Origin: a virus
Length of the DNA: 55,858 nucleotides
IMG/VR virus record: IMGVR_UViG_3300021364_000027
Coordinates: 1-55,858 of that record
Reading direction: 5' to 3' (one strand)
Shown here: positions 1 through 55,858 of the stretch, piece by piece
Position numbering within the stretch: the stretch's first letter is position 1
Layout: each line of letters begins with the position of its first letter
Program-made: the position numbers and the translations under genes
Notes under the pieces: generated by a model
Told to the model about the DNA's origin: nothing
Databases searched by the model: none
The model's input: only the letters and a program-made list of their open reading frames with translations

Positions 1-942
1 GTTCTTTTTGTTATCACTTAAATATGTTGGACGTAAATGTTCCGGATGCTGAATAACTTGTTGGAAAAATGCTTCTGGTCCATACCACATGTTATTATCC
101 TTAGCAAATTTGTATAATTTTTTCCAATGCGGCAAAGTAAAATTACTCCACGTAGGAGTAAGGTTATGAAAAGAATCTGGAAAGTCTTTTTTTAGTTGTT
201 TAATATTTTTTTCTATATTTGTCCAATTACTATTAAGCCTTACAGCATCATTAATTTCTCCAAACCCGTCTACACTATAACACCAATTAACCGTTTTAAA
301 TCTTTTTAATTCATTTACAAATTCTTGTTTGTATAAACTAGCATTTGTTACTATTAATATTTTTACAGTATCAGGAAGCTCCTTAAGAAATGGTATATAT
401 TCTTTAATCATAAATGGCTCGCCTCCTAATAAAGTTAATCTTTGCAATGATTTTGCTTGACGAGTAAACTTTGCCATTGTTTCTTTTGAGTCTATCCACT
501 TTGGATCTTTTGATGTCCAATTCGTAGGAAGAAAATTAAAATTTTTAGATAAATCATAAATGCCTGAACTACTTGTAGGTGTACAAATAATACAAGCAAG
601 ATTACACAAATTTTTTAAACTTACTTGGCTTTGTAATATGTTAGGTTGAGATATTAAAGGATTATAGCCAGGATAGTTCTCCTTTATCTGTTCTACACGT
701 AAACTAAAATTTGTATTTCTTTCTTTTGTCATACAAATTTTACAAGCTTCAGGCCAAAGATTTTGGGTAAAAATTTTTTTTTGCTCTGCTTGCCAACGTC
801 TCAATTTTTTTATACTTTTAAATCTATAATCAGTTGTCCAACAACAACCATAAAAAGTACCATCTACTTCTACGTTGACTTCATAATCTAGTACTGGACA
901 CCCTTGAGATACCGGAGGAATTGTATACGTTTTTTTTATCAT
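1..942 (-). CDS. Radical-SAM enzyme, class A, 3' end outside window
   Basis: The reading frame runs from an ATG at 942 down to base 1 with no stop, so 314 residues are visible and the C-terminus is missing. An N-terminal cysteine module (Cys15, Cys33-Cys34, Cys67-x2-Cys70) resembles half of a SPASM/twitch domain. The radical-SAM cluster motif follows at Cys113-x3-Cys117-x2-Cys120 and a GGEP motif at 173-176, which in this superfamily contacts the SAM amino group. A SAM-cleaving 4Fe-4S enzyme is therefore near certain; the substrate is unknown. Its ATG overlaps the TGA of the preceding gene by four bases, so it belongs to the operon that starts at 12254. It is the most divergent class A member here, with CNLACIIC as its cluster motif. 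Confidence 0.88.
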   Translation of the reverse strand, partial: MIKKTYTIPPVSQGCPVLDYEVNVEVDGTFYGCCWTTDYRFKSIKKLRRWQAEQKKIFTQNLWPEACKICMTKERNTNFSLRVEQIKENYPGYNPLISQPNILQSQVSLKNLCNLACIICTPTSSSGIYDLSKNFNFLPTNWTSKDPKWIDSKETMAKFTRQAKSLQRLTLLGGEPFMIKEYIPFLKELPDTVKILIVTNASLYKQEFVNELKRFKTVNWCYSVDGFGEINDAVRLNSNWTNIEKNIKQLKKDFPDSFHNLTPTWSNFTLPHWKKLYKFAKDNNMWYGPEAFFQQVIQHPEHLRPTYLSDNKKN

Positions 943-2036
943 TCTACATACCTATTTTTTGTCATCTTTACTGTGTTAGTATTTAAGTTTGTAGATATGT
1001 GTTTGTTTTCCCAACGCTGACGTCTACTTTTTATACATGTATTTGTACAAATAGGATTACAGTCTGTGGGCAAGTTGCCTCCATGGTTTCTATTTGTCCA
1101 GCTTGATGTCAAATCATTAGAGAAAAATTTTCCATTTACAATATCATTTATTTCATTATAATATGCGTTATTCCAATTTTTACCATAAGCATTTTCATAC
1201 CTAGCTGTATGCTCTGGAAAATGTACAACTTGATAGCGTACATTGTATAAGAAACAGCAAGGAAAAATTTCTCCTGTGTGGGCTACAAAATATGCTTTTT
1301 CGTCATTTGAGGTTTTACAATAGATGTCTCCATTGTGATATTTTTCATCGCTCATACTGTGGACATATCTATCCCAATTCCATTGTGACCGTTTCTTTTC
1401 TAATTCTGTTCTTTCATATAACTTATCTAGCTCTCTATTGTCCAAGCAGGTATCAGGGCGTTCTTTGAATCTTGTGAATCCAATTTGTTTAGCAAGATCT
1501 TTGGCTTCTTCAATTTGATGCTCATTCCAAGGAAAAACAACCCACTGCCATTGTGGACGGCCTCCGGCTTTGACAAACGCTTTTGCGTTTTCCATAATCT
1601 TGTCAAAGTCTGTTCCTCTACGATATATTGGGTTAGTGTCCTTTAAACCATCAACACTGAAGTTCAATGTATACCTACTGCCTTGTAGTATTGTTGCCAT
1701 TTCGGCCCAGTACTCTGGTTTACGCAAACTACCGTTTGTGTGTATAACTATACTCTTATCAGTATTATACACTATGTGACGTAGCATGTCAAGAAAGTCA
1801 GGATGCATAGGCGGATCGTCAATACTACCACAAAACTGTATTTCTTCTATATCTTTGAAAAAATCAGCATCAACAATTTTTTTGAAAATATCAATGTGTA
1901 AAAAAATGTTTTTTTTAATAACAGGATTTAGTTTTAGTTCATCAAGTGGATCAGCACGACTACACCCAATACAATTGGCATTACAATTACTACTAATTTC
2001 AAATTGTAATACTTTTGGTTTATCTAAATAGTGCAT
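939..2036 (-). CDS. Radical-SAM enzyme, class B (GGEP replaced)
   Basis: A 365-residue protein with the cluster motif Cys18-x3-Cys22-x2-Cys25 close to the N-terminus. Where most radical-SAM proteins have GGEP it has CGSIDDPP (69-76), a drifted form of the CGNxGDP motif of the other class B proteins here. The C-terminal third has a PCC motif and a final CNPICTNTC cluster, which could hold an auxiliary iron-sulfur cluster as in SPASM/twitch enzymes. The short sequence SVDGLKDTNPIYRRG matches the other class B proteins (DGLxDTNxIYRxG). It overlaps its neighbours by 4 and 13 bases, so translation is probably coupled. Radical-SAM chemistry is inferred from family membership; the substrate is not known. 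Confidence 0.88.
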   Translation of the reverse strand: MHYLDKPKVLQFEISSNCNANCIGCSRADPLDELKLNPVIKKNIFLHIDIFKKIVDADFFKDIEEIQFCGSIDDPPMHPDFLDMLRHIVYNTDKSIVIHTNGSLRKPEYWAEMATILQGSRYTLNFSVDGLKDTNPIYRRGTDFDKIMENAKAFVKAGGRPQWQWVVFPWNEHQIEEAKDLAKQIGFTRFKERPDTCLDNRELDKLYERTELEKKRSQWNWDRYVHSMSDEKYHNGDIYCKTSNDEKAYFVAHTGEIFPCCFLYNVRYQVVHFPEHTARYENAYGKNWNNAYYNEINDIVNGKFFSNDLTSSWTNRNHGGNLPTDCNPICTNTCIKSRRQRWENKHISTNLNTNTVKMTKNRYVE

Positions 2037-2971
2037 TTGTCAATCTCAATATCACTTCCACAAGTACATTCTTTGTAAGCACAAATAATTGGTTCATTTA
2101 AAAGATTTACTTTTTCTGGTGATGTTTTTATATTGCCCATACTTACCTTATTGTTACAAGCATTAGCAGGAACAACATCACCGTTTGCTTTTATAACTAC
2201 TAAATCTCTGCCAATATTACATGCCCATCCTTCGAAACGGTTTTTACCTGCTTGTATTAAATCATGATTGTTTTCTTGTGTAATAGAACCGTCGTCATAA
2301 TAACAGTTGATGCCTAAACTGGTTTTGTTGCGTTTTGTGCTGGGCCTATTAGCAGTGCTGCGATGTGCTTCAGCCATCCACTGTCTTTGCTCATCAGTGT
2401 AGGGCATCCAGTCTCGCTGTCCAAATTCAATTTGTAGCTTTTTTATCTGTATGGGCACCACAGTGTTGTCTCGCAGTTTTTCGTATATACCAACACACTT
2501 GTCCCACGCATTGATATCCATTAGCATTTGAATGTTGGTTTGACAATCCTGTTGTATTGTATTCACAACTTCAATGGTGTGATCTACATCAGCTTCTTGA
2601 TGGTGATAGCTAATGCTTACTTTATCCAAGTATGGCTTGGTTCTGTTCCACCATTTGATTGTTCTACTGCCGTTGGTTAGAATGTTTACTACACTATTAG
2701 GATCAACTGACTTAATGATTTCACTGAGCTTTGTAAAGTTCTTCCACACTGTAGGCTCGCCGCCTAGTATAGTATATATTCTATGATCATGTGTGCTTTG
2801 TTCTGTGATACGCCGTACTACAGTTTCACACTGTTCAATATCAGGCCAATACAAATCGCCACCATTGCTGTCCGGTGTACAGTATGTACATTTGAAATTA
2901 CACACATTGCTGAGTATCCAGTCTACTACCAGTATGTTGTTTCTTGTTTTTATTTTGTATAAGTTTGCCAT
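2024..2971 (-). CDS. Radical-SAM enzyme, class C
   Basis: A 315-residue protein with Cys24-x3-Cys28-x2-Cys31 (CNFKCTYC) and GGEP at 70-73. The C-terminus carries Cys297, Cys302, Cys304 and Cys313 in the pattern CxxxxCxCGxD, which recurs in the class C genes at 24080 and 36940 and may bind a second cluster. The phrase RFEGWACNIG, just before the C-terminal part, matches the FxGWxC segment seen in all class C proteins. It overlaps the CMP-sugar synthetase-like gene upstream by 22 bases. Membership of the radical-SAM superfamily is clear; the reaction is not. Confidence 0.9.
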   Translation of the reverse strand: MANLYKIKTRNNILVVDWILSNVCNFKCTYCTPDSNGGDLYWPDIEQCETVVRRITEQSTHDHRIYTILGGEPTVWKNFTKLSEIIKSVDPNSVVNILTNGSRTIKWWNRTKPYLDKVSISYHHQEADVDHTIEVVNTIQQDCQTNIQMLMDINAWDKCVGIYEKLRDNTVVPIQIKKLQIEFGQRDWMPYTDEQRQWMAEAHRSTANRPSTKRNKTSLGINCYYDDGSITQENNHDLIQAGKNRFEGWACNIGRDLVVIKANGDVVPANACNNKVSMGNIKTSPEKVNLLNEPIICAYKECTCGSDIEIDKCTI

Positions 2972-3633
2972 AATAATTCAAATCTTTTCCAATCGTCAGG
3001 ATAATCAATGTCCAAACTTGCCATCCATGATGATTTGTAGAATCCTATTTTACCCGGTAGTCTATTTCCAGTTTGTACAAAATCTTTGTGCCGACTTACA
3101 AACACTGCTGAATTTATTTCGTACACAGATTCTAGTGTTTGTGTCAACGGCCAATATCCTACAGCATTAGGATCGTAATTCAATGGCTCTCCATCTTTCC
3201 ATAAAAAATTTTTAATTTCATTTGCTGTCGCTACACTATCGTATTCAGAGTCAGCGTAAAATTCTAACAAGTCGTCAATGTCATGTTCAGTAAAGAACGG
3301 TGCTGTAGCAAAAACCATTGCTATGTTATCTGCTGGTATGTTTGTTACTTGTTGAGACAGATGTTTTACCCACACATCTCCCGGACAAGTACCGGCATAC
3401 TGTGTATCTCTTTTGTGTAAATGTACTTTTTTATCTCCAGGAAGTTTTGAAACTATATCTAAAACTTCGTTACTTTCACTACTAACAAATATTTCTGAGA
3501 TGTGTTGACTTTTTTGTAATTGTTCTATTTTTATTTCGGTAATTCCATAAAGATACTTTCCCACTGGACGCAGATTCTTGCGTGGCACTCTTTCGCTGTT
3601 TCCTTTTATAGGTAGTATAGCAAGTGTGTTCAT
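2950..3633 (-). CDS. CMP-sugar synthetase-like cytidylyltransferase
   Basis: A 227-residue nucleotidyltransferase of the acylneuraminate cytidylyltransferase (NeuA/KdsB-like) type. The N-terminus contains the nucleotide-binding loop ILPIKGNSERVPRKNLRPV, and LDIDYPDDW near the C-terminus corresponds to the family's IDID..ED metal-site motif. Family members join CTP to a 9-carbon or 8-carbon acidic sugar to give a CMP-activated donor. The ATG at 3633 is preferred over one six codons upstream because it gives the ATGA overlap with the preceding stop and places the loop at the usual distance from the N-terminus. It sits between radical-SAM genes and suggests that an activated sugar is made by the phage. 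Confidence 0.82.
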   Translation of the reverse strand: MNTLAILPIKGNSERVPRKNLRPVGKYLYGITEIKIEQLQKSQHISEIFVSSESNEVLDIVSKLPGDKKVHLHKRDTQYAGTCPGDVWVKHLSQQVTNIPADNIAMVFATAPFFTEHDIDDLLEFYADSEYDSVATANEIKNFLWKDGEPLNYDPNAVGYWPLTQTLESVYEINSAVFVSRHKDFVQTGNRLPGKIGFYKSSWMASLDIDYPDDWKRFELLWQTYTK

Positions 3634-4757
3634 AATAATTCTTCTGCCCATGGATATGCTGCTAAAAACTCTACATTACATCTATAGTCCCAAATGTCCT
3701 TGCTGTAATGTTGTAGTAGACTGCGTTCAGTTGTACTTATTTGTCTGTGTTCGTACATGGTTTTAGTCTGGAATGTTCTCCAATTAGTATTCACATCAAT
3801 AAATTCTACAGCAGCAAATTGTTTGTAAAATTCTGTTCTAGCATCTAGCGGAATCAATCTAAAGTCCAAGAAACTAGGATAGTCAACTTCATTATAACTT
3901 ACTCTTGCTTGGGGAAACTGATTAGCCCAAGCAAAAAACTCTGGCATGTTGTGATATGTAAGCATACTCACAGCAGGTGTAAGTCCTACCATACAACGGC
4001 TGTTGTACATTCTAACAAAATTGCGTTCAATGGTTTGCCAACGAGCAGGGTACCGCTGATACTCCAATGCTGCTCCTACAGCGTCAATACTACACATTAG
4101 CTCTACATGCCGAAACTTTTCTAATGTTTGTAATATGCGAGTTTTGGCACTGGTACAGTTGGTTATGAATTCTATTTCAAGATCAGTTTTGCCTCGCTCT
4201 ACCAACTTGTACAAAAATTCTTCTACTTCCGGCATGATAAAAGGCTCACCGCCAGCAAATCTCAGCGTTTGTAAGTCTGGTAAATCCAGCACTAAATCCA
4301 GCAAGCGTCCTACATCTGTGTCCACGGTGCTGGGTATGCTACGAAGCAAGTCATTGTCCACACCATTAGCTTTTAATTCCAGTGCTAGGTTTGCTATTTG
4401 GTCACTGAAACCTCCGCTACACATTTTACACTGTAAATTACACTTGTTGCTGAGTCTTAGATCCAAGTGTCTTATGCTTTGATCAGTGCTGCCGTACTGT
4501 TGATTAACTCTGTGGCGTTTGCTTTCTCTGCCGTTGCGTTCGTTGTGCCAGCAACTTTCACATGCTGTGTTTTCTATGCTTGATTCTAAATCTTTGCGTA
4601 CAGTGTTCAGCCATGAATTTGATTTGTACCAAGCATTCATATCGTCAACTGTGTTCCAGTCTACCCTTATGTCACGCTTTTGTATACAGCAATGTCCTAC
4701 TCTGCCTGTGGTGTCTATATTAAAGCCGTTGTTGGTCAGTGTACAAAATTTATTCAT
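3630..4757 (-). CDS. Radical-SAM enzyme, class A (N-terminal SPASM/twitch-like)
   Basis: A 375-residue protein. The N-terminal module has Cys5, Cys23-Cys24 and Cys66-x2-Cys69, spaced like the second half of a SPASM domain. The core has Cys106-x3-Cys110-x2-Cys113 (CNLQCKMC) and FAGGEP at 167-172. The protein ends in AAYPWAEELL, corresponding to the FPELxxL tail of the other class A proteins. Proteins of this build are annotated in phage genomes as twitch-domain radical-SAM proteins; no substrate is established to my knowledge. It overlaps the downstream NeuA-like gene by four bases (ATGA) and the upstream gene by eight. Confidence 0.9.
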   Translation of the reverse strand: MNKFCTLTNNGFNIDTTGRVGHCCIQKRDIRVDWNTVDDMNAWYKSNSWLNTVRKDLESSIENTACESCWHNERNGRESKRHRVNQQYGSTDQSIRHLDLRLSNKCNLQCKMCSGGFSDQIANLALELKANGVDNDLLRSIPSTVDTDVGRLLDLVLDLPDLQTLRFAGGEPFIMPEVEEFLYKLVERGKTDLEIEFITNCTSAKTRILQTLEKFRHVELMCSIDAVGAALEYQRYPARWQTIERNFVRMYNSRCMVGLTPAVSMLTYHNMPEFFAWANQFPQARVSYNEVDYPSFLDFRLIPLDARTEFYKQFAAVEFIDVNTNWRTFQTKTMYEHRQISTTERSLLQHYSKDIWDYRCNVEFLAAYPWAEELL

Positions 4758-5772
4758 AACTGCCCTCTAGCCACAAATCGTTATTCAGTAGTTTTTGATA
4801 TATTGGCTCAAGATCTACTTCTATTGAGGTTCTATCTTTTCGAAAGTTTTGTTGTTTTACTCTACATTTATCAAACACTGTACCAATATCGTCTGTTTTA
4901 TTAATTTCAACACTTGGTCTTATAATTTCTGCGTTCCAACAATTGTGATTGTTTATAAATTCCAACTTTTTTCCAAACTTTAAAAACAATAAATTTTGAA
5001 ATTTAATTTGATTGTCGCCTATTAAGTCGTATAAAGCAAGTTTATCTTTTGTAAACAAATCAAAAAAAGTTTTTTCAACATCAGGAAACCATTGTGATAT
5101 AATATTTTGTTTATGAACATACAGATAATCTGCTATCAACGGCTTACTAAATCTTACACTTAATATATGAGACATAACTTGTGTACTAATATTTTCTAAA
5201 TCGTTAGCACTATAATTTATAATATCTAAACATCTTTGTAAATCACCAGACTGAAAATAAAATAAACAATCTGGTCTTGTTTGTAAAATTAAATCATATT
5301 CGCTGTCTATTAAACTATAACCTCTTGCTGCTCCCCAGTGCTGTGACATAAAATGTAATGCATGTAATCTACGTTTATAATCAAATTTTTTTGAAGATCC
5401 GCCATATAGAAGATTAGGAGCATGTGTATCAATATTTAAAATATTTTTAAAAGTTTTGTCTTTGGCATTTTCTTTTATTATATTATTAACAGTATTCAAA
5501 AATTTACTAGTTCCCTCAATAATATATTTTTTTGGCTTCCAATATTTTAAATAATTTTCATGTATGTAATTTAAATCTTGAATTTCAACATCATATAGAT
5601 TTTGTGGCCTGTTCTTTGCATCTGTAGCATCGCATATCGTTTCTGTGTTTGTGGTATGAATAAAAACATCAAATTGGTGTTGCGGATTTTCGTCAACAAC
5701 AAAGCGTTGAAATAATTCTGATCCTAATTGAGCACATCTAGCTTGTCCTCTTAACACTACAGCAATTTTCAT
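4750..5772 (-). CDS. Putative glycosyltransferase-like protein
   Basis: A 340-residue protein starting MKIAVVLRGQAR, a hydrophobic strand then a small-residue turn, typical of a Rossmann-type nucleotide-sugar domain. It also has FDVFIHTTNT (33-42) and DYDLILQTRPDC around 158-170. This combination recurs in capsule and surface-polysaccharide glycosyltransferase-like proteins, where the second motif replaces a classical DxD. It lies between a FkbM-type methyltransferase and a class A radical-SAM gene, with start-stop overlaps on both sides. The glycosyltransferase call rests on motif resemblance only; a different nucleotide-binding function is possible. Confidence 0.5.
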   Translation of the reverse strand: MKIAVVLRGQARCAQLGSELFQRFVVDENPQHQFDVFIHTTNTETICDATDAKNRPQNLYDVEIQDLNYIHENYLKYWKPKKYIIEGTSKFLNTVNNIIKENAKDKTFKNILNIDTHAPNLLYGGSSKKFDYKRRLHALHFMSQHWGAARGYSLIDSEYDLILQTRPDCLFYFQSGDLQRCLDIINYSANDLENISTQVMSHILSVRFSKPLIADYLYVHKQNIISQWFPDVEKTFFDLFTKDKLALYDLIGDNQIKFQNLLFLKFGKKLEFINNHNCWNAEIIRPSVEINKTDDIGTVFDKCRVKQQNFRKDRTSIEVDLEPIYQKLLNNDLWLEGSYE

Positions 5773-6440
5773 TTTACTATCTCAAACTTGTATCTGTCTA
5801 TTAAAGATTCGTGGCAATAATGTGTTTCATAACTATGAGGACAAAATGGATTAACTACTCTAGTGTAATTTTTTGTTTTTAAATATTCACTTATCTCATC
5901 AACTTCTTCTTCGGCTGTTTCGATACTTATTAATCCAACAACATAGTTATCCCATGGCCATGCTTTTAATATTTCAAATTCACTTCCTTCAGTATCAAGA
6001 GCAAGATAATCAATATTTTTTTTGTATCTATATCTTTGTAATAATCTTGCAGGTGATACACATCTTTTCATCACTGTTTTACCATATTTTTCGTGATATA
6101 TTGCATGATGACTGCGTAAGTGTTTTTGTATACCGCTTAGTGCTTCAGACGCCCATTCAAGTTCTTCTATCCTGCCTTCGCATTCTACAAATTCAATTGT
6201 TCCATCAAAGTTATATACACAAGCATTTAAAGGATTTTTTCTGCTTACATGACACTCTTTGTAGTATTTTGAATTTGGCTCGACAGCTACTCCAAACCAA
6301 TCTAATTTTTTTTCTAAAACATAGCAACTGCTGATTCTATTTCCACTGCAAGCACCTAATTCGACAAAGGATCCGTTGCGTTTATAATCATACACTTCGG
6401 CTACCCATTGATCATTTCTATGTAAACTATTCCATTTCAT
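5769..6440 (-). CDS. FkbM-family SAM-dependent methyltransferase
   Basis: A 223-residue class I methyltransferase. Motif I is FVELGACSGNR (25-35), followed by the acidic loop GVAVEPN and the strongly diagnostic DYLALDTEGSEFEILKA. That last element, with the D-x-E-G-x-E core, typifies FkbM/Methyltransf_21 enzymes, which usually O-methylate sugars or polyketides. It overlaps the downstream glycosyltransferase-like gene and the upstream radical-SAM gene by four bases each, so a role in methylating a phage-directed glycan is reasonable but unproven. Confidence 0.82.
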   Translation of the reverse strand: MKWNSLHRNDQWVAEVYDYKRNGSFVELGACSGNRISSCYVLEKKLDWFGVAVEPNSKYYKECHVSRKNPLNACVYNFDGTIEFVECEGRIEELEWASEALSGIQKHLRSHHAIYHEKYGKTVMKRCVSPARLLQRYRYKKNIDYLALDTEGSEFEILKAWPWDNYVVGLISIETAEEEVDEISEYLKTKNYTRVVNPFCPHSYETHYCHESLIDRYKFEIVK

Positions 6441-7459
6441 GTTATCACCGTATTATATATTGGAGCAGGTTTTTCTTTGCCGCCGCATTTATTACATATA
6501 TCAATACTCTCACGCTGCCATGCTAAATGTAAATCATTGGCAAATTCTTGTGTTAATGTACGCAAGTTAGCATTTCTTATATGGTTGTTTTTATACTTTG
6601 AATAATTAAAGTTTGTTCTTAGATCAAGTTGCCTACCACTGATATAGCAGCATGGCCAAATGTTTCCCCAAGGATCAATTTGTAGCATGCCTTCCTCAGC
6701 ATATGGACAAGCAAAACTTCCCACAGGTTGTACAGCATCAGTAGCGGGTGTTGCTACATGCGAGCGGAATGTATCACGTCTGGCATATTTTTTACTAAAT
6801 GTTTTTGTGTCAGGACCAGATAACTTTTGCTGTGGAAAATCTTTGTAGGCTTTCATATCAACATCTGATCTATTGCGATTAGTTTGAAAAGCCATGCAGC
6901 CTACTGATTCAGCAAATTCGCTGATAGCATCAATATCATTTTTGTTGTAATCAAAAACAATACATTTCCATATACTGTTGCCACCGGCATTGTTAAACGC
7001 ACGTAGGTTGTCTATACGTTTTTTCCAGTCAATGCCACGCCTATACATATCATGATTGTGTTCAAGTCCGTCAATACCCCATTTGATATCATGCTTTGCA
7101 AATCGTTGTAATACCACAGCAAGGTCGTGCCAAAATTTTGTATTACGTGCGCCGCCGTTGGTATTTAAATTTAAATATACATCTGTTTTGACTTCAACTA
7201 ATATTTCCATCATTTCAATAAAATTTGGATTCATGCTGAAGTCACCAAAATTACCATTGAAAATAATTTCTTGAACGTTTTGTAAATTGTCTTTGGTTAT
7301 AAAACTGCGCCAATCCTCAACACTGATATGATTTAGTTTTAGATTAGGATGATTTTCGCCGCCGTCGATGTTTCTATCACATGCTCCGCAATAAGCATTA
7401 CAATAACTTGTACAATCTATTTCTATTTTTTTAATTGTTTCAAACTGATAAAGATTCAT
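6437..7459 (-). CDS. Radical-SAM enzyme, class B
   Basis: A 340-residue protein read from the ATG at 7459, where the start region (MNLYQFETIKKIEID) aligns with the other class B proteins; an in-frame ATG further upstream would add 33 unrelated residues and a long overlap. Cluster motif Cys20-x3-Cys24-x2-Cys27 (CNAYCGAC), then GNFGD at 69-73 in place of GGEP. It also has DGLEHNHDMYRRG and a C-terminal WPCCYISG plus ICNKCGG that may bind a second cluster. It is a close relative of the gene immediately upstream, suggesting tandem duplication and divergence. It overlaps that gene by 20 bases. Confidence 0.88.
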   Translation of the reverse strand: MNLYQFETIKKIEIDCTSYCNAYCGACDRNIDGGENHPNLKLNHISVEDWRSFITKDNLQNVQEIIFNGNFGDFSMNPNFIEMMEILVEVKTDVYLNLNTNGGARNTKFWHDLAVVLQRFAKHDIKWGIDGLEHNHDMYRRGIDWKKRIDNLRAFNNAGGNSIWKCIVFDYNKNDIDAISEFAESVGCMAFQTNRNRSDVDMKAYKDFPQQKLSGPDTKTFSKKYARRDTFRSHVATPATDAVQPVGSFACPYAEEGMLQIDPWGNIWPCCYISGRQLDLRTNFNYSKYKNNHIRNANLRTLTQEFANDLHLAWQRESIDICNKCGGKEKPAPIYNTVIT

Positions 7460-8450
7460 TGTGTTGAGTAGGCCTATTGGTTTTATGTAAACAATTATTA
7501 CATATCTCGTAAGAGCTATCCTTCCAAGCATTTGATAAGTCAATATTAAAAAAGTCAAGAATACTCTGTAAACTTTGTGAGTTAATATCGTTATAACTAA
7601 GATACTTATCGTATGGGAAGGGCTTATGTTTAGTAACTTGATTACCTTGTATAAAACAACACGGCCATACTATGCCAAATGGATCTATAACTACAATACG
7701 TTCTTTGGCAAAAGGACATTCACTGTCTATGTGTTGCAACAAAGGAATTATTGTAGGTGTCCAATTATAAAATACTTTGTAATTATTTTCAAATTCTTCT
7801 CTGCTGGGTGCTGTGATAATGCCTTTTTCAAACTTTTTGTAATCGCATACCTCTATATGCTGTTCTCTGCTTCTATACGTTTTAAATTTTTTACAACCAC
7901 TGTCCTGTGCAAATTTTACAATTTTTTCTATTTGATGTTTGTTATGATCAAAAACAATAGTGCGACATTGAGCAAATCCGCCGTTGCTGGTAAAAGTAAG
8001 CAAATTAACAACTAATTTATTCCAAATTACACCACGTCGGTATATATGATTTGTATCTTCTAATCCGTCAATAGCAAACTGAACATAATGATAATCAAAT
8101 CTATTCAAAACATTTGCCAGTGCTTTCCAAAAATTTGTACTTCTTGCTCCGCCGTTTGTACTAATTTTTATAATCAAATCAGTTTTGACATCAGCTAACA
8201 AGTTTAAATAACCTACAAATTCAGGATGCATGATCGCATCTCCAAAATTTCCGTCAAAGTGTATTTCTTTAATATTCTTTAAATTTTGTTTTGTAATAAT
8301 TTTACGCCATGTATCCAAAGACATATGTTGTAAATTTACATCTTTGTGAAGTTGGCCGCCATTAACATTTCTATCGCAAGCACCACAAAAAGCGTTGCAA
8401 TAATTTGTAATTTCTATTTCTAAAACTTGTGTGTTTTCTATAGAATACAT
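7440..8450 (-). CDS. Radical-SAM enzyme, class B
   Basis: A 336-residue protein with Cys18-x3-Cys22-x2-Cys25 (CNAFCGAC), then RNVNGG and GNFGDA at 67-72 instead of GGEP. DGLEDTNHIYRRG and WPCCFIQG are nearly the same as in the next gene downstream. The final cysteines (EICNNC) complete a probable auxiliary cluster site. The ATG shares one base with the upstream TAA (TAATG). The last residue of the SAM-binding motif is Ala here, Phe in the downstream copy and Pro in the gene upstream, so this position varies within the tandem group. Confidence 0.88.
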   Translation of the reverse strand: MYSIENTQVLEIEITNYCNAFCGACDRNVNGGQLHKDVNLQHMSLDTWRKIITKQNLKNIKEIHFDGNFGDAIMHPEFVGYLNLLADVKTDLIIKISTNGGARSTNFWKALANVLNRFDYHYVQFAIDGLEDTNHIYRRGVIWNKLVVNLLTFTSNGGFAQCRTIVFDHNKHQIEKIVKFAQDSGCKKFKTYRSREQHIEVCDYKKFEKGIITAPSREEFENNYKVFYNWTPTIIPLLQHIDSECPFAKERIVVIDPFGIVWPCCFIQGNQVTKHKPFPYDKYLSYNDINSQSLQSILDFFNIDLSNAWKDSSYEICNNCLHKTNRPTQHNESLSV

Positions 8451-9529
8451 TACTTAAATTGTTCTCCAAAAGGATCAAATTCTTTTCCGCATTTCATTGA
8501 ACAAACTTTTAATTTTCCGTTTCCACAACTTGGTTGATTCCAACTATCTTCAATTTCGTCAAATAGTCCTGTATCAAATACTGCTTTGAGTCCATGCTTT
8601 TTAGCACTAATTGCGTCTTTGCCGCCGGAACGTTCAATGAAATCCCATACTTGTTCTACCATAGGATTTTTATGCCACCACTTGTACATACGTCCAGCAG
8701 TCCAACAACAGGGCATTGCTAATCCTTCTGCTGTAATAAACAAACTACCTTCGTCTTTTACTTTGCAATTCACAGGTACTACATCATAGTAAGCATCCAT
8801 TGATCCATATTTTTGTATAAGCATATCTTGTTTGCTTAATGCTTTGTTTTGATACTTTTTGTCAGGTTTTTTTAATTCTGTTGTTTTTTCACCTTTGCGG
8901 TTTACTGCTTGGTGTGATTCTTTCTTTTTACTGTCTGCTGTAATAAATCTTCCGGTTTTCTTTGCTTGAAATTTTTCACAACCGTGTGCATTTGCAATAA
9001 CTTTTGCAGCTTCAACTTGATGTTGATTGTGTTCAAATATTAAAAAGTCCCAACGTGCTCTGCCGCCTGCGGCAGTAAATGCTTTCATATTGCGACTTAC
9101 ATTATCCCATACAACACCCTGCCTGTATATGTGATTAGTATCCCTAAGCCCGTCCACGCTAAAGATAACAGCACCCATCCTGCCAAAGACTTGGGCAAGT
9201 TCACGCCACCATTCTTCATTTTTTGCTCCTGCATTAGTGTTCATAGAGAGCCACATGTCTTTATTATGCTCTCGAAAGTATTTGAAAATTTCTAGGGTAT
9301 CTCTTGCAACAATAGGATCTCCTAAGTTGCCACACATGTACATTGTTTTTAATTGTTTGATAAAGTCTGGTTCAAAGATGCGCTTACAATCATCAAGTGT
9401 AAGTTCACTCAAATCAATGTGTGGATTTAAATCACCACCATTCTGATTACGGTCGCACATAGGGCAACTTGCTTGGCAGTTCTGTGTGTTTTCTAAATGA
9501 ACCACACGTATATCTTCATATTTATACAT
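8450..9529 (-). CDS. Radical-SAM enzyme, class B
   Basis: A 359-residue protein with Cys18-x3-Cys22-x2-Cys25 (CQASCPMC) and the class-defining CGNLGDP at 66-72. It shares DGLRDTNHIYRQG with its neighbours. A lysine-rich insert around residues 195-235 (KKTG..KKKES..KGEKTTELKKPDKK) is not present in the two downstream paralogues. The C-terminal part has PCCWTAGR and CSMKCG. It is the first of three class B genes in a row and lies directly downstream of a 74-residue orphan gene, overlapping it by eight bases. Confidence 0.88.
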   Translation of the reverse strand: MYKYEDIRVVHLENTQNCQASCPMCDRNQNGGDLNPHIDLSELTLDDCKRIFEPDFIKQLKTMYMCGNLGDPIVARDTLEIFKYFREHNKDMWLSMNTNAGAKNEEWWRELAQVFGRMGAVIFSVDGLRDTNHIYRQGVVWDNVSRNMKAFTAAGGRARWDFLIFEHNQHQVEAAKVIANAHGCEKFQAKKTGRFITADSKKKESHQAVNRKGEKTTELKKPDKKYQNKALSKQDMLIQKYGSMDAYYDVVPVNCKVKDEGSLFITAEGLAMPCCWTAGRMYKWWHKNPMVEQVWDFIERSGGKDAISAKKHGLKAVFDTGLFDEIEDSWNQPSCGNGKLKVCSMKCGKEFDPFGEQFK

Positions 9530-9746
9530 CGTATACCAACTTTACATCCTTACCAGGCCCAACTTTACTGGGCAAATCTCCGTACTGATCTATGTACCAT
9601 TCTATTACAGCCTTATACCAGTTCCAACTATTATGGTGTGCTGCTTTGTTAAATTGCCAAATGTTGTTGTTTGTTGCTTCTATTGTACTTAGAGCTCTTG
9701 CACTTTCTAATTGCAATTCTCTAGTTGTAAAATTACTTAAATCCAT
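9522..9746 (-). CDS. Small protein of unknown function (74 aa)
   Basis: A 74-residue protein I do not recognise. It begins MDLSNFTTRELQLESARAL, probably helical, and its middle is rich in aromatic and histidine residues (HHNSWNWYKAVIEWYI). There is no cysteine, signal peptide or membrane segment. It is fitted exactly between a methyltransferase-like gene (one-base overlap at 9746) and a class B radical-SAM gene (eight-base overlap), so it is very probably translated. It could be a partner or substrate of a neighbouring enzyme, but nothing in the sequence proves that. Confidence 0.6.
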   Translation of the reverse strand: MDLSNFTTRELQLESARALSTIEATNNNIWQFNKAAHHNSWNWYKAVIEWYIDQYGDLPSKVGPGKDVKLVYDV

Positions 9747-10642
9747 TACTTGCGTCCAATCAACATAAACCTTTTATATCCTGGTAGCTCTAATTCGCCT
9801 TCGTACAAAATTTCAGATAACTTAAATTTCTTTTTCATAGCTTCTACACTTGTGACACAATTAACATGTTCTTCAATATCAAATAAATTATTACTCTGAA
9901 TTGCGATAATAGAGTTTTGTTTAATATTATAAAACCATTGTTCGTCCATATGTTCAGCACTGGTATTAACAATTAAGTCAGGCACAAATTTAGTAGGAAA
10001 AGTTTCTCCTGCTGCATTTGTCAAAGGCACTGTGCAATGATTTAAAAATTGTTCTATGTCTTCAATTTTCATGCACGAACTCTTAACTTTCCAATCTGTA
10101 ATCAAATGATTGTTAATAATTTTATCACTGATATGACATGCTTGCGGATCTTGATCTATTACACGAATTTTATCAAACTCAATATGCTGATCAAAAAATC
10201 TAACTAATTGTCCCATCCATCCAGCATATATTAAAATATTATCAAATTTTGGATTGATTTTTTGTAATTCTTCGATTAACCAAATCTTACTTCTAATTTG
10301 TCCTCTACTAAATGCATCTGCAAGTGCATTCATATCATAACCATTGCGTCCATACTTATGGAAAATATCTAAGATGTCTACATCTGGAAGTCTTTTTCTC
10401 ATTACACTTACAGTTTCAACAAAGTCAATAGGTTCTTGTTCAAGAAGTTTAAAATAAAAATTAAACCGTGATAGTTTTTCGCTTGGATCACCAGAATCTG
10501 CTAAACACAAATTTTTTACACTGTTTGCTTTGTTTTCGCTAAAGTATACGCTAATAAGTTGATCAACAAATAATTTTGAAATAAAATCATCTTCAAAATC
10601 AAAATAATCTTGTAATCCATATAACCAACTAGGTGGTTGCAT
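9746..10642 (-). CDS. Methyltransferase-like protein
   Basis: A 298-residue protein whose C-terminal two thirds looks like a class I SAM-binding fold. ILIYAGWMGQLVRFF fits motif I, RVIDQDPQACHIS fits the acidic-residue strand, and DLIVNTSAEHM fits motif IV. The preceding segment FSRGQIRSKIWLIEEL is almost repeated in the gene at 26361 (FWKGQIKSKVWLIEKL), as is the ending LPGYKRFMLIGRK, so the two are paralogues. Both lie close to radical-SAM genes. The N-terminal 100 or so residues are unique to this copy. Methyl transfer is an inference from fold-like motifs. Confidence 0.6.
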   Translation of the reverse strand: MQPPSWLYGLQDYFDFEDDFISKLFVDQLISVYFSENKANSVKNLCLADSGDPSEKLSRFNFYFKLLEQEPIDFVETVSVMRKRLPDVDILDIFHKYGRNGYDMNALADAFSRGQIRSKIWLIEELQKINPKFDNILIYAGWMGQLVRFFDQHIEFDKIRVIDQDPQACHISDKIINNHLITDWKVKSSCMKIEDIEQFLNHCTVPLTNAAGETFPTKFVPDLIVNTSAEHMDEQWFYNIKQNSIIAIQSNNLFDIEEHVNCVTSVEAMKKKFKLSEILYEGELELPGYKRFMLIGRK

Positions 10643-12254
10643 TAAATTTCTCCTTTAACCAATCAAAGTCATTGATTTTTCTAAGTGCTTCTATATCGCC
10701 AGAGTGTTTTTCACCATATGCTTTTCCGGCTTTTGCGCCAAGTATAGCATACTCACCATATTTACGTTCTGTGCCAACACTGGTCCATATTGTTAGACGC
10801 TCTTGTGTTTCTGTATCTTTTTGCCTATCAATTACTTTACTACTTAATTTACAGCATTCTCTAAATGCACTTTTCCATGTTTCAAACTCGCCTGTGTTAA
10901 ATCCAGTAATAACACTAAGCTCTCCTACAGCTCTAAACTTATCGCTGATACTTGTTGTCATATCTGGCTTGGTTAAATCCATATCAATTGTTTTTTGTGT
11001 TGGAAATAATTTTACGCCGCCGTATCCATAAATCAAATCATTGATAGGATTAATACTTCTCCACACATGCACTGTATCTTTATCCCATTGCGCACACTGA
11101 TAGTCAAAATTAAATTCTTTTAATATTGTTGCATCACCATCAATAATCCAAAACATTTCAGTATCACAAAGTTTTGCTGCTTCTATATGTGCTTGGTGAA
11201 TGCCTTTAACTCCGTGAACACGTTTACAATGAGGGAAACGTTCTAATACTTTTTTGTAGTTTTTATCCGCATTTGGTTCTTGATAGCTGATAAAAACCAT
11301 ATCATAAGGATTTGGTGTGCTTATAGTAATATCAACTTCCTTTTTGTTGGCAATGAACTTGTATTCAAATTCACGTCTGCTAAATTTTGCATACTTACTG
11401 CATAAGATTATTCCATCGTGATACTTGCCGTTTAGAAAAGCATGATTTATATTTCTGTCAAATGTTTGGTCATGACTGAAATATGTATCAAACTTAAATC
11501 TAGGTGTTGGATTTACATAGTTAGGAATAAACCAAAACATTTCAGTTGGTGAATTTTCTAAAGCATCAAGATATTCTTCATAACATGTAAAGTAATACTT
11601 TTGATACAATGTTGGTCCACTGCCAACAATATCCCATTCTTTTCTGCTTACTAAATGTCTATGTTCTATTTCTTTTTTTGTGACTGGCTTGTGTTTTGAA
11701 CATAGGAATAAGCCATTGTATAGTTTCCTTCCATTAACATCATGTATAAATGCATGGTTTTCTCTCCTGTTGTATGTGTCGTGGTGTGTGAAATATAAAT
11801 CTGGAATATTTGACTTTATGTTTTTTGTATCGACCCAAAACAATTCAGATGATGATGTTTCAAGAGCTTGTAAATATTGTTCATAGGTATCAATGTAAAA
11901 ATGATTGTAAGGCAACGGTTTACTAGCAACTATGTCTACTTTTTTATGCTGCACAAAAAATCTATGTGTAAGTTCTTTATCACTAAAATTTTTATTTTTT
12001 GGCAATAAAAATACACCATCATATGTTTTATCATTTAAAAACACATGAGGCAAATCTTGGCTCCATTCGTCAGGAACATAATCAAAATTAAAACTGTTTT
12101 CAATTTCTATATCATCAAAAACAATCCAAACAAAATTAGTCAAACTGATTTGCTGTGCTTTTTGCACAGTATCAGCTTTTTTTGCTACTAAAACTCTTTT
12201 CTTGAGTTGATTATATTGTTCTTGGTTGTTTCCTACAAACACAATGTCAAACAT
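10629..12254 (-). CDS. Glycosyltransferase with degenerate tandem repeats
   Basis: A 541-residue protein, first gene of the operon. The C-terminal half contains FISYQEPNADKNYKKVLERF followed by WIIDGDATI, matching the single-domain protein at 41778 (SYDEPNAEKNY, TIDGDNIV); DGD is a plausible GT-A metal and nucleotide-sugar motif. Upstream are about three repeats of roughly 100 residues of the pattern (S/T)E(L/M)FW...HAF(L/I)....(Y/H)(D/N)G..LC.K....(R/H).....K..DI, and the last repeat merges into the catalytic domain. The repeats lack DGD and so may be non-catalytic copies. The ATG sits five bases after a consensus -10 box, implying a nearly leaderless mRNA. Confidence 0.65.
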   Translation of the reverse strand: MFDIVFVGNNQEQYNQLKKRVLVAKKADTVQKAQQISLTNFVWIVFDDIEIENSFNFDYVPDEWSQDLPHVFLNDKTYDGVFLLPKNKNFSDKELTHRFFVQHKKVDIVASKPLPYNHFYIDTYEQYLQALETSSSELFWVDTKNIKSNIPDLYFTHHDTYNRRENHAFIHDVNGRKLYNGLFLCSKHKPVTKKEIEHRHLVSRKEWDIVGSGPTLYQKYYFTCYEEYLDALENSPTEMFWFIPNYVNPTPRFKFDTYFSHDQTFDRNINHAFLNGKYHDGIILCSKYAKFSRREFEYKFIANKKEVDITISTPNPYDMVFISYQEPNADKNYKKVLERFPHCKRVHGVKGIHQAHIEAAKLCDTEMFWIIDGDATILKEFNFDYQCAQWDKDTVHVWRSINPINDLIYGYGGVKLFPTQKTIDMDLTKPDMTTSISDKFRAVGELSVITGFNTGEFETWKSAFRECCKLSSKVIDRQKDTETQERLTIWTSVGTERKYGEYAILGAKAGKAYGEKHSGDIEALRKINDFDWLKEKFNATT

Positions 12255-12259
12255 ACTGT

Positions 12260-12288
12260 ATTATATATGTTCTAAAAAAGTATGTCAA
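12260..12288 (-). promoter_or_regulatory. Sigma70-type promoter for the 1-12254 operon
   Basis: On the minus strand TTGACA (12288-12283) and TATAAT (12265-12260) are separated by exactly 17 bases, a perfect match to the bacterial housekeeping consensus. Five bases separate the -10 box from the ATG at 12254, so transcription should begin at or next to the start codon. No Shine-Dalgarno sequence is possible on such a transcript. Confidence 0.85.
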
Positions 12289-12301
12289 GACCTAATTGAC
12301 C

Positions 12302-12320
12302 GATAAATATATTATAGGAG
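12302..12320 (+). promoter_or_regulatory. T4-type late promoter and RBS for 12328
   Basis: GATAAATA at 12302-12309 differs from the T4 late consensus TATAAATA by one base. AGGAG at 12316-12320 lies seven bases before the ATG at 12328. Together they indicate late expression with a short conventional leader, which fits a virion protein. Confidence 0.65.
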
Positions 12321-12327
12321 ACATGCT

Positions 12328-14181
12328 ATGGAAGTATATGAAGGTGGCCAGTATCGCATAGATATTGTAGGTAGTGATAGTTCACTGATTGTTGATAGTA
12401 ATACAGGAACTATTAGAGCAAATATTGCAAATCACGAAGGAGATGTTTTACTTGATCTAGACATTGCCAAAATGTACGGTTCTATACAAGGTAATATTTT
12501 TGATACTGAAAGCAACATAGCATATAATGCTTCAGAGAAAACATTTCATGGAATTTTCGACGGTGCGTTAACAAAAAATGGATTAGTTTTAATAAATCAG
12601 CACAGTTCTAATGTGCCATTAGCAGACGACATTTATGGTCCAGGCAACATTGTTGCATATGATAGACAACAAAACAAATTCTATGGCAACTTTGCAGGCA
12701 ATATTGTCGACAACACAGGTAATGTTTTACTATCAACAGATACAGAGTTTCCAAAACTTGTTGCCGATGTCCAAGGTAATGTCTACGACAATGACGGTGT
12801 TGTAGTGCTCGATGTTGATAACGGTCGTCTAAATAATATTTCATACACAGGTAGTATTCAAAAACAAATCGAACCAGGAACTTATGATTACGCATACAAT
12901 CAAGAAACTGACACATTTAAAGGCAAGTTTTACGGAAACATAATTGACGAATCCCAAAACATTTTAGTAGATGTAGACAATCACAAAATTAATGTTTCAT
13001 TGTATGGACACATTAGAAGTTTGATTAACAACAATATTGTATATAATGCTGATACAGAAACTTTTGCAGGTAATGTATCAGGCGATATTATCGACGAAAC
13101 TGACGATGTAGTTTTAAATCCAGCACTGAGACGTTTAAATTCTAGTGTATACGACAGTAATGGAAATATATTATTAGATTATGAGAACAGAACATTTTAC
13201 GGAACTGTGACCGGAGTAAACGCTAATGTCTTAGATGGTGACATTATCGATGGCACTGACACAATTTTTACAGTTCATAACAGAACATTTTTAGAAGAAA
13301 TTTCTGGTAATTTTGTAGGAAGTTTCAAAGGTAATTTATTAGACGGTGATAATAATTATATCTATGACTATTCTGCTAATAGTTTAAATGCAGGATCTGT
13401 AAATGCTACAACATTAACTGGACACCATGCAGGTACACATTCAGGTAATTACACGCACACAGATGGTGTCTTGTTCGATGCAACACTCAAACACTGGAGT
13501 GGAGTAAGTCTAAACGGTAATATTTTTGCAGATAATGGTTTAGAAGTTTTTGATGCTACAGCAAATACATTGTCTACCCAAACAGTATATGCAGATACAG
13601 TTGTTGCTACAAGTTTAGATCTCGATACCACAGAAATTACAAGAGATGGTATAAATGTTATTGTTGAAAGTGCATTTAGTATGCCAGCACTAACTGGAAA
13701 ATTTTACCGTTCTACTCAGCCAAATATTCCCGATTGGTATCAACAAGGTATTAGGGTAGAAGCTATCGGTGGATCATGGTTAGATCCGGCAGCAGTCTCA
13801 GCAGGAACTAAACTTCCTGCACTAGCATTTAATGCTGCAATTGCCTATGCATATCAAGATGATTCTACTTATGAAAATGATAACGATTTACAATTTGCAA
13901 GTGTTGCAGGTATCTATGCAAAAATTCCCGACGATGCAGTAATAAGCACATCAGCAGGCGAACACAGAGGTTGTCCGGGTGAATTAATATTTGCTACACA
14001 ATCACCTACATATGGTGTAAATTATATGATACTCGATGCTAATGGACAACTTGCAGTTGACTTGAAAGATTTTAAAGTACATGGAGAAACAGGAGTCACA
14101 CCAAGCAACACCAGCACACCAGACAGTTGGCTACAAGCAACTGTCAATGGCGAAACTAGGTTTATCCCGCTTTACAGCTAA
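12328..14181 (+). CDS. Repeat-rich tail-fibre-like virion protein
   Basis: A 617-residue protein built from roughly ten short repeats of about 25-40 residues of the form GNI(F/V/I)D....N(I/V)(A/L)(Y/L)(D/N).....F.G, alternating charged turns and hydrophobic strands, as expected of a beta-solenoid or trimeric fibre shaft. Residues after about 450 are non-repetitive, and the protein ends in WLQATVNGETRFIPLYS, the kind of closing strand seen on many marine phage fibres. There is no transmembrane segment. A late promoter and good RBS precede it. It is separated from the main virion block by over 30 kb of enzyme genes and is best read as an adhesin or accessory fibre. Confidence 0.6.
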   Translation: MEVYEGGQYRIDIVGSDSSLIVDSNTGTIRANIANHEGDVLLDLDIAKMYGSIQGNIFDTESNIAYNASEKTFHGIFDGALTKNGLVLINQHSSNVPLADDIYGPGNIVAYDRQQNKFYGNFAGNIVDNTGNVLLSTDTEFPKLVADVQGNVYDNDGVVVLDVDNGRLNNISYTGSIQKQIEPGTYDYAYNQETDTFKGKFYGNIIDESQNILVDVDNHKINVSLYGHIRSLINNNIVYNADTETFAGNVSGDIIDETDDVVLNPALRRLNSSVYDSNGNILLDYENRTFYGTVTGVNANVLDGDIIDGTDTIFTVHNRTFLEEISGNFVGSFKGNLLDGDNNYIYDYSANSLNAGSVNATTLTGHHAGTHSGNYTHTDGVLFDATLKHWSGVSLNGNIFADNGLEVFDATANTLSTQTVYADTVVATSLDLDTTEITRDGINVIVESAFSMPALTGKFYRSTQPNIPDWYQQGIRVEAIGGSWLDPAAVSAGTKLPALAFNAAIAYAYQDDSTYENDNDLQFASVAGIYAKIPDDAVISTSAGEHRGCPGELIFATQSPTYGVNYMILDANGQLAVDLKDFKVHGETGVTPSNTSTPDSWLQATVNGETRFIPLYS

Positions 14182-14849
14182 TGTTTGAATACTACTATAA
14201 CACAGTGCCAGGCAAAGGCCTGTGTAGAAACAATCTTGTATATACAAGCAAGATAGATAGACAAAATAATCTATTTAGTGTGCATTATACAGTAGACCAA
14301 ACCTATCATAAAAATGAGTGTTTACCTCAAGCAGTACTCAACGAAAAATGGCGTAGAGAATTTAAGTATACTTTAGAAGCACCTCACACACTTGACGTTA
14401 AAGAACTTGATAGTATTAAACGTAGAATAATTTTCAATATCCAAGGTGATGATTTTTGGCAACTTGCTGATTGCGACTGGCGTAATTTTGATAAAATACT
14501 GCCAGACTGGCAAGAACAAATGCTTACTATATTACAAGATTATAGAAACAAAGGCATATGGAAATACAGTCTGCATCCAAGCAGTTTTTTTATCATAGAC
14601 GATCAACTAAGAACTGTAAATCATTTCTTTTGCTACAGCGACGACGAACCTGAGGTAAGTATAGAAAGTGTACTTGATCATATTAGCAAAGATAGACAAG
14701 CAAAACTTTTTGAATATTTAGATACTCATGGAATAGATCCAAGAAAAACTTTTTCTTTTAAGTTTTACGGAGGTGTAGTATTGGATAACTTTAACAGTGA
14801 CTATCCTAAAGAATTTATAGAAGCAGCAAAGAAAATTTATCTGGCATAG
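14181..14849 (+). CDS. Unknown protein downstream of the fibre gene
   Basis: A 222-residue protein that starts on the last base of the fibre gene's stop codon (TAATG). I do not recognise a family with confidence. The segment YSLHPSSFFIIDDQLRTVNH loosely resembles the catalytic-loop region of small-molecule kinases (H-D-x-H-x-x-N...D), but the key Asp and Asn are absent, so an inactive kinase-like fold is only a guess. Its 3' end overlaps the convergent oxygenase gene by 35 bases. Coupling to the fibre gene suggests a role in fibre modification or assembly. Confidence 0.5.
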   Translation: MFEYYYNTVPGKGLCRNNLVYTSKIDRQNNLFSVHYTVDQTYHKNECLPQAVLNEKWRREFKYTLEAPHTLDVKELDSIKRRIIFNIQGDDFWQLADCDWRNFDKILPDWQEQMLTILQDYRNKGIWKYSLHPSSFFIIDDQLRTVNHFFCYSDDEPEVSIESVLDHISKDRQAKLFEYLDTHGIDPRKTFSFKFYGGVVLDNFNSDYPKEFIEAAKKIYLA

Positions 14850-15471
14850 CATCACGCAAATGTTGAATCCAAAAAGCATTCGTTTTAAATTTTACACCAG
14901 TTGACGTGATTGCAAAATCGTTCATTGCTCCTCTACTGTTAATTTCATTTAGCAATGGAGAAATATACTTGTCAAAAATAAATCTCGGATTATCTCCTCC
15001 TGCGATAATTTCTACAGCGTCCGTGACCCAGTCAGCTCTCTTTAACAAACATCTAACTACTAATTGATATCTTGGATATTGACCAAAGTTAGCAGCACTG
15101 TGATTACGTCCAGCATCCATTAAATAGTACTTGCCGTCGGGTTTTAAAGGAAACATATGATTGTTGTGTAAATCAAGAAGTGCTGCTGTATCTCCTGATA
15201 AATTCAAATGATATCTGTTGTCAATATCGCTGTGTAGTTGATAGCATGTGCCGCACTCTTGCCTAATAATACGTGCTTCTCCAATGTCTGGTAAGACACT
15301 TAGCAATTCCTCAAACACAGTACCTCGGTAGTGTGGACTTATTTTCCAAGGATCATAGAAAAAATCTCCAGTGGGCATATTAAGCACATTTTTACCTGTC
15401 CAGTCTTTGCACAATTCTGCTGCTTTTTGAATTAATTTTAAGTCTATACTGTAATCAGTGTTGCTAATCAT
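14815..15471 (-). CDS. 2-oxoglutarate/Fe(II) oxygenase, beta-hydroxylase-like
   Basis: A 218-residue protein with the iron-binding facial triad: LHSDIDN gives His80 and Asp82, and GRNHSAANFG gives His124, followed by Arg134 or Arg140 for 2-oxoglutarate. The order and the NHSAxNFG motif are typical of aspartyl/asparaginyl beta-hydroxylase-like dioxygenases. Such enzymes hydroxylate side chains or small molecules. It is a single minus-strand gene between two plus-strand blocks. The element GTTAAATA stands four bases before its ATG. Confidence 0.75.
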   Translation of the reverse strand: MISNTDYSIDLKLIQKAAELCKDWTGKNVLNMPTGDFFYDPWKISPHYRGTVFEELLSVLPDIGEARIIRQECGTCYQLHSDIDNRYHLNLSGDTAALLDLHNNHMFPLKPDGKYYLMDAGRNHSAANFGQYPRYQLVVRCLLKRADWVTDAVEIIAGGDNPRFIFDKYISPLLNEINSRGAMNDFAITSTGVKFKTNAFWIQHLRDAMPDKFSLLLL

Positions 15472-15475
15472 ACAG

Positions 15476-15483
15476 TATTTAAC
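15476..15483 (-). promoter_or_regulatory. Late-type promoter octamer, minus strand
   Basis: GTTAAATA on the minus strand, followed by CTGT and then the ATG at 15471. The octamer shares TAAATA with the T4 late consensus. The same sequence, TTAAATACTGTATG, precedes the start at 33096 on the other strand. Confidence 0.5.
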
Positions 15484-15484
15484 G

Positions 15485-15492
15485 TATAAGTA
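15485..15492 (+). promoter_or_regulatory. Late-type promoter octamer, plus strand
   Basis: TATAAGTA differs from the T4 late consensus TATAAATA at one base and lies five bases before the ATG at 15498. No Shine-Dalgarno sequence fits between them. Confidence 0.45.
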
Positions 15493-15497
15493 TTTGT

Positions 15498-16304
15498 ATG
15501 ATACGTGGTTTCGAAAACTTACCCTACATCGATTTAGATCCTTTTTTAGACATTGAAGGATTCAAAAATTTAAATGCTGAGATTTGTCGAGGCATGGCTC
15601 AAGCAAGACCGTTTGCCAAAGAAGGCACATGGATGCCAGCAGGTTTTGACTTAAAAGACATGAGCTATATTGGCAATTGGAAGCCTGTGTACAAAGCCTT
15701 TGAAGAATACCAAGCACTAGAAGCAGATAATCCTATACGCATAGAAGGCGATAAAATTTTTCCTACAGACTTTACAAACTATGCTGAACGTAATCAATTT
15801 GTTAGATATTTGAAAAGTGCTATGGGCGCACATGATCCGTACATATACTATGTATTACAAGAAGAAGGCACTAATATGAAAGATAGAGGTGCTGAACAAA
15901 GAGCAGCCACAGAAGAAAGTACTTACTTTCCAGGTGTTATGAGTTGGATAGCAGATCTACAGAAAAAATCAATTGTAGAACACGTAGGTAGAGTAATGTT
16001 TTTTGTAAGTGAAGCAAGTAGTAGACCTTTTGAGCATAGAGATTTAGATCCAGAAGTCAAAGACTACACTGATCACAATATTGAATTTATTCATATACGA
16101 CCAAACACCAAGCGTGGCTTTTATATTTGGGATCCAGAGCACAAACGCAAGCATTATGTAAATTCTCATGCTTGTTTTTTCAATGACCAAGACTGGCATG
16201 GTGGTGAATTTTCTATGGAACAAGAATATGGACTGCGTATTGATTGTAAATTTACTCAAGAATTCAAAAAACGCATAGGAATAGGACACTTGACACATTA
16301 CTAA
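15498..16304 (+). CDS. 2-oxoglutarate/Fe(II) oxygenase-like protein
   Basis: A 268-residue protein. RPFEHRDLD (His180, Asp182), FNDQDWHGGE (His234) and GLRIDCKF (Arg247) form a complete H-x-D...H...R set, as in 2-oxoglutarate-dependent dioxygenases. The spacing of about 52 residues between the metal ligands fits the double-stranded beta-helix core. The N-terminal 160 residues match nothing I recognise. It is followed after 18 bases by the QueC-like gene, whose own promoter lies partly inside the 3' end of this gene. The substrate is unknown. Confidence 0.68.
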   Translation: MIRGFENLPYIDLDPFLDIEGFKNLNAEICRGMAQARPFAKEGTWMPAGFDLKDMSYIGNWKPVYKAFEEYQALEADNPIRIEGDKIFPTDFTNYAERNQFVRYLKSAMGAHDPYIYYVLQEEGTNMKDRGAEQRAATEESTYFPGVMSWIADLQKKSIVEHVGRVMFFVSEASSRPFEHRDLDPEVKDYTDHNIEFIHIRPNTKRGFYIWDPEHKRKHYVNSHACFFNDQDWHGGEFSMEQEYGLRIDCKFTQEFKKRIGIGHLTHY

Positions 16305-16317
16305 AATGTGTTATAAT
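16290..16317 (+). promoter_or_regulatory. Sigma70-type promoter for 16323-20191
   Basis: TTGACA (16290-16295), 16-base spacer, TATAAT (16312-16317), a consensus housekeeping promoter. The ATG at 16323 is five bases beyond the -10 box, the same distance as at 12254, so the message is predicted to be leaderless. The -35 box is inside the end of the preceding gene. Confidence 0.83.
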
Positions 16318-16322
16318 TTAAT

Positions 16323-17018
16323 ATGGTAATCGACAGAGTTTACATCCCTCTTAAAAAAGAATGGAAACGTATTGGCATCAGTCTAAGTGGCGGTGCTGAC
16401 AGTGCTTTATTGGCTTACTTTGTGTTGAGCAACACAAATGCTGATATTTACTTTACTACACAGGTGCGTATGTGGAAAACACGCCCCTGGCAACGTTGGA
16501 TTGCTAGAGATGTGGTAAGTTGGTTCCGTGAAAAGTTCCATAATCGCATTGAACACATCGAAGGGTTTATACCACCAGAGATGGAAGAGCCAAACACAAC
16601 ACACATAATAGACGAGTACGGTCAAAGCAAGCCTGGCAATAGAATTATACTGCGAGCACACAATGAATACATTGCACATCTACACAACCTAGATGCATGG
16701 TATGCTGCTGTGACTCTAAATCCTAATGAAAAGTTTGAAGGTGCTCCTGAGGATAGAGAATATGCCAGGCTTCCTGCTGAAACAGAGCATATGGGTGTGA
16801 CAGTATGTCATCCATTCAGTATGGTTCGTAAAAATTGGATTATAAAACAATATGTTGATAACGAAATCGGTGAACTATTAGAAATTACACGTAGTTGTGA
16901 GGGAGAATTTGAAGGGCTAGACTATACAACTTACAAACCTTATCAACCTGTGCCATACTGTAATGAGTGTTTTTGGTGTAAAGAACGTGAATGGGGTATA
17001 GAAAATGCACACAAGTAA
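16323..17018 (+). CDS. QueC-like PP-loop ATPase
   Basis: A 231-residue protein of the N-type ATP pyrophosphatase family. SGGADS (22-27) is the PP-loop that binds ATP. Cys192 and Cys213-x2-Cys216-x2-Cys219 reproduce the zinc site at the C-terminus of QueC (7-cyano-7-deazaguanine synthase). QueC converts carboxydeazaguanine to preQ0, and phage relatives serve in 7-deazaguanine DNA modification. No recognisable QueD, QueE, FolE or DNA transglycosylase is in the window, so the substrate may differ. It leads a plus-strand operon with three radical-SAM genes and overlaps the first of them by 14 bases. Confidence 0.72.
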   Translation: MVIDRVYIPLKKEWKRIGISLSGGADSALLAYFVLSNTNADIYFTTQVRMWKTRPWQRWIARDVVSWFREKFHNRIEHIEGFIPPEMEEPNTTHIIDEYGQSKPGNRIILRAHNEYIAHLHNLDAWYAAVTLNPNEKFEGAPEDREYARLPAETEHMGVTVCHPFSMVRKNWIIKQYVDNEIGELLEITRSCEGEFEGLDYTTYKPYQPVPYCNECFWCKEREWGIENAHK

Positions 17019-18255
17019 AACTTTTTGTTTGCACCCTTTTACAGGTCTTGCTACTAGAGAAGATGGTGCAATCAAAGTGTGCTGTCGTAGTCAGCCTATT
17101 GGTTGGATACAGGATGAAACATTGGAAAGTGCATGGAATAATAAAAACATGCGTAGAGTGCGTGAACAAGTGCTTAACAATGAAATACCAGCAGAATGCG
17201 TACCTTGCTTTGATTTAGAAGCACAAGGCGTAGAAAGTTTAAGGCAAAGACACATACGTGATAGTTTTCCTGATGCACGTATAAACTTGTATCCAGATGC
17301 ATTAGATAAATTAGCAGACGATTATAGTATGCCGTTTGAATTTCCTACTATCGAAATCAAAATAAACAACTTGTGTAATCTTAAATGTCGTATGTGCAAT
17401 CCGTTGGACAGCACACAGTGGAAAGATTGGGAACAAGTAGAACAGTTTTATGAGGAAGAAGGCAATTACTTAGTAGATGCTGTGCGCAAACTAGGACTAA
17501 CACGAGCACCATACATTGGTTTGTTTGAGGATAGTGCAGAGTTTTGGGATAATTTAGAAAAGTTGCTGCCATATTTCCGCAGAGTTGAGTTTGCTGGTGG
17601 TGAGCCACTGATGGATCCTAGTCACTATCGCATTTTAGATATGTTAGCACCATACGGTGAAAACATTGAAATAAAGTATGCTACAAATGGCACTGTGACG
17701 GGTATAAAGGGCGGAAGGACCATACACGACTATTGGCCTAAGTTTAAGAACGTGGTTGTAAATGTAAGCATAGACGGGCTACACGGTGTGTATGAATACA
17801 TTAGAGGCAATGGTAAGTTTGAAGAAGTGGAAGAAAATATCAAAATCTTTAAGAGCTTTCCTAATGTAAAATATGTTGTAGGTGCTTGTACTGTACAAGT
17901 AGGCAATGTTATGCAACTACCGGACATTATAGATTACTTTTTAAATACCATGGGCATTGTATTTTATTCACACAGAGTAAATTATCCAAATGTGTTGAGT
18001 GCTCAATGTTTGCCCGTTGAATACAAAGAAAATGTTATTAACCAATTGACTGCAATGAAAGAAACTGTTGTAAATTATCCAGTAATGAAATTAGATAAAA
18101 GATTGCTTCCTATTACTTTACAACAAATACAAGACAATATTAATTTTTTACAAGCCCGTGATTTAAGCACCAAATGGGCAGATACATTAGCGTTTAATCA
18201 TAAATTAGATGCTAGTAGAAATCAAGGACCATTTGAAAAAATATGTTTAGTGTAG
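17005..18255 (+). CDS. Radical-SAM enzyme, class A
   Basis: A 416-residue protein. N-terminal module: Cys8, Cys26-Cys27, Cys65-x2-Cys68, with ESAWNN and a following arginine-rich stretch as in SPASM domains (EVWNS...LR). The core has Cys124-x3-Cys128-x2-Cys131 (CNLKCRMC) and FAGGEP at 196-201. SIDGLHGVYEYIRG is a conserved class A segment. The C-terminus lacks the FPELxxL tail that marks most class A members. It is the first gene of an A-C-C' cassette that is repeated in inverted orientation at 26364-23050. It overlaps both neighbours by 13-14 bases. Confidence 0.9.
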   Translation: MHTSKTFCLHPFTGLATREDGAIKVCCRSQPIGWIQDETLESAWNNKNMRRVREQVLNNEIPAECVPCFDLEAQGVESLRQRHIRDSFPDARINLYPDALDKLADDYSMPFEFPTIEIKINNLCNLKCRMCNPLDSTQWKDWEQVEQFYEEEGNYLVDAVRKLGLTRAPYIGLFEDSAEFWDNLEKLLPYFRRVEFAGGEPLMDPSHYRILDMLAPYGENIEIKYATNGTVTGIKGGRTIHDYWPKFKNVVVNVSIDGLHGVYEYIRGNGKFEEVEENIKIFKSFPNVKYVVGACTVQVGNVMQLPDIIDYFLNTMGIVFYSHRVNYPNVLSAQCLPVEYKENVINQLTAMKETVVNYPVMKLDKRLLPITLQQIQDNINFLQARDLSTKWADTLAFNHKLDASRNQGPFEKICLV

Positions 18256-19139
18256 AAAACAGATGGCCACACTACAAAGATAGTGTAAAAGTAGAATGGA
18301 ATCTAGGCAAACGTTGTAATCTAGACTGTTCATACTGCCCACCTGAAATACACGACCAACATAGTCCGCACACAAACATAGGAAAACTTTTTAACACTGT
18401 AGATACACTTTCAAAAATTGACAACGTGAGGATTAGTTTTACCGGAGGTGAACCATGTGTACATCCTCAATTCGAACAGCTGGTAGAATATGCTAGACCA
18501 AAAATCAAATGGCTAAGTGTGACTACAAACGCAACAAGAAAGGCAGACTTCTATTTAAATTTGCGTGTCAATTACATTGTTTTTAGTTTACATTTTGAAG
18601 ATGTTGACTGGCGAAGTAGACTTAACAATATAATCTATCTAGCTGGCACACTAAATGGAACAAAATTTCCAAAAGATTATCATGTAATGATAATGGCTCA
18701 TCACGATTATATGAAAGAAGTTAAATTAGCAACAAGATGGCTAATTGAACACAATATTGCTTTTAGTATTAGACGTATACGCTGGACTGAAAGACATGAT
18801 TGGTTTGATGATATGAGATACCAAGCAGAAGATTTGGAGTGGATTAAAAGTACAGATACAACAGCTAAACCAAATACACTTGTAGATAGCAAAGAGTTGC
18901 TACACACAAACGATATACTAAAAAATAATCTCAATAACTTCAAAGGCTGGCAGTGTAGAGCAGGTATAGAAAGTTTAATGATAAATTGGGACGGAGAAGT
19001 ACACAGAGCAACCTGCCGAGTTGGTGGTAGTTTAGGAAATATATACGAAGGTAGTTTTCAAAGGCCAGATATACCAGTAATATGTTCAAGAGAATGGTGT
19101 ACTTGTGCTGCTGATGTAAATATAACAAAATGGAAGTAG
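18243..19139 (+). CDS. Radical-SAM enzyme, class C
   Basis: A 298-residue protein with Cys25-x3-Cys29-x2-Cys32 (CNLDCSYC), TGGEP ending at 71, FKGWQCRAG in the C-terminal third and a final CSREWCTCAAD (Cys281, Cys286, Cys288). The last motif is the class C signature, with Ala replacing the Gly seen in other members. It is the middle gene of the A-C-C' cassette. Superfamily assignment is secure; the substrate is unknown. Confidence 0.9.
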   Translation: MFSVENRWPHYKDSVKVEWNLGKRCNLDCSYCPPEIHDQHSPHTNIGKLFNTVDTLSKIDNVRISFTGGEPCVHPQFEQLVEYARPKIKWLSVTTNATRKADFYLNLRVNYIVFSLHFEDVDWRSRLNNIIYLAGTLNGTKFPKDYHVMIMAHHDYMKEVKLATRWLIEHNIAFSIRRIRWTERHDWFDDMRYQAEDLEWIKSTDTTAKPNTLVDSKELLHTNDILKNNLNNFKGWQCRAGIESLMINWDGEVHRATCRVGGSLGNIYEGSFQRPDIPVICSREWCTCAADVNITKWK

Positions 19140-20191
19140 ATGCGATTAAATTAACCAAGCCTGAACCTATGATGATTACATGGGATATAGGCAGGCGTTG
19201 TAATTTTGACTGTACTTATTGCGAAAGTACAAGACACAATACCTACAGTCCTCCTACTAGTTGGGAAAATTTATGTTCCACACTGGATTTTATAAAACAA
19301 TACACAAGATTATATAATCAACCCAATGCTAACATAGGATTTACAGGAGGTGAGCCAACTGTAAATCCACGATTCTGGGACTTTGTGGAAAAAATTAACA
19401 ACGAAACTGAGTTTCAAGTTGGCATGACCAGCAACGGTACATGGCCAGAAAAGCATATTAACTTTATAAAAGATAATTTTGTAGGTATAACACTGAGTTA
19501 TCATGCTGAAGCAAATCTTTTTAGCAAAGAACGCACCATTGATAACGCTATACTGGTAAAACAAGCAGGAATGTGGCTTACTGTGAATGTAATGATGCAC
19601 ACTGACCACTGGGACGAATGTGTTGAAGTTCACGAAAAACTCAAATCACACGGTATAGACAGCAAACCTACCATGATTGGTGATGGCAACCTTGGTGTCA
19701 CAGATTGGTTTGAGGACACAGAAGGTGTAAAACGTAGAACCAGTCACCCGTATACCAAACAACAACAAGAATGGTATCTACGAGAAAAAGGTTTACCCTC
19801 AGATATAGTGGAAAAAATTGCTGAAGGCTATGAATTACCAAGAGGTTGCTGTGGTGCTAGAAGCATAGAAGGCAGTTGCAATGGCTGTTGGCAAAATGTT
19901 GAAGCAGTGAACACCAACTTCCAAGGATGGTACTGTGCTGTTAATCGTTATTTTCTACATATCGATCAACACACAGAAAAAGTATATCATCATCAAACCT
20001 GTCAAACCAGTTTCAGTGGCAGGAAAGGAGCAATAGGTAGACTCAGCAATCCTGATGGTATACTGAACTATGCTTATGAAAACAGAGATAGAATCATACG
20101 CTGCCCACACAGTAGATGTGGTTGCGGTATGTGTGTGCCCAAAGCTAGGTCACTTGATGTTTTTCGACAAATTGTTGGCTCGGGTTTGTAG
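19130..20191 (+). CDS. Radical-SAM enzyme, class C' (extra Cys-rich segment)
   Basis: A 353-residue protein with Cys24-x3-Cys28-x2-Cys31 (CNFDCTYC) and TGGEP ending at 76. Unlike ordinary class C proteins it has an extra cysteine-rich segment near 240-258 (GCCGARSIEGSCNGCW), then FQGWYCAVN, and a CPHSRCGCGMCVPKAR ending. These could hold one or two auxiliary clusters. The gene at 23050 has the same layout (SCCSKKDLCASGC and CWCGICAPKAR). Its 3' end overlaps the convergent class B gene by 47 bases, so the C-terminal coding region is constrained on both strands. Confidence 0.9.
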   Translation: MEVDAIKLTKPEPMMITWDIGRRCNFDCTYCESTRHNTYSPPTSWENLCSTLDFIKQYTRLYNQPNANIGFTGGEPTVNPRFWDFVEKINNETEFQVGMTSNGTWPEKHINFIKDNFVGITLSYHAEANLFSKERTIDNAILVKQAGMWLTVNVMMHTDHWDECVEVHEKLKSHGIDSKPTMIGDGNLGVTDWFEDTEGVKRRTSHPYTKQQQEWYLREKGLPSDIVEKIAEGYELPRGCCGARSIEGSCNGCWQNVEAVNTNFQGWYCAVNRYFLHIDQHTEKVYHHQTCQTSFSGRKGAIGRLSNPDGILNYAYENRDRIIRCPHSRCGCGMCVPKARSLDVFRQIVGSGL

Positions 20192-21191
20192 TTAGATTGC
20201 CACAGGTTCTAGCACAGGTATACAATTTATGTGTAGTCCAATAGCGTTTCCACACTGATGTATATCCAGGCTTGCTGATAACTTGTTTGATGCTTTGTTT
20301 GCGTAGATTTGTGTTGCCCATGTCAGCTATCAAAAACTCGTATTGACTTTTGATTTTTTGTTTTGCTTCGTACAACGGATCTTGTCTGTTATGATAATTG
20401 TAGGGTATGCTGGCTAAAAAGCAGCAAGGCATTAAATCTAAATGTGCGTCTATGTAAACTTCACGTTGCTTTTTTGCCCAACAGTCTATCACACTTGCTT
20501 CTACTAGATCTGGTATTTGTTGAGGGTCAATAGGTTGTGTGGGCATGTGCGGTTCCAATGTGTCTATAACATGTCCTAGATTGTTTTTTACATCGAAGCT
20601 GTTTTCAAAAGCAAATCTACTGCTGTCTTTCACAGAAAAATATTTGAACTCATAGTATTTTGAAACTTCTTGTGCTGCTTTTACTTGGTCAGCATTGTGT
20701 TTGAATCTTATCATGCTCCATTCTGCTGTGCCGCCGGCATTGATAAATGCTCTGGCATTGTTTATGATTTTGTTATAGTCTGTATTGATTCTATATCTGC
20801 TGTGTGTATTAGCTAATCCGTCTATGGCAAAAACAACTTTGTGTTCTGCGGGCAAATGTTTTGGTAGGTCTTTCCACCAACGTTCATTTCGCAAACTACC
20901 ATTGGTGTGTATGTCGATATAGATATCATCATCCTTTACCCAGTCTAACATTTTAACTAGATGAAAGTTCAATAGAGGATCGCCAAAGTTGCCACAGAAT
21001 GTAATTTTTTCAATTTGTCTCTTGACTTCTTGATCAAAAACCTGTATAAAGTCATTAACAGTCCAGTCTGCTTCACGTAGCAAAGGATTTTCTATGCCGC
21101 CATGACGGTTCCTACTACACATAGGACACTGTGCTTGGCAACGATTTGATATTTCTATGTGAACACTTTTGAGATCTGTAAAACTAAACAC
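20145..21191 (-). CDS. Radical-SAM enzyme, class B (GTG start)
   Basis: A 348-residue protein with Cys18-x3-Cys22-x2-Cys25 (CQAQCPMC) and CGNFGDP at 66-72, the same residue numbers as in the gene at 8450. C-terminal LMPCCFLA and CARTCG give possible auxiliary-cluster ligands. The start is read as GTG at 21191 because it puts the cluster motif at residue 18 as in its paralogues and because TATAAATA lies four bases before it. It stands alone on the minus strand between plus-strand genes. Confidence 0.87.
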   Translation of the reverse strand: MFSFTDLKSVHIEISNRCQAQCPMCSRNRHGGIENPLLREADWTVNDFIQVFDQEVKRQIEKITFCGNFGDPLLNFHLVKMLDWVKDDDIYIDIHTNGSLRNERWWKDLPKHLPAEHKVVFAIDGLANTHSRYRINTDYNKIINNARAFINAGGTAEWSMIRFKHNADQVKAAQEVSKYYEFKYFSVKDSSRFAFENSFDVKNNLGHVIDTLEPHMPTQPIDPQQIPDLVEASVIDCWAKKQREVYIDAHLDLMPCCFLASIPYNYHNRQDPLYEAKQKIKSQYEFLIADMGNTNLRKQSIKQVISKPGYTSVWKRYWTTHKLYTCARTCGNLTTNPSQQFVEKHQVT

Positions 21192-21195
21192 TTTT

Positions 21196-21203
21196 TATTT
21201 ATA
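21196..21203 (-). promoter_or_regulatory. Consensus T4 late promoter octamer
   Basis: TATAAATA on the minus strand, an exact match to the T4 late consensus, ending four bases before the GTG at 21191. Transcription from it would start within a few bases of the GTG, giving a nearly leaderless message. Confidence 0.65.
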
Positions 21204-21217
21204 TGCGCACTTAATGA

Positions 21218-21225
21218 ACTAAATA
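21218..21225 (+). promoter_or_regulatory. Late-type promoter octamer, plus strand
   Basis: ACTAAATA followed by CCAT and the ATG at 21230. It is a weaker match to TATAAATA but has the same four-base spacing as at 15471, 21191, 29941 and 33096. Confidence 0.5.
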
Positions 21226-21229
21226 CCAT

Positions 21230-21979
21230 ATGGATCACACTGAATTTTATCAGCAGTACAAAGATGCCGCAACAGAATTACATCCACTTCCAGATTATGA
21301 TTTAGAAGATCAAGCACGTTGGATTATTTCAGGAAATGGCTATCAATATCTAGAATTAGACTGGATGTTCCCAACCAATAAGTGGCAAAAGGAAAGCAGT
21401 TTTGCTGAACCTTATTATGTAGCACACAGAGACGAAGCCACAGGAGAAGGCACACACCATGGATGGAGTAGTTGTGTACTACACGGTATAGGCGTGGACA
21501 AAACCAATGTATATCAAACATATGGATATGAAACAGAACCTGAATATAGTTGGACAGAACTAGGAGAAAAGTGTAAAAGCATACGCATGTTTTTTGACAC
21601 TGTGTTTCCAGCAGAACGCTTTGCTAGAATACGTTTTATGAGATTAGCACCAGGAGGTTGGATATCACCACACAATGACTTTTCACCTATGGTGACTTCT
21701 GAAAATCTTTTTGACTTTCCAATACCTGTTAACATTGCTGTGGATCATCCCAACGATTGTCACATGACCTTAAAAGATGCTGGTGTAGTTCCTTTTGAGT
21801 CTGGCAAGATGTGTTTGGTAAACATATTCCGTGATCACAGTGTGGTAAACTTCAGTGACCGTCCAAGAATACACATTATCGCCCACTGTTATTTGGGCAA
21901 TCGCAAGAAAGAGTACTGTCAATTAATTGTAGATAGTTATCGTAAACAACATGAACGTATATCCAAGCAAATTCACTGA
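21230..21979 (+). CDS. Aspartyl/asparaginyl beta-hydroxylase-like oxygenase
   Basis: A 249-residue protein. WISPHNDF gives His148 and Asp150, FRDHSVVNFSD gives His203, and RPRIHIIAHC supplies Arg211 or Arg213. These form the iron and 2-oxoglutarate site in the order used by aspartyl/asparaginyl beta-hydroxylases. The segment RLAPGGWISPH is also characteristic (RLxPGxxIxPH). It overlaps the next gene by 29 bases, implying coupled translation. The substrate could be a peptide, a free amino acid or a glycan-linked residue. Confidence 0.78.
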   Translation: MDHTEFYQQYKDAATELHPLPDYDLEDQARWIISGNGYQYLELDWMFPTNKWQKESSFAEPYYVAHRDEATGEGTHHGWSSCVLHGIGVDKTNVYQTYGYETEPEYSWTELGEKCKSIRMFFDTVFPAERFARIRFMRLAPGGWISPHNDFSPMVTSENLFDFPIPVNIAVDHPNDCHMTLKDAGVVPFESGKMCLVNIFRDHSVVNFSDRPRIHIIAHCYLGNRKKEYCQLIVDSYRKQHERISKQIH

Positions 21980-23108
21980 TAATAAAACCTGTGTATGTAT
22001 TGTAAACGATATTGCTGAATACACTGTGGATCGTCAACTGGTTGTAAATCGTGCTGACTACACAATCAGCAACTTAACTGGCATGGGTTATACTGTGTTT
22101 GAACACACTAATGTAGACAAACTGCTACAACGTGCCTGTGGCAAATACGATCGTGCTGTTGTAATCAGTGCTGGCACAGAATTCATCAACGGCACACAGT
22201 TTTTTGACACCCATCCTGAAGAATACGATTTGCTGTGCCATATACTAGACGGTGGCGATGCTTACTATGGCATACACCCTCAGTGTTTCAGTATCAACTT
22301 AAAAACATATGTAGACCTAGGCTGCCCTGAGTTTGGTCAAGCTGAATATTTTACAGATTACCAAGAACTGGAACCAATCCGCAGTCACGATAGCATACAT
22401 GATGGTTATTTGCCCAGTTGGATTGGTGCTGGAAAAATAATTGTAAACTATAAACACAAACAAGCAGGTTGGAATTTGATAAAGACACTGCTGGACAATC
22501 ACCGCACCATTGCTGCGTATAGCAAAGATCAACGTGAGGGAAAGTTTTATCAATACAGATCAGGAGAAACTACCGGCTATATCTACCAAAAATATAACTA
22601 CTGTCTGACTACACACGTACATACTCAGGCTACAGGTAAGCCCGACTATCCAAGAGTATATGATACACCTGTTATGCGTCTCGTAGCGCCTGCTAATCCT
22701 GCTGCTGCTGAACAACGTGGCCCTGCTGCTGAACACATTTATTATGATTACAATTTGTCAGCACTAGAAGCAGCAGGAGGCGGCATACACGTTGATCCTA
22801 TAAACACACCTGATGACTTTGTAGCACACATACCCAAAGACAATCCGCAAGGCACAGTGATTGACATGAGCAACGTTTTTTGTTATGAAGGTACTGCTGC
22901 CATGTACAGTTTGCGTTATAGAGTAGCTCAAGAGAATCGTTTAATAGAATTGCTACAACAAGAACTAGGTGATGCTACTGTTATATTTGATCAACGGGCA
23001 GCAGAGGGTATACAGCCTTGGATAGCTGAAACAGGGCTTGTGAAAGATCTTACTCTGACTGACTATAATTCTCTAGATTTGCCATCATGGCATCAAACTG
23101 TGATTTAG
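21951..23108 (+). CDS. Unknown protein, possibly two-domain
   Basis: A 385-residue protein I cannot assign. The N-terminal half has a Rossmann-like alternation (TCVCIVNDIAEY, RAVVISAGTEF) and an acidic CHILDGGDAYYGIHPQCF segment that could be a nucleotide-sugar site. The C-terminal half contains GTVIDMSNVFCYEGTAAMYS and ATVIFDQRAAEG, reminiscent of SAM- or nucleotide-binding folds. A short Ala/Pro-rich stretch (ANPAAAEQRGPAAEH) may be a linker. The 3' end overlaps the convergent radical-SAM gene by 59 bases. Confidence 0.5.
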   Translation: MNVYPSKFTDNKTCVCIVNDIAEYTVDRQLVVNRADYTISNLTGMGYTVFEHTNVDKLLQRACGKYDRAVVISAGTEFINGTQFFDTHPEEYDLLCHILDGGDAYYGIHPQCFSINLKTYVDLGCPEFGQAEYFTDYQELEPIRSHDSIHDGYLPSWIGAGKIIVNYKHKQAGWNLIKTLLDNHRTIAAYSKDQREGKFYQYRSGETTGYIYQKYNYCLTTHVHTQATGKPDYPRVYDTPVMRLVAPANPAAAEQRGPAAEHIYYDYNLSALEAAGGGIHVDPINTPDDFVAHIPKDNPQGTVIDMSNVFCYEGTAAMYSLRYRVAQENRLIELLQQELGDATVIFDQRAAEGIQPWIAETGLVKDLTLTDYNSLDLPSWHQTVI

Positions 23109-24087
23109 TCCGTGCTTTAGGCGCACATATGCCACACCAACAACTGCTCTTTTTACACACAATACCATTGCTGTGCATCTTTGCAAAGATACTTTCAGTA
23201 TCGCTTAGATATCCAATAGGTCCAACTTGGTTATCGTAATTCATTTTACAATCTTTATTTGTAAATACTTCGCCTGTGTTTTGCCTTATGTACAAAAAGT
23301 TGTCTGCAACACTGCATGTCCAACCTTTAAATTTATTATTAACATAGTTGGTCATACAGCCGCTGGCACATAAATCTTTTTTACTGCAACAACTACGTCC
23401 TTCTGCACTCAAGTTTAATCCTTTGACTAACAAATGAGCAAGTTTATCTTTGGTTGTTATTTTTCTGCCAAGCAAGTATTCACTTTGTTCTGCATTGTAA
23501 TTAAAACGCATATCTAGCCAATGATGATCAATTTGTCTTGGTACACACTTTATATCATTTGCAGCACACCATTCAATCATTTCTATACAAGTATCCCAGT
23601 GTTTAGGATGCATCATTATTGCTACATGAAAGTTTTTGTTTTTTTCTTTTAGGTATAAAATATTTGCTTTTACTAGATTGTGTTGCTTTTCACTTGCTTC
23701 TGCATGAAAACTTATGGTCATAAAGTCTGTATATGTGCAAATCCTACTCCATAAGTTTTTACCAACAACTGCATTGGTAATAAAACTTACACCCAGATAA
23801 TAATCATGTTCTTGCTTTTTTTGATTTATATATTTTAATATATGTATTATACTAGGATGAAATAAACTTTCTCCACCTTGTATGTTTAAATTTGCTTTTT
23901 GTACATTTTTGCGTTTTAAATATTCTAATATAAAGTCAATTGTATTTAGAGAATTTGCCAATGGCGGATGTTCTGTGCGATTATCATGTCCGTCTCCACA
24001 ATAACTGCAATCAAGATTGCATTTCAGTGTGCTTTCCCATGCAACTTGAAATATGTTTTTTGTATATGGGTGTAAAGTATCAAACAT
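23050..24087 (-). CDS. Radical-SAM enzyme, class C' (GGES variant)
   Basis: A 345-residue protein with Cys23-x3-Cys27-x2-Cys30 (CNLDCSYC). The SAM-binding motif is GGES (71-74), with Ser in place of the usual Pro. The C-terminal half has SCCSKKDLCASGC, FKGWTCSVA and SSCWCGICAPKAR, matching the plus-strand gene at 19130 element for element. It is the last gene of the minus-strand A-C-C' cassette. The Pro to Ser change is tolerated in some radical-SAM enzymes, so activity is still expected. Confidence 0.88.
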   Translation of the reverse strand: MFDTLHPYTKNIFQVAWESTLKCNLDCSYCGDGHDNRTEHPPLANSLNTIDFILEYLKRKNVQKANLNIQGGESLFHPSIIHILKYINQKKQEHDYYLGVSFITNAVVGKNLWSRICTYTDFMTISFHAEASEKQHNLVKANILYLKEKNKNFHVAIMMHPKHWDTCIEMIEWCAANDIKCVPRQIDHHWLDMRFNYNAEQSEYLLGRKITTKDKLAHLLVKGLNLSAEGRSCCSKKDLCASGCMTNYVNNKFKGWTCSVADNFLYIRQNTGEVFTNKDCKMNYDNQVGPIGYLSDTESIFAKMHSNGIVCKKSSCWCGICAPKARTKSQFDAMMANLENYSQSE

Positions 24088-24988
24088 GTTCCCTCCACTT
24101 AGTAGTAATTGTTTCGCCGCTGCATGGACATGTATACTTACTACATTTTATAGATTTGATTTCTATATCAGGTAAATCATATATGTTGTAGCCAAGATCA
24201 GTTCCGCAATTGCCACCAACATTCCCTTGTCTATCTATTTTAACAATATCAACACCCAAATTACACTGCCAGCCCTCAAAGTGATTGAGGTTGTTTACCA
24301 CAAAGTAGTTGTCGTCAGTGTGTGTTTCACCGTCTATACTGAATTTGGTTCTTGGCTTGCGTTGAACTTCGGTATACCAATCCATATCAGGATATTGCTT
24401 GATTGGATTACGCACATACTCTAATTGTTCTTCGTTGTAGCGATGTTCGCCGTCATATAAAACAGTCTTTGCAAGCACAGGAAACGGCTTGCAACCGCCT
24501 ACTACAGCGTCTACAAGGCGCTTACAGCGCCCGAAGTGTTCAGGATCCATCAATACGTCAATATTTGTTTCTACACGGTAATCGTATAACAGTTCAGCAA
24601 CTGACTTACAATGGGCAGGATCTCCTGATTCATGATGTAAACTGATATGGACCACATCAAAACAATGCCAGTGTCTTCTCCACCAACTAAGACTTTGACT
24701 AGCATTGGTACTCAAACATATTTTAATATCGTGTGCCATTTTAAGTGTATTACACAGACGTGGCAAGTGTTTCCACAGTGTAGGCTCACCTCCTATCAGA
24801 TACAATCTAGTAGGTCTGTCGTGTTGTTTAATATATTTTAGCAGTGCTGTTTCTAATCGATCTACATCAGGCCAGCGCACTGTGCCTTCATTAGCACCTG
24901 GGAAACAATAGCTACACTTGTAATTACAAGTATTGCCCAAGTCCAATTCAATGACAAAATCTGTATCGTGGTTTTCAATAGATATCAT
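24080..24988 (-). CDS. Radical-SAM enzyme, class C
   Basis: A 302-residue protein with Cys21-x3-Cys25-x2-Cys28 (CNYKCSYC), IGGEPTLW (GGEP 66-69), FEGWQCNLG and a terminal CSKYTCPCSGE. It resembles the gene at 2024 in several places: YxILGGEPTxW against YLIGGEPTLW, and the paired WPDIEQ/WPDVDR segment. It overlaps the upstream class A gene by four bases (ATGA) and the downstream C' gene by eight. It is the middle gene of the second A-C-C' cassette. Confidence 0.9.
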   Translation of the reverse strand: MISIENHDTDFVIELDLGNTCNYKCSYCFPGANEGTVRWPDVDRLETALLKYIKQHDRPTRLYLIGGEPTLWKHLPRLCNTLKMAHDIKICLSTNASQSLSWWRRHWHCFDVVHISLHHESGDPAHCKSVAELLYDYRVETNIDVLMDPEHFGRCKRLVDAVVGGCKPFPVLAKTVLYDGEHRYNEEQLEYVRNPIKQYPDMDWYTEVQRKPRTKFSIDGETHTDDNYFVVNNLNHFEGWQCNLGVDIVKIDRQGNVGGNCGTDLGYNIYDLPDIEIKSIKCSKYTCPCSGETITTKWREHV

Positions 24989-26364
24989 AACAAGTGAGCT
25001 AATTCAGGAAATACATCTTTAGCATTAACTCCTCTAATAGCATCAAGTTTGTTTACATACTCTTTAAATCCTGGCAGCAAATGGCTCTTGTCGTCTGCGT
25101 CCATATGATTCAATATTGCTGCCCATCGTCTCCAACCATAAGGATTTTGTTCCCAAAAGGTAAAATCTGTTGTCCAATTATCTTTCAGGTAGTTTTTGAA
25201 TTTACCAAACAATTCACGTATTTCTGCTTTGTCTTCTTTGGGCAATATTTGTATGCTCAAAAACGTTGGAATGTATAGTAGGTGCATATTTACTAAACCA
25301 CCACCTGCTTTTACACCTCGAATTTCTTCTGTGTTGACTTTTTTGAAATTCTGTGATATTTTCCAATGTATAAAATCTGGCAAATGTTTTATGTTGAAAA
25401 TTTGTATAGCAGTAGCAATACTTGGACGTATGTTGTCTGGTGTATTATCCAGCATGTGTAAGTTGCGCTCTACTGTTTCCCAGTCAGTAGGATAGCGTAT
25501 GTAGTTGTTGCGTGGTCCAGCAGCGTCCATGCTGACACCCACTTTTACTATTTCAAAATGACGCCACAAATCAATTAAATCTTTATCAACCAGTATGCCA
25601 TTTGTATTGTAGCGTAAACGTATACGTTTATTATATCCTTGTCTGACAATTTCTTCGATGAACTTTTTGTGTTCAGCAATCATTAGTGGTTCACCACCAG
25701 CAAAGTATACCTCACGTAAATTGGGTATTTGTTTATATAAGTCGTCCCAGAATATTTCTTGTTCGTGCCACTTGTTATTAAAAGCAGCTTTGTCCCACTG
25801 CATTTGTCTTTTGACTTCTGGATCTTCCAACTGTGGTTCTAATACTTTCCAGTCCTTTACCCACTTGCTGCTGTCATGTGGTGAACACATTACACATTTG
25901 ATATTACAGGTGTGCCCTAATCGTAAATCTAAATATTTTAATTCTTCTTTGTAGTATCCATCTGTGTGTGTTTCGTTTAATAAATCTTGTATATCAAGAC
26001 CACGTTCCATCCACGTTCCTGTTTCCCACACACGTTTGCTTACTACACCTTTTGATTCTTCAGCAAAACATTTACTACAACTTGCAGGTATTTTTCCGTC
26101 CATCATAGTGCGTCTTACACCACGCATGTATTCACTGTTCCATGCTTCCATAGGTGATGTTGTCGCAAAGTTTATATGCTGTCCGCTATCGTCTTTTACA
26201 ATACCTACTGTGTGATCTGTACCTGCTCCGCTGGCGTTAGCACTACAGCACAAACGCATATCTCCATTAGGGCGTGTTGCCATATGTATCCAAGGCAAAG
26301 CGCAAAATGTTTCTGTTGCTTCTGCTTTTAATCTATTATTAAATAAATCTAAAAAATCTTTCAT
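24985..26364 (-). CDS. Radical-SAM enzyme, class A
   Basis: A 459-residue protein. Cys21, Cys39-Cys40 and Cys96-x2-Cys99 form the N-terminal SPASM-like module, with TFCALPWIHMATRPNG and EAWNSEYMRGVR as clear motifs. The core has Cys153-x3-Cys157-x2-Cys160 (CNIKCVMC) and FAGGEP at 221-226. The C-terminal tail is DVFPELAHLL. It begins the minus-strand A-C-C' cassette and overlaps the methyltransferase-like gene upstream by four bases. It keeps the tail that its plus-strand counterpart at 17005 lacks, so the two cassettes are not recent copies. Confidence 0.92.
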   Translation of the reverse strand: MKDFLDLFNNRLKAEATETFCALPWIHMATRPNGDMRLCCSANASGAGTDHTVGIVKDDSGQHINFATTSPMEAWNSEYMRGVRRTMMDGKIPASCSKCFAEESKGVVSKRVWETGTWMERGLDIQDLLNETHTDGYYKEELKYLDLRLGHTCNIKCVMCSPHDSSKWVKDWKVLEPQLEDPEVKRQMQWDKAAFNNKWHEQEIFWDDLYKQIPNLREVYFAGGEPLMIAEHKKFIEEIVRQGYNKRIRLRYNTNGILVDKDLIDLWRHFEIVKVGVSMDAAGPRNNYIRYPTDWETVERNLHMLDNTPDNIRPSIATAIQIFNIKHLPDFIHWKISQNFKKVNTEEIRGVKAGGGLVNMHLLYIPTFLSIQILPKEDKAEIRELFGKFKNYLKDNWTTDFTFWEQNPYGWRRWAAILNHMDADDKSHLLPGFKEYVNKLDAIRGVNAKDVFPELAHLL

Positions 26365-26966
26365 TTGCGCCCAATCAATAAGTATCTATCATACAGCGGA
26401 AGTTTTAGTGTATCTTTGTACATAATATCTCCTAGTCCGCTGTTGTCGGCAAATTGATGTAGACTATCGTAGCACCTTACATGATCAGGCACTTCTTTAT
26501 AATTGTTATTTTGCAGCACAACCAAACAATTATCAGGCACATTGCTCAACCAAAGGTTGTATTGTTCTTGTGTAATATGCTCTGTGCTTGTGTTAATAAC
26601 TACGTCAGGCTCATATTCGTATTTATACTCGCACATGTCTGCTGTAATTGCCGTAAACTTGCCTATCATTTCTTGACTTTTACATATCATGTTTGCTGTT
26701 TCTTCGCAGCTAGGATCAATATCAATGCTGCGTATGTCATTAATATCAAGTCTGCTGTTGAATAGTAAACTACTTAACACTCCGTTCCAGCCACCATGTA
26801 TTACTATGTTTAATGGTTTTATAGGTGTGTAGCCACTTAGTTTTTCAATAAGCCAAACTTTGCTTTTTATTTGACCTTTCCAAAAACTTTCAAGCACTCC
26901 AAAATGATTTTCGCTGTTGCGCACAGCGTCCATCCAAAATGCTACATCGTCCAAGTTTACCAGCAT
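26361..26966 (-). CDS. Methyltransferase-like protein (paralogue of 9746)
   Basis: A 201-residue protein with a probable class I SAM-binding fold: IVIHGGWNGVLSSLLF (motif I), IRSIDIDPSCEE (acidic strand), DVVINTSTEHI (motif IV). It equals the C-terminal two thirds of the gene at 9746, sharing KGQIKSKVWLIE, NTSxEH and the LIGRK ending, and lacks that protein's N-terminal extension. The next gene downstream is a class A radical-SAM enzyme, with a four-base overlap. The activity is inferred. Confidence 0.6.
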   Translation of the reverse strand: MLVNLDDVAFWMDAVRNSENHFGVLESFWKGQIKSKVWLIEKLSGYTPIKPLNIVIHGGWNGVLSSLLFNSRLDINDIRSIDIDPSCEETANMICKSQEMIGKFTAITADMCEYKYEYEPDVVINTSTEHITQEQYNLWLSNVPDNCLVVLQNNNYKEVPDHVRCYDSLHQFADNSGLGDIMYKDTLKLPLYDRYLLIGRK

Positions 26967-28045
26967 GTTTTAATCATTTCTTTTCTTATTTTTTGGAAGT
27001 GCTTAAAATTATGTTTACGTATTTCTAATGTAATGCTGTTTAGTTCTTCCACACTATACTTAGTAATTGTATTATACAACGTTTCTGTGGCTTTGTAAAG
27101 TCTTTTATCATCTGGTAGTTCGTCATAACTTTCATCCCATATACTATCAAAAGTTTTAAAACCAAGCTCACGTAAATATTTTAAACTATACTGTGGGCCT
27201 ACAAGAACAAATGCTTGTTTACATACAATCGGTTTCCATATTTTTTCACTAAAAAATATATGATGATGTAAGTTGTGTTCTTTTCCATAATGTGTTTCAG
27301 TCACTAAATTAATTAAACATTCGTTGTAAATCATTCTATTGTAATCGTGCGGTCTGCTACCACGAGAAAAATCTTCTGTATCAAAATTTAATGGTAATTT
27401 TGTTTTTGTAATTTCTTTTTGATTATTCAGTATCTTACCTATTTCTTGTGTATAATTTTGATTATAAGACATAACATTTTGTACATATGGCATACGTTCA
27501 TGATAAGTTTCGTACTGTGTGTCTAAACAAGTGACTATGCCTTGATCTAATATATCAAAATAATCTAATAATGTCACTGTTTGTAATCTATGCGGATGAG
27601 GACGATTGTTAAGACAACAAAAGTATGTTGCTTTTTTATATTCAATTTTATGTAAACGATAATCAATTAGGTTATCGTACACTCTATGATACCATTCTGG
27701 GTAATAGAATGTTTTAAAATTTCCAGAAAGTGGCCATTTAGCATATTCTTTATCTGCATCTAAAAGAGAAGTTGCAAAAAATACTTTTCCATGTAGATTA
27801 TTGTTTACAACAAAACTATCAATTTTTGAAAATCTACGTAAAGCAAATCCTTCTAAAATATCATGTAATATTAAAAACACATTTGGTTTGTCCAATTCTT
27901 TCAAGTAATCTAGCTCTTCTCGTCGTCTAAAATGTTCAATAAAAAAATATTTTCCGTTGCCTTGCCATTGTTCATAAGGCAAGTATTCTAAGCCAAATGG
28001 GTTTGTATATCTTGTATGTTTTTTATTTGAATACACGTTCAGCAA
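26957..28045 (-). CDS. Glycosyltransferase-like protein, LNNR family
   Basis: A 362-residue protein of a family with four members in this window. Shared motifs are FCCLNNRPHPHRLQ in the middle, LVTET, FFSEKIWKPI and SLKYLRELGFKTFDSIWDESYD. The motif S/T-E-K-x-x-K-P-I followed by a glycine- or hydrophobic-rich strand resembles the nucleotide-sugar-binding half of GT-B enzymes such as fucosyltransferases (TEKL..A). The role is inferred, and no sugar can be named. It overlaps its neighbours by 10 and 23 bases. Confidence 0.5.
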   Translation of the reverse strand: MLNVYSNKKHTRYTNPFGLEYLPYEQWQGNGKYFFIEHFRRREELDYLKELDKPNVFLILHDILEGFALRRFSKIDSFVVNNNLHGKVFFATSLLDADKEYAKWPLSGNFKTFYYPEWYHRVYDNLIDYRLHKIEYKKATYFCCLNNRPHPHRLQTVTLLDYFDILDQGIVTCLDTQYETYHERMPYVQNVMSYNQNYTQEIGKILNNQKEITKTKLPLNFDTEDFSRGSRPHDYNRMIYNECLINLVTETHYGKEHNLHHHIFFSEKIWKPIVCKQAFVLVGPQYSLKYLRELGFKTFDSIWDESYDELPDDKRLYKATETLYNTITKYSVEELNSITLEIRKHNFKHFQKIRKEMIKTCW

Positions 28046-28982
28046 CCTTAAAATTATGTCTACGTATTTTAAAAGTTATATTATTTAATTCTTCTAATGT
28101 ATAATTTTCATACAAATGTTTAAGTTGATCTATAGCAGCAAACATTCTTTTATCATTACTCATATTGTCATAACTTTCGTCAATGATGCTGTCGAATGTT
28201 TTGAATCCTTTTGTTTTTAAATATTGCAAAGAATGTTTTTGCCCAATTAAAATTAGTATTTGTCCTGCAAACATAGGTTTAATAATCTTTTCAGTAAGAA
28301 ATAAACCTGGTTCATGATAAAATGTTTCAGACGTTAAATTTACTAGGCTATTATAAATTTTTGGATTTAGGTCAAGGGGTTTACTATGTTGTAATCTGTC
28401 ATCTTGCTCAACATAATCTATATGTAAAGGTATTTTGCTTTCTGTATCTTTAATATATTTTGCAACCTTTTCAGGTAATATATCTGGCTCCATACATCTT
28501 TGCGTAAATTGATTTGCACTGGTTTTTTCGATTTCTCTAAAACTAACTTTACCTTTGTCTAATAGTTTTAAATAATTCATATAAACCAAAGATTGACATC
28601 TATGTGAGTGTTGCCTATTGTTTAAAAAACAGAAAAAGTTTTTCTTTTTATATTTAGGAGAGGCATGATTACCACGAAAATGAGTTGCAAAAGTTTTAAA
28701 ATGAATATTATAAACTTTAACAGAATAAAGTTTTGGCTTAGATGTTTGTTTTAACCATTTTTTATATAAACTTTCAACATGAAAATTACCGCTCAAATAA
28801 ACAAGTCTACATTTCATATTGTATTTTTTATAAAATACGTGCAAATTTAAAAAATGATTCCAACAGTCTCCTTCGCTATTATTATCAACTACAACTGTAC
28901 TCTTAGGATTCTTAACAGCTCTCAAATATTTACTAGGAAGAATTAAAGGCTCGTGATAATTTAGGTCAATATGCTCTGCCAA
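28023..28982 (-). CDS. Glycosyltransferase-like protein, LNNR family
   Basis: A 319-residue paralogue of the gene downstream. It keeps FFCFLNNRQHSHRCQS, NLTSETFYHE, FLTEKIIKPMFAGQ and YLKTKGFKTFDSIIDESYD, in the same order. The C-terminal LEELNNITFKIRRHNF is nearly the same as VEELNSITLEIRKHNF in that neighbour. This adjacency suggests a tandem duplication. The N-terminal domain differs more, as expected if it binds the acceptor. Confidence 0.5.
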   Translation of the reverse strand: MAEHIDLNYHEPLILPSKYLRAVKNPKSTVVVDNNSEGDCWNHFLNLHVFYKKYNMKCRLVYLSGNFHVESLYKKWLKQTSKPKLYSVKVYNIHFKTFATHFRGNHASPKYKKKNFFCFLNNRQHSHRCQSLVYMNYLKLLDKGKVSFREIEKTSANQFTQRCMEPDILPEKVAKYIKDTESKIPLHIDYVEQDDRLQHSKPLDLNPKIYNSLVNLTSETFYHEPGLFLTEKIIKPMFAGQILILIGQKHSLQYLKTKGFKTFDSIIDESYDNMSNDKRMFAAIDQLKHLYENYTLEELNNITFKIRRHNFKVAERVFK

Positions 28983-29872
28983 TGATGGATTGTCCTTTCA
29001 ATACCTTCTTCATAAGATACTTTAGGTGTCCATCCTGTTTTACTTGTAAGCAAGTTGTGATTACTGTTGAGCCACCAAATTTCACCATGACGTGGATCTT
29101 TTGTATCCCAATTTATTTGTCCTGTCCAATCTAATTGTTCAGCAATGTAATCTGCACAATGTCTAATTTTTCTTGGATCGTCTGGTCCAATTGTATAGAA
29201 GTTTCCTTTACATGCATCTCTATTTTCAATAACTGCCATCCATGCATCTAACAAATCACTAATGTAAATAAAGTTTCTATATGGTTCTGCATATCCTAAA
29301 TTACAAGTATCTCCTTTGATCATTTGCGCAATAATTTGTTCTGTCACAAAAAAGTCATTGTCTTTACGTCCATAACTATTTGTTTGTCTAAAACTTGCCC
29401 AAGGCAACCCGTATGCTCTACCAGCATATTCTAAATATTTTTCACAACCATACTTAGCAACAGCATAAGGAGCATTTGGATTTGGCTGCGTATGTTCATC
29501 AAAAGCAACGCTTTCTTTATAAGTTCCGGTTTGTTCTACTTCATCTGAAATGGGTTGCCAGCCATAAACTTCCATAGTGCTTGCGAATACAAAATAAGGT
29601 AATGTGCTAAGTTGTCTACATGCTTCGATAAGATTTACTGTTCCTACATAATTTACTTCACTGAAACTTACTTGTTCATAAAAACTCTTTTGTACTTCAG
29701 TTCTAGCAGCAAGGTGAACAACAATGTCAGGGTTCACTGCTTTTACTTCTTGTTGAATACCTGTATGGTGTGTCAAGTCTGTTTTAAGTTCATGGACTTC
29801 TCCAATTGCTTGTAATCGTGGCAACAAGTGTTGTCCAATAAATCCGCTAGATCCAGTTAGTAATATTTTCAT
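28961..29872 (-). CDS. NAD-dependent epimerase/dehydratase (extended SDR)
   Basis: A 303-residue protein with the dinucleotide loop GSSGFIG (7-13), HLAA at 53-56, Ser98-Thr99, and the catalytic Tyr136-x3-Lys140. This is the full set for an extended short-chain dehydrogenase acting on a nucleotide sugar, for example a 4,6-dehydratase or 4-epimerase. The start at 29872 is chosen over one ten codons upstream because AAGGAG stands five to seven bases before it and the Rossmann loop then falls at the N-terminus. It leads a minus-strand run that goes on to two glycosyltransferase-like genes, a methyltransferase-like gene and three radical-SAM genes. Confidence 0.88.
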   Translation of the reverse strand: MKILLTGSSGFIGQHLLPRLQAIGEVHELKTDLTHHTGIQQEVKAVNPDIVVHLAARTEVQKSFYEQVSFSEVNYVGTVNLIEACRQLSTLPYFVFASTMEVYGWQPISDEVEQTGTYKESVAFDEHTQPNPNAPYAVAKYGCEKYLEYAGRAYGLPWASFRQTNSYGRKDNDFFVTEQIIAQMIKGDTCNLGYAEPYRNFIYISDLLDAWMAVIENRDACKGNFYTIGPDDPRKIRHCADYIAEQLDWTGQINWDTKDPRHGEIWWLNSNHNLLTSKTGWTPKVSYEEGIERTIHHWQSILT

Positions 29873-29878
29873 GTAAAA

Positions 29879-29896
29879 CTCCTTACTATATTTACA
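29879..29896 (-). promoter_or_regulatory. Late-type promoter and RBS for 29872
   Basis: TGTAAATA (29896-29889 on the minus strand) is one base from TATAAATA. AAGGAG (29884-29879) is a strong Shine-Dalgarno sequence. This junction thus has a conventional short leader, unlike the plus-strand gene on the other side. Confidence 0.55.
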
Positions 29897-29928
29897 ATCC
29901 ATTAAGTATATGTTTATTAGATCTGGTG

Positions 29929-29936
29929 GTTAAATA
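29929..29936 (+). promoter_or_regulatory. Late-type promoter octamer, plus strand
   Basis: GTTAAATA followed by CATT and the ATG at 29941. The fixed four-base spacing supports this ATG over an in-frame GTG at 29926, which would lie upstream of the element. Confidence 0.5.
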
Positions 29937-29940
29937 CATT

Positions 29941-30528
29941 ATGTTTGATATTGTAGATGAGTTTGAAAGACAAATAGCAGATTTTTTTGGTGCTCCGTAT
30001 GCTGTAAGCACCGACTGCTGTACTCATGCAATCGAACTGTGTTTAAGATATAAAAATGTGACACATGTGACTGTGCCTAAACAAACATATCTGAGTGTGC
30101 CAATGACTGCAAAAAAAGTTGGTGCAACTGTGTCTTGGTCTAATAGTAGATGGGAAGAATATTACTGCTTAACTTCTAATATATACGATGCTGCTGTGTT
30201 ATGGAGAGCTAATAGTTATATACCAAACACATATATGTGTTTGAGTTTTCAATTTAGAAAACATCTTAGCCTCGGCAGAGGTGGTGCAATTTTATTAAGC
30301 AGCAAAGAAGAAAGAGACGATCTAATAAAATTAGGTTATGATGGTAGACATAGAGATGCTCCGTGGGCAGAACAAGATATTAATACTATGGGTTATCACT
30401 ATTATATGACACCAGAAACTGCACAACTTGGTTTAGATAAACTACCCGATGCTATTAAATCTACCCCTAAATTATGGACATGGAAAGATTATCCTAATAT
30501 ACATAATCAGGTAGCTCATATGGTTTGA
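29941..30528 (+). CDS. Short DegT/DnrJ/StrS-type aminotransferase
   Basis: A 195-residue protein resembling only the N-terminal, PLP-binding part of sugar aminotransferases. STDCCTHAIELCL fits the cofactor-binding helix, VTVPKQTYLSVP the substrate strand, YDAAVLW the PLP-ring Asp83, and SFQFRKHLSLGRGG places Lys107 where the Schiff-base lysine sits. Normal family members have about 370 residues, so the whole C-terminal domain is missing and the next open frame does not supply it. It may be a working minimal form, a lyase- or scaffold-type derivative, or a decayed gene. It is a single-gene plus-strand insert. Confidence 0.65.
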   Translation: MFDIVDEFERQIADFFGAPYAVSTDCCTHAIELCLRYKNVTHVTVPKQTYLSVPMTAKKVGATVSWSNSRWEEYYCLTSNIYDAAVLWRANSYIPNTYMCLSFQFRKHLSLGRGGAILLSSKEERDDLIKLGYDGRHRDAPWAEQDINTMGYHYYMTPETAQLGLDKLPDAIKSTPKLWTWKDYPNIHNQVAHMV

Positions 30529-31309
30529 ACAATCTATGAATAGGTTGATACTTAGGATTTTTACGTAGTTCTGTGCATAACCAATCTTGCAATTTATGTG
30601 AATCAGTTATACGATTTGTTTGCACGTATATTTCAATATCACTCTGCAATCTGTCTATAAATTTATGTGTTGATTTAGTTAGTTTCCATCCTAAATCTTT
30701 ATACACATTTTGTATTAGTAAGTTTTTATGACTAGCAATATCAGGATGAATATCATTAATAATTTTAAATGAAAGATTTGCATCGTCAAATTGCCTAACT
30801 GTAATTTGAGGTAATTTTTTATCATATAAATTTTTAAGTCCTTTTGCAATTCTTAAATCTTGTTCAGAATAATTTATACCAGATAATCCATGTTCAGCAA
30901 GTATTGGATCAAATGTATGAGCTTGCCATAATATATTTTCTGCATAAGACTTATTGACTGATAAAATAGAAGTATAATTTCTAACAATATCATTAGTCAC
31001 ACTCCAATTACGTTGATGCCATAATCTACGCTCTTTAGGTGCATGAAATATGCTGCCATAATTTTCCCAATGGGTATTGGATATCCAATCAAATCTTTCA
31101 AATCCAGACCATAAGATTACAATTTTGTCATCTTTGGTAAAATTAAATTTTGCATCTGCTTCAAACACTCTACTTGCAATACCAACATTCCCTAAGCCAG
31201 CAATTGCAAAATTATAAAAATCTACACCTTTATCAAAGGCCATAATATCTGCCCATGTAGGCCAACCATATCTTGTAAAACTACAACCAAAAGCAAACAA
31301 TCTATTCAT
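30494..31309 (-). CDS. SGNH/GDSL hydrolase-like protein
   Basis: A 271-residue protein with FAFGCSFT, placing the probable nucleophile at Ser10. It also has IAGLGNVG (block II Gly and block III-like Asn) and NDIHPD near residue 190, the Asp-x2-His pair of block V. These are the SGNH esterase signatures, and such enzymes commonly remove O-acetyl groups from polysaccharides. The ATG at 31309 is chosen over one six codons upstream since it matches the paralogue at 32357. It is one of four SGNH-type proteins in the window. The 3' end overlaps the convergent aminotransferase gene by 35 bases. Confidence 0.68.
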   Translation of the reverse strand: MNRLFAFGCSFTRYGWPTWADIMAFDKGVDFYNFAIAGLGNVGIASRVFEADAKFNFTKDDKIVILWSGFERFDWISNTHWENYGSIFHAPKERRLWHQRNWSVTNDIVRNYTSILSVNKSYAENILWQAHTFDPILAEHGLSGINYSEQDLRIAKGLKNLYDKKLPQITVRQFDDANLSFKIINDIHPDIASHKNLLIQNVYKDLGWKLTKSTHKFIDRLQSDIEIYVQTNRITDSHKLQDWLCTELRKNPKYQPIHRLFKPYELPDYVY

Positions 31310-32360
31310 TTGCAACAATCCATTCATCTATACGTTTGTGGTCAAAAAATATTTTATCTTTGTAATGATTAGCAAAATGTTTGTTGTTTGTAGTTGAAAA
31401 ATTTTTATATACTTCTGGTGGAAACACACTTTCTGTAGATTTAATTAGTTTTATTAAATGTTGAAAATTGTGTTCTATTTTATACTTGCAAGAATCATAT
31501 AAGTGTGAATAATTAGAATCTTTATATTTTGCCACTTGTTGCCATAATGCGTCTGCCCTATCTTCGTCATTTTCTATACTGTCAAAACTGTAATCAAAAA
31601 TATTATCATACAACTCAAAACCTAATTCAACAAGTGCTTTGTGATAATTAGGCACACTAAATGTTATAAAAGGACGCTTGTGTAATATTGGTACAAAAGT
31701 TTTTTCTGTCATAAACAAACATTCTGTGTTGCTTTCACAAACTACACTAAATGTACTATCACTAAATTGCTCTGGAGGATATAATATTTCGCCATCTCTT
31801 CCTTTCCAATCTAAATGCCTGGCTATCCTATAATCAGTAAAATATTTCCATTCATGACCTTCGTAAATATCATTAGTTGACCAAGATATATGACCGTACT
31901 TTTCACATTTGTTTTTGTATAACATATCCATAAAAATACATCTGTGAGGATGTCCTCTGTTGTTTAAACTTGTAAACAATTTTTTTGGAGCAACAACCTT
32001 ATGTATTTTCCAGCGTTGATCAACATGTCTTTGTAAAGCTAAGTTTGCAAAGTAGTGCATAAATTGCACTAGGTTTTTACCCTTTGTTATATAATGTCTA
32101 TTGTTTAATTTACTCAAGTATGCTGGTCTAAACAAATATACTTTAACATTGTTTTCGTCAGCAAATGCAAGAAATTGTTTCCAAGATCTTTTATCATTGT
32201 AAATATAGATAATTTCGTATTCTTCAAATCCTATCAAATATAAAGTCTTACATTCTGGACGTTGCATTGCTTTTTTCAACTCGTTGGCCATCTTCTCGCC
32301 TACACTATGAGCCCATACAAACCACCAAACGCATCCATTATTATCAATAGGAAAATTCAT
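31302..32360 (-). CDS. Glycosyltransferase-like protein, LNNR family
   Basis: A 352-residue protein with LFTSLNNRGHPHRC, VVCESNTECLFMTEKTFVPI and ALVELGFELYDNIFDYSFDS, aligning with the proteins at 26957 and 28023. The TEKTFVPI segment is the likely nucleotide-sugar-binding site. It is flanked on both sides by SGNH-type genes and overlaps each by 4-8 bases, so transfer and trimming of the same glycan is an attractive but unproven pairing. Confidence 0.5.
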   Translation of the reverse strand: MNFPIDNNGCVWWFVWAHSVGEKMANELKKAMQRPECKTLYLIGFEEYEIIYIYNDKRSWKQFLAFADENNVKVYLFRPAYLSKLNNRHYITKGKNLVQFMHYFANLALQRHVDQRWKIHKVVAPKKLFTSLNNRGHPHRCIFMDMLYKNKCEKYGHISWSTNDIYEGHEWKYFTDYRIARHLDWKGRDGEILYPPEQFSDSTFSVVCESNTECLFMTEKTFVPILHKRPFITFSVPNYHKALVELGFELYDNIFDYSFDSIENDEDRADALWQQVAKYKDSNYSHLYDSCKYKIEHNFQHLIKLIKSTESVFPPEVYKNFSTTNNKHFANHYKDKIFFDHKRIDEWIVANE

Positions 32361-33076
32361 TTCATAAACTCTCTTGGGTTGAAATCAAATACTTCATTTA
32401 ATTTTTTTCTGTTCCTTAGCTGTTGACTAGCATTGATATGTGTTTGATTCCAGTAATCTTTGTTTTCTTTACTGATTTTTATATTCATTACTTTTTCAAC
32501 CATTCTTACATGATCTAATATATCTGGATGAGAGTCTTGTAAAACTCCAAAAGATTTGCTGCCTTTTTCGGCTTTAAAATATTGCATTTCTGGTAATGTA
32601 GCAGCAAACTTATTATACAAATCATTTACTTCAGGTCCGGCTATATCTGTATCTTCCCAAGCAGAAGGAAAAGCACTTGCTTGAAATTTTATTAAATCTT
32701 TATATGTGCCATTTACTTGATTTATAGCAGTAGTATTTTTTACAATGTCGTGTTCCCAGGACCAAAAATACTTGTGATACTTGTTCCAAATACGTTCACC
32801 TATATTACTAAAGACGTTGCCATATTGTGCAAAGCCTTCACCTAGTATTCTATCCTCACGATTCCAACTAGTCCATAGTATCATAATTTCATCATCTGAT
32901 GTAAATTTATGCTTTACATCAGCTTCCATAATTCTATAGCTAATACCAACGTTTCCGATACCTGCTAAACCGTAATTGTAAACTTGTGTGTCAGTTAATT
33001 CTCTATCTAAAATTTCAGGCCAACACGGCCAATAGTAATGAGTAAAACTGCAACCAAATGTGAATAATCTGCGCAT
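32357..33076 (-). CDS. SGNH/GDSL hydrolase-like protein
   Basis: A 239-residue protein with LFTFGCSFT (Ser10), YGLAGIGNVG and LQDSHPDIL as the nucleophile, oxyanion and Asp-His blocks. It resembles the gene at 30494 throughout, so the two are paralogues on either side of a glycosyltransferase-like gene. An exact late promoter octamer lies 24 bases upstream of its ATG. Confidence 0.68.
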   Translation of the reverse strand: MRRLFTFGCSFTHYYWPCWPEILDRELTDTQVYNYGLAGIGNVGISYRIMEADVKHKFTSDDEIMILWTSWNREDRILGEGFAQYGNVFSNIGERIWNKYHKYFWSWEHDIVKNTTAINQVNGTYKDLIKFQASAFPSAWEDTDIAGPEVNDLYNKFAATLPEMQYFKAEKGSKSFGVLQDSHPDILDHVRMVEKVMNIKISKENKDYWNQTHINASQQLRNRKKLNEVFDFNPREFMK

Positions 33077-33083
33077 ATATTGC

Positions 33084-33091
33084 CTTAAATA
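33084..33091 (+). promoter_or_regulatory. Late-type promoter octamer, plus strand
   Basis: CTTAAATA followed by CTGT and the ATG at 33096. The stretch from TTAAATA through ATG is the same as that before the minus-strand start at 15471. It supports the ATG at 33096 over an in-frame ATG at 33060, which would lie inside the divergent gene. Confidence 0.5.
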
Positions 33092-33095
33092 CTGT

Positions 33096-34097
33096 ATGAA
33101 TATTTATAGTACAAATGAATGGGATCCACTAAAGAAGGTTTGTGTCGGAGTTGCTGACTATTGTCGCATTCCTGAAATGGACGAAAGTCTACGTGTTATT
33201 AATTACGCAGACAGACAGGATGTAAGTGATGTAAAGGCTGGTCTATATCCTGATCAAGTTGTAGAAGAATCAAACGAAGATCTTGAAACTTTTGTAAAGT
33301 TTTTAGAAGGTGAAGGTGTAGAAGTTGTAAGACCAAAACGTACACCAGAAGTTGAATACTATAACTACTGCCCACGTGATACTGTATTTGTTCATGGCAA
33401 CAGAGCTTTTGCTGCGCCAATGGCACTAGCAGCAAGAGAAACAGAATGGCGCCATCTACTGCCTGGTGTTGCTCCTATCGAAATAGGGCACCGCATAGAC
33501 AGAACAGGATTGTATGACGAATCCTGTGTCGGAGATCCGGATCGCCTTGCCCTCACTGAAGTAGCACCATGCTTTGACGCTGCTAATGCAATTAGAGCTA
33601 ACGACGATATTTTGTATTTGGTAAGCAATAGTGGCAACAAAGCAGGTGCTGCTTATTTAAGCACATGGATAAACAAACCTGAAAATAATTTTTCTGAGCC
33701 AGGCAACATACGTGTTCATAGATTAGAAAATGTCTATAGTTATATGCACATTGACAGCACTATTGCGTTCTTACGTGAAGGATTACTACTTGCTAATCCA
33801 AGCAGAATTAAAAGTATGGATGTATTACCTGCGCCGTTCAACACATGGGATGTAATTTGGGCACCTGATCCTGTAGATGCTGGACACTATCCTGGACTAT
33901 GTAATAGCAGTATATGGACTTGGAATGTAAACCTGTTTAGTGTTAATCCTAATCTTGTTGTGTTAGAAGAACATCAAGAACCAACTCGTAAAGCACTAGA
34001 AGCACACGGTATTGAATGTGCTATGCTACCACTGCGTCATGCTAGAACACTAGGTGGTTGTTTTCATTGTTGCACGTTAGACCTTGTAAGAGGCTAA
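33096..34097 (+). CDS. Amidinotransferase (arginine:glycine amidinotransferase-like)
   Basis: A 333-residue member of the guanidino-group modifying superfamily. CFDAAN holds the catalytic Asp161, MHIDST the His218, and GGCFHCCT the nucleophile, most likely Cys325. The N-terminal EWDPLKKVCVG and the YCPRDTVFVHGN segment match arginine:glycine and inosamine-phosphate amidinotransferases, which move an amidino group from arginine to an amine. In streptomycin-type clusters the acceptor is an aminosugar or aminocyclitol, so a guanidinylated sugar is conceivable here. It is a single-gene plus-strand insert. Confidence 0.85.
   Translation: MNIYSTNEWDPLKKVCVGVADYCRIPEMDESLRVINYADRQDVSDVKAGLYPDQVVEESNEDLETFVKFLEGEGVEVVRPKRTPEVEYYNYCPRDTVFVHGNRAFAAPMALAARETEWRHLLPGVAPIEIGHRIDRTGLYDESCVGDPDRLALTEVAPCFDAANAIRANDDILYLVSNSGNKAGAAYLSTWINKPENNFSEPGNIRVHRLENVYSYMHIDSTIAFLREGLLLANPSRIKSMDVLPAPFNTWDVIWAPDPVDAGHYPGLCNSSIWTWNVNLFSVNPNLVVLEEHQEPTRKALEAHGIECAMLPLRHARTLGGCFHCCTLDLVRG
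33101..33108 (-). promoter_or_regulatory. Consensus T4 late promoter octamer for 33076
   Basis: An exact TATAAATA on the minus strand, placed inside the first codons of the amidinotransferase gene, with a 24-base leader before the ATG at 33076. The leader contains AAGG as a weak Shine-Dalgarno sequence. Confidence 0.6.
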
Positions 34098-34850
34098 TAA
34101 TGCGTCAGCAGTTTGTCGATGGAAATCTACTCCGTCATGCATACAATCTCTAGCTTCCATATTACCAGCAGTGGGATTTATATATTGCATATCAACGCTT
34201 AGTAAAAAATCTAATTCTTCGTCCCAACTAAAGTTTATAACAGGCACGCCTAAATTTTGCCAAACTAAATTAAAACTTTCAATACTTGCACATACAGATT
34301 TTTTAAGTTCTCCCATATCTTGAATGTATCTTTTGACCCACCATTTTCCGTCATGTGTTGATGTTTCGCTCATATCTAGCCAACGAATACCTTCATCTTC
34401 TTCAAATCCAAATTGCTTTCTTGTAATCTGTGGCCACTGTGCTACTACTAATTTAGGCAAAGGTAAATTATTTGCTTTCCATAAAAGACTGTTAAATTGT
34501 AAAACTTCAGGACTACTGGCTTGTTTAGCTATATTAAACAAATCAAGTTGCAACTCATTTGCTAACATAGTACACCAAATATCCTCAGTGTTTAACCCAA
34601 CACCTTCTGTATAACTACATCCAGTTGCAAGTAAAAAAGGTTTTGAAATATCTTCTATTTCTTTAGTTCTATATCCTAAGCTATTAAAACTATATTCAAT
34701 TGTTTCATTAAGGTATTTCCAGTCTTTTGGCATTTTTTTACAATTCTTTTTATATTCATCTTCGTCGTCAGTTGAGAAAAAATCCATGCTTTTATTAGCT
34801 GATTGCCAATCAACCAGTAAAGGACTATTTTTTTTAAAAAAGAGTGCCAT
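34077..34850 (-). CDS. SGNH/GDSL hydrolase-like protein
   Basis: A 257-residue protein with LLATGCSYTEGVGL, giving the probable nucleophile Ser, FNIAKQASS, and a C-terminal MHDGVDFH that could supply the Asp-His pair. It is more distant from the copies at 30494 and 32357, and this Asp-His pair is less standard. The start at 34850 is preferred over ATGs 7 to 17 codons upstream because GGAG stands eight bases before it. The 3' end overlaps the convergent amidinotransferase gene by 21 bases. Confidence 0.58.
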   Translation of the reverse strand: MALFFKKNSPLLVDWQSANKSMDFFSTDDEDEYKKNCKKMPKDWKYLNETIEYSFNSLGYRTKEIEDISKPFLLATGCSYTEGVGLNTEDIWCTMLANELQLDLFNIAKQASSPEVLQFNSLLWKANNLPLPKLVVAQWPQITRKQFGFEEDEGIRWLDMSETSTHDGKWWVKRYIQDMGELKKSVCASIESFNLVWQNLGVPVINFSWDEELDFLLSVDMQYINPTAGNMEARDCMHDGVDFHRQTADALLASYKV

Positions 34851-34863
34851 AAAAATTACTCCA

Positions 34864-34871
34864 AATAAATA
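34864..34871 (+). promoter_or_regulatory. Late-type promoter octamer, plus strand
   Basis: AATAAATA, one base from TATAAATA, with a 31-base leader to the GTG at 34903. GGAG at 34894-34897, five bases before the GTG, is a normal Shine-Dalgarno sequence. Confidence 0.5.
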
Positions 34872-34879
34872 ACTACGCA

Positions 34880-34887
34880 TATTTAAA
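34880..34887 (-). promoter_or_regulatory. Late-type promoter octamer, minus strand
   Basis: TTTAAATA on the minus strand, one base from TATAAATA, with a leader containing GGAG (34862-34859) before the ATG at 34850. Confidence 0.5.
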
Positions 34888-34902
34888 AACATCGGAGTCA
34901 TA

Positions 34903-36255
34903 GTGTCTTATAACTGGTTTAACTGTCTTTACTTCAGCCCAAGAAATAAATTTTTACCTGAGCTAATAATGCAAGACGGTAATAGAGCACCATTGCGACA
35001 AATAAGCAAAATAGAAATGCTTATGGATATTACCAAAGAAAGTTTTGTTGGTAAATTTAAAGAACCATTAATAATTTACAATGGCACTCATAACATTCCT
35101 AATTTAGACAAACTTTTTATAAGTGATAAACACACTGAAATTTTACAAACACAGCGTGTTCATTTTTTCTTTATGGAAGTGCTTACACACTATATTCCTA
35201 ATCCGTGGGGTAAACTGGAACCACATATTCTTAAAATTGACAACGAGCCTGAAAAGTTAAACAAAATTCGCTGCTACGAACTTGATACTTTAAACAAATG
35301 GGCAAAAGAAAAAAATATAGACTTGTATGTTTACTGTACAGATCATAGAAGTTGGGAGTATTATCAAAATCTATATCCTAACATAAAATTAAGAAGCATG
35401 GATTTATTTGTAAGTTGGTATAGTAGCAGATTTGAATTGCAAGAAGAATATAACAGGAGCGGTATGCTTCCAGGCGACATATATCCTATCATCGATTACA
35501 AAAAAATTAGGAAAAAGTTTTTTAGCGGAGCATGGAGATATGATCCAAGTAGACATTTTATAACAGCATTTCTTGCCAGCGAAGGATTAACTGAAAATAA
35601 CGAAATTAGTTTTTATCATAAATCAAGCAACGCAGACATGATTGCAAATATGTGGTTTGATTGGAATAAATTTGCAGCCAAACATCCTGCAATGAGTCAA
35701 GCATTGTTAAAAGGCAATGAATTACTACAACCGCAACTTCCCTTGAGTTTTGAGGTTAAAAATCCTTTGTCGTGCGACTTAAAACAAGGCGATCCAGATT
35801 ATAATACACCAGGAATGTATAATAGACGCAGAACTCAAGATCCAGCTAAAACCTACGATCGTGTGTTTTGTGCAATTATAAACGAAAGTAGAGTCACACA
35901 ACCATGGCCAAATGTTAGTGAAAAAACATTGAATGCTATGAAAAGTTTTAGGCCTTTTGTAATGGTTGCTGCACCACACACATTAAGGTATTTGAAAGAA
36001 ATGGGCTACAAAACCTTTAGCGATTTTTGGCCAGAAGATTATGACGATATCGAATGCACAAGTGACAGATTAGTTGAAGTATGCAATACTATAAAATATA
36101 TCGATTCATTTAGTATCGAAGATTGTAGGAAAATTTACAAAAAATTAATTCCAAGATTAATGCATAACTATAATGTTTTACAAAAAAACTACAAATGGTT
36201 TGATGAATACAACTTAAAATTAGATTCCCAAAGTTCATTGGCCCAATATGTATGA
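34903..36255 (+). CDS. Glycosyltransferase-like protein, LNNR-related
   Basis: A 450-residue protein, GTG start with a good Shine-Dalgarno sequence. It is the longest and most divergent relative of the LNNR family. The C-terminal half has FCAIINESRVTQPW, NVSEKTLNAMKSFRPFVMV and TLRYLKEMGYKTFSDFWPEDYDD, equivalent to the SEK..KP and LGFKTF...DESYD motifs, but LNNRxHxHR is replaced by WRYDPSRHF. The N-terminal half looks like a second Rossmann-type domain (DLYVYCTDHRSWEYY). It overlaps the convergent SGNH gene by 67 bases, the longest such overlap in the window. Confidence 0.48.
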   Translation: MSYNWFNCLYFSPRNKFLPELIMQDGNRAPLRQISKIEMLMDITKESFVGKFKEPLIIYNGTHNIPNLDKLFISDKHTEILQTQRVHFFFMEVLTHYIPNPWGKLEPHILKIDNEPEKLNKIRCYELDTLNKWAKEKNIDLYVYCTDHRSWEYYQNLYPNIKLRSMDLFVSWYSSRFELQEEYNRSGMLPGDIYPIIDYKKIRKKFFSGAWRYDPSRHFITAFLASEGLTENNEISFYHKSSNADMIANMWFDWNKFAAKHPAMSQALLKGNELLQPQLPLSFEVKNPLSCDLKQGDPDYNTPGMYNRRRTQDPAKTYDRVFCAIINESRVTQPWPNVSEKTLNAMKSFRPFVMVAAPHTLRYLKEMGYKTFSDFWPEDYDDIECTSDRLVEVCNTIKYIDSFSIEDCRKIYKKLIPRLMHNYNVLQKNYKWFDEYNLKLDSQSSLAQYV

Positions 36256-36947
36256 GCAGGCAATCGGTGATGCCAATACATTTGCCCTTCGACACTGTGT
36301 CCTTGATTTAAACAGTTTTCAAAGAAACTAAAATTTTCATCATCCCAATATAAAAAATTATCTTTGTCAATTTTATCGGCATAGTATTTGTATCTTTTGG
36401 AATTTTCACATGCTTGAAAACTATTCCTAAATGTATAACTAAAATTATGTGCTTTGAAAAAACTTTGTAATTCAATTATATTCATATACCTGTTTACTTG
36501 CCATTGTATAGGATTAATAAAAAGATGCTCACTCAGTGCATCTAAATTTTTGCGTATAGCAACTGGAGCCCAATCAGGATAATGCTGTGGATGTAAGTGT
36601 AAAACTTTTTTATCTGGTGTATAAGGAATAAATTTGTTTAAATTATATCTGTTTCTATCCCAATGATCATAAAAATATTCAGTACGTTCAGCACCTGTCC
36701 AGTTAATAAAAAAATGTGTTGTTTTTGCTTTTTCAAGATTATCTAATATCCAAAGCAATGTTGTTCTTTTGATGTAATCATTGCTACCACCGGGCATTGC
36801 AATGTTTGTATACTTCCAACCAAGTTTCTTTGCTATTTGAGCTGAATAGCAATTTTCTCTATTGTAATTGCCTTCACCTATACCGCTGCCTTCAATTTCA
36901 CTACCAGCAGTATGGCTACATCCATTGATAAACAAATGATCAATCAT
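36189..36947 (-). CDS. SGNH/GDSL hydrolase-like protein
   Basis: A 252-residue protein with LFINGCSHTAGSE (probable nucleophile in GCSH), NIAMPGGSND (block II/III-like) and LPAHTYWANEL, whose His could be the catalytic base. Its Asp-His spacing is not canonical, so catalysis is less certain than for 30494 and 32357. It is the last gene of the operon that starts at 45270 and overlaps the class C radical-SAM gene upstream by eight bases. Confidence 0.58.
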   Translation of the reverse strand: MIDHLFINGCSHTAGSEIEGSGIGEGNYNRENCYSAQIAKKLGWKYTNIAMPGGSNDYIKRTTLLWILDNLEKAKTTHFFINWTGAERTEYFYDHWDRNRYNLNKFIPYTPDKKVLHLHPQHYPDWAPVAIRKNLDALSEHLFINPIQWQVNRYMNIIELQSFFKAHNFSYTFRNSFQACENSKRYKYYADKIDKDNFLYWDDENFSFFENCLNQGHSVEGQMYWHHRLPAHTYWANELWESNFKLYSSNHL

Positions 36948-37908
36948 TTACAGGTTCCTTTGGGATAATTATATCAGTTCCACAATGACAGTGTTGTTTA
37001 CTACATATAACTGGTTGCAAATCAAATGTCAAGTCTTTATCTAATATATTTCCGTGATTATTACCTACACCACAACTTGCACTACTGATATCGCCACGTG
37101 GATTGATAAAAAGTGCATCGTCTACAAAACACTTCCAACCAGCAAAAAAGTTTTGTCGTGCAGCAATAATTTTATTGCTGTTTACAGGTTCTATACCTGT
37201 GTCATAATGTGCATTACTAATTGCTTTGTTTTGTCTATACGGTTTTGGAATAGTTTGCACACTTTCAAATTGTGCTTGTTCTAAAAATTCTACTTTTGCA
37301 GGATCTTTGTATTCCCATGGTCCTGCATTCACACTCATTTCATCAAACAGTGGCGTCCATTCTAAGTTGTAATTTGGCACTTCTTTGCGCACACGTTCAC
37401 CAAACTCTTTTACTTCCCAAAAACGTTCTTCGTGCATCAGCATCTTTGTGCAAAGATAATCAACTTTGTCGCATAAAAATTGTGCATTTTCAATATAACG
37501 ATCTTTTTTGCTAAACTCTACATGAAAACTTGCAACAATGTCATCAAACAAATGATAGTGCTGTTCCCAATAACGCAAAGGTCTTGATAGATTTGTGTTA
37601 ACAGCAACAGTAAGGCTATCACCTAATTCCTCTTTCAAGTATTCAGTAAGCGGTATAAAGTTTTCCCAGTGTGTGGGTTCTCCTCCGCTGTAGAATATTT
37701 TGAAATACTTGTAGCCTCTGTCTTGATATTGTTGGAATATATTCCTTACATTTTGTTTGTAAGTATCAAGTGCTCCGTTGTTGCGATTGTCTCCTGCCCA
37801 GTTTCCTGGATTGCAATAGCTGCACTGGAAGTTGCAAAAGTTATTCACTTGCCATGTGATAGTAGCATACGGTTCTGCCATTGGTGTGATTTTAAGTAAG
37901 TTAGACAT
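36940..37908 (-). CDS. Radical-SAM enzyme, class C
   Basis: A 322-residue protein with Cys25-x3-Cys29-x2-Cys32 (CNFQCSYC), SGGEPTHW (GGEP 75-78), FAGWKCFVD and a terminal CSKQHCHCGTD. The ending matches CAYKECTCGSD at 2024 residue for residue in its cysteines. It follows a class A gene with an eight-base overlap, so an A-then-C order appears here a third time, without the C' partner. Confidence 0.9.
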   Translation of the reverse strand: MSNLLKITPMAEPYATITWQVNNFCNFQCSYCNPGNWAGDNRNNGALDTYKQNVRNIFQQYQDRGYKYFKIFYSGGEPTHWENFIPLTEYLKEELGDSLTVAVNTNLSRPLRYWEQHYHLFDDIVASFHVEFSKKDRYIENAQFLCDKVDYLCTKMLMHEERFWEVKEFGERVRKEVPNYNLEWTPLFDEMSVNAGPWEYKDPAKVEFLEQAQFESVQTIPKPYRQNKAISNAHYDTGIEPVNSNKIIAARQNFFAGWKCFVDDALFINPRGDISSASCGVGNNHGNILDKDLTFDLQPVICSKQHCHCGTDIIIPKEPVND

Positions 37909-39184
37909 ATTCTCTTAGCCACTCCAACTCTGGAAACGTTGCCCAAAAATCTTCTTTGCGATGTTGATCCAATCCGTGATTCTTTTCAAAGAACTGTTTT
38001 AGTTTTACAGTATCAAGTTCGCCTGTGTTCATAAACTGTATAACACTGTCAATTTTTCCTAATACATCTTTTACAACATCAGGCTTTGTGGCAATACGAT
38101 CTTTGATTTTGTCATATGCCCATGCTTTGTAATCAATATATTTACTGCGTAATTCTATTTTGAAATCATTGGGTATACTATCCAGTCTCATAAAGTCAGG
38201 ATCTGTAAGCATGTTCAATCTACAGTTTTCGATATCTACTAATCCACGCTCTACCCAGTCCTGATGAAAGTCTGGCCAGTTCCAGGCATTGTATAAACTA
38301 ATAGTAGGTGTAAGTTCAAAGTGTATGTTGGGCAATTCTTCAAGCATTTCTTGTCTATTGCGCTCTACAGTTTCCCAGTGTGTTCCGTGTCGCATAAACT
38401 CTGCTCTTGCACCCATTGCATCTAAACTTGCACTTACTTGAATATCAGAAAATTCTTTCCAGTAGTCAATGATGCTTTTTTGCTTGAATCTTAAATTACT
38501 GAAGTTTGTGGTATAGCGTAATCTTACATCTGTTTTACCAGTTTCAATCCAATGATCCAAAATCTTATAGTGTTCGTTTGTAATCAGTGGCTCGCCACCT
38601 GCCCAGTATACTTCTTCAACATCAGGCAAGTATTGCTGCAATTCATCCCAAAAGTTTTTGTGCTTTGCAACGTTAACAATAATGCTGCCGTTGTTTTTCA
38701 GTATGTTTGCTACTTCGTGTTTGCCGTATAGTTCACCGTGTTCTTGTGCATGTAAACTGCTCAACTCAGGTCCGCATGTTCTACACTTCATATTGCAGAT
38801 ATTGCTGAAACGTATGTCCATGTATGCCATGCGCATTTCGTCAATGCTGCCATCAGCATTTGTTTTTTCTACCAAATCAAAATGCTTATCACCAAACCAC
38901 TGATTGTGATTTTTGCGCAATGTCCAAATGTAAGTGCTGTCTTCAAGTTCATAGCAACGTCTACAGCAATCCAGTTTTTCGCCTTTTAGCATAGCAAGAC
39001 GTAGTTCTCGATACTTGTCGCTGTTCCATACTTCTGCAATGGTGTTTTCTTTAACATTGCCAAACGGTTGATCACTGTCTGCAATACAGCAAGGCATAGC
39101 TCTACCATCAGGCCAGGCGTGCATGTGTATCCAAGGAAGGATACAGAACGCCTTATTCTTTTTTAATAGATGTTCTTTATCCAT
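37901..39184 (-). CDS. Radical-SAM enzyme, class A
   Basis: A 427-residue protein with the clearest N-terminal SPASM-like module in the window: Cys14 in AFCILPWIHMHAWPDG, Cys32-Cys33, GNVKENTIAEVWNS, LRLAMLKGE, and Cys74-x2-Cys77. The core has Cys130-x3-Cys134-x2-Cys137 (CNMKCRTC), WAGGEPLI, and a tail ATFPELEWLREYV. It is closely related to the next gene upstream (FSNICNxKCRTCGxE in both), so the pair probably arose by tandem duplication. Confidence 0.92.
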   Translation of the reverse strand: MDKEHLLKKNKAFCILPWIHMHAWPDGRAMPCCIADSDQPFGNVKENTIAEVWNSDKYRELRLAMLKGEKLDCCRRCYELEDSTYIWTLRKNHNQWFGDKHFDLVEKTNADGSIDEMRMAYMDIRFSNICNMKCRTCGPELSSLHAQEHGELYGKHEVANILKNNGSIIVNVAKHKNFWDELQQYLPDVEEVYWAGGEPLITNEHYKILDHWIETGKTDVRLRYTTNFSNLRFKQKSIIDYWKEFSDIQVSASLDAMGARAEFMRHGTHWETVERNRQEMLEELPNIHFELTPTISLYNAWNWPDFHQDWVERGLVDIENCRLNMLTDPDFMRLDSIPNDFKIELRSKYIDYKAWAYDKIKDRIATKPDVVKDVLGKIDSVIQFMNTGELDTVKLKQFFEKNHGLDQHRKEDFWATFPELEWLREYV

Positions 39185-40406
39185 TCATTAATCCTGCAAG
39201 TTCTGGAAATACTTCAACAAAATTCTCATTGCGAATTTTATCACGTCTACTAGTATTATGTATAAACTCTTTGCCGTGTTCATCCCAAGTATGAGCACTG
39301 GTTGCAAAACGCATTGCATTTTCTACATGCTGCACACACCAATATTCGTCTTTGATTTGATTGATTAGTTTTAACAATCCCAGTGTGCCTTTTTCTTTTT
39401 CTTCTGGTGGCAAATTTTGCGCACTGTAAAAACTTGGATTCAACAAATGATAAATGCTGATATAATCGTGTTTGCGGAGTAAATCTTGGTCAATCATGTA
39501 TGTGAAAAAATCACCCAGTGTGACATAATTCAAGTTGCTTAATACACAGTTGAATTGATAATCAATAAAGTCTACATCTCTAATTGTGCGTAGATTGTTT
39601 TCAACTGTAAACCATTTTGTGCCGTTGCGTATGTATTCAGCTTTTTCGCCATAATGGTCCAAACTTGCACTGACTTCTACACCTTTGAAATTGCTCCACA
39701 TATCAAGTATATCATACTTTTTGTATTTAAAGTTGCTCATGTTTGTGTTGTAGCGTAATGTTATATCTTTACAGCTACCATTAGCAATCATTTCTTCAAG
39801 TATTGTATAATGTTCATCTGTGATCAGTGGCTCGCCACCTGCAAAGTATGCAAGTTCAATATTAGGTATTTGTTCAAGAACTTGATCCAACAACTTGCCG
39901 CTTTCGTCAGCATGTTGCACTACCCTAAATCCAGGAGGTGGAGCATCATGTTCTTTGTGTTCTTGTCCCCATTTGCTTGAAAATTCACTGCCGCAGGTTC
40001 TGCATTTGAAATTGCAAATGTTGCTGAAACGTATGTCGTAATAAGCCATTGTAAATTTATCAAGGCTACCGTCTTGGTTTGTAAAAGGCACTAGATCATC
40101 GTATTTGTCAGCAAACTTTTCAATGCTGTATTTTCTAAAACTGTATGGTGAACTTTCCTCATGTTTGTAGCAAAATTCACAGGCTTCATTTTTCCTTCCA
40201 GCAAGCATATCTAAACGTAATTGTTTCATACGCTCAACATTAAATGCTTGTTCCAGTGTGGTATCTTTTACGTTAGCAAAAGGTTCAACATAGTCGCTGC
40301 TACAACAAGGATATACATCTCCTTTTGGCGTCACATTCAAGTGTAGCCAAGGAAACATACAAAAAGTTTTACTGCTTTTTAAATGATCATCCTTAGAATG
40401 TTTCAT
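39177..40406 (-). CDS. Radical-SAM enzyme, class A
   Basis: A 409-residue protein read from the ATG at 40406, which has AAGGA five bases upstream; an ATG ten codons earlier lacks this. Cys16, Cys34-Cys35 and Cys76-x2-Cys79 form the N-terminal module. Cys131-x3-Cys135-x2-Cys138 (CNFKCRTC) and FAGGEPLI mark the core, and the tail is EVFPELAGLMNG. It is a paralogue of the gene at 37901 and overlaps it by eight bases. Confidence 0.92.
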   Translation of the reverse strand: MKHSKDDHLKSSKTFCMFPWLHLNVTPKGDVYPCCSSDYVEPFANVKDTTLEQAFNVERMKQLRLDMLAGRKNEACEFCYKHEESSPYSFRKYSIEKFADKYDDLVPFTNQDGSLDKFTMAYYDIRFSNICNFKCRTCGSEFSSKWGQEHKEHDAPPPGFRVVQHADESGKLLDQVLEQIPNIELAYFAGGEPLITDEHYTILEEMIANGSCKDITLRYNTNMSNFKYKKYDILDMWSNFKGVEVSASLDHYGEKAEYIRNGTKWFTVENNLRTIRDVDFIDYQFNCVLSNLNYVTLGDFFTYMIDQDLLRKHDYISIYHLLNPSFYSAQNLPPEEKEKGTLGLLKLINQIKDEYWCVQHVENAMRFATSAHTWDEHGKEFIHNTSRRDKIRNENFVEVFPELAGLMNG

Positions 40407-41778
40407 CGGCTTCCTTACATAGTGCAAAGAAATCACTCATTTCAGGAAATGTTTTTTCAAAATCTGTACCACGTCTACGGTCGTGTTCTTTAAAGAAGTT
40501 CCAAAAGTCTTTGCGACCTTCTCTAATTTTGTTTACATCGTATCTAGTTGTTTTCATGTAATCAACAACACGTCTAAATTTTTCATATTCCATTTCACTG
40601 AAATGTTCTTTGCTGCCTTCTTTAACATTATCTTTAATAAATTGTAAATGGCTTTCCATATAGGGTATATAAATTTCTTTAGGCAAGATATTTATGTCAT
40701 ACTGCAAAGGTTCTTTTAGGTAAGGTGTATCAAAATGTATACGTTGCCAACGTCCGCTGTTTACATCATTATACATACGCCTTTGTTCTAATATTTTTTC
40801 AAGCAATGTTTGGAATGTTGTGACACTGAACAAACTAAATGTAATCATGTATGTCACAGGTGCGGTAGTATTACGCATAAAATAATCAAAATTACGTTCA
40901 AATACCTGTAAGTCTAACCCGTCACGAATGTACTCAGCACGTTCGTTCCAAGTATCTAAACTTGTAAACAATTTAAAACTTTTTATTTTGTTTTGTGTAA
41001 GCAAACTTTTTACGCTGTCTGTAAACTTTTCTAGTTGTTTTTCTTTGCCACCGAAATTACTGTTTACATTTAGCTCAAGATTGGGCTTAGGATCCTTTTC
41101 AAGTTCGTCAAACATCCTATACATACTTTTTTGCATAGTAGGTTCGCCGCCTGTAATACGTAAAATGTTTAAGGTTTTACTAACTTCGGGCCACCATTTC
41201 CACCAAGCTCGGAGATAAGGATTTGAATCTTCTTCATACACCCGGAACCAGTCAATATCACATCTATGATTTTTACTTTGCGTATATGGTCCATGTTGTC
41301 TTATTTCATTGTAAAATCTGCTGCTCGCTTTTGGATGACAATATCCGCAACGGAAATTACATTCGTTGCCAAACGAAATTTCAATATACTCAGGATTAAC
41401 ATTAAAATCCCACTTATTAAATTTTACTTCTTTTAACCTGTCTTCGTTGTAGATGCTACCGCTGCGAATATGTCTGTCACTGATATAATCATCACCCATA
41501 TTTTCAACATTCCAGCAATACTGACATCCAGCACATTGTTTGCCTTCTAGCATTTCTTTGCGTTCTTGCTTTTTATGTTGTGTGTTATGCAATGCACTAG
41601 GATTTGTTAACAACTCGTCAATATCAATTTTATGAGGTGCTGGATGATAACAACTATGTGTTTCACCTGTTTGTAAATAAATTGTTGTATGATACCATTT
41701 TGCAAAACAAAAAGTCGGCGAAAAGTGCCGCTTTGTGATATCATTGATATATTTTACTCTGTCTGTTTGGTTCGACAT
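40393..41778 (-). CDS. Radical-SAM enzyme, class A (divergent N-terminal module)
   Basis: A 461-residue protein. The N-terminal module is altered: Cys24 is kept, the usual Cys-Cys pair is a single Cys43 in HSCYHPAP, and the last pair is Cys82-x2-Cys85-x2-Cys88. The core has Cys140-x3-Cys144-x2-Cys147 (CNFRCGYC) and ITGGEPTM. It ends KTFPEMSDFF, the class A tail. The extended region around residues 165-195 is rich in Trp (WWKWW). The changed ligand set suggests a different auxiliary cluster. It overlaps the glycosyltransferase gene upstream by one base. Confidence 0.88.
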   Translation of the reverse strand: MSNQTDRVKYINDITKRHFSPTFCFAKWYHTTIYLQTGETHSCYHPAPHKIDIDELLTNPSALHNTQHKKQERKEMLEGKQCAGCQYCWNVENMGDDYISDRHIRSGSIYNEDRLKEVKFNKWDFNVNPEYIEISFGNECNFRCGYCHPKASSRFYNEIRQHGPYTQSKNHRCDIDWFRVYEEDSNPYLRAWWKWWPEVSKTLNILRITGGEPTMQKSMYRMFDELEKDPKPNLELNVNSNFGGKEKQLEKFTDSVKSLLTQNKIKSFKLFTSLDTWNERAEYIRDGLDLQVFERNFDYFMRNTTAPVTYMITFSLFSVTTFQTLLEKILEQRRMYNDVNSGRWQRIHFDTPYLKEPLQYDINILPKEIYIPYMESHLQFIKDNVKEGSKEHFSEMEYEKFRRVVDYMKTTRYDVNKIREGRKDFWNFFKEHDRRRGTDFEKTFPEMSDFFALCKEADETF

Positions 41779-42701
41779 TATCGTCCTTTACGTGGTATCC
41801 TTGAAGGATTCATATACACTGTTTTAAAAAAGTTGCTTTGCTGTGCATTTAAACATTCTTCTGCAATAGGCAATTCCAGTTCGTGAATAAGTTTTTCACC
41901 TAGTACTTCTGTTTGTTCATCAATGTCGGACATATCTTTATTGTCCCAATAATTGTTTAGCCATTCGAAATCTCGAACATTAACAAAGTCCCAATCTGTA
42001 CACATTGTTTTATACAAACCTTCTCGTGCTCCGTGGATGGCCCAACGACCATTCTCAACATCTGCGCCAACCATTAACCAAACATACAACCTGTGTAAGT
42101 TTTTCCAATGATTTTTTTGAAACGCTTCTACAGTAGGTTTCATACCTCTGTCAAGTGCCATTTTTACACCTTCGCGGAAACCAGCACGCCATGCTTGATG
42201 CGGTGTAGCATTATTCATAATTTCACTATGACACTGATTGATTTGTATGTATTCTAAGTCCCAACAAAAATCTACCTGTGCATGTAGATTATCTGGATCT
42301 GCATTTTCATGCGTTTTCATGTTAAGAACTTTTTCTTTAGGCCAGCACTTTATTCCGCCATTGCCATACATAAGTCCGTTAATTGTATTTCTAGCACTCC
42401 AACTTACAACACAATTTTCAAATGCAACTTCTCTATTCCAGTGTGCATCTTCGTGACTATCTAAATCAAATTCTTTGCCAAGGAAATCTGCATTTACAAT
42501 ATTATCACCGTCAATAGTAATAAATCTATCAGTTTCACTTAGTTCAGCACATGCTTTGTGTGCTGCATCTGAACCTTCTACACCATGTACACGTTTTGCC
42601 CAAGGTACTTTAGTACACAAGTCTGCATAATTTTTTTCAGCGTTTGGCTCATCATAACTTAGATATATAATATCATAATCTAAAATTCTAAATTTACTCA
42701 T
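41778..42701 (-). CDS. Glycosyltransferase-like protein with DGD motif
   Basis: A 307-residue protein homologous to the C-terminal domain of the 541-residue protein at 10629. Shared elements are LSYDEPNAEKNY, AKRVHGVEG, FITIDGDNIV and YGNGGIKCWP. DGD after a hydrophobic strand is a plausible GT-A metal site. This copy has no N-terminal repeats and so defines the minimal domain. Overlap with the upstream gene is ATGA. The sugar and acceptor are unknown. Confidence 0.65.
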   Translation of the reverse strand: MSKFRILDYDIIYLSYDEPNAEKNYADLCTKVPWAKRVHGVEGSDAAHKACAELSETDRFITIDGDNIVNADFLGKEFDLDSHEDAHWNREVAFENCVVSWSARNTINGLMYGNGGIKCWPKEKVLNMKTHENADPDNLHAQVDFCWDLEYIQINQCHSEIMNNATPHQAWRAGFREGVKMALDRGMKPTVEAFQKNHWKNLHRLYVWLMVGADVENGRWAIHGAREGLYKTMCTDWDFVNVRDFEWLNNYWDNKDMSDIDEQTEVLGEKLIHELELPIAEECLNAQQSNFFKTVYMNPSRIPRKGR

Positions 42702-43273
42702 TCGGAGACCTCATACGAATACTTCTCAAATCTTTTTATAGTATATACGCTTACAGCTGAAGAGTCAAGTTCTAAATCGGAGGCAAAGTTAACTTCTACT
42801 TTACCATTTTTTAAATCATCTATTGCACAATAAATGTATTGGTATAACACATGGGGATCGTGTGCTTTCGTAATACTAAATCCCATATCAGATCTAAAAC
42901 TTAGTTTGTTTGATAAAAGATTATCTTGGATTGCACGGTCTAATTCAACAGTCCACTTTTTTTCGTTTTTATTATGAGTAATAATAACATCTGGTCTGTT
43001 TTTATTATTTGCAGGAACGAGATATATTTGGTCGTTGATATCAAACTGGTATTCGTCTTCTATGTATCTATGAGATAGTATATGTTGTTTTGTGACTGTA
43101 TCAAATAACACAACATAATTACTAACTACTTCTTTGCCAGTAATTAAATTGTAAACATCTTCAATGTCTACTACTATGTAGTTTCCTAACTCTTTGTAAT
43201 TGTTTTTGATACTGGTAATATTACCATCTTCATCAAAATAAACATAACGCTTGTTGTTTACTTCTAACATCAT
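42698..43273 (-). CDS. Unknown phage protein (191 aa)
   Basis: A 191-residue protein of largely beta-strand character (YVYFDEDGNITSI, NYIVVDIEDVYNLI, DQIYLVPANN) with no family I recognise and no signal peptide or membrane segment. The ATG at 43273 overlaps the upstream TGA; the next codon is also ATG. It lies between two glycosyltransferase genes in the 45270 operon. Confidence 0.55.
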   Translation of the reverse strand: MMLEVNNKRYVYFDEDGNITSIKNNYKELGNYIVVDIEDVYNLITGKEVVSNYVVLFDTVTKQHILSHRYIEDEYQFDINDQIYLVPANNKNRPDVIITHNKNEKKWTVELDRAIQDNLLSNKLSFRSDMGFSITKAHDPHVLYQYIYCAIDDLKNGKVEVNFASDLELDSSAVSVYTIKRFEKYSYEVSE

Positions 43274-44109
43274 ATTCCTAATTTATTTTCGTATGTGCTT
43301 ATAACATGATCATTACAAAAATTATCTTCTGTGTAATGAAATATACCACTTTGTGTATAATTACCTATTGTTAGTTTGCAATCGTTATCAAGATACACAC
43401 CTAGTTGTTTTTGCCAACTATCTACCCATAATTTATCCCAATTTTGATTATGTAATTTCATATGTGTAAAAGTTGGATAACTAGTTTTTAAAGTAATTTG
43501 ATCTTCACATTGTAAAACTTTTGCTGCAATCGCACTGCTTACATCCACACTGGGCCATTTTTGGAAATACTTGCCTCCAGCATATTGTCCGTAAAACAGT
43601 TCCCAATTGTGCATAATTGTTTCCACCCATTTAAAAAATTCGTGTGCTTGATCTGATTTTTTAAACCAATGAAATCCGGCATATAAATTAGGCAAATGAT
43701 GATTTCTAAATGCTTTTCTATAGTATGTATTATCTGATATTTCACCTCTATAATTTAAAACATCACTCACATAATATACTTGCTTTGTTTTTAGTAATTC
43801 GTACCAATGAGAAATATCAGATAAAACCAGCATATCAGTGTCAATTACTGCTGTTTCATCAAAAGGTGTAGCATGATAAATTTTCCAACGATTTTCAACT
43901 TTCCATGTTGAATTCTCTGCTTCATCTTTCCAAGGTATATCTACAATATGATCGTACAAAACTTTATATTTGTCATCAACAACGTCATTGGTAATAAGTG
44001 CAATTTTACAATCAGGATTAGTTAATCTTAGACTCATTGCAGCAACATTTGCCTGCTGAACATAATCAACATCGCTATTCTGTGCAAATAATGTAAAATT
44101 AAAGCTCAT
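43270..44109 (-). CDS. Glycosyltransferase-like protein (DTD motif)
   Basis: A 279-residue protein with a GT-A-like layout: an N-terminal strand-helix start (FTLFAQNSDVDYVQQANVAA), KIALITND, then DETAVIDTDMLVL, where DTD is the expected metal and nucleotide-sugar motif. It is similar to the next gene upstream over the same segments. The ATG at 44109 is chosen over a TTG one codon earlier. The family resembles GT8-type glycosyltransferases, though the exact family is uncertain. Confidence 0.62.
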   Translation of the reverse strand: MSFNFTLFAQNSDVDYVQQANVAAMSLRLTNPDCKIALITNDVVDDKYKVLYDHIVDIPWKDEAENSTWKVENRWKIYHATPFDETAVIDTDMLVLSDISHWYELLKTKQVYYVSDVLNYRGEISDNTYYRKAFRNHHLPNLYAGFHWFKKSDQAHEFFKWVETIMHNWELFYGQYAGGKYFQKWPSVDVSSAIAAKVLQCEDQITLKTSYPTFTHMKLHNQNWDKLWVDSWQKQLGVYLDNDCKLTIGNYTQSGIFHYTEDNFCNDHVISTYENKLGI

Positions 44110-44929
44110 CAATTAACCTATTCAAACTAAATTTATTCATAATATGAACATTACAACCTTCAACTGTTGCAGGAAAATAATCTATACTATCTTTCTTTTG
44201 CAGTAAAAATTTTACTTTATCGTTTTTAATGTCTAAGCAAATGTCTTTGTCTAAAGTATAATATTTTTTCCCCGGTAATTGTTTTACAAAATTACCCGAC
44301 ATATGTCCATTCATTATGTGTATTGCAATGCTAAATGCAAAATCATTCCTAAACGTAGTTGCTGTAATTCTATATAAATTTTTGTAATGATACCAATATT
44401 CTTTGATGTGTGATACAAGATTAAAAAACAACTCTGTTTGTTTGTTTTTTCTAAAATAGATTACTGTTGCCCAATAAAAATCAATGCCGTTTGCAGATAT
44501 ATGTTTAAATTCACTTACATCTCTCCATCCAGATAATTCAGTGGAATTTTTATACAACATTACATCATTTGATTGTTCAAAACAATACTTCAAACAATCA
44601 TTACACAAAATATAATCAGTATCCATAATGATAGTTTCATCGTATGGGGATAGTTCGTATGCCCTGTGTCTATCTAAATTTTTCCATTGTAGTTTATACT
44701 CTTTGTATACACCATCTCTGTATGTTTTATAATTGTTGTTCTCGCTTGATATTTCTATTACGTTATCAAACTCGTGCTGATAGTTTACTTCTAAATACGA
44801 AGCATTATCTGTGACAAGAGATACTGGAATATTTAAATACTGTTTAATTCTTGCAGCACAAAATATTGCTTGCTTTATGTAATCTACTTGTGTGTTATTA
44901 CATGCAATTAGTAGAGCACCTTTGCTCAT
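44099..44929 (-). CDS. Glycosyltransferase-like protein (DTD motif)
   Basis: A 276-residue paralogue of the gene at 43270. It has ALLIACNNTQVDYIKQAIFC, PVSLVTDNASY and DETIIMDTDYIL, with the DTD motif in the same place, and WATVIYFRK where the second has YAGFHWFKK. It follows the small gene at 44926 with a four-base overlap. A tandem pair of related transferases could add two successive sugars. Confidence 0.62.
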   Translation of the reverse strand: MSKGALLIACNNTQVDYIKQAIFCAARIKQYLNIPVSLVTDNASYLEVNYQHEFDNVIEISSENNNYKTYRDGVYKEYKLQWKNLDRHRAYELSPYDETIIMDTDYILCNDCLKYCFEQSNDVMLYKNSTELSGWRDVSEFKHISANGIDFYWATVIYFRKNKQTELFFNLVSHIKEYWYHYKNLYRITATTFRNDFAFSIAIHIMNGHMSGNFVKQLPGKKYYTLDKDICLDIKNDKVKFLLQKKDSIDYFPATVEGCNVHIMNKFSLNRLIDEL

Positions 44930-45270
44930 GTGTCAAACATACCTTCAACTGATCTATTTGTTTTTAGCTTATCGTATTCTACATAATATTTGTTGCTTGC
45001 TCTAAAATATGTATCTGATACGCCTTGTACAAACTCCTGCAAGTTTACATTAACAGGAATATCATTGCTATCAACAATAACTGTATCTTCTTGCCCTGCA
45101 GATATCATACTATAGCAAAACGTTATAAGTTCTTTTGTAGAAATAAACGTGCCTCCGCCATAATAATATAATAAATCTTCTTGATACTTTTCTTTCAAGA
45201 TGCGCTTTTGATTATCAAGTGTAATCATGTAATTACTAAAATCAAGAGCTTTTTTTAATCTTTCATCCAT
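44926..45270 (-). CDS. Unknown small protein heading the 45270 operon (114 aa)
   Basis: A 114-residue protein, likely helical at the N-terminus (MDERLKKALDFSNYMITL) and without cysteine clusters or membrane segments. I do not recognise its family. It is the first gene after a consensus promoter and has the strong Shine-Dalgarno GGAGGT, so it is probably abundant early in infection. Confidence 0.6.
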   Translation of the reverse strand: MDERLKKALDFSNYMITLDNQKRILKEKYQEDLLYYYGGGTFISTKELITFCYSMISAGQEDTVIVDSNDIPVNVNLQEFVQGVSDTYFRASNKYYVEYDKLKTNRSVEGMFDT

Positions 45271-45287
45271 GGTATACCTCCATTGTT

Positions 45288-45316
45288 AGTATACACAAAA
45301 AAAGATGATTTGTCAA
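45288..45316 (-). promoter_or_regulatory. Sigma70-type promoter for the 36189-45270 operon
   Basis: On the minus strand TTGACA (45316-45311), a 17-base spacer and TATACT (45293-45288). Unlike the promoters at 12254 and 16323 it is followed by a short leader with GGAGGT before the ATG at 45270. The -35 box begins just past the end of the structural gene upstream, so early and late transcription units meet here. Confidence 0.82.
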
Positions 45317-45319
45317 CTA

Positions 45320-46372
45320 TTACAATACGCCGCCTGAGACATCGCCTAAGTTGTTTGAATTTGAAGTTGATGCATTTGTGACAATTCCACCTTTAGTAAT
45401 TCCGGTTAGGTCCACTGCTGGTTGAACAACAGAATTATATGTAAAACTACTATCAGGACTATAGCTACTACATGCGCTGTCCAATGTACCATTAACTTCT
45501 TCGTCGATAGGTGTTCCAGTACCAGCGCCGCCTAAATCTCCAGTGCCTGTATCACCGTCAAAGAATCTTATACGGAATCTAATACCAGTAGTAGATCCAC
45601 TTTGTACTTTACCATATATTCTATAGTTGTTGTCAGAATAAGCACCACTTCCAGTTTTATTAAACATTAACTGGTAGGATCCGGTTAGGTTGTCAAAACC
45701 TCTACTATAAGTAGTGCCAGATGATGCACTGGTATCATATTTGTCAATATACACTGTTCCCATTGCAGATAAAAGATTTGCCCAGTCTGTGGATTTTGCG
45801 CCTGTTCCTCCAGTTAGACTAGCAGTAAAATGCAATCTTCCGCCTGCATTTTCCCAAGCAATTTTTGCAGCAGAGGTTGCCCAATCAACATCAATTACAT
45901 GATAAAGGGCAGTTTGTCCACTGTTAACACCCCAGTTAGTGGTTCTTTGTGCAGTACCTGTTGATTCTAAACTAAAACTGCTTGCATCATAACTTAAATG
46001 ACTAGCTGGATAATTTGATACTGCTACACTCAATGCTTCATAATCATTGAATCCCATAAGTGTGCCATTTGATACTGCACTGAATGCACCTGTGCTTTGA
46101 TTGTAATCTTGAGACGTGTCGGCACCTATTGTTTGTCCTAAAGCAGGAACAGCTAAATTTGTTTCAACTGCACCAGTTTGGTGTACCCAACAAGACTGCA
46201 AATCAAGATACAGTTCTTCTAACTGTTCTGCTGCAACTTCGTCTACATCAGCAGCAACATCTGCTGATCTTGATGTTTGCGCCCAACTGGTCACATATAA
46301 AGAATCAATGATGTCTCTTCTATTGTTGTAATCAACAGCATTTACTCTATCTCCTACATTTACATTTACCAT
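45320..46372 (-). CDS. Virion structural protein, paralogue of 46373
   Basis: A 350-residue protein, starting directly after the stop of the upstream gene. VNVGDRVNAVDYNNRRDIIDSL at its start and SLTGGTGAKSTDWANLLSAMGTVYID, YSRGFDNLTGSY and RFFDGDTGTGD later match the upstream protein in order (SLSGGSGAKYTSWIGMITTVGVV; YNRGAYDLTAG; YRDGDPNDPGDG). It is Thr/Ser/Gly-rich and beta-structured as phage virion proteins tend to be. A role as a tail or fibre-linked protein is inferred from position. Confidence 0.65.
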   Translation of the reverse strand: MVNVNVGDRVNAVDYNNRRDIIDSLYVTSWAQTSRSADVAADVDEVAAEQLEELYLDLQSCWVHQTGAVETNLAVPALGQTIGADTSQDYNQSTGAFSAVSNGTLMGFNDYEALSVAVSNYPASHLSYDASSFSLESTGTAQRTTNWGVNSGQTALYHVIDVDWATSAAKIAWENAGGRLHFTASLTGGTGAKSTDWANLLSAMGTVYIDKYDTSASSGTTYSRGFDNLTGSYQLMFNKTGSGAYSDNNYRIYGKVQSGSTTGIRFRIRFFDGDTGTGDLGGAGTGTPIDEEVNGTLDSACSSYSPDSSFTYNSVVQPAVDLTGITKGGIVTNASTSNSNNLGDVSGGVL

Positions 46373-47305
46373 TTATTCACCTAATGTTTGTGTATTTGCG
46401 TATGCAGGACTATCAACTTCAACATAACTACCTGTTGCACGTTGTTGCTCAACAATGCTTCTAAATGTTCCACTTACTGCTTCGTCAATACCAGATGTTC
46501 CATCACCTGGATCGTTTGGATCACCATCTCTGTAAATTACTTTAAAACTCAATTGATTTCCTGCAGAGTTAAGTTTGGCTTGGTATGTAATATTATTGTT
46601 TTCGTATGTGCCTGCACCCGGCTCATAGTACCATATATTAACATAATCATCACCCGCTGTCAAGTCATATGCACCACGATTATAATCAGTTCCTGAATCA
46701 GCAGTTGTATCTGTGTAAGCAAACTTAACAACACCTACAGTTGTGATCATACCTATCCAACTAGTGTATTTTGCTCCAGAACCTCCGCTTAGTGATGCCC
46801 TAGTTCTTACTTCTCCGCCGCTATTAAAAAATGCTCTTAGATGATCATTGTTATCAAAACTCACAGTCCATTCATGAATTATAGTTGATACAGTTGGATG
46901 ACCCCATTGTGTAGTCCTAGTCACAGCAAGTTTTGATTCAGGTGCTGTCATTTGATTGATATTGTATGATAATGCATTTGTTTCAATATCAACTGATGCT
47001 GTTTCATATTCTACATATACTGCATCAGTAATATCGTCTTCGCTTTCTACATCTGTTAATACTACAAAGCTATTGTTTTGATGGACATACGCTTTCTGCA
47101 AATCAGTCTTTAAATTTTGCATGTGTGTGGCATTAACTACAGTTGGATTGTTATTTACATTAGTAGGCAAGCTGCTACTTGCAACTGTTTGTCCGTATCC
47201 AAATGTGGGTCCGTATCTTTCTACATCGCCAACGCCGAGAACTTTATTAGCTCTATCTTGCATTTGGTTATATCGAGCAACGGAAATTATATCGCCAACT
47301 GCCAT
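46373..47305 (-). CDS. Virion structural protein, paralogue of 45320
   Basis: A 310-residue protein beginning AVGDIISVARYNQMQDRANKVLGVG. It shares the central SGAK...W and DGD motifs with the next gene. It is expressed from an exact T4 late promoter with an AGGAG ribosome-binding site. No enzyme motif is seen. It lies directly downstream of the tail-fibre genes, which supports a virion or tail role. Confidence 0.65.
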   Translation of the reverse strand: MAVGDIISVARYNQMQDRANKVLGVGDVERYGPTFGYGQTVASSSLPTNVNNNPTVVNATHMQNLKTDLQKAYVHQNNSFVVLTDVESEDDITDAVYVEYETASVDIETNALSYNINQMTAPESKLAVTRTTQWGHPTVSTIIHEWTVSFDNNDHLRAFFNSGGEVRTRASLSGGSGAKYTSWIGMITTVGVVKFAYTDTTADSGTDYNRGAYDLTAGDDYVNIWYYEPGAGTYENNNITYQAKLNSAGNQLSFKVIYRDGDPNDPGDGTSGIDEAVSGTFRSIVEQQRATGSYVEVDSPAYANTQTLGE

Positions 47306-47331
47306 ACTAAACTCCTAAAATTATATGCTAG

Positions 47332-47339
47332 TATTTATA
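47332..47339 (-). promoter_or_regulatory. Consensus T4 late promoter octamer for 47305
   Basis: An exact TATAAATA on the minus strand followed by a leader of 26 bases with AGGAG before the ATG at 47305. It overlaps the 3' end of the fibre gene at 47335. Confidence 0.8.
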
Positions 47340-48831
47340 CTTTTAGGACACACTCGACTAGTTTGACTGAATCGTTATCGTTCGATTCAAGAGCTACACC
47401 TACTAATGCACTAGTGGCAATAGTTTTACAAACGCCGTTATCCCAAGCATATACAGCTTGTCCTTTTTTAACAGGTCCTTCGACTTTTACCGGAACACGA
47501 CCTTTCAATGCAATGTACTGTCCTTCAGCTTCACTGTTCATCATGATTGCAGGATCAGTTGATACTACACCAATACAAATATCACTTGATTGCGCCGGCC
47601 CTACTTCACAGCAATCATCTGCAATTACTGCTACTGCTGTTCCTGGTTCTAGTTCTGTTTCACCAGTTGTATATTTTTCTGCAAGGTCAGCATATCTTGC
47701 TTGTGTTGCAGTTCCTCTGAATAGGTTAGCATAAATATCACCGTCGCCGTCTCTAGCTGCAATAGTGTTAGCGTCTGAACCTGTTGATGCAGAACGGTAA
47801 ATACCAGATACTTCAAGGGTATCTGCTTGTGTTGCAGTTCCATTAAATGTATTTGCATAAATGTTGTTTAATGGATTTGCTGGTAAACCAACTGTTAATC
47901 CAGTTACTGCAGGATAAATGGCTTGATTAGTTATGTGCCACACATTTGTATCGTCTGCTTTAGAAATTATAACTTCATTTCTATGTAGTTGTAATCTAGG
48001 CGTTTCTAAATCTGCTCCAACTTTTACAGTCAAGTCAGTATCATTACCAACTGTAAATCCGTTGTCTCCAAAATTAACTGTGCTTGATGTAAAATCAATA
48101 GTTGCCCCAGTTTGAATAAAATCGCTTGGTGCGTATACCGCAGAACCATCTGTTAATTTAAATGCAGTTTGCGCTGATCCATAATATAAGTTTGTATTTC
48201 CTCTACTGTCTGTTCCTGAAATACCAGTTGACCCTACACCTCTTAAATTGTATCCTGCTTTGATTGTGGCAAAATCACTTGCTACCCAATTTGTAATATC
48301 AGGCTGACTTGTAGCAGGCACAAAATCAACTTCACTTACTATAGCAACAATATAATCTTCAACGTATGCAGCAGTGACGTTGTGATCTACTGCTCCAAGA
48401 TCGGCCAAAATAATGTTTTTCATTTCTGTTGTGCTGCCGGCAGTTGCTTGTGGACCAATTAGATTCCACTCATTGTTTGAATTTTTGCCGTATAATTGGT
48501 TAGTGGTGCTGTTCCACCATAGATCACCTTCTGCTAACCCTGTTGGTTGTGTAGCACTTACTTCAGCACCTGCTACAGATTTGTATTGAGTACCGTCATA
48601 TACTCTAATTTTTTCACTTGTTGCATCATACCAAATCTGACCTGTGACTGATTTTGTTGGAGCAACAGTTCCTTGGAAATTTTCTAACAAAAATACAAAG
48701 TTTTCGTTTTGTTGTTCTCCATATCCAGCAAAGTTTTTACCAATTAGTTTGAGTTCAGTTGTTGTATCAACTGTGCCGTCTTCAACTGTGACTAATTGTG
48801 ATCCGTTAAAACTATTAATTATATAAGCCAT
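47335..48831 (-). CDS. Tail-fibre-like protein with shared N-terminal domain
   Basis: A 498-residue protein. The N-terminal part (LIGKNFAGYGEQQNENFVFLLENF, GQIWYDATSEKIRVYDG, GDLWWNSTTNQLY) is shared with the two proteins upstream (48866 and 50704). The C-terminal part is different: ARYADLAEKYTTG, then GTAVAVIADDCCEVGP, as in fibre tips that end in an autocatalytic or chaperone-like module. It probably attaches to the baseplate or another fibre by the shared domain and presents a different tip. Confidence 0.72.
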   Translation of the reverse strand: MAYIINSFNGSQLVTVEDGTVDTTTELKLIGKNFAGYGEQQNENFVFLLENFQGTVAPTKSVTGQIWYDATSEKIRVYDGTQYKSVAGAEVSATQPTGLAEGDLWWNSTTNQLYGKNSNNEWNLIGPQATAGSTTEMKNIILADLGAVDHNVTAAYVEDYIVAIVSEVDFVPATSQPDITNWVASDFATIKAGYNLRGVGSTGISGTDSRGNTNLYYGSAQTAFKLTDGSAVYAPSDFIQTGATIDFTSSTVNFGDNGFTVGNDTDLTVKVGADLETPRLQLHRNEVIISKADDTNVWHITNQAIYPAVTGLTVGLPANPLNNIYANTFNGTATQADTLEVSGIYRSASTGSDANTIAARDGDGDIYANLFRGTATQARYADLAEKYTTGETELEPGTAVAVIADDCCEVGPAQSSDICIGVVSTDPAIMMNSEAEGQYIALKGRVPVKVEGPVKKGQAVYAWDNGVCKTIATSALVGVALESNDNDSVKLVECVLKV

Positions 48832-48858
48832 TTAATCTACCCTATGATGCGTTAGTAG

Positions 48859-48866
48859 TATTTACC
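48859..48866 (-). promoter_or_regulatory. Late-type promoter octamer for 48831
   Basis: GGTAAATA on the minus strand shares TAAATA with the T4 late consensus. It ends 27 bases before the ATG at 48831, and AGGG in the leader is a weak ribosome-binding site. Confidence 0.4.
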
Positions 48867-50704
48867 TAAACACTGCTGGTCAAGTCTTCTTGCCAAACCC
48901 ATGCTCCTGCTACTACTTCAAATCTTTTTAATGTTCTTGTGACTGTTAATGTGACACTATCTGTGACATCGCCAAAACTAAAATCAGCAAGTACTGATTG
49001 GTTTTGAACACCAGCACTGTCAACAGCAACAAAACTTTTTGAAACACCGTCTGTTCCGTTGTATGTGTATGAACCTGTATAACTAGTGCAATGTACTCTT
49101 GCATTTACACCGTTGTTTTTTCCTGCTGACGGCACTATATCATTTAACAAGTCAGCTAACTGAGAATTTGTTAATCCAGTAGAATCAACACTTACAGCAA
49201 CATCTAATGCTTTACTAACATCGTCTACATATTGTTTATTAGCAACATCATTAGCTGTTGCAGGAGTTGCAACATTTCTAATTTTTGTTGTACCTGTCAT
49301 GATAATATCACCATTGATATTAGCATTCAAATCATTACTTACAGTTAAGGTGTTTCCATTAAAATTAATATCGTCAATGTTCAATTCTGATAGTGTGCCA
49401 ATACTTGTAAGTCCGCTTGCTGTTGTGACACTACTATGAAGTTCATTTATTGTTAAAACATTTGTTCCGTTTATTCTATAACCATAACCATCAGCTACAT
49501 CAACATTTACGTTCGATGTCCATGCATTTGTTGCGTTTTTCCAAACCCATTCTTTGTCAAGACCAGATGATTTTAAAACAACACCACCATCGTCAACTGT
49601 TGCATCATCTCCTAAACTACTATCTTCAGTAATACCAAGTTCTACTTGTTTGTCTTCTACACGTAGTGTTGCTACTTCTAATGCAGTTTGTGTGCCTTCT
49701 ACAACCATATTGCCTGTGACTCGCAAATCTCCAGTAATATCGAGTGTATAAGAAGGTGTTGCATCAAAAATTCCCACACGATTGTTAGAAGCATCTACTG
49801 TAATTGCATCAACTGCTGCGCCACTGTTTGTGACTTGAATTTTAATATTGGCGTCTTCTCTTAATGCACCTAGTACAATGTCTCTGTCTGCTGAAGTTGT
49901 ATCTGTACTAATACTGAATCTACTTACATCTCCGACTAATGCACCTCTATCATTATTAATATGTAAATGTTGATTAGTAGTTTGATAAGTTGCAATTGGC
50001 AAAGACGGGCTTACTTGTAAAAAGCTACTCGGAGCAAAAACATCAGAACCCGAAATCAAGTTTTCTGAATTTGTGGCAGTGCCATTCCATTTAAAATTGC
50101 TGTAAGTAGGATTGATGTTAACACCCTGTTTAAATGTATAAGGCGATGTAAATCCATTAAGAAGTGCCACATTGGAATCAATAGTTGCTGCTGTAAAATC
50201 TTCTGCACAAACAAGAGCTACGGTTCTATTTCCAACACTCCATCTACCTACAGTTTTTGTAATTCCAAAGCTATCTATAAGACTAATTGCATCATATTCT
50301 GTTTTTGCTTGCGTTCTAGTATAACTAGGGCCAACTAGATACTCTGCTGCACCGTCACTAAAATAAAGTTGTTTATTAGTAGCGTCAATCCATAAATCAC
50401 CAGCAACCAAGGTTGGTTTAATTGCACTGTAAGTTGTTGTATCAGTGCCTCTAAACTGTTCGCCGTCCCAAACTTTTAGTCTGCCTTCGCTTGTATCATA
50501 CCAAATTTGTCCTCTTAAAGGATTTGCAGGAGCACTTGTAGCAGCAAAGTTTTCAATGATTTTTACAAAGTTTTCATTGAATGCTTCTCCATAGCCAGTG
50601 TAATTTCTGCCAACAAGTGTGACATCAGTTGATGTAGTATCTATAGCACCGTCAATTAAATCTACTAATAGAGTTCCATCGGTTTTATTAATTTTATAGC
50701 TCAT
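48866..50704 (-). CDS. Tail-fibre-like protein with shared N-terminal domain
   Basis: A 612-residue protein with the same N-terminal domain (LVGRNYTGYGEAFNENFVKIIENFA, GQIWYDTSEGRLKVWDG, GDLWIDATNKQLYF). The middle has RVGIFDATPSYTLDITGDLRVTGN, a beta-helical shaft pattern common in fibres, and the C-terminal third ends without a collar or ADLAEKY segment. Its ATG overlaps the stop of the upstream gene by one base (TAATG) with GGAGGG as ribosome-binding site. Confidence 0.72.
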   Translation of the reverse strand: MSYKINKTDGTLLVDLIDGAIDTTSTDVTLVGRNYTGYGEAFNENFVKIIENFAATSAPANPLRGQIWYDTSEGRLKVWDGEQFRGTDTTTYSAIKPTLVAGDLWIDATNKQLYFSDGAAEYLVGPSYTRTQAKTEYDAISLIDSFGITKTVGRWSVGNRTVALVCAEDFTAATIDSNVALLNGFTSPYTFKQGVNINPTYSNFKWNGTATNSENLISGSDVFAPSSFLQVSPSLPIATYQTTNQHLHINNDRGALVGDVSRFSISTDTTSADRDIVLGALREDANIKIQVTNSGAAVDAITVDASNNRVGIFDATPSYTLDITGDLRVTGNMVVEGTQTALEVATLRVEDKQVELGITEDSSLGDDATVDDGGVVLKSSGLDKEWVWKNATNAWTSNVNVDVADGYGYRINGTNVLTINELHSSVTTASGLTSIGTLSELNIDDINFNGNTLTVSNDLNANINGDIIMTGTTKIRNVATPATANDVANKQYVDDVSKALDVAVSVDSTGLTNSQLADLLNDIVPSAGKNNGVNARVHCTSYTGSYTYNGTDGVSKSFVAVDSAGVQNQSVLADFSFGDVTDSVTLTVTRTLKRFEVVAGAWVWQEDLTSSV

Positions 50705-52767
50705 TAAGACCCTCCTGTGTAGATAATAAACTCAACTGTTGTATACGGACTGGTATGATAATAAGGATTACTTTGTATGTCATTCATTGATCCTGTTCTA
50801 TCAATTCCTGTGCCTGTTGTCGTTCCTGAAATATTTTGAGAACTTGCACCAGTATCTGTGCCACCTGTGACATTTGTGACTCCATAATATTGTTCGCCGT
50901 TGTCGCCTTGCATACTGTGCGTGTGATCTGGTAATTGTTCTTGGGTAAGAATATGAGATTCAGAGCCGCCAGTTAAACCAACTGTATTAGCTGCTGTGTC
51001 GTTTAACACTCTGTTTCCGCTTGTTGCTGCACCCAAGTGTCCAAGTAAAAATCTTCCTCTAAAATCAGGTAGCACAAAAAAGTCTGGTGTACTAGGTGTT
51101 CCATATCGATCGCCTATAATAGCATATAACGGCTCATAATCGCCGCCTCGTGCAAGTTCTTGTCCGTGACATAACTCCCACCCAGTTGGTGCAACAGTTC
51201 CTGCGTATGGCATTATCATTGCAATTTGAAATACTGGTATTGTACTAACAATTTGTGCCTGCGTCATTTTACGCAAACCTTCTGAGTTATAAACTAGGAA
51301 TTCATCTGTTCCTGCTGTTGATACCGACACTGGAGTTTGATTTGTAAGAAAATTTGCATCAATATTCAATGTCCATTCTTTAGTTGTGCCGCCAACTTGA
51401 CCGTCAAATGTGACACTACCTGTTGCAGTCACATCACCTGCGCTATTGAATTGGAAAGTTGTAGGACTAGCAAGTTTACCTGCTGTTTGCGCACTACCGC
51501 TTACATTACCTGTGACATTTCCTTCTAAATTTCCGTGGAAAGTATTTGAATATACATGAGCATATTTTAAATTAGGTGTACCAATACTATTTGCTAAAGT
51601 TGTATAAGGTTGTATATTTTCAGCATAAATTGAGCTTGTATTATTTGTATCGTTTTGGTTAAAATAAGCATCACCGCCAACATTGATATCTTTTGCAATA
51701 CCAATTCCACCAGCTGTGTTAATTGCACCATCTGTTGTATTAGTACTGTTCAAGGTACTTGTAGAAATTATTTTTGATGCTTTTATATTTCCAGTGACAT
51801 CTAATGCTTCTTCTGGTGAAGTATTCAAAATACCATGTTTTCCATCAGATGCAATATACAAAGAGGTTTGATTTGCTCCACTGTTATTTGTGTTAAAATT
51901 AATTGATCCGTCTGTGGCTTTATTTCTAATAGTCACTGACGATCCTGTGACACTTGCTGTTAAGATTCCATTTTCACCAATAGTAAGTCCTGCATTGCTT
52001 GCAATCCTTTGTTCTTTTGTAAATCTATTTGTCACATCCTTTGTTGCAACATCTCCGTAGACAATGCTGTTATTTCCCCTTGCATCTACTAACGCTTCTG
52101 CTTTTTCACTGGTTCCATAATATTTTGCTTTTGCTCCAGAAAATATAGCTTCTGTTGGAATATTAACACCAGGTTTCATTACATAACCTGTAGGAAATCC
52201 AGTGACTTTAACTTTTGGTGTAAATTCAACATAGCTGTAAACTGCAATAATATTATTGTTTACATAATTAATTAATACTGTGTGATTTGCATCAGTGCCA
52301 AGTAGTGTGCTTGTGCCAACAAGTGTTTCTATTTTTGCGCCTGTAGCAGTAGACTCACTGTAGTCTGGTCCAATTAAAACCCAACCACTTCCACTATAGA
52401 TATATGCTTGTAAATTTGCTGTATCTACCCAAATATCTCCAAGTATACTTGCACTTGCTTCTGGCTGCGAAGCTGCTTTTTTAATACCGCCTGCTGCTAC
52501 CCATGCCGCACCATCGTATACTTTTAATTGATCTACACCTGTAGTTGTATCGTACCAAAGTTGTCCTTCTACTGGACTACTAGGTGCAGTAGTATTTGCA
52601 AAATTTTCTAAAATATGCAAAAAGTTTTCGTTGATATAAGCACCATAACCAGACAGATTCTGTCCTACTAATTTTAAACTTGTATCTGTAGAATTTAGTC
52701 CATTTTCTTCAACTGTAAGAGAACCTTTGTTAATTAAATCTGTAAAGTTTATGGTATAGTCTGCCAT
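50704..52767 (-). CDS. Short-tail-fibre-like protein with tail-collar domain
   Basis: A 687-residue protein. The N-terminus has the shared LVGQNLSGYGAYINENFLHILENFA...GQLWYDTTTG domain. Then come shaft repeats (GNIKASKI; GNLEGNVTGNVSGSAQTAGKL). The last 150 residues start with MPYAGTVAPTGWELCHGQ and include GDRYGTPSTPDFFVLPDFRG, the signature of the phage tail-collar domain of T4 gp12-type fibres. It ends THSMQG... and VEFIIYTGGS. Adhesion to the host surface is the likely role. Confidence 0.85.
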   Translation of the reverse strand: MADYTINFTDLINKGSLTVEENGLNSTDTSLKLVGQNLSGYGAYINENFLHILENFANTTAPSSPVEGQLWYDTTTGVDQLKVYDGAAWVAAGGIKKAASQPEASASILGDIWVDTANLQAYIYSGSGWVLIGPDYSESTATGAKIETLVGTSTLLGTDANHTVLINYVNNNIIAVYSYVEFTPKVKVTGFPTGYVMKPGVNIPTEAIFSGAKAKYYGTSEKAEALVDARGNNSIVYGDVATKDVTNRFTKEQRIASNAGLTIGENGILTASVTGSSVTIRNKATDGSINFNTNNSGANQTSLYIASDGKHGILNTSPEEALDVTGNIKASKIISTSTLNSTNTTDGAINTAGGIGIAKDINVGGDAYFNQNDTNNTSSIYAENIQPYTTLANSIGTPNLKYAHVYSNTFHGNLEGNVTGNVSGSAQTAGKLASPTTFQFNSAGDVTATGSVTFDGQVGGTTKEWTLNIDANFLTNQTPVSVSTAGTDEFLVYNSEGLRKMTQAQIVSTIPVFQIAMIMPYAGTVAPTGWELCHGQELARGGDYEPLYAIIGDRYGTPSTPDFFVLPDFRGRFLLGHLGAATSGNRVLNDTAANTVGLTGGSESHILTQEQLPDHTHSMQGDNGEQYYGVTNVTGGTDTGASSQNISGTTTGTGIDRTGSMNDIQSNPYYHTSPYTTVEFIIYTGGS

Positions 52768-52769
52768 GA

Positions 52770-53378
52770 TTACCCCTCAATTCCACTTAAACTTTGAATC
52801 CTCACAGTATAGTCTACCTGTATCAAACGATTCAAACTTTTTTGTACTGGATGGAAAATAACATGTGTGATTAATCTTCCAGTTCCGCTTGCACTATAAC
52901 TACGTAAACCTAATTCATCAAATACATATAAACTGTCATTACTACCGGCAGTATCAAATGCATCTTGTCCTGATGGTTCTCCATAATCTAACAAGCATCT
53001 AACCAATATATCAGTATAATTTGTGCCACTAACATGTCTAATTTCAGTTTTATTTCTTGCTGGATCAGTGTTGTTAACACTGCGTTCATCTACTACTTTT
53101 GTAAATGTTTGATTATATAAACTGCTGTTTGTGCCTGTGCTATTTGGTGTTAAGTATGTCACAATACCTGTTGGATCAACACTGGTTCCGCCATTGCCAA
53201 AACTCATTTCATAAACAAAGCCTTCGCCTTGGTTAGCAAGACTTTCTGCTAGTGCAATACTCATATTTTCATAGTGAATCGCATTGCGTTTATTCACATA
53301 AATTTCGCCGCTATCGGGGTCAGAAATTTTAATGTGTCCTTCAACATGTATTCCATTTAGATCATTAAACTGTGTCAT
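52770..53378 (-). CDS. Virion-associated protein of unknown role (202 aa)
   Basis: A 202-residue, beta-rich protein (GIHVEGHIKISDPDSGEIYVNKRN; VYEMSFGNGGTSVDP; LIQVDYTVRIQSLSG) with no enzyme motif. It is two bases from the collar-fibre gene and preceded by a late-type octamer and AAGG. Proteins of this kind sit between the large structural gene and fibres in T4-like marine phages, but I cannot give a name. Confidence 0.6.
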   Translation of the reverse strand: MTQFNDLNGIHVEGHIKISDPDSGEIYVNKRNAIHYENMSIALAESLANQGEGFVYEMSFGNGGTSVDPTGIVTYLTPNSTGTNSSLYNQTFTKVVDERSVNNTDPARNKTEIRHVSGTNYTDILVRCLLDYGEPSGQDAFDTAGSNDSLYVFDELGLRSYSASGTGRLITHVIFHPVQKSLNRLIQVDYTVRIQSLSGIEG

Positions 53379-53396
53379 CTTTTTTACCTTATACTG

Positions 53397-53404
53397 TATT
53401 TATT
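53397..53404 (-). promoter_or_regulatory. Late-type promoter octamer for 53378
   Basis: AATAAATA on the minus strand, one base from TATAAATA, followed by an 18-base leader with AAGG and the ATG at 53378. It overlaps the end of the large structural gene. Confidence 0.5.
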
Positions 53405-55858
53405 TAGGTAGCTCAATTGTTGCTCCGCGAATAAATTTTGCTATTGGTGAAGAGCTGGTTCTAAGGGTTTCGTTTGGTTGAATCCATCTTTTTCCGGTTC
53501 TTTTCACTACTCTTATTTCTGTGTTTACAGCAGGAGTTGTTGTAAAGTTTATACGCTTTTCTCCTGATACATCTACTACTGTAAACTCTTGTGCTCTAAC
53601 TTGATCACCTTCTGTACTGTCTTGTGCTATTGTGTTATTGTAAACATCAACATCAACTTTACTTAACTTTCTGCCACCAACAAACACTTCAATTTCGTTT
53701 ATGTTATCAAATGTAAATCCAAGATCTACAATTTGACTTGACCCATCTGCAAAATCTCTATATACATCGTATGTGTCTTGGTAATCAATTGTTTCTCCTG
53801 GTCCTTGACCAAATGCTCTATCGCCTGCTTTGTGCAAACTCTTAACACCTGTGCCTAAGGTTCCTCTACGCAACTGAGACAATGTGTTTCCTTGGATTGC
53901 AAAGTATTCAATGCGTTCACCATCAATCCAAAGTATACCTGGTATATTTTTTGTTGTACTTGGTTGCTGTATGCCTGTTGTATCATCAAGCACAAGAGTA
54001 TTGTCATATGGTTGTAGGTCTGCTGCTAAAACATAACTGTTTTCTTGACTTAGACGCTTATAGTGTGTTCTGCCAAGCATATCTCTAAATATTCTATAAC
54101 CAAAACGTTTACCTGATACTGCATTAGCCCAGTGTAAAACTTGTATTTTGTCATTAGCAGCAGGAATTTCATTTAGTCTTACTGCATCAAGTTCTTCCAT
54201 TACTTCGTAGTCAATTAAAGGACGTAGTAATTTTTTATTTTTTACCACCCACACATATTGAGCTCCAGCTGCTTGACTATCAAGTTCAATAATACCACTT
54301 GTAAGCAAATTACGTCTTGTATATTCAGGAGTAAACTCATTAACAACTGTATCAGTGAGAACATCATAACTGTATCTTCTAAACTTGTTGACATCGTGAT
54401 TACTAAAGTGCATTACTCTGTAAGTTGTAAATATACCGTTGTATTTTTCTGGATCAATACTGATACTATCACTATCTACAAATTCTAAGTTTGCAATTTT
54501 CATTTGTGTAGAATCGTTTGTGACCCAGAAATCTTCATCAGCAACAAATTCATCTCTAATTTGTCTGGCCATACCTTGCACTACAACTACATTATTTGAT
54601 ACCGATTTAACAACTGGATTAAAAATAGTTGAAGTTGCTGTGCTTACTAATTTTAGAGGTTGTCCAACTGTGACCAAAGATTCCATGTTTATAGTGGTAC
54701 TACCGTCTAACTCTGTAAATTCTATTTGTGTATCAATAAAGTAATAATCAGCATTATTAATAACATAGATATCTAGTTTTGTTCCTGCTGGAGCAACTGT
54801 GTTTGACAAAATAGTAATTCTAGCACTTGTTTGATCCCAAGACCAAAACTGTCTATCAACTCTAACATCGTCAGCATAAACCAAAATATCTCTGCTGTTA
54901 ATCTGTGTTAGGTCTGCAAATGCCCAACTATCTAAATCATATACTCTATCAGACGTTGTAGTATATCTTATACTATAACCCGGATCTAGTATTTCATCAT
55001 CACCAAACACAATTAAGTTATGACCTAAAGGTTTAACATTGATAGGTGTTGGAGTATCTATAAAGTTCCAATAATTTCCTAGTGTTTGATTCCACGATAT
55101 ATCTTGATATATTTGACTATAACTTACAAGATTTGTATCATATACAGCATATTGTATTATATTGTCTTCGTCGAGTCTAATACTACCTCCTGGAAATTCT
55201 ATGGCAATTTTGTTTGCTGCTTCTGTGGTACTATCGCTTATATTCAAGAAGTAATCAGTGCCTTCGATTGCAATTCGACCATTAAGAACAACAATTGCAC
55301 TAGCATCACTGCTAAAATCTGCGGCTGTCACAAATCTCCAATTTTCTTCTTGTGGTTGATTTGCAAAATCATATGAATTAAGTTGTATTGTTTTAGCATC
55401 AATTAAATTGTTGCCATTAGAACCAAATGTCATTACAGTCACACTATCACCTGCATCAATGTTTTGATCGCTATCAATAAACACTACATTTAAATCAAAG
55501 TCTGTTGAAAATAAATCTTCTCTTAGAACTTTTTGATTAACCATTACAACAACATTTGTTTCTCCAAATGGTTTTTCAGGAAACTCAAATTCATTTGTTG
55601 AACCATCATAGACATAATTAGCAACAGCAATATTTGCTTGTCCATTATTAGGCCTTGTGTAAACTTGTAAGTCTAGTGTGTCTGTGACTGTTCCAGGCAC
55701 AAGTTCTTCGGGTCCTTTACTGTTTGTTTCAATAAAGAATCCGTCACCATCTACAACAATTTCTCCACTTGGTATACCAGTAGCAGTAGTCTTGTCAAGT
55801 GCGCCACCTGATAAACTTGTATCAAAGTTTGTGCTTACTGGAGCTAAAGATCCGTCGC
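53400..55858 (-). CDS. Large virion structural protein, 5' end outside window
   Basis: The frame is open from the window edge (55858) to the stop at 53400, giving 819 residues, and continues beyond the window; the GTG at 55700 is an internal valine, not a start. The protein is made of repeating beta-rich segments (NEFEFPEKPFGETNVVVMVNQ; AIVVLNGRIAIEGTDYFLNI; ILVYADDVRV; IEVFVGGRKL), as in large tail or baseplate-associated proteins. There is no enzyme motif. It ends KFIRGATIELPK. Expression is presumably late; the promoter lies outside the window. Confidence 0.72.
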   Translation of the reverse strand, partial: DGSLAPVSTNFDTSLSGGALDKTTATGIPSGEIVVDGDGFFIETNSKGPEELVPGTVTDTLDLQVYTRPNNGQANIAVANYVYDGSTNEFEFPEKPFGETNVVVMVNQKVLREDLFSTDFDLNVVFIDSDQNIDAGDSVTVMTFGSNGNNLIDAKTIQLNSYDFANQPQEENWRFVTAADFSSDASAIVVLNGRIAIEGTDYFLNISDSTTEAANKIAIEFPGGSIRLDEDNIIQYAVYDTNLVSYSQIYQDISWNQTLGNYWNFIDTPTPINVKPLGHNLIVFGDDEILDPGYSIRYTTTSDRVYDLDSWAFADLTQINSRDILVYADDVRVDRQFWSWDQTSARITILSNTVAPAGTKLDIYVINNADYYFIDTQIEFTELDGSTTINMESLVTVGQPLKLVSTATSTIFNPVVKSVSNNVVVVQGMARQIRDEFVADEDFWVTNDSTQMKIANLEFVDSDSISIDPEKYNGIFTTYRVMHFSNHDVNKFRRYSYDVLTDTVVNEFTPEYTRRNLLTSGIIELDSQAAGAQYVWVVKNKKLLRPLIDYEVMEELDAVRLNEIPAANDKIQVLHWANAVSGKRFGYRIFRDMLGRTHYKRLSQENSYVLAADLQPYDNTLVLDDTTGIQQPSTTKNIPGILWIDGERIEYFAIQGNTLSQLRRGTLGTGVKSLHKAGDRAFGQGPGETIDYQDTYDVYRDFADGSSQIVDLGFTFDNINEIEVFVGGRKLSKVDVDVYNNTIAQDSTEGDQVRAQEFTVVDVSGEKRINFTTTPAVNTEIRVVKRTGKRWIQPNETLRTSSSPIAKFIRGATIELPK

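Follow-up and report, generated by a model that had tools for sequence, protein, structure and literature searches.

PP-loop enzymes use ATP to turn a carboxyl or carbonyl oxygen into an adenylate, which is then attacked by an amine. Both QueC (PF06508) and Cap9 of type IV CBASS are described as adenylate-forming enzymes with attack by an amine in the available part of PMC13279940. The same partial text assigns two roles within the motif that binds CDG (7-carboxy-7-deazaguanine): a tyrosine stacks on the nucleobase, and an aspartate reads the base edge. QatC, from the qatABCD system, lacks both residues and is nevertheless proposed there to modify protein. Among phages, CmoY of Synechococcus phage S-B43 is an ATP-dependent amide ligase of the asparagine-synthetase type that acts on 5-carboxymethylcytosine in DNA, and an adenylate has been proposed for it (PMC12783734, accessible sections). 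Stenotrophomonas phage Moby carries a QueC of the family phrog_1550 and encodes FolE, QueC, TGT and QueE within ∼6 kb, among replication genes. Radical-SAM (rSAM) cassettes have been reported together with LPS genes near the tail fibres, in the host-recognition cluster of pelagimyophages (PMC7029224), and 12 rSAM genes are on record for one T4-like genome of marine origin (PMC5332604), both as given in the portions of these papers at hand.

The window analyzed here is an entire IMG/VR record of 55,858 bases, which is classed as linear and, like many such records, may be a fragment. Its genes are referred to below by their first coordinate, and the features under discussion are collected in Table 1. 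In the preliminary description the QueC-like gene leads an operon of three rSAM genes. It shares 14 bases with the 17005 rSAM gene, and by coordinates each of the four genes overlaps the next by 10–14 bases, making the operon a tight one.

Table 1. Features of the window, with coordinates, strand and the basis of each assignment.
Feature	Position	Strand	Basis
QueC-like PP-loop protein, 231 aa, ATG start	16323..17018	+	ORF, fold model, family profiles
PP-loop SGGADS, residues 22-27	16386..16403	+	sequence; kept in 46/46
Zinc-site cysteines C192, C213, C216, C219 = C(x)20CxxCxxC	16896..16979	+	sequence, alignment
Twitch/SPASM rSAM, constant neighbour	17005..18255	+	NCBIfam NF033640, 315.5 bits, cut-off 170
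Second constant rSAM	18243..19139	+	PF04055, 44 bits
Third rSAM of operon, less constant	19130..20191	+	PF04055, 56.7 bits; neighbour table
Possible 2-oxoglutarate oxygenase, upstream gene, opposite strand	14815..15471	-	by eye; no Pfam, PHROG or NCBIfam match
Possible 2-oxoglutarate oxygenase, upstream gene, same strand	15498..16304	+	by eye; no Pfam, PHROG or NCBIfam match
Asp/Asn beta-hydroxylase family	21230..21979	+	PF05118, 37.6 bits
Partner of the 21230 gene in the pair found upstream of the rSAM pair	21951-23108
Third constant rSAM (SPASM/twitch)	24985..26364	-	PF04055, 46.5 bits; PF13186, 24.8 bits
Methyltransferase-like; paralogue at 9746	26361..26966	-	by eye; no Pfam match
Cytidylyltransferase, sugar-activating type	2950..3651	-	PF02348, 35.8 bits
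FkbM methyltransferase	5769..6440	-	PF05050, 51.8 bits
NAD-dependent epimerase/dehydratase, sugar type	28961..29902	-	PF01370, 128.8 bits
DegT/DnrJ-type aminotransferase, short	29926..30528	+	PF01041, 61.6 bits
Tail-fibre-like genes	12328-14181 and 45-55.7 kb		by eye

At the level of sequence profiles, the likeness of this family to QueC appears weak yet genuine. The window protein itself had no match in Pfam; it matched the "QueC-like" family phrog_1550 of PHROGs (6.4e-8) over its C-terminal third, and QueC in PADLOC at 0.077. Its IMG/VR relatives are 52–94% identical (best 80 of 196), and from these 80 a family set of 46 distinct sequences, including the window protein, was drawn. Among the other 45 members, 35 matched PF06508 at E≤0.01, and all matched phrog_1550, with a best value of 4.6e-12. 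Solved structures searched by sequence with the family profile gave nothing at E≤1.

The AlphaFold2 model of the QueC-like protein, built with 45 sequences, reached a pLDDT of 91.4 and a pTM of 0.90. In VIA-align its best match was QueC of B. subtilis (3bl5; Z 15.4, rmsd 3.1, 176 residues), followed by Cap9 (14.4), MesJ/TilS (14.4), QueC 2PG3 (14.1), LarE (13.8) and, lower down, QatC (12.9); the likeness to QueC extends over residues 14–231. The predicted fold alone barely separates QueC from TilS (a lead of 1.0 in Z, with the next rows tied), and QueC was chosen over TilS because the sequence profiles match the C-terminal CxxCxxC region to QueC. Foldseek placed Cap9 (9NTO) first in the PDB at E 7e-6, and against viral models phage proteins named 7-cyano-7-deazaguanine synthase ranked high. 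The features of the QueC superfamily, i.e., the QueC fold (as predicted), SGGxDS and a C-terminal CxxCxxC, are all found in the protein; the PP-loop and four zinc-site cysteines previously likened to QueC are thus present as described, on a modelled QueC fold. On these grounds the window protein is, as far as model and motifs indicate, a divergent PP-loop enzyme of the QueC superfamily and a new viral variant.

Conservation within the family is pronounced around these elements. SGGADS, C192 and C213 occur in 46 of 46 sequences, and C216 and C219 in 45, the exception being a gap. Equally invariant are R49, W51, K52, R54-P55-W56, N133-P134, R145, H163-P164-F165, K170 and T189-R190-S191-C192-E193, as is the motif PF(x)4K, while R222 is present in 45 (one gap). 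The subfamily signature reads RxWKTRPW, NP, PF(x)4K, TRSCE and C(x)20CxxCxxCxER.W.

In contrast to QueC, the window protein lacks both YxQxHxxE and YPDC, and its first cysteine spacing is C(x)20C. Alignment by hhalign to seven QueC sequences covered residues 118–230 (probability 89.9) and laid the GYPDCR of QueC on residues 140–145, which read GAPEDR in the window protein, YPDC itself falling on residues 141–144. At residue 141, the position of the base-stacking Tyr, the family carries A, K, G, E, Q, S or R and an aromatic residue in 0 of 46 (the looser 72-sequence alignment described below has one W and one H). Residue 143, the position of the base-edge Asp, is D in 8 of 46 and E in 16, hence acidic in 24, the window protein having E; the Asp contact with CDG would be lost only partly. 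In place of YxQxHxxE stands the Trp/Arg-rich region TTQVRMWKTRPW, located in the N-terminal half by the order of elements, outside the residues aligned by hhalign, and the VPxRN region corresponds by eye to xGNR, with GNR in 44 of 46. Measured against the signatures in the available text of PMC13329287, the window protein is, by its sequence, no canonical QueC. The motif CxxC(x)6CxC, which that text gives for N-acetyl sugar amidotransferase (WbpG), is also absent, the only cysteines of the window protein being 162, 192, 213, 216 and 219.

The two relatives of QueC with roles in defence systems share other features with the window family. The motifs CE and PF(x)4K are common to Cap9 (PMC13329287, in the part seen) and the family; unlike Cap9, the family has no CDG-stacking Tyr and mostly no Asp (residues as identified in the accessible text of PMC13279940), and a PADLOC scan of the protein and eight window neighbours detected no CD-NTase, the partner with an N-terminal Gly that adjoins Cap9. 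Similarly, QatC (9Y01) has in common with the window protein the QueC core, an HP motif, a long first cysteine spacing and an altered CDG motif. It differs in its length of ∼400 aa, with N- and C-terminal extensions that the window protein lacks, and in the same scan none of the eight neighbours was a Qat partner. In view of the proposal made for QatC, the window protein may have a related substrate even with the motif lost.

The window record contained no match to QueD, FolE or TGT, in agreement with the preliminary description, which had suggested that FolE, QueD, QueE and DpdA-type genes be sought in the rest of the genome. This search was carried out on 20 records, possibly incomplete, namely the window and 19 long relatives picked out of the 80 loci. 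FolE (PF01227) was found in 7 of the 20, all of them relatives, with a QueE homologue adjacent in the same seven; these include five of the six records over 113 kb. QueD (PF01242) was matched in none (control, 9 of 14), nor was TGT (PF01702; cellular control, 14 of 14), although a divergent DpdA could be missed. The TGT of Moby was likewise found in 0 of 6 relatives in a search run without a positive control; in another comparison phmmer gave no match, and blastp a single one (E 0.007) to an ORF of 4581 aa. The suggestion that further pathway genes lie outside the window held for FolE and QueE, QueD and the TGT family being found in none of the 20 records, and a full preQ0 set in the relatives was rejected, as only FolE–QueE was found.

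QueE of contig G001, which adjoins FolE, matched phrog_2076 at 175 bits. The relatives' QueE has CNFRCMNFG near the start and CDT much later, in place of CX14CX2C. It had been claimed that no rSAM protein of the window carries the QueE-type CX14CX2C; this is true of all 18 window ORFs with CX3CX2C, but the motif is an unreliable rule, given its absence from the relatives' QueE. The QueE homologue at G003:20566-21459 contains one in-frame TGA.

Four matches resulted from a search of the 20 records with PF06508. Those in G009 (over the cut-off, with neighbours in frame) and G017 (below it) are members of the viral QueC-like family, and a third, G014:6018, fell below the cut-off. The fourth, G001:57416, was over the cut-off at 23.2 bits, covers profile positions 3–74 only, and by eye resembles an asparagine-synthase-like PP-loop protein. 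In this region (G001:57260-58679, locus L095) a SET-domain-like protein, again judged by eye, comes after the asparagine-synthase-like PP-loop protein.

It is highly unlikely that the protein is simply a drifted QueC making ordinary preQ0 with phage FolE–QueE and host QueD and TGT, so as to boost queuosine or modify DNA. FolE–QueE in relatives would fit such a role, and phages with preQ0 genes and no DpdA do exist, those of Campylobacter having modified DNA (PMC6884629, available part). Against it stand the missing YxQxHxxE and YPDC, the sequence xGNR at what is by eye the VPxRN region, and the lack of matches to QueD and to the TGT family in all 20 records. Moreover, the gene lies beside rSAM genes, 47 kb (G001) and 34 kb (G002) from FolE in the two longest contigs, unlike the compact cluster of Moby, whose QueC had no phmmer match (E≤1) to the ORFs of either contig.

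FolE–QueE in the same genomes, with host QueD, could supply CDG, and the enzyme might then attach CDG to a protein or glycan. Such deazaguanylation is very unlikely, even though FolE and QueE are adjacent in the records noted above, the motifs shared with Cap9 are in place (PMC13329287, in part), position 143 is acidic in about half of the family, and the only other PF06508 match over the cut-off in the 20 records is the partial, different PP-loop gene of G001. The stacking Tyr is gone throughout the family, however, and a relative of 91.8 kb (G020) has FolE–QueE and rSAM arrays reaching window-like tail-type genes but no QueC-like match, so that FolE–QueE and the QueC-like gene are separable. 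QueE is in addition a common phage gene, since its relatives occur in 134 isolate records. Among 12 other QueE-bearing contigs, most of them fragments, QueC-like genes were found in two.

The constant partners of the gene are rSAM enzymes. Neighbours were compared in the best 80 loci of longer match lists; these loci are related, and the counts that follow are not independent events. In all 45 distinct loci that could be tested, best-hit relatives of both the 17005 twitch rSAM and the 18243 rSAM are among the four genes that follow the QueC-like gene, and in all 42 testable for the 24985-type rSAM its best-hit relative lies no more than 11 genes downstream. Of 42 testable loci, 32 had the 26361-type protein or its paralogue, and the 14815-type gene was one of the three genes preceding the QueC-like gene in 34 of 38. 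Common descent may explain part of this gene order.

A scan starting from the twitch rSAM returned 350 relatives, the best 80 of which gave 57 loci with a QueC-like gene, 22 without and one untestable. Among 47 distinct twitch rSAMs (three untestable), 32 of 44 loci contained the QueC-like gene and 12 did not (flanks of up to 5 kb), and the 18243-type gene followed the twitch rSAM in all 38 testable loci. In 24 of the 44 there was no QueC-like gene in the two genes upstream, and the 21230/21951 pair was located there in 19 of these 24. Not every rSAM pair is accompanied by the QueC-like gene, which thus has the look of an optional element beside the rSAM genes. Pairwise distances of the QueC-like proteins correlate only moderately with those of the rSAM partners (r 0.52 and 0.56), as against 0.71 between the two rSAMs.

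In the wider family described below (best 80 of at least 468), an rSAM gene was immediately adjacent to 55 of 66 testable QueC-like members, compared with 101 of the 332 remaining non-rSAM ORFs (≥150 aa) of these loci; the Fisher p of 1e-15 assumes independence of loci that are related and is not leaned on. By a looser measure all 66 had an rSAM no more than three genes away, but this was not used as evidence, since rSAM matches make up 419 of the 949 ORFs there.

The rSAM partners could instead serve, together with the QueC-like ligase, to modify the side chain or N-terminus of a host protein or of a phage one, for instance a tail fibre. This is unlikely. The model of the twitch rSAM does resemble the peptide maturases SkfB, anSME and PqqE, among others, Cap9 of the same fold is a protein ligase (PMC13279940, in its accessible part), and tail-fibre-like genes are present in the window. 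Yet MoaA and BlsE match the model equally well, and the function of the rSAM was not deduced from its fold, the model being moderate (pLDDT 75.1) and its matches tied and functionally mixed. A precursor of RiPP type was sought, and no extra small ORF was found in 14000-20500. Proteins starting with Met-Gly, the substrate type of Cap9/QatB, include a family of ∼200-aa ORFs (MGTFYI or similar) in loci L039, L059, L066, L071 and L073, which would suit a protein target; most loci, however, have no Met-Gly family, and few ORFs otherwise begin in this way (12 distinct ones in the 80 loci plus the window). Apart from relatives of the window genes, the family in these five loci is the only recurrent one that starts with Met-Gly.

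The window has 18 ORFs with CX3CX2C, many of which resemble one another; for 15 of them PF04055 gives a match at E≤0.001 (for 12, one that exceeds the cut-off), the ORFs 2024 and 24080 match rSAM PHROGs, and one further ORF is cut by the window edge. The sugar genes listed in Table 1, together with the marine phage precedents, support by analogy a putative role of the cassette in surface modification. No tRNAs were found in the window or in two long relatives. We read these phages as probably T4-like from their core proteins; G001 and Sinorhizobium phage Phosso share 48.6% identity in their DNA polymerases. In Vibrio phage K566 (L375 5705-10107), the window twitch rSAM matched three annotated rSAM genes within 4.4 kb, with a PagP lipid A gene ∼6 kb beyond the trio. 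This phage is a possible candidate for a laboratory model.

Hypermodification of DNA, in which the enzyme would ligate an amine to a carboxylated base, is most improbable. Its precedent is CmoY (PMC12783734, accessible sections), which by description is likewise a phage ATP-dependent amide ligase acting on a carboxylate; it differs in its asparagine-synthetase type and its DNA-base substrate. CmoA, a possible source of such a carboxylate, was matched in 0 of 20 records (the control matched 9 of 14 genomes, over the cut-off in only one), and the gene lies beside rSAM and tail-type genes, away from FolE–QueE. It would be equally far-fetched to propose that T4-like environmental phages own a nucleobase-conjugation chemistry akin to CBASS, and perhaps Qat, in which FolE–QueE help to provide CDG, and tail fibres or surface glycans receive CDG, as such or edited by radical chemistry, from the viral QueC and its rSAM partners.

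In terms of distribution, the subfamily defined by the signature was absent from 50,697 phage records. Isolated phages had no relative of the window protein at E≤1e-3, nor of two divergent members at E≤1e-2. Among GTDB genomes (84,980 species, scanned with two peptide seeds) a single homologue was detected, L111, which is 31% identical. Its contig, filed under Muricauda sp. TMED12, carries tail-fibre-like YTGYYAG repeats and rSAM genes alongside the QueC-like gene, and because of these repeats and rSAM genes it is probably a phage contig; a small copper-protein-like ORF was seen by eye at 3069-3491.

The two QueE-bearing contigs with QueC-like genes, G029 and G030, carry divergent QueC-like genes in pairs. 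In locus L202 (7109-10134) two divergent QueC-like genes have one rSAM gene between them, and in L203 (9568-11126) two stand side by side; this pairing suggests two different ligation steps. A profile built from the four G029/G030 proteins, the window protein, L111 and four relatives retrieved at least 468 viral relatives. From the best 80, an alignment of 72 sequences was prepared (the window protein and 71 others, distinct at less than 90% identity). D26, S27 and K170 are present in all 72, SGGxDS and each of C192, C216 and C219 in 71, P134 in 70, and R145 and C213 in 69. The viral QueC branch was not found named in the literature, no title among the matches listed being recognised as describing the gene.

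We consider it very probable, judging from model and motifs, that the QueC-like protein is an ATP-dependent enzyme that does not make preQ0. The preliminary description had raised the activation of a carboxylate in a different pathway, and this reading is preferred on three counts: the family has lost the base-stacking Tyr, its constant partners are rSAM enzymes, and FolE–QueE occurs in a relative lacking the QueC-like gene. The enzyme would use ATP to adenylate a carboxylate, and coupling to an amine or ammonia would then yield an amide or nitrile; CmoY offers a precedent for an ATP-dependent amide ligase in a phage, although no carboxylate source of CmoA type was matched in the 20 records (with the weak control given above). 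The substrate would probably not be CDG, and the carboxylate may be made or carried by the neighbouring rSAM pathway, to whose conserved pair the QueC-like step would be an optional addition. The target of the cassette would most likely be a surface glycan or sugar precursor, judging by the company of sugar genes; tail-fibre-like genes are equally close. Taken as a whole, this reading, a ligase of amide or nitrile type for a carboxylate other than CDG, optional to the rSAM pair of a glycan-modifying cassette, is given a probability of about 0.5. The intact ATP loop, the zinc-site cysteines, the invariant lysine, the changed substrate motif and the constant rSAM company support it.

QueC scaffolds are now known for roles beyond preQ0 synthesis, and the present family adds a large viral QueC branch with its own residue signature and fixed rSAM partners. 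Where viral "queC" genes are counted by family match, members of this branch may be included along with genuine preQ0 genes. The rSAM arrays of marine T4-like phages, as described in the available parts of PMC5332604 and PMC7029224, gain a tractable point of entry in a single enzyme that is predicted to use ATP and to form an activated carboxylate open to trapping.
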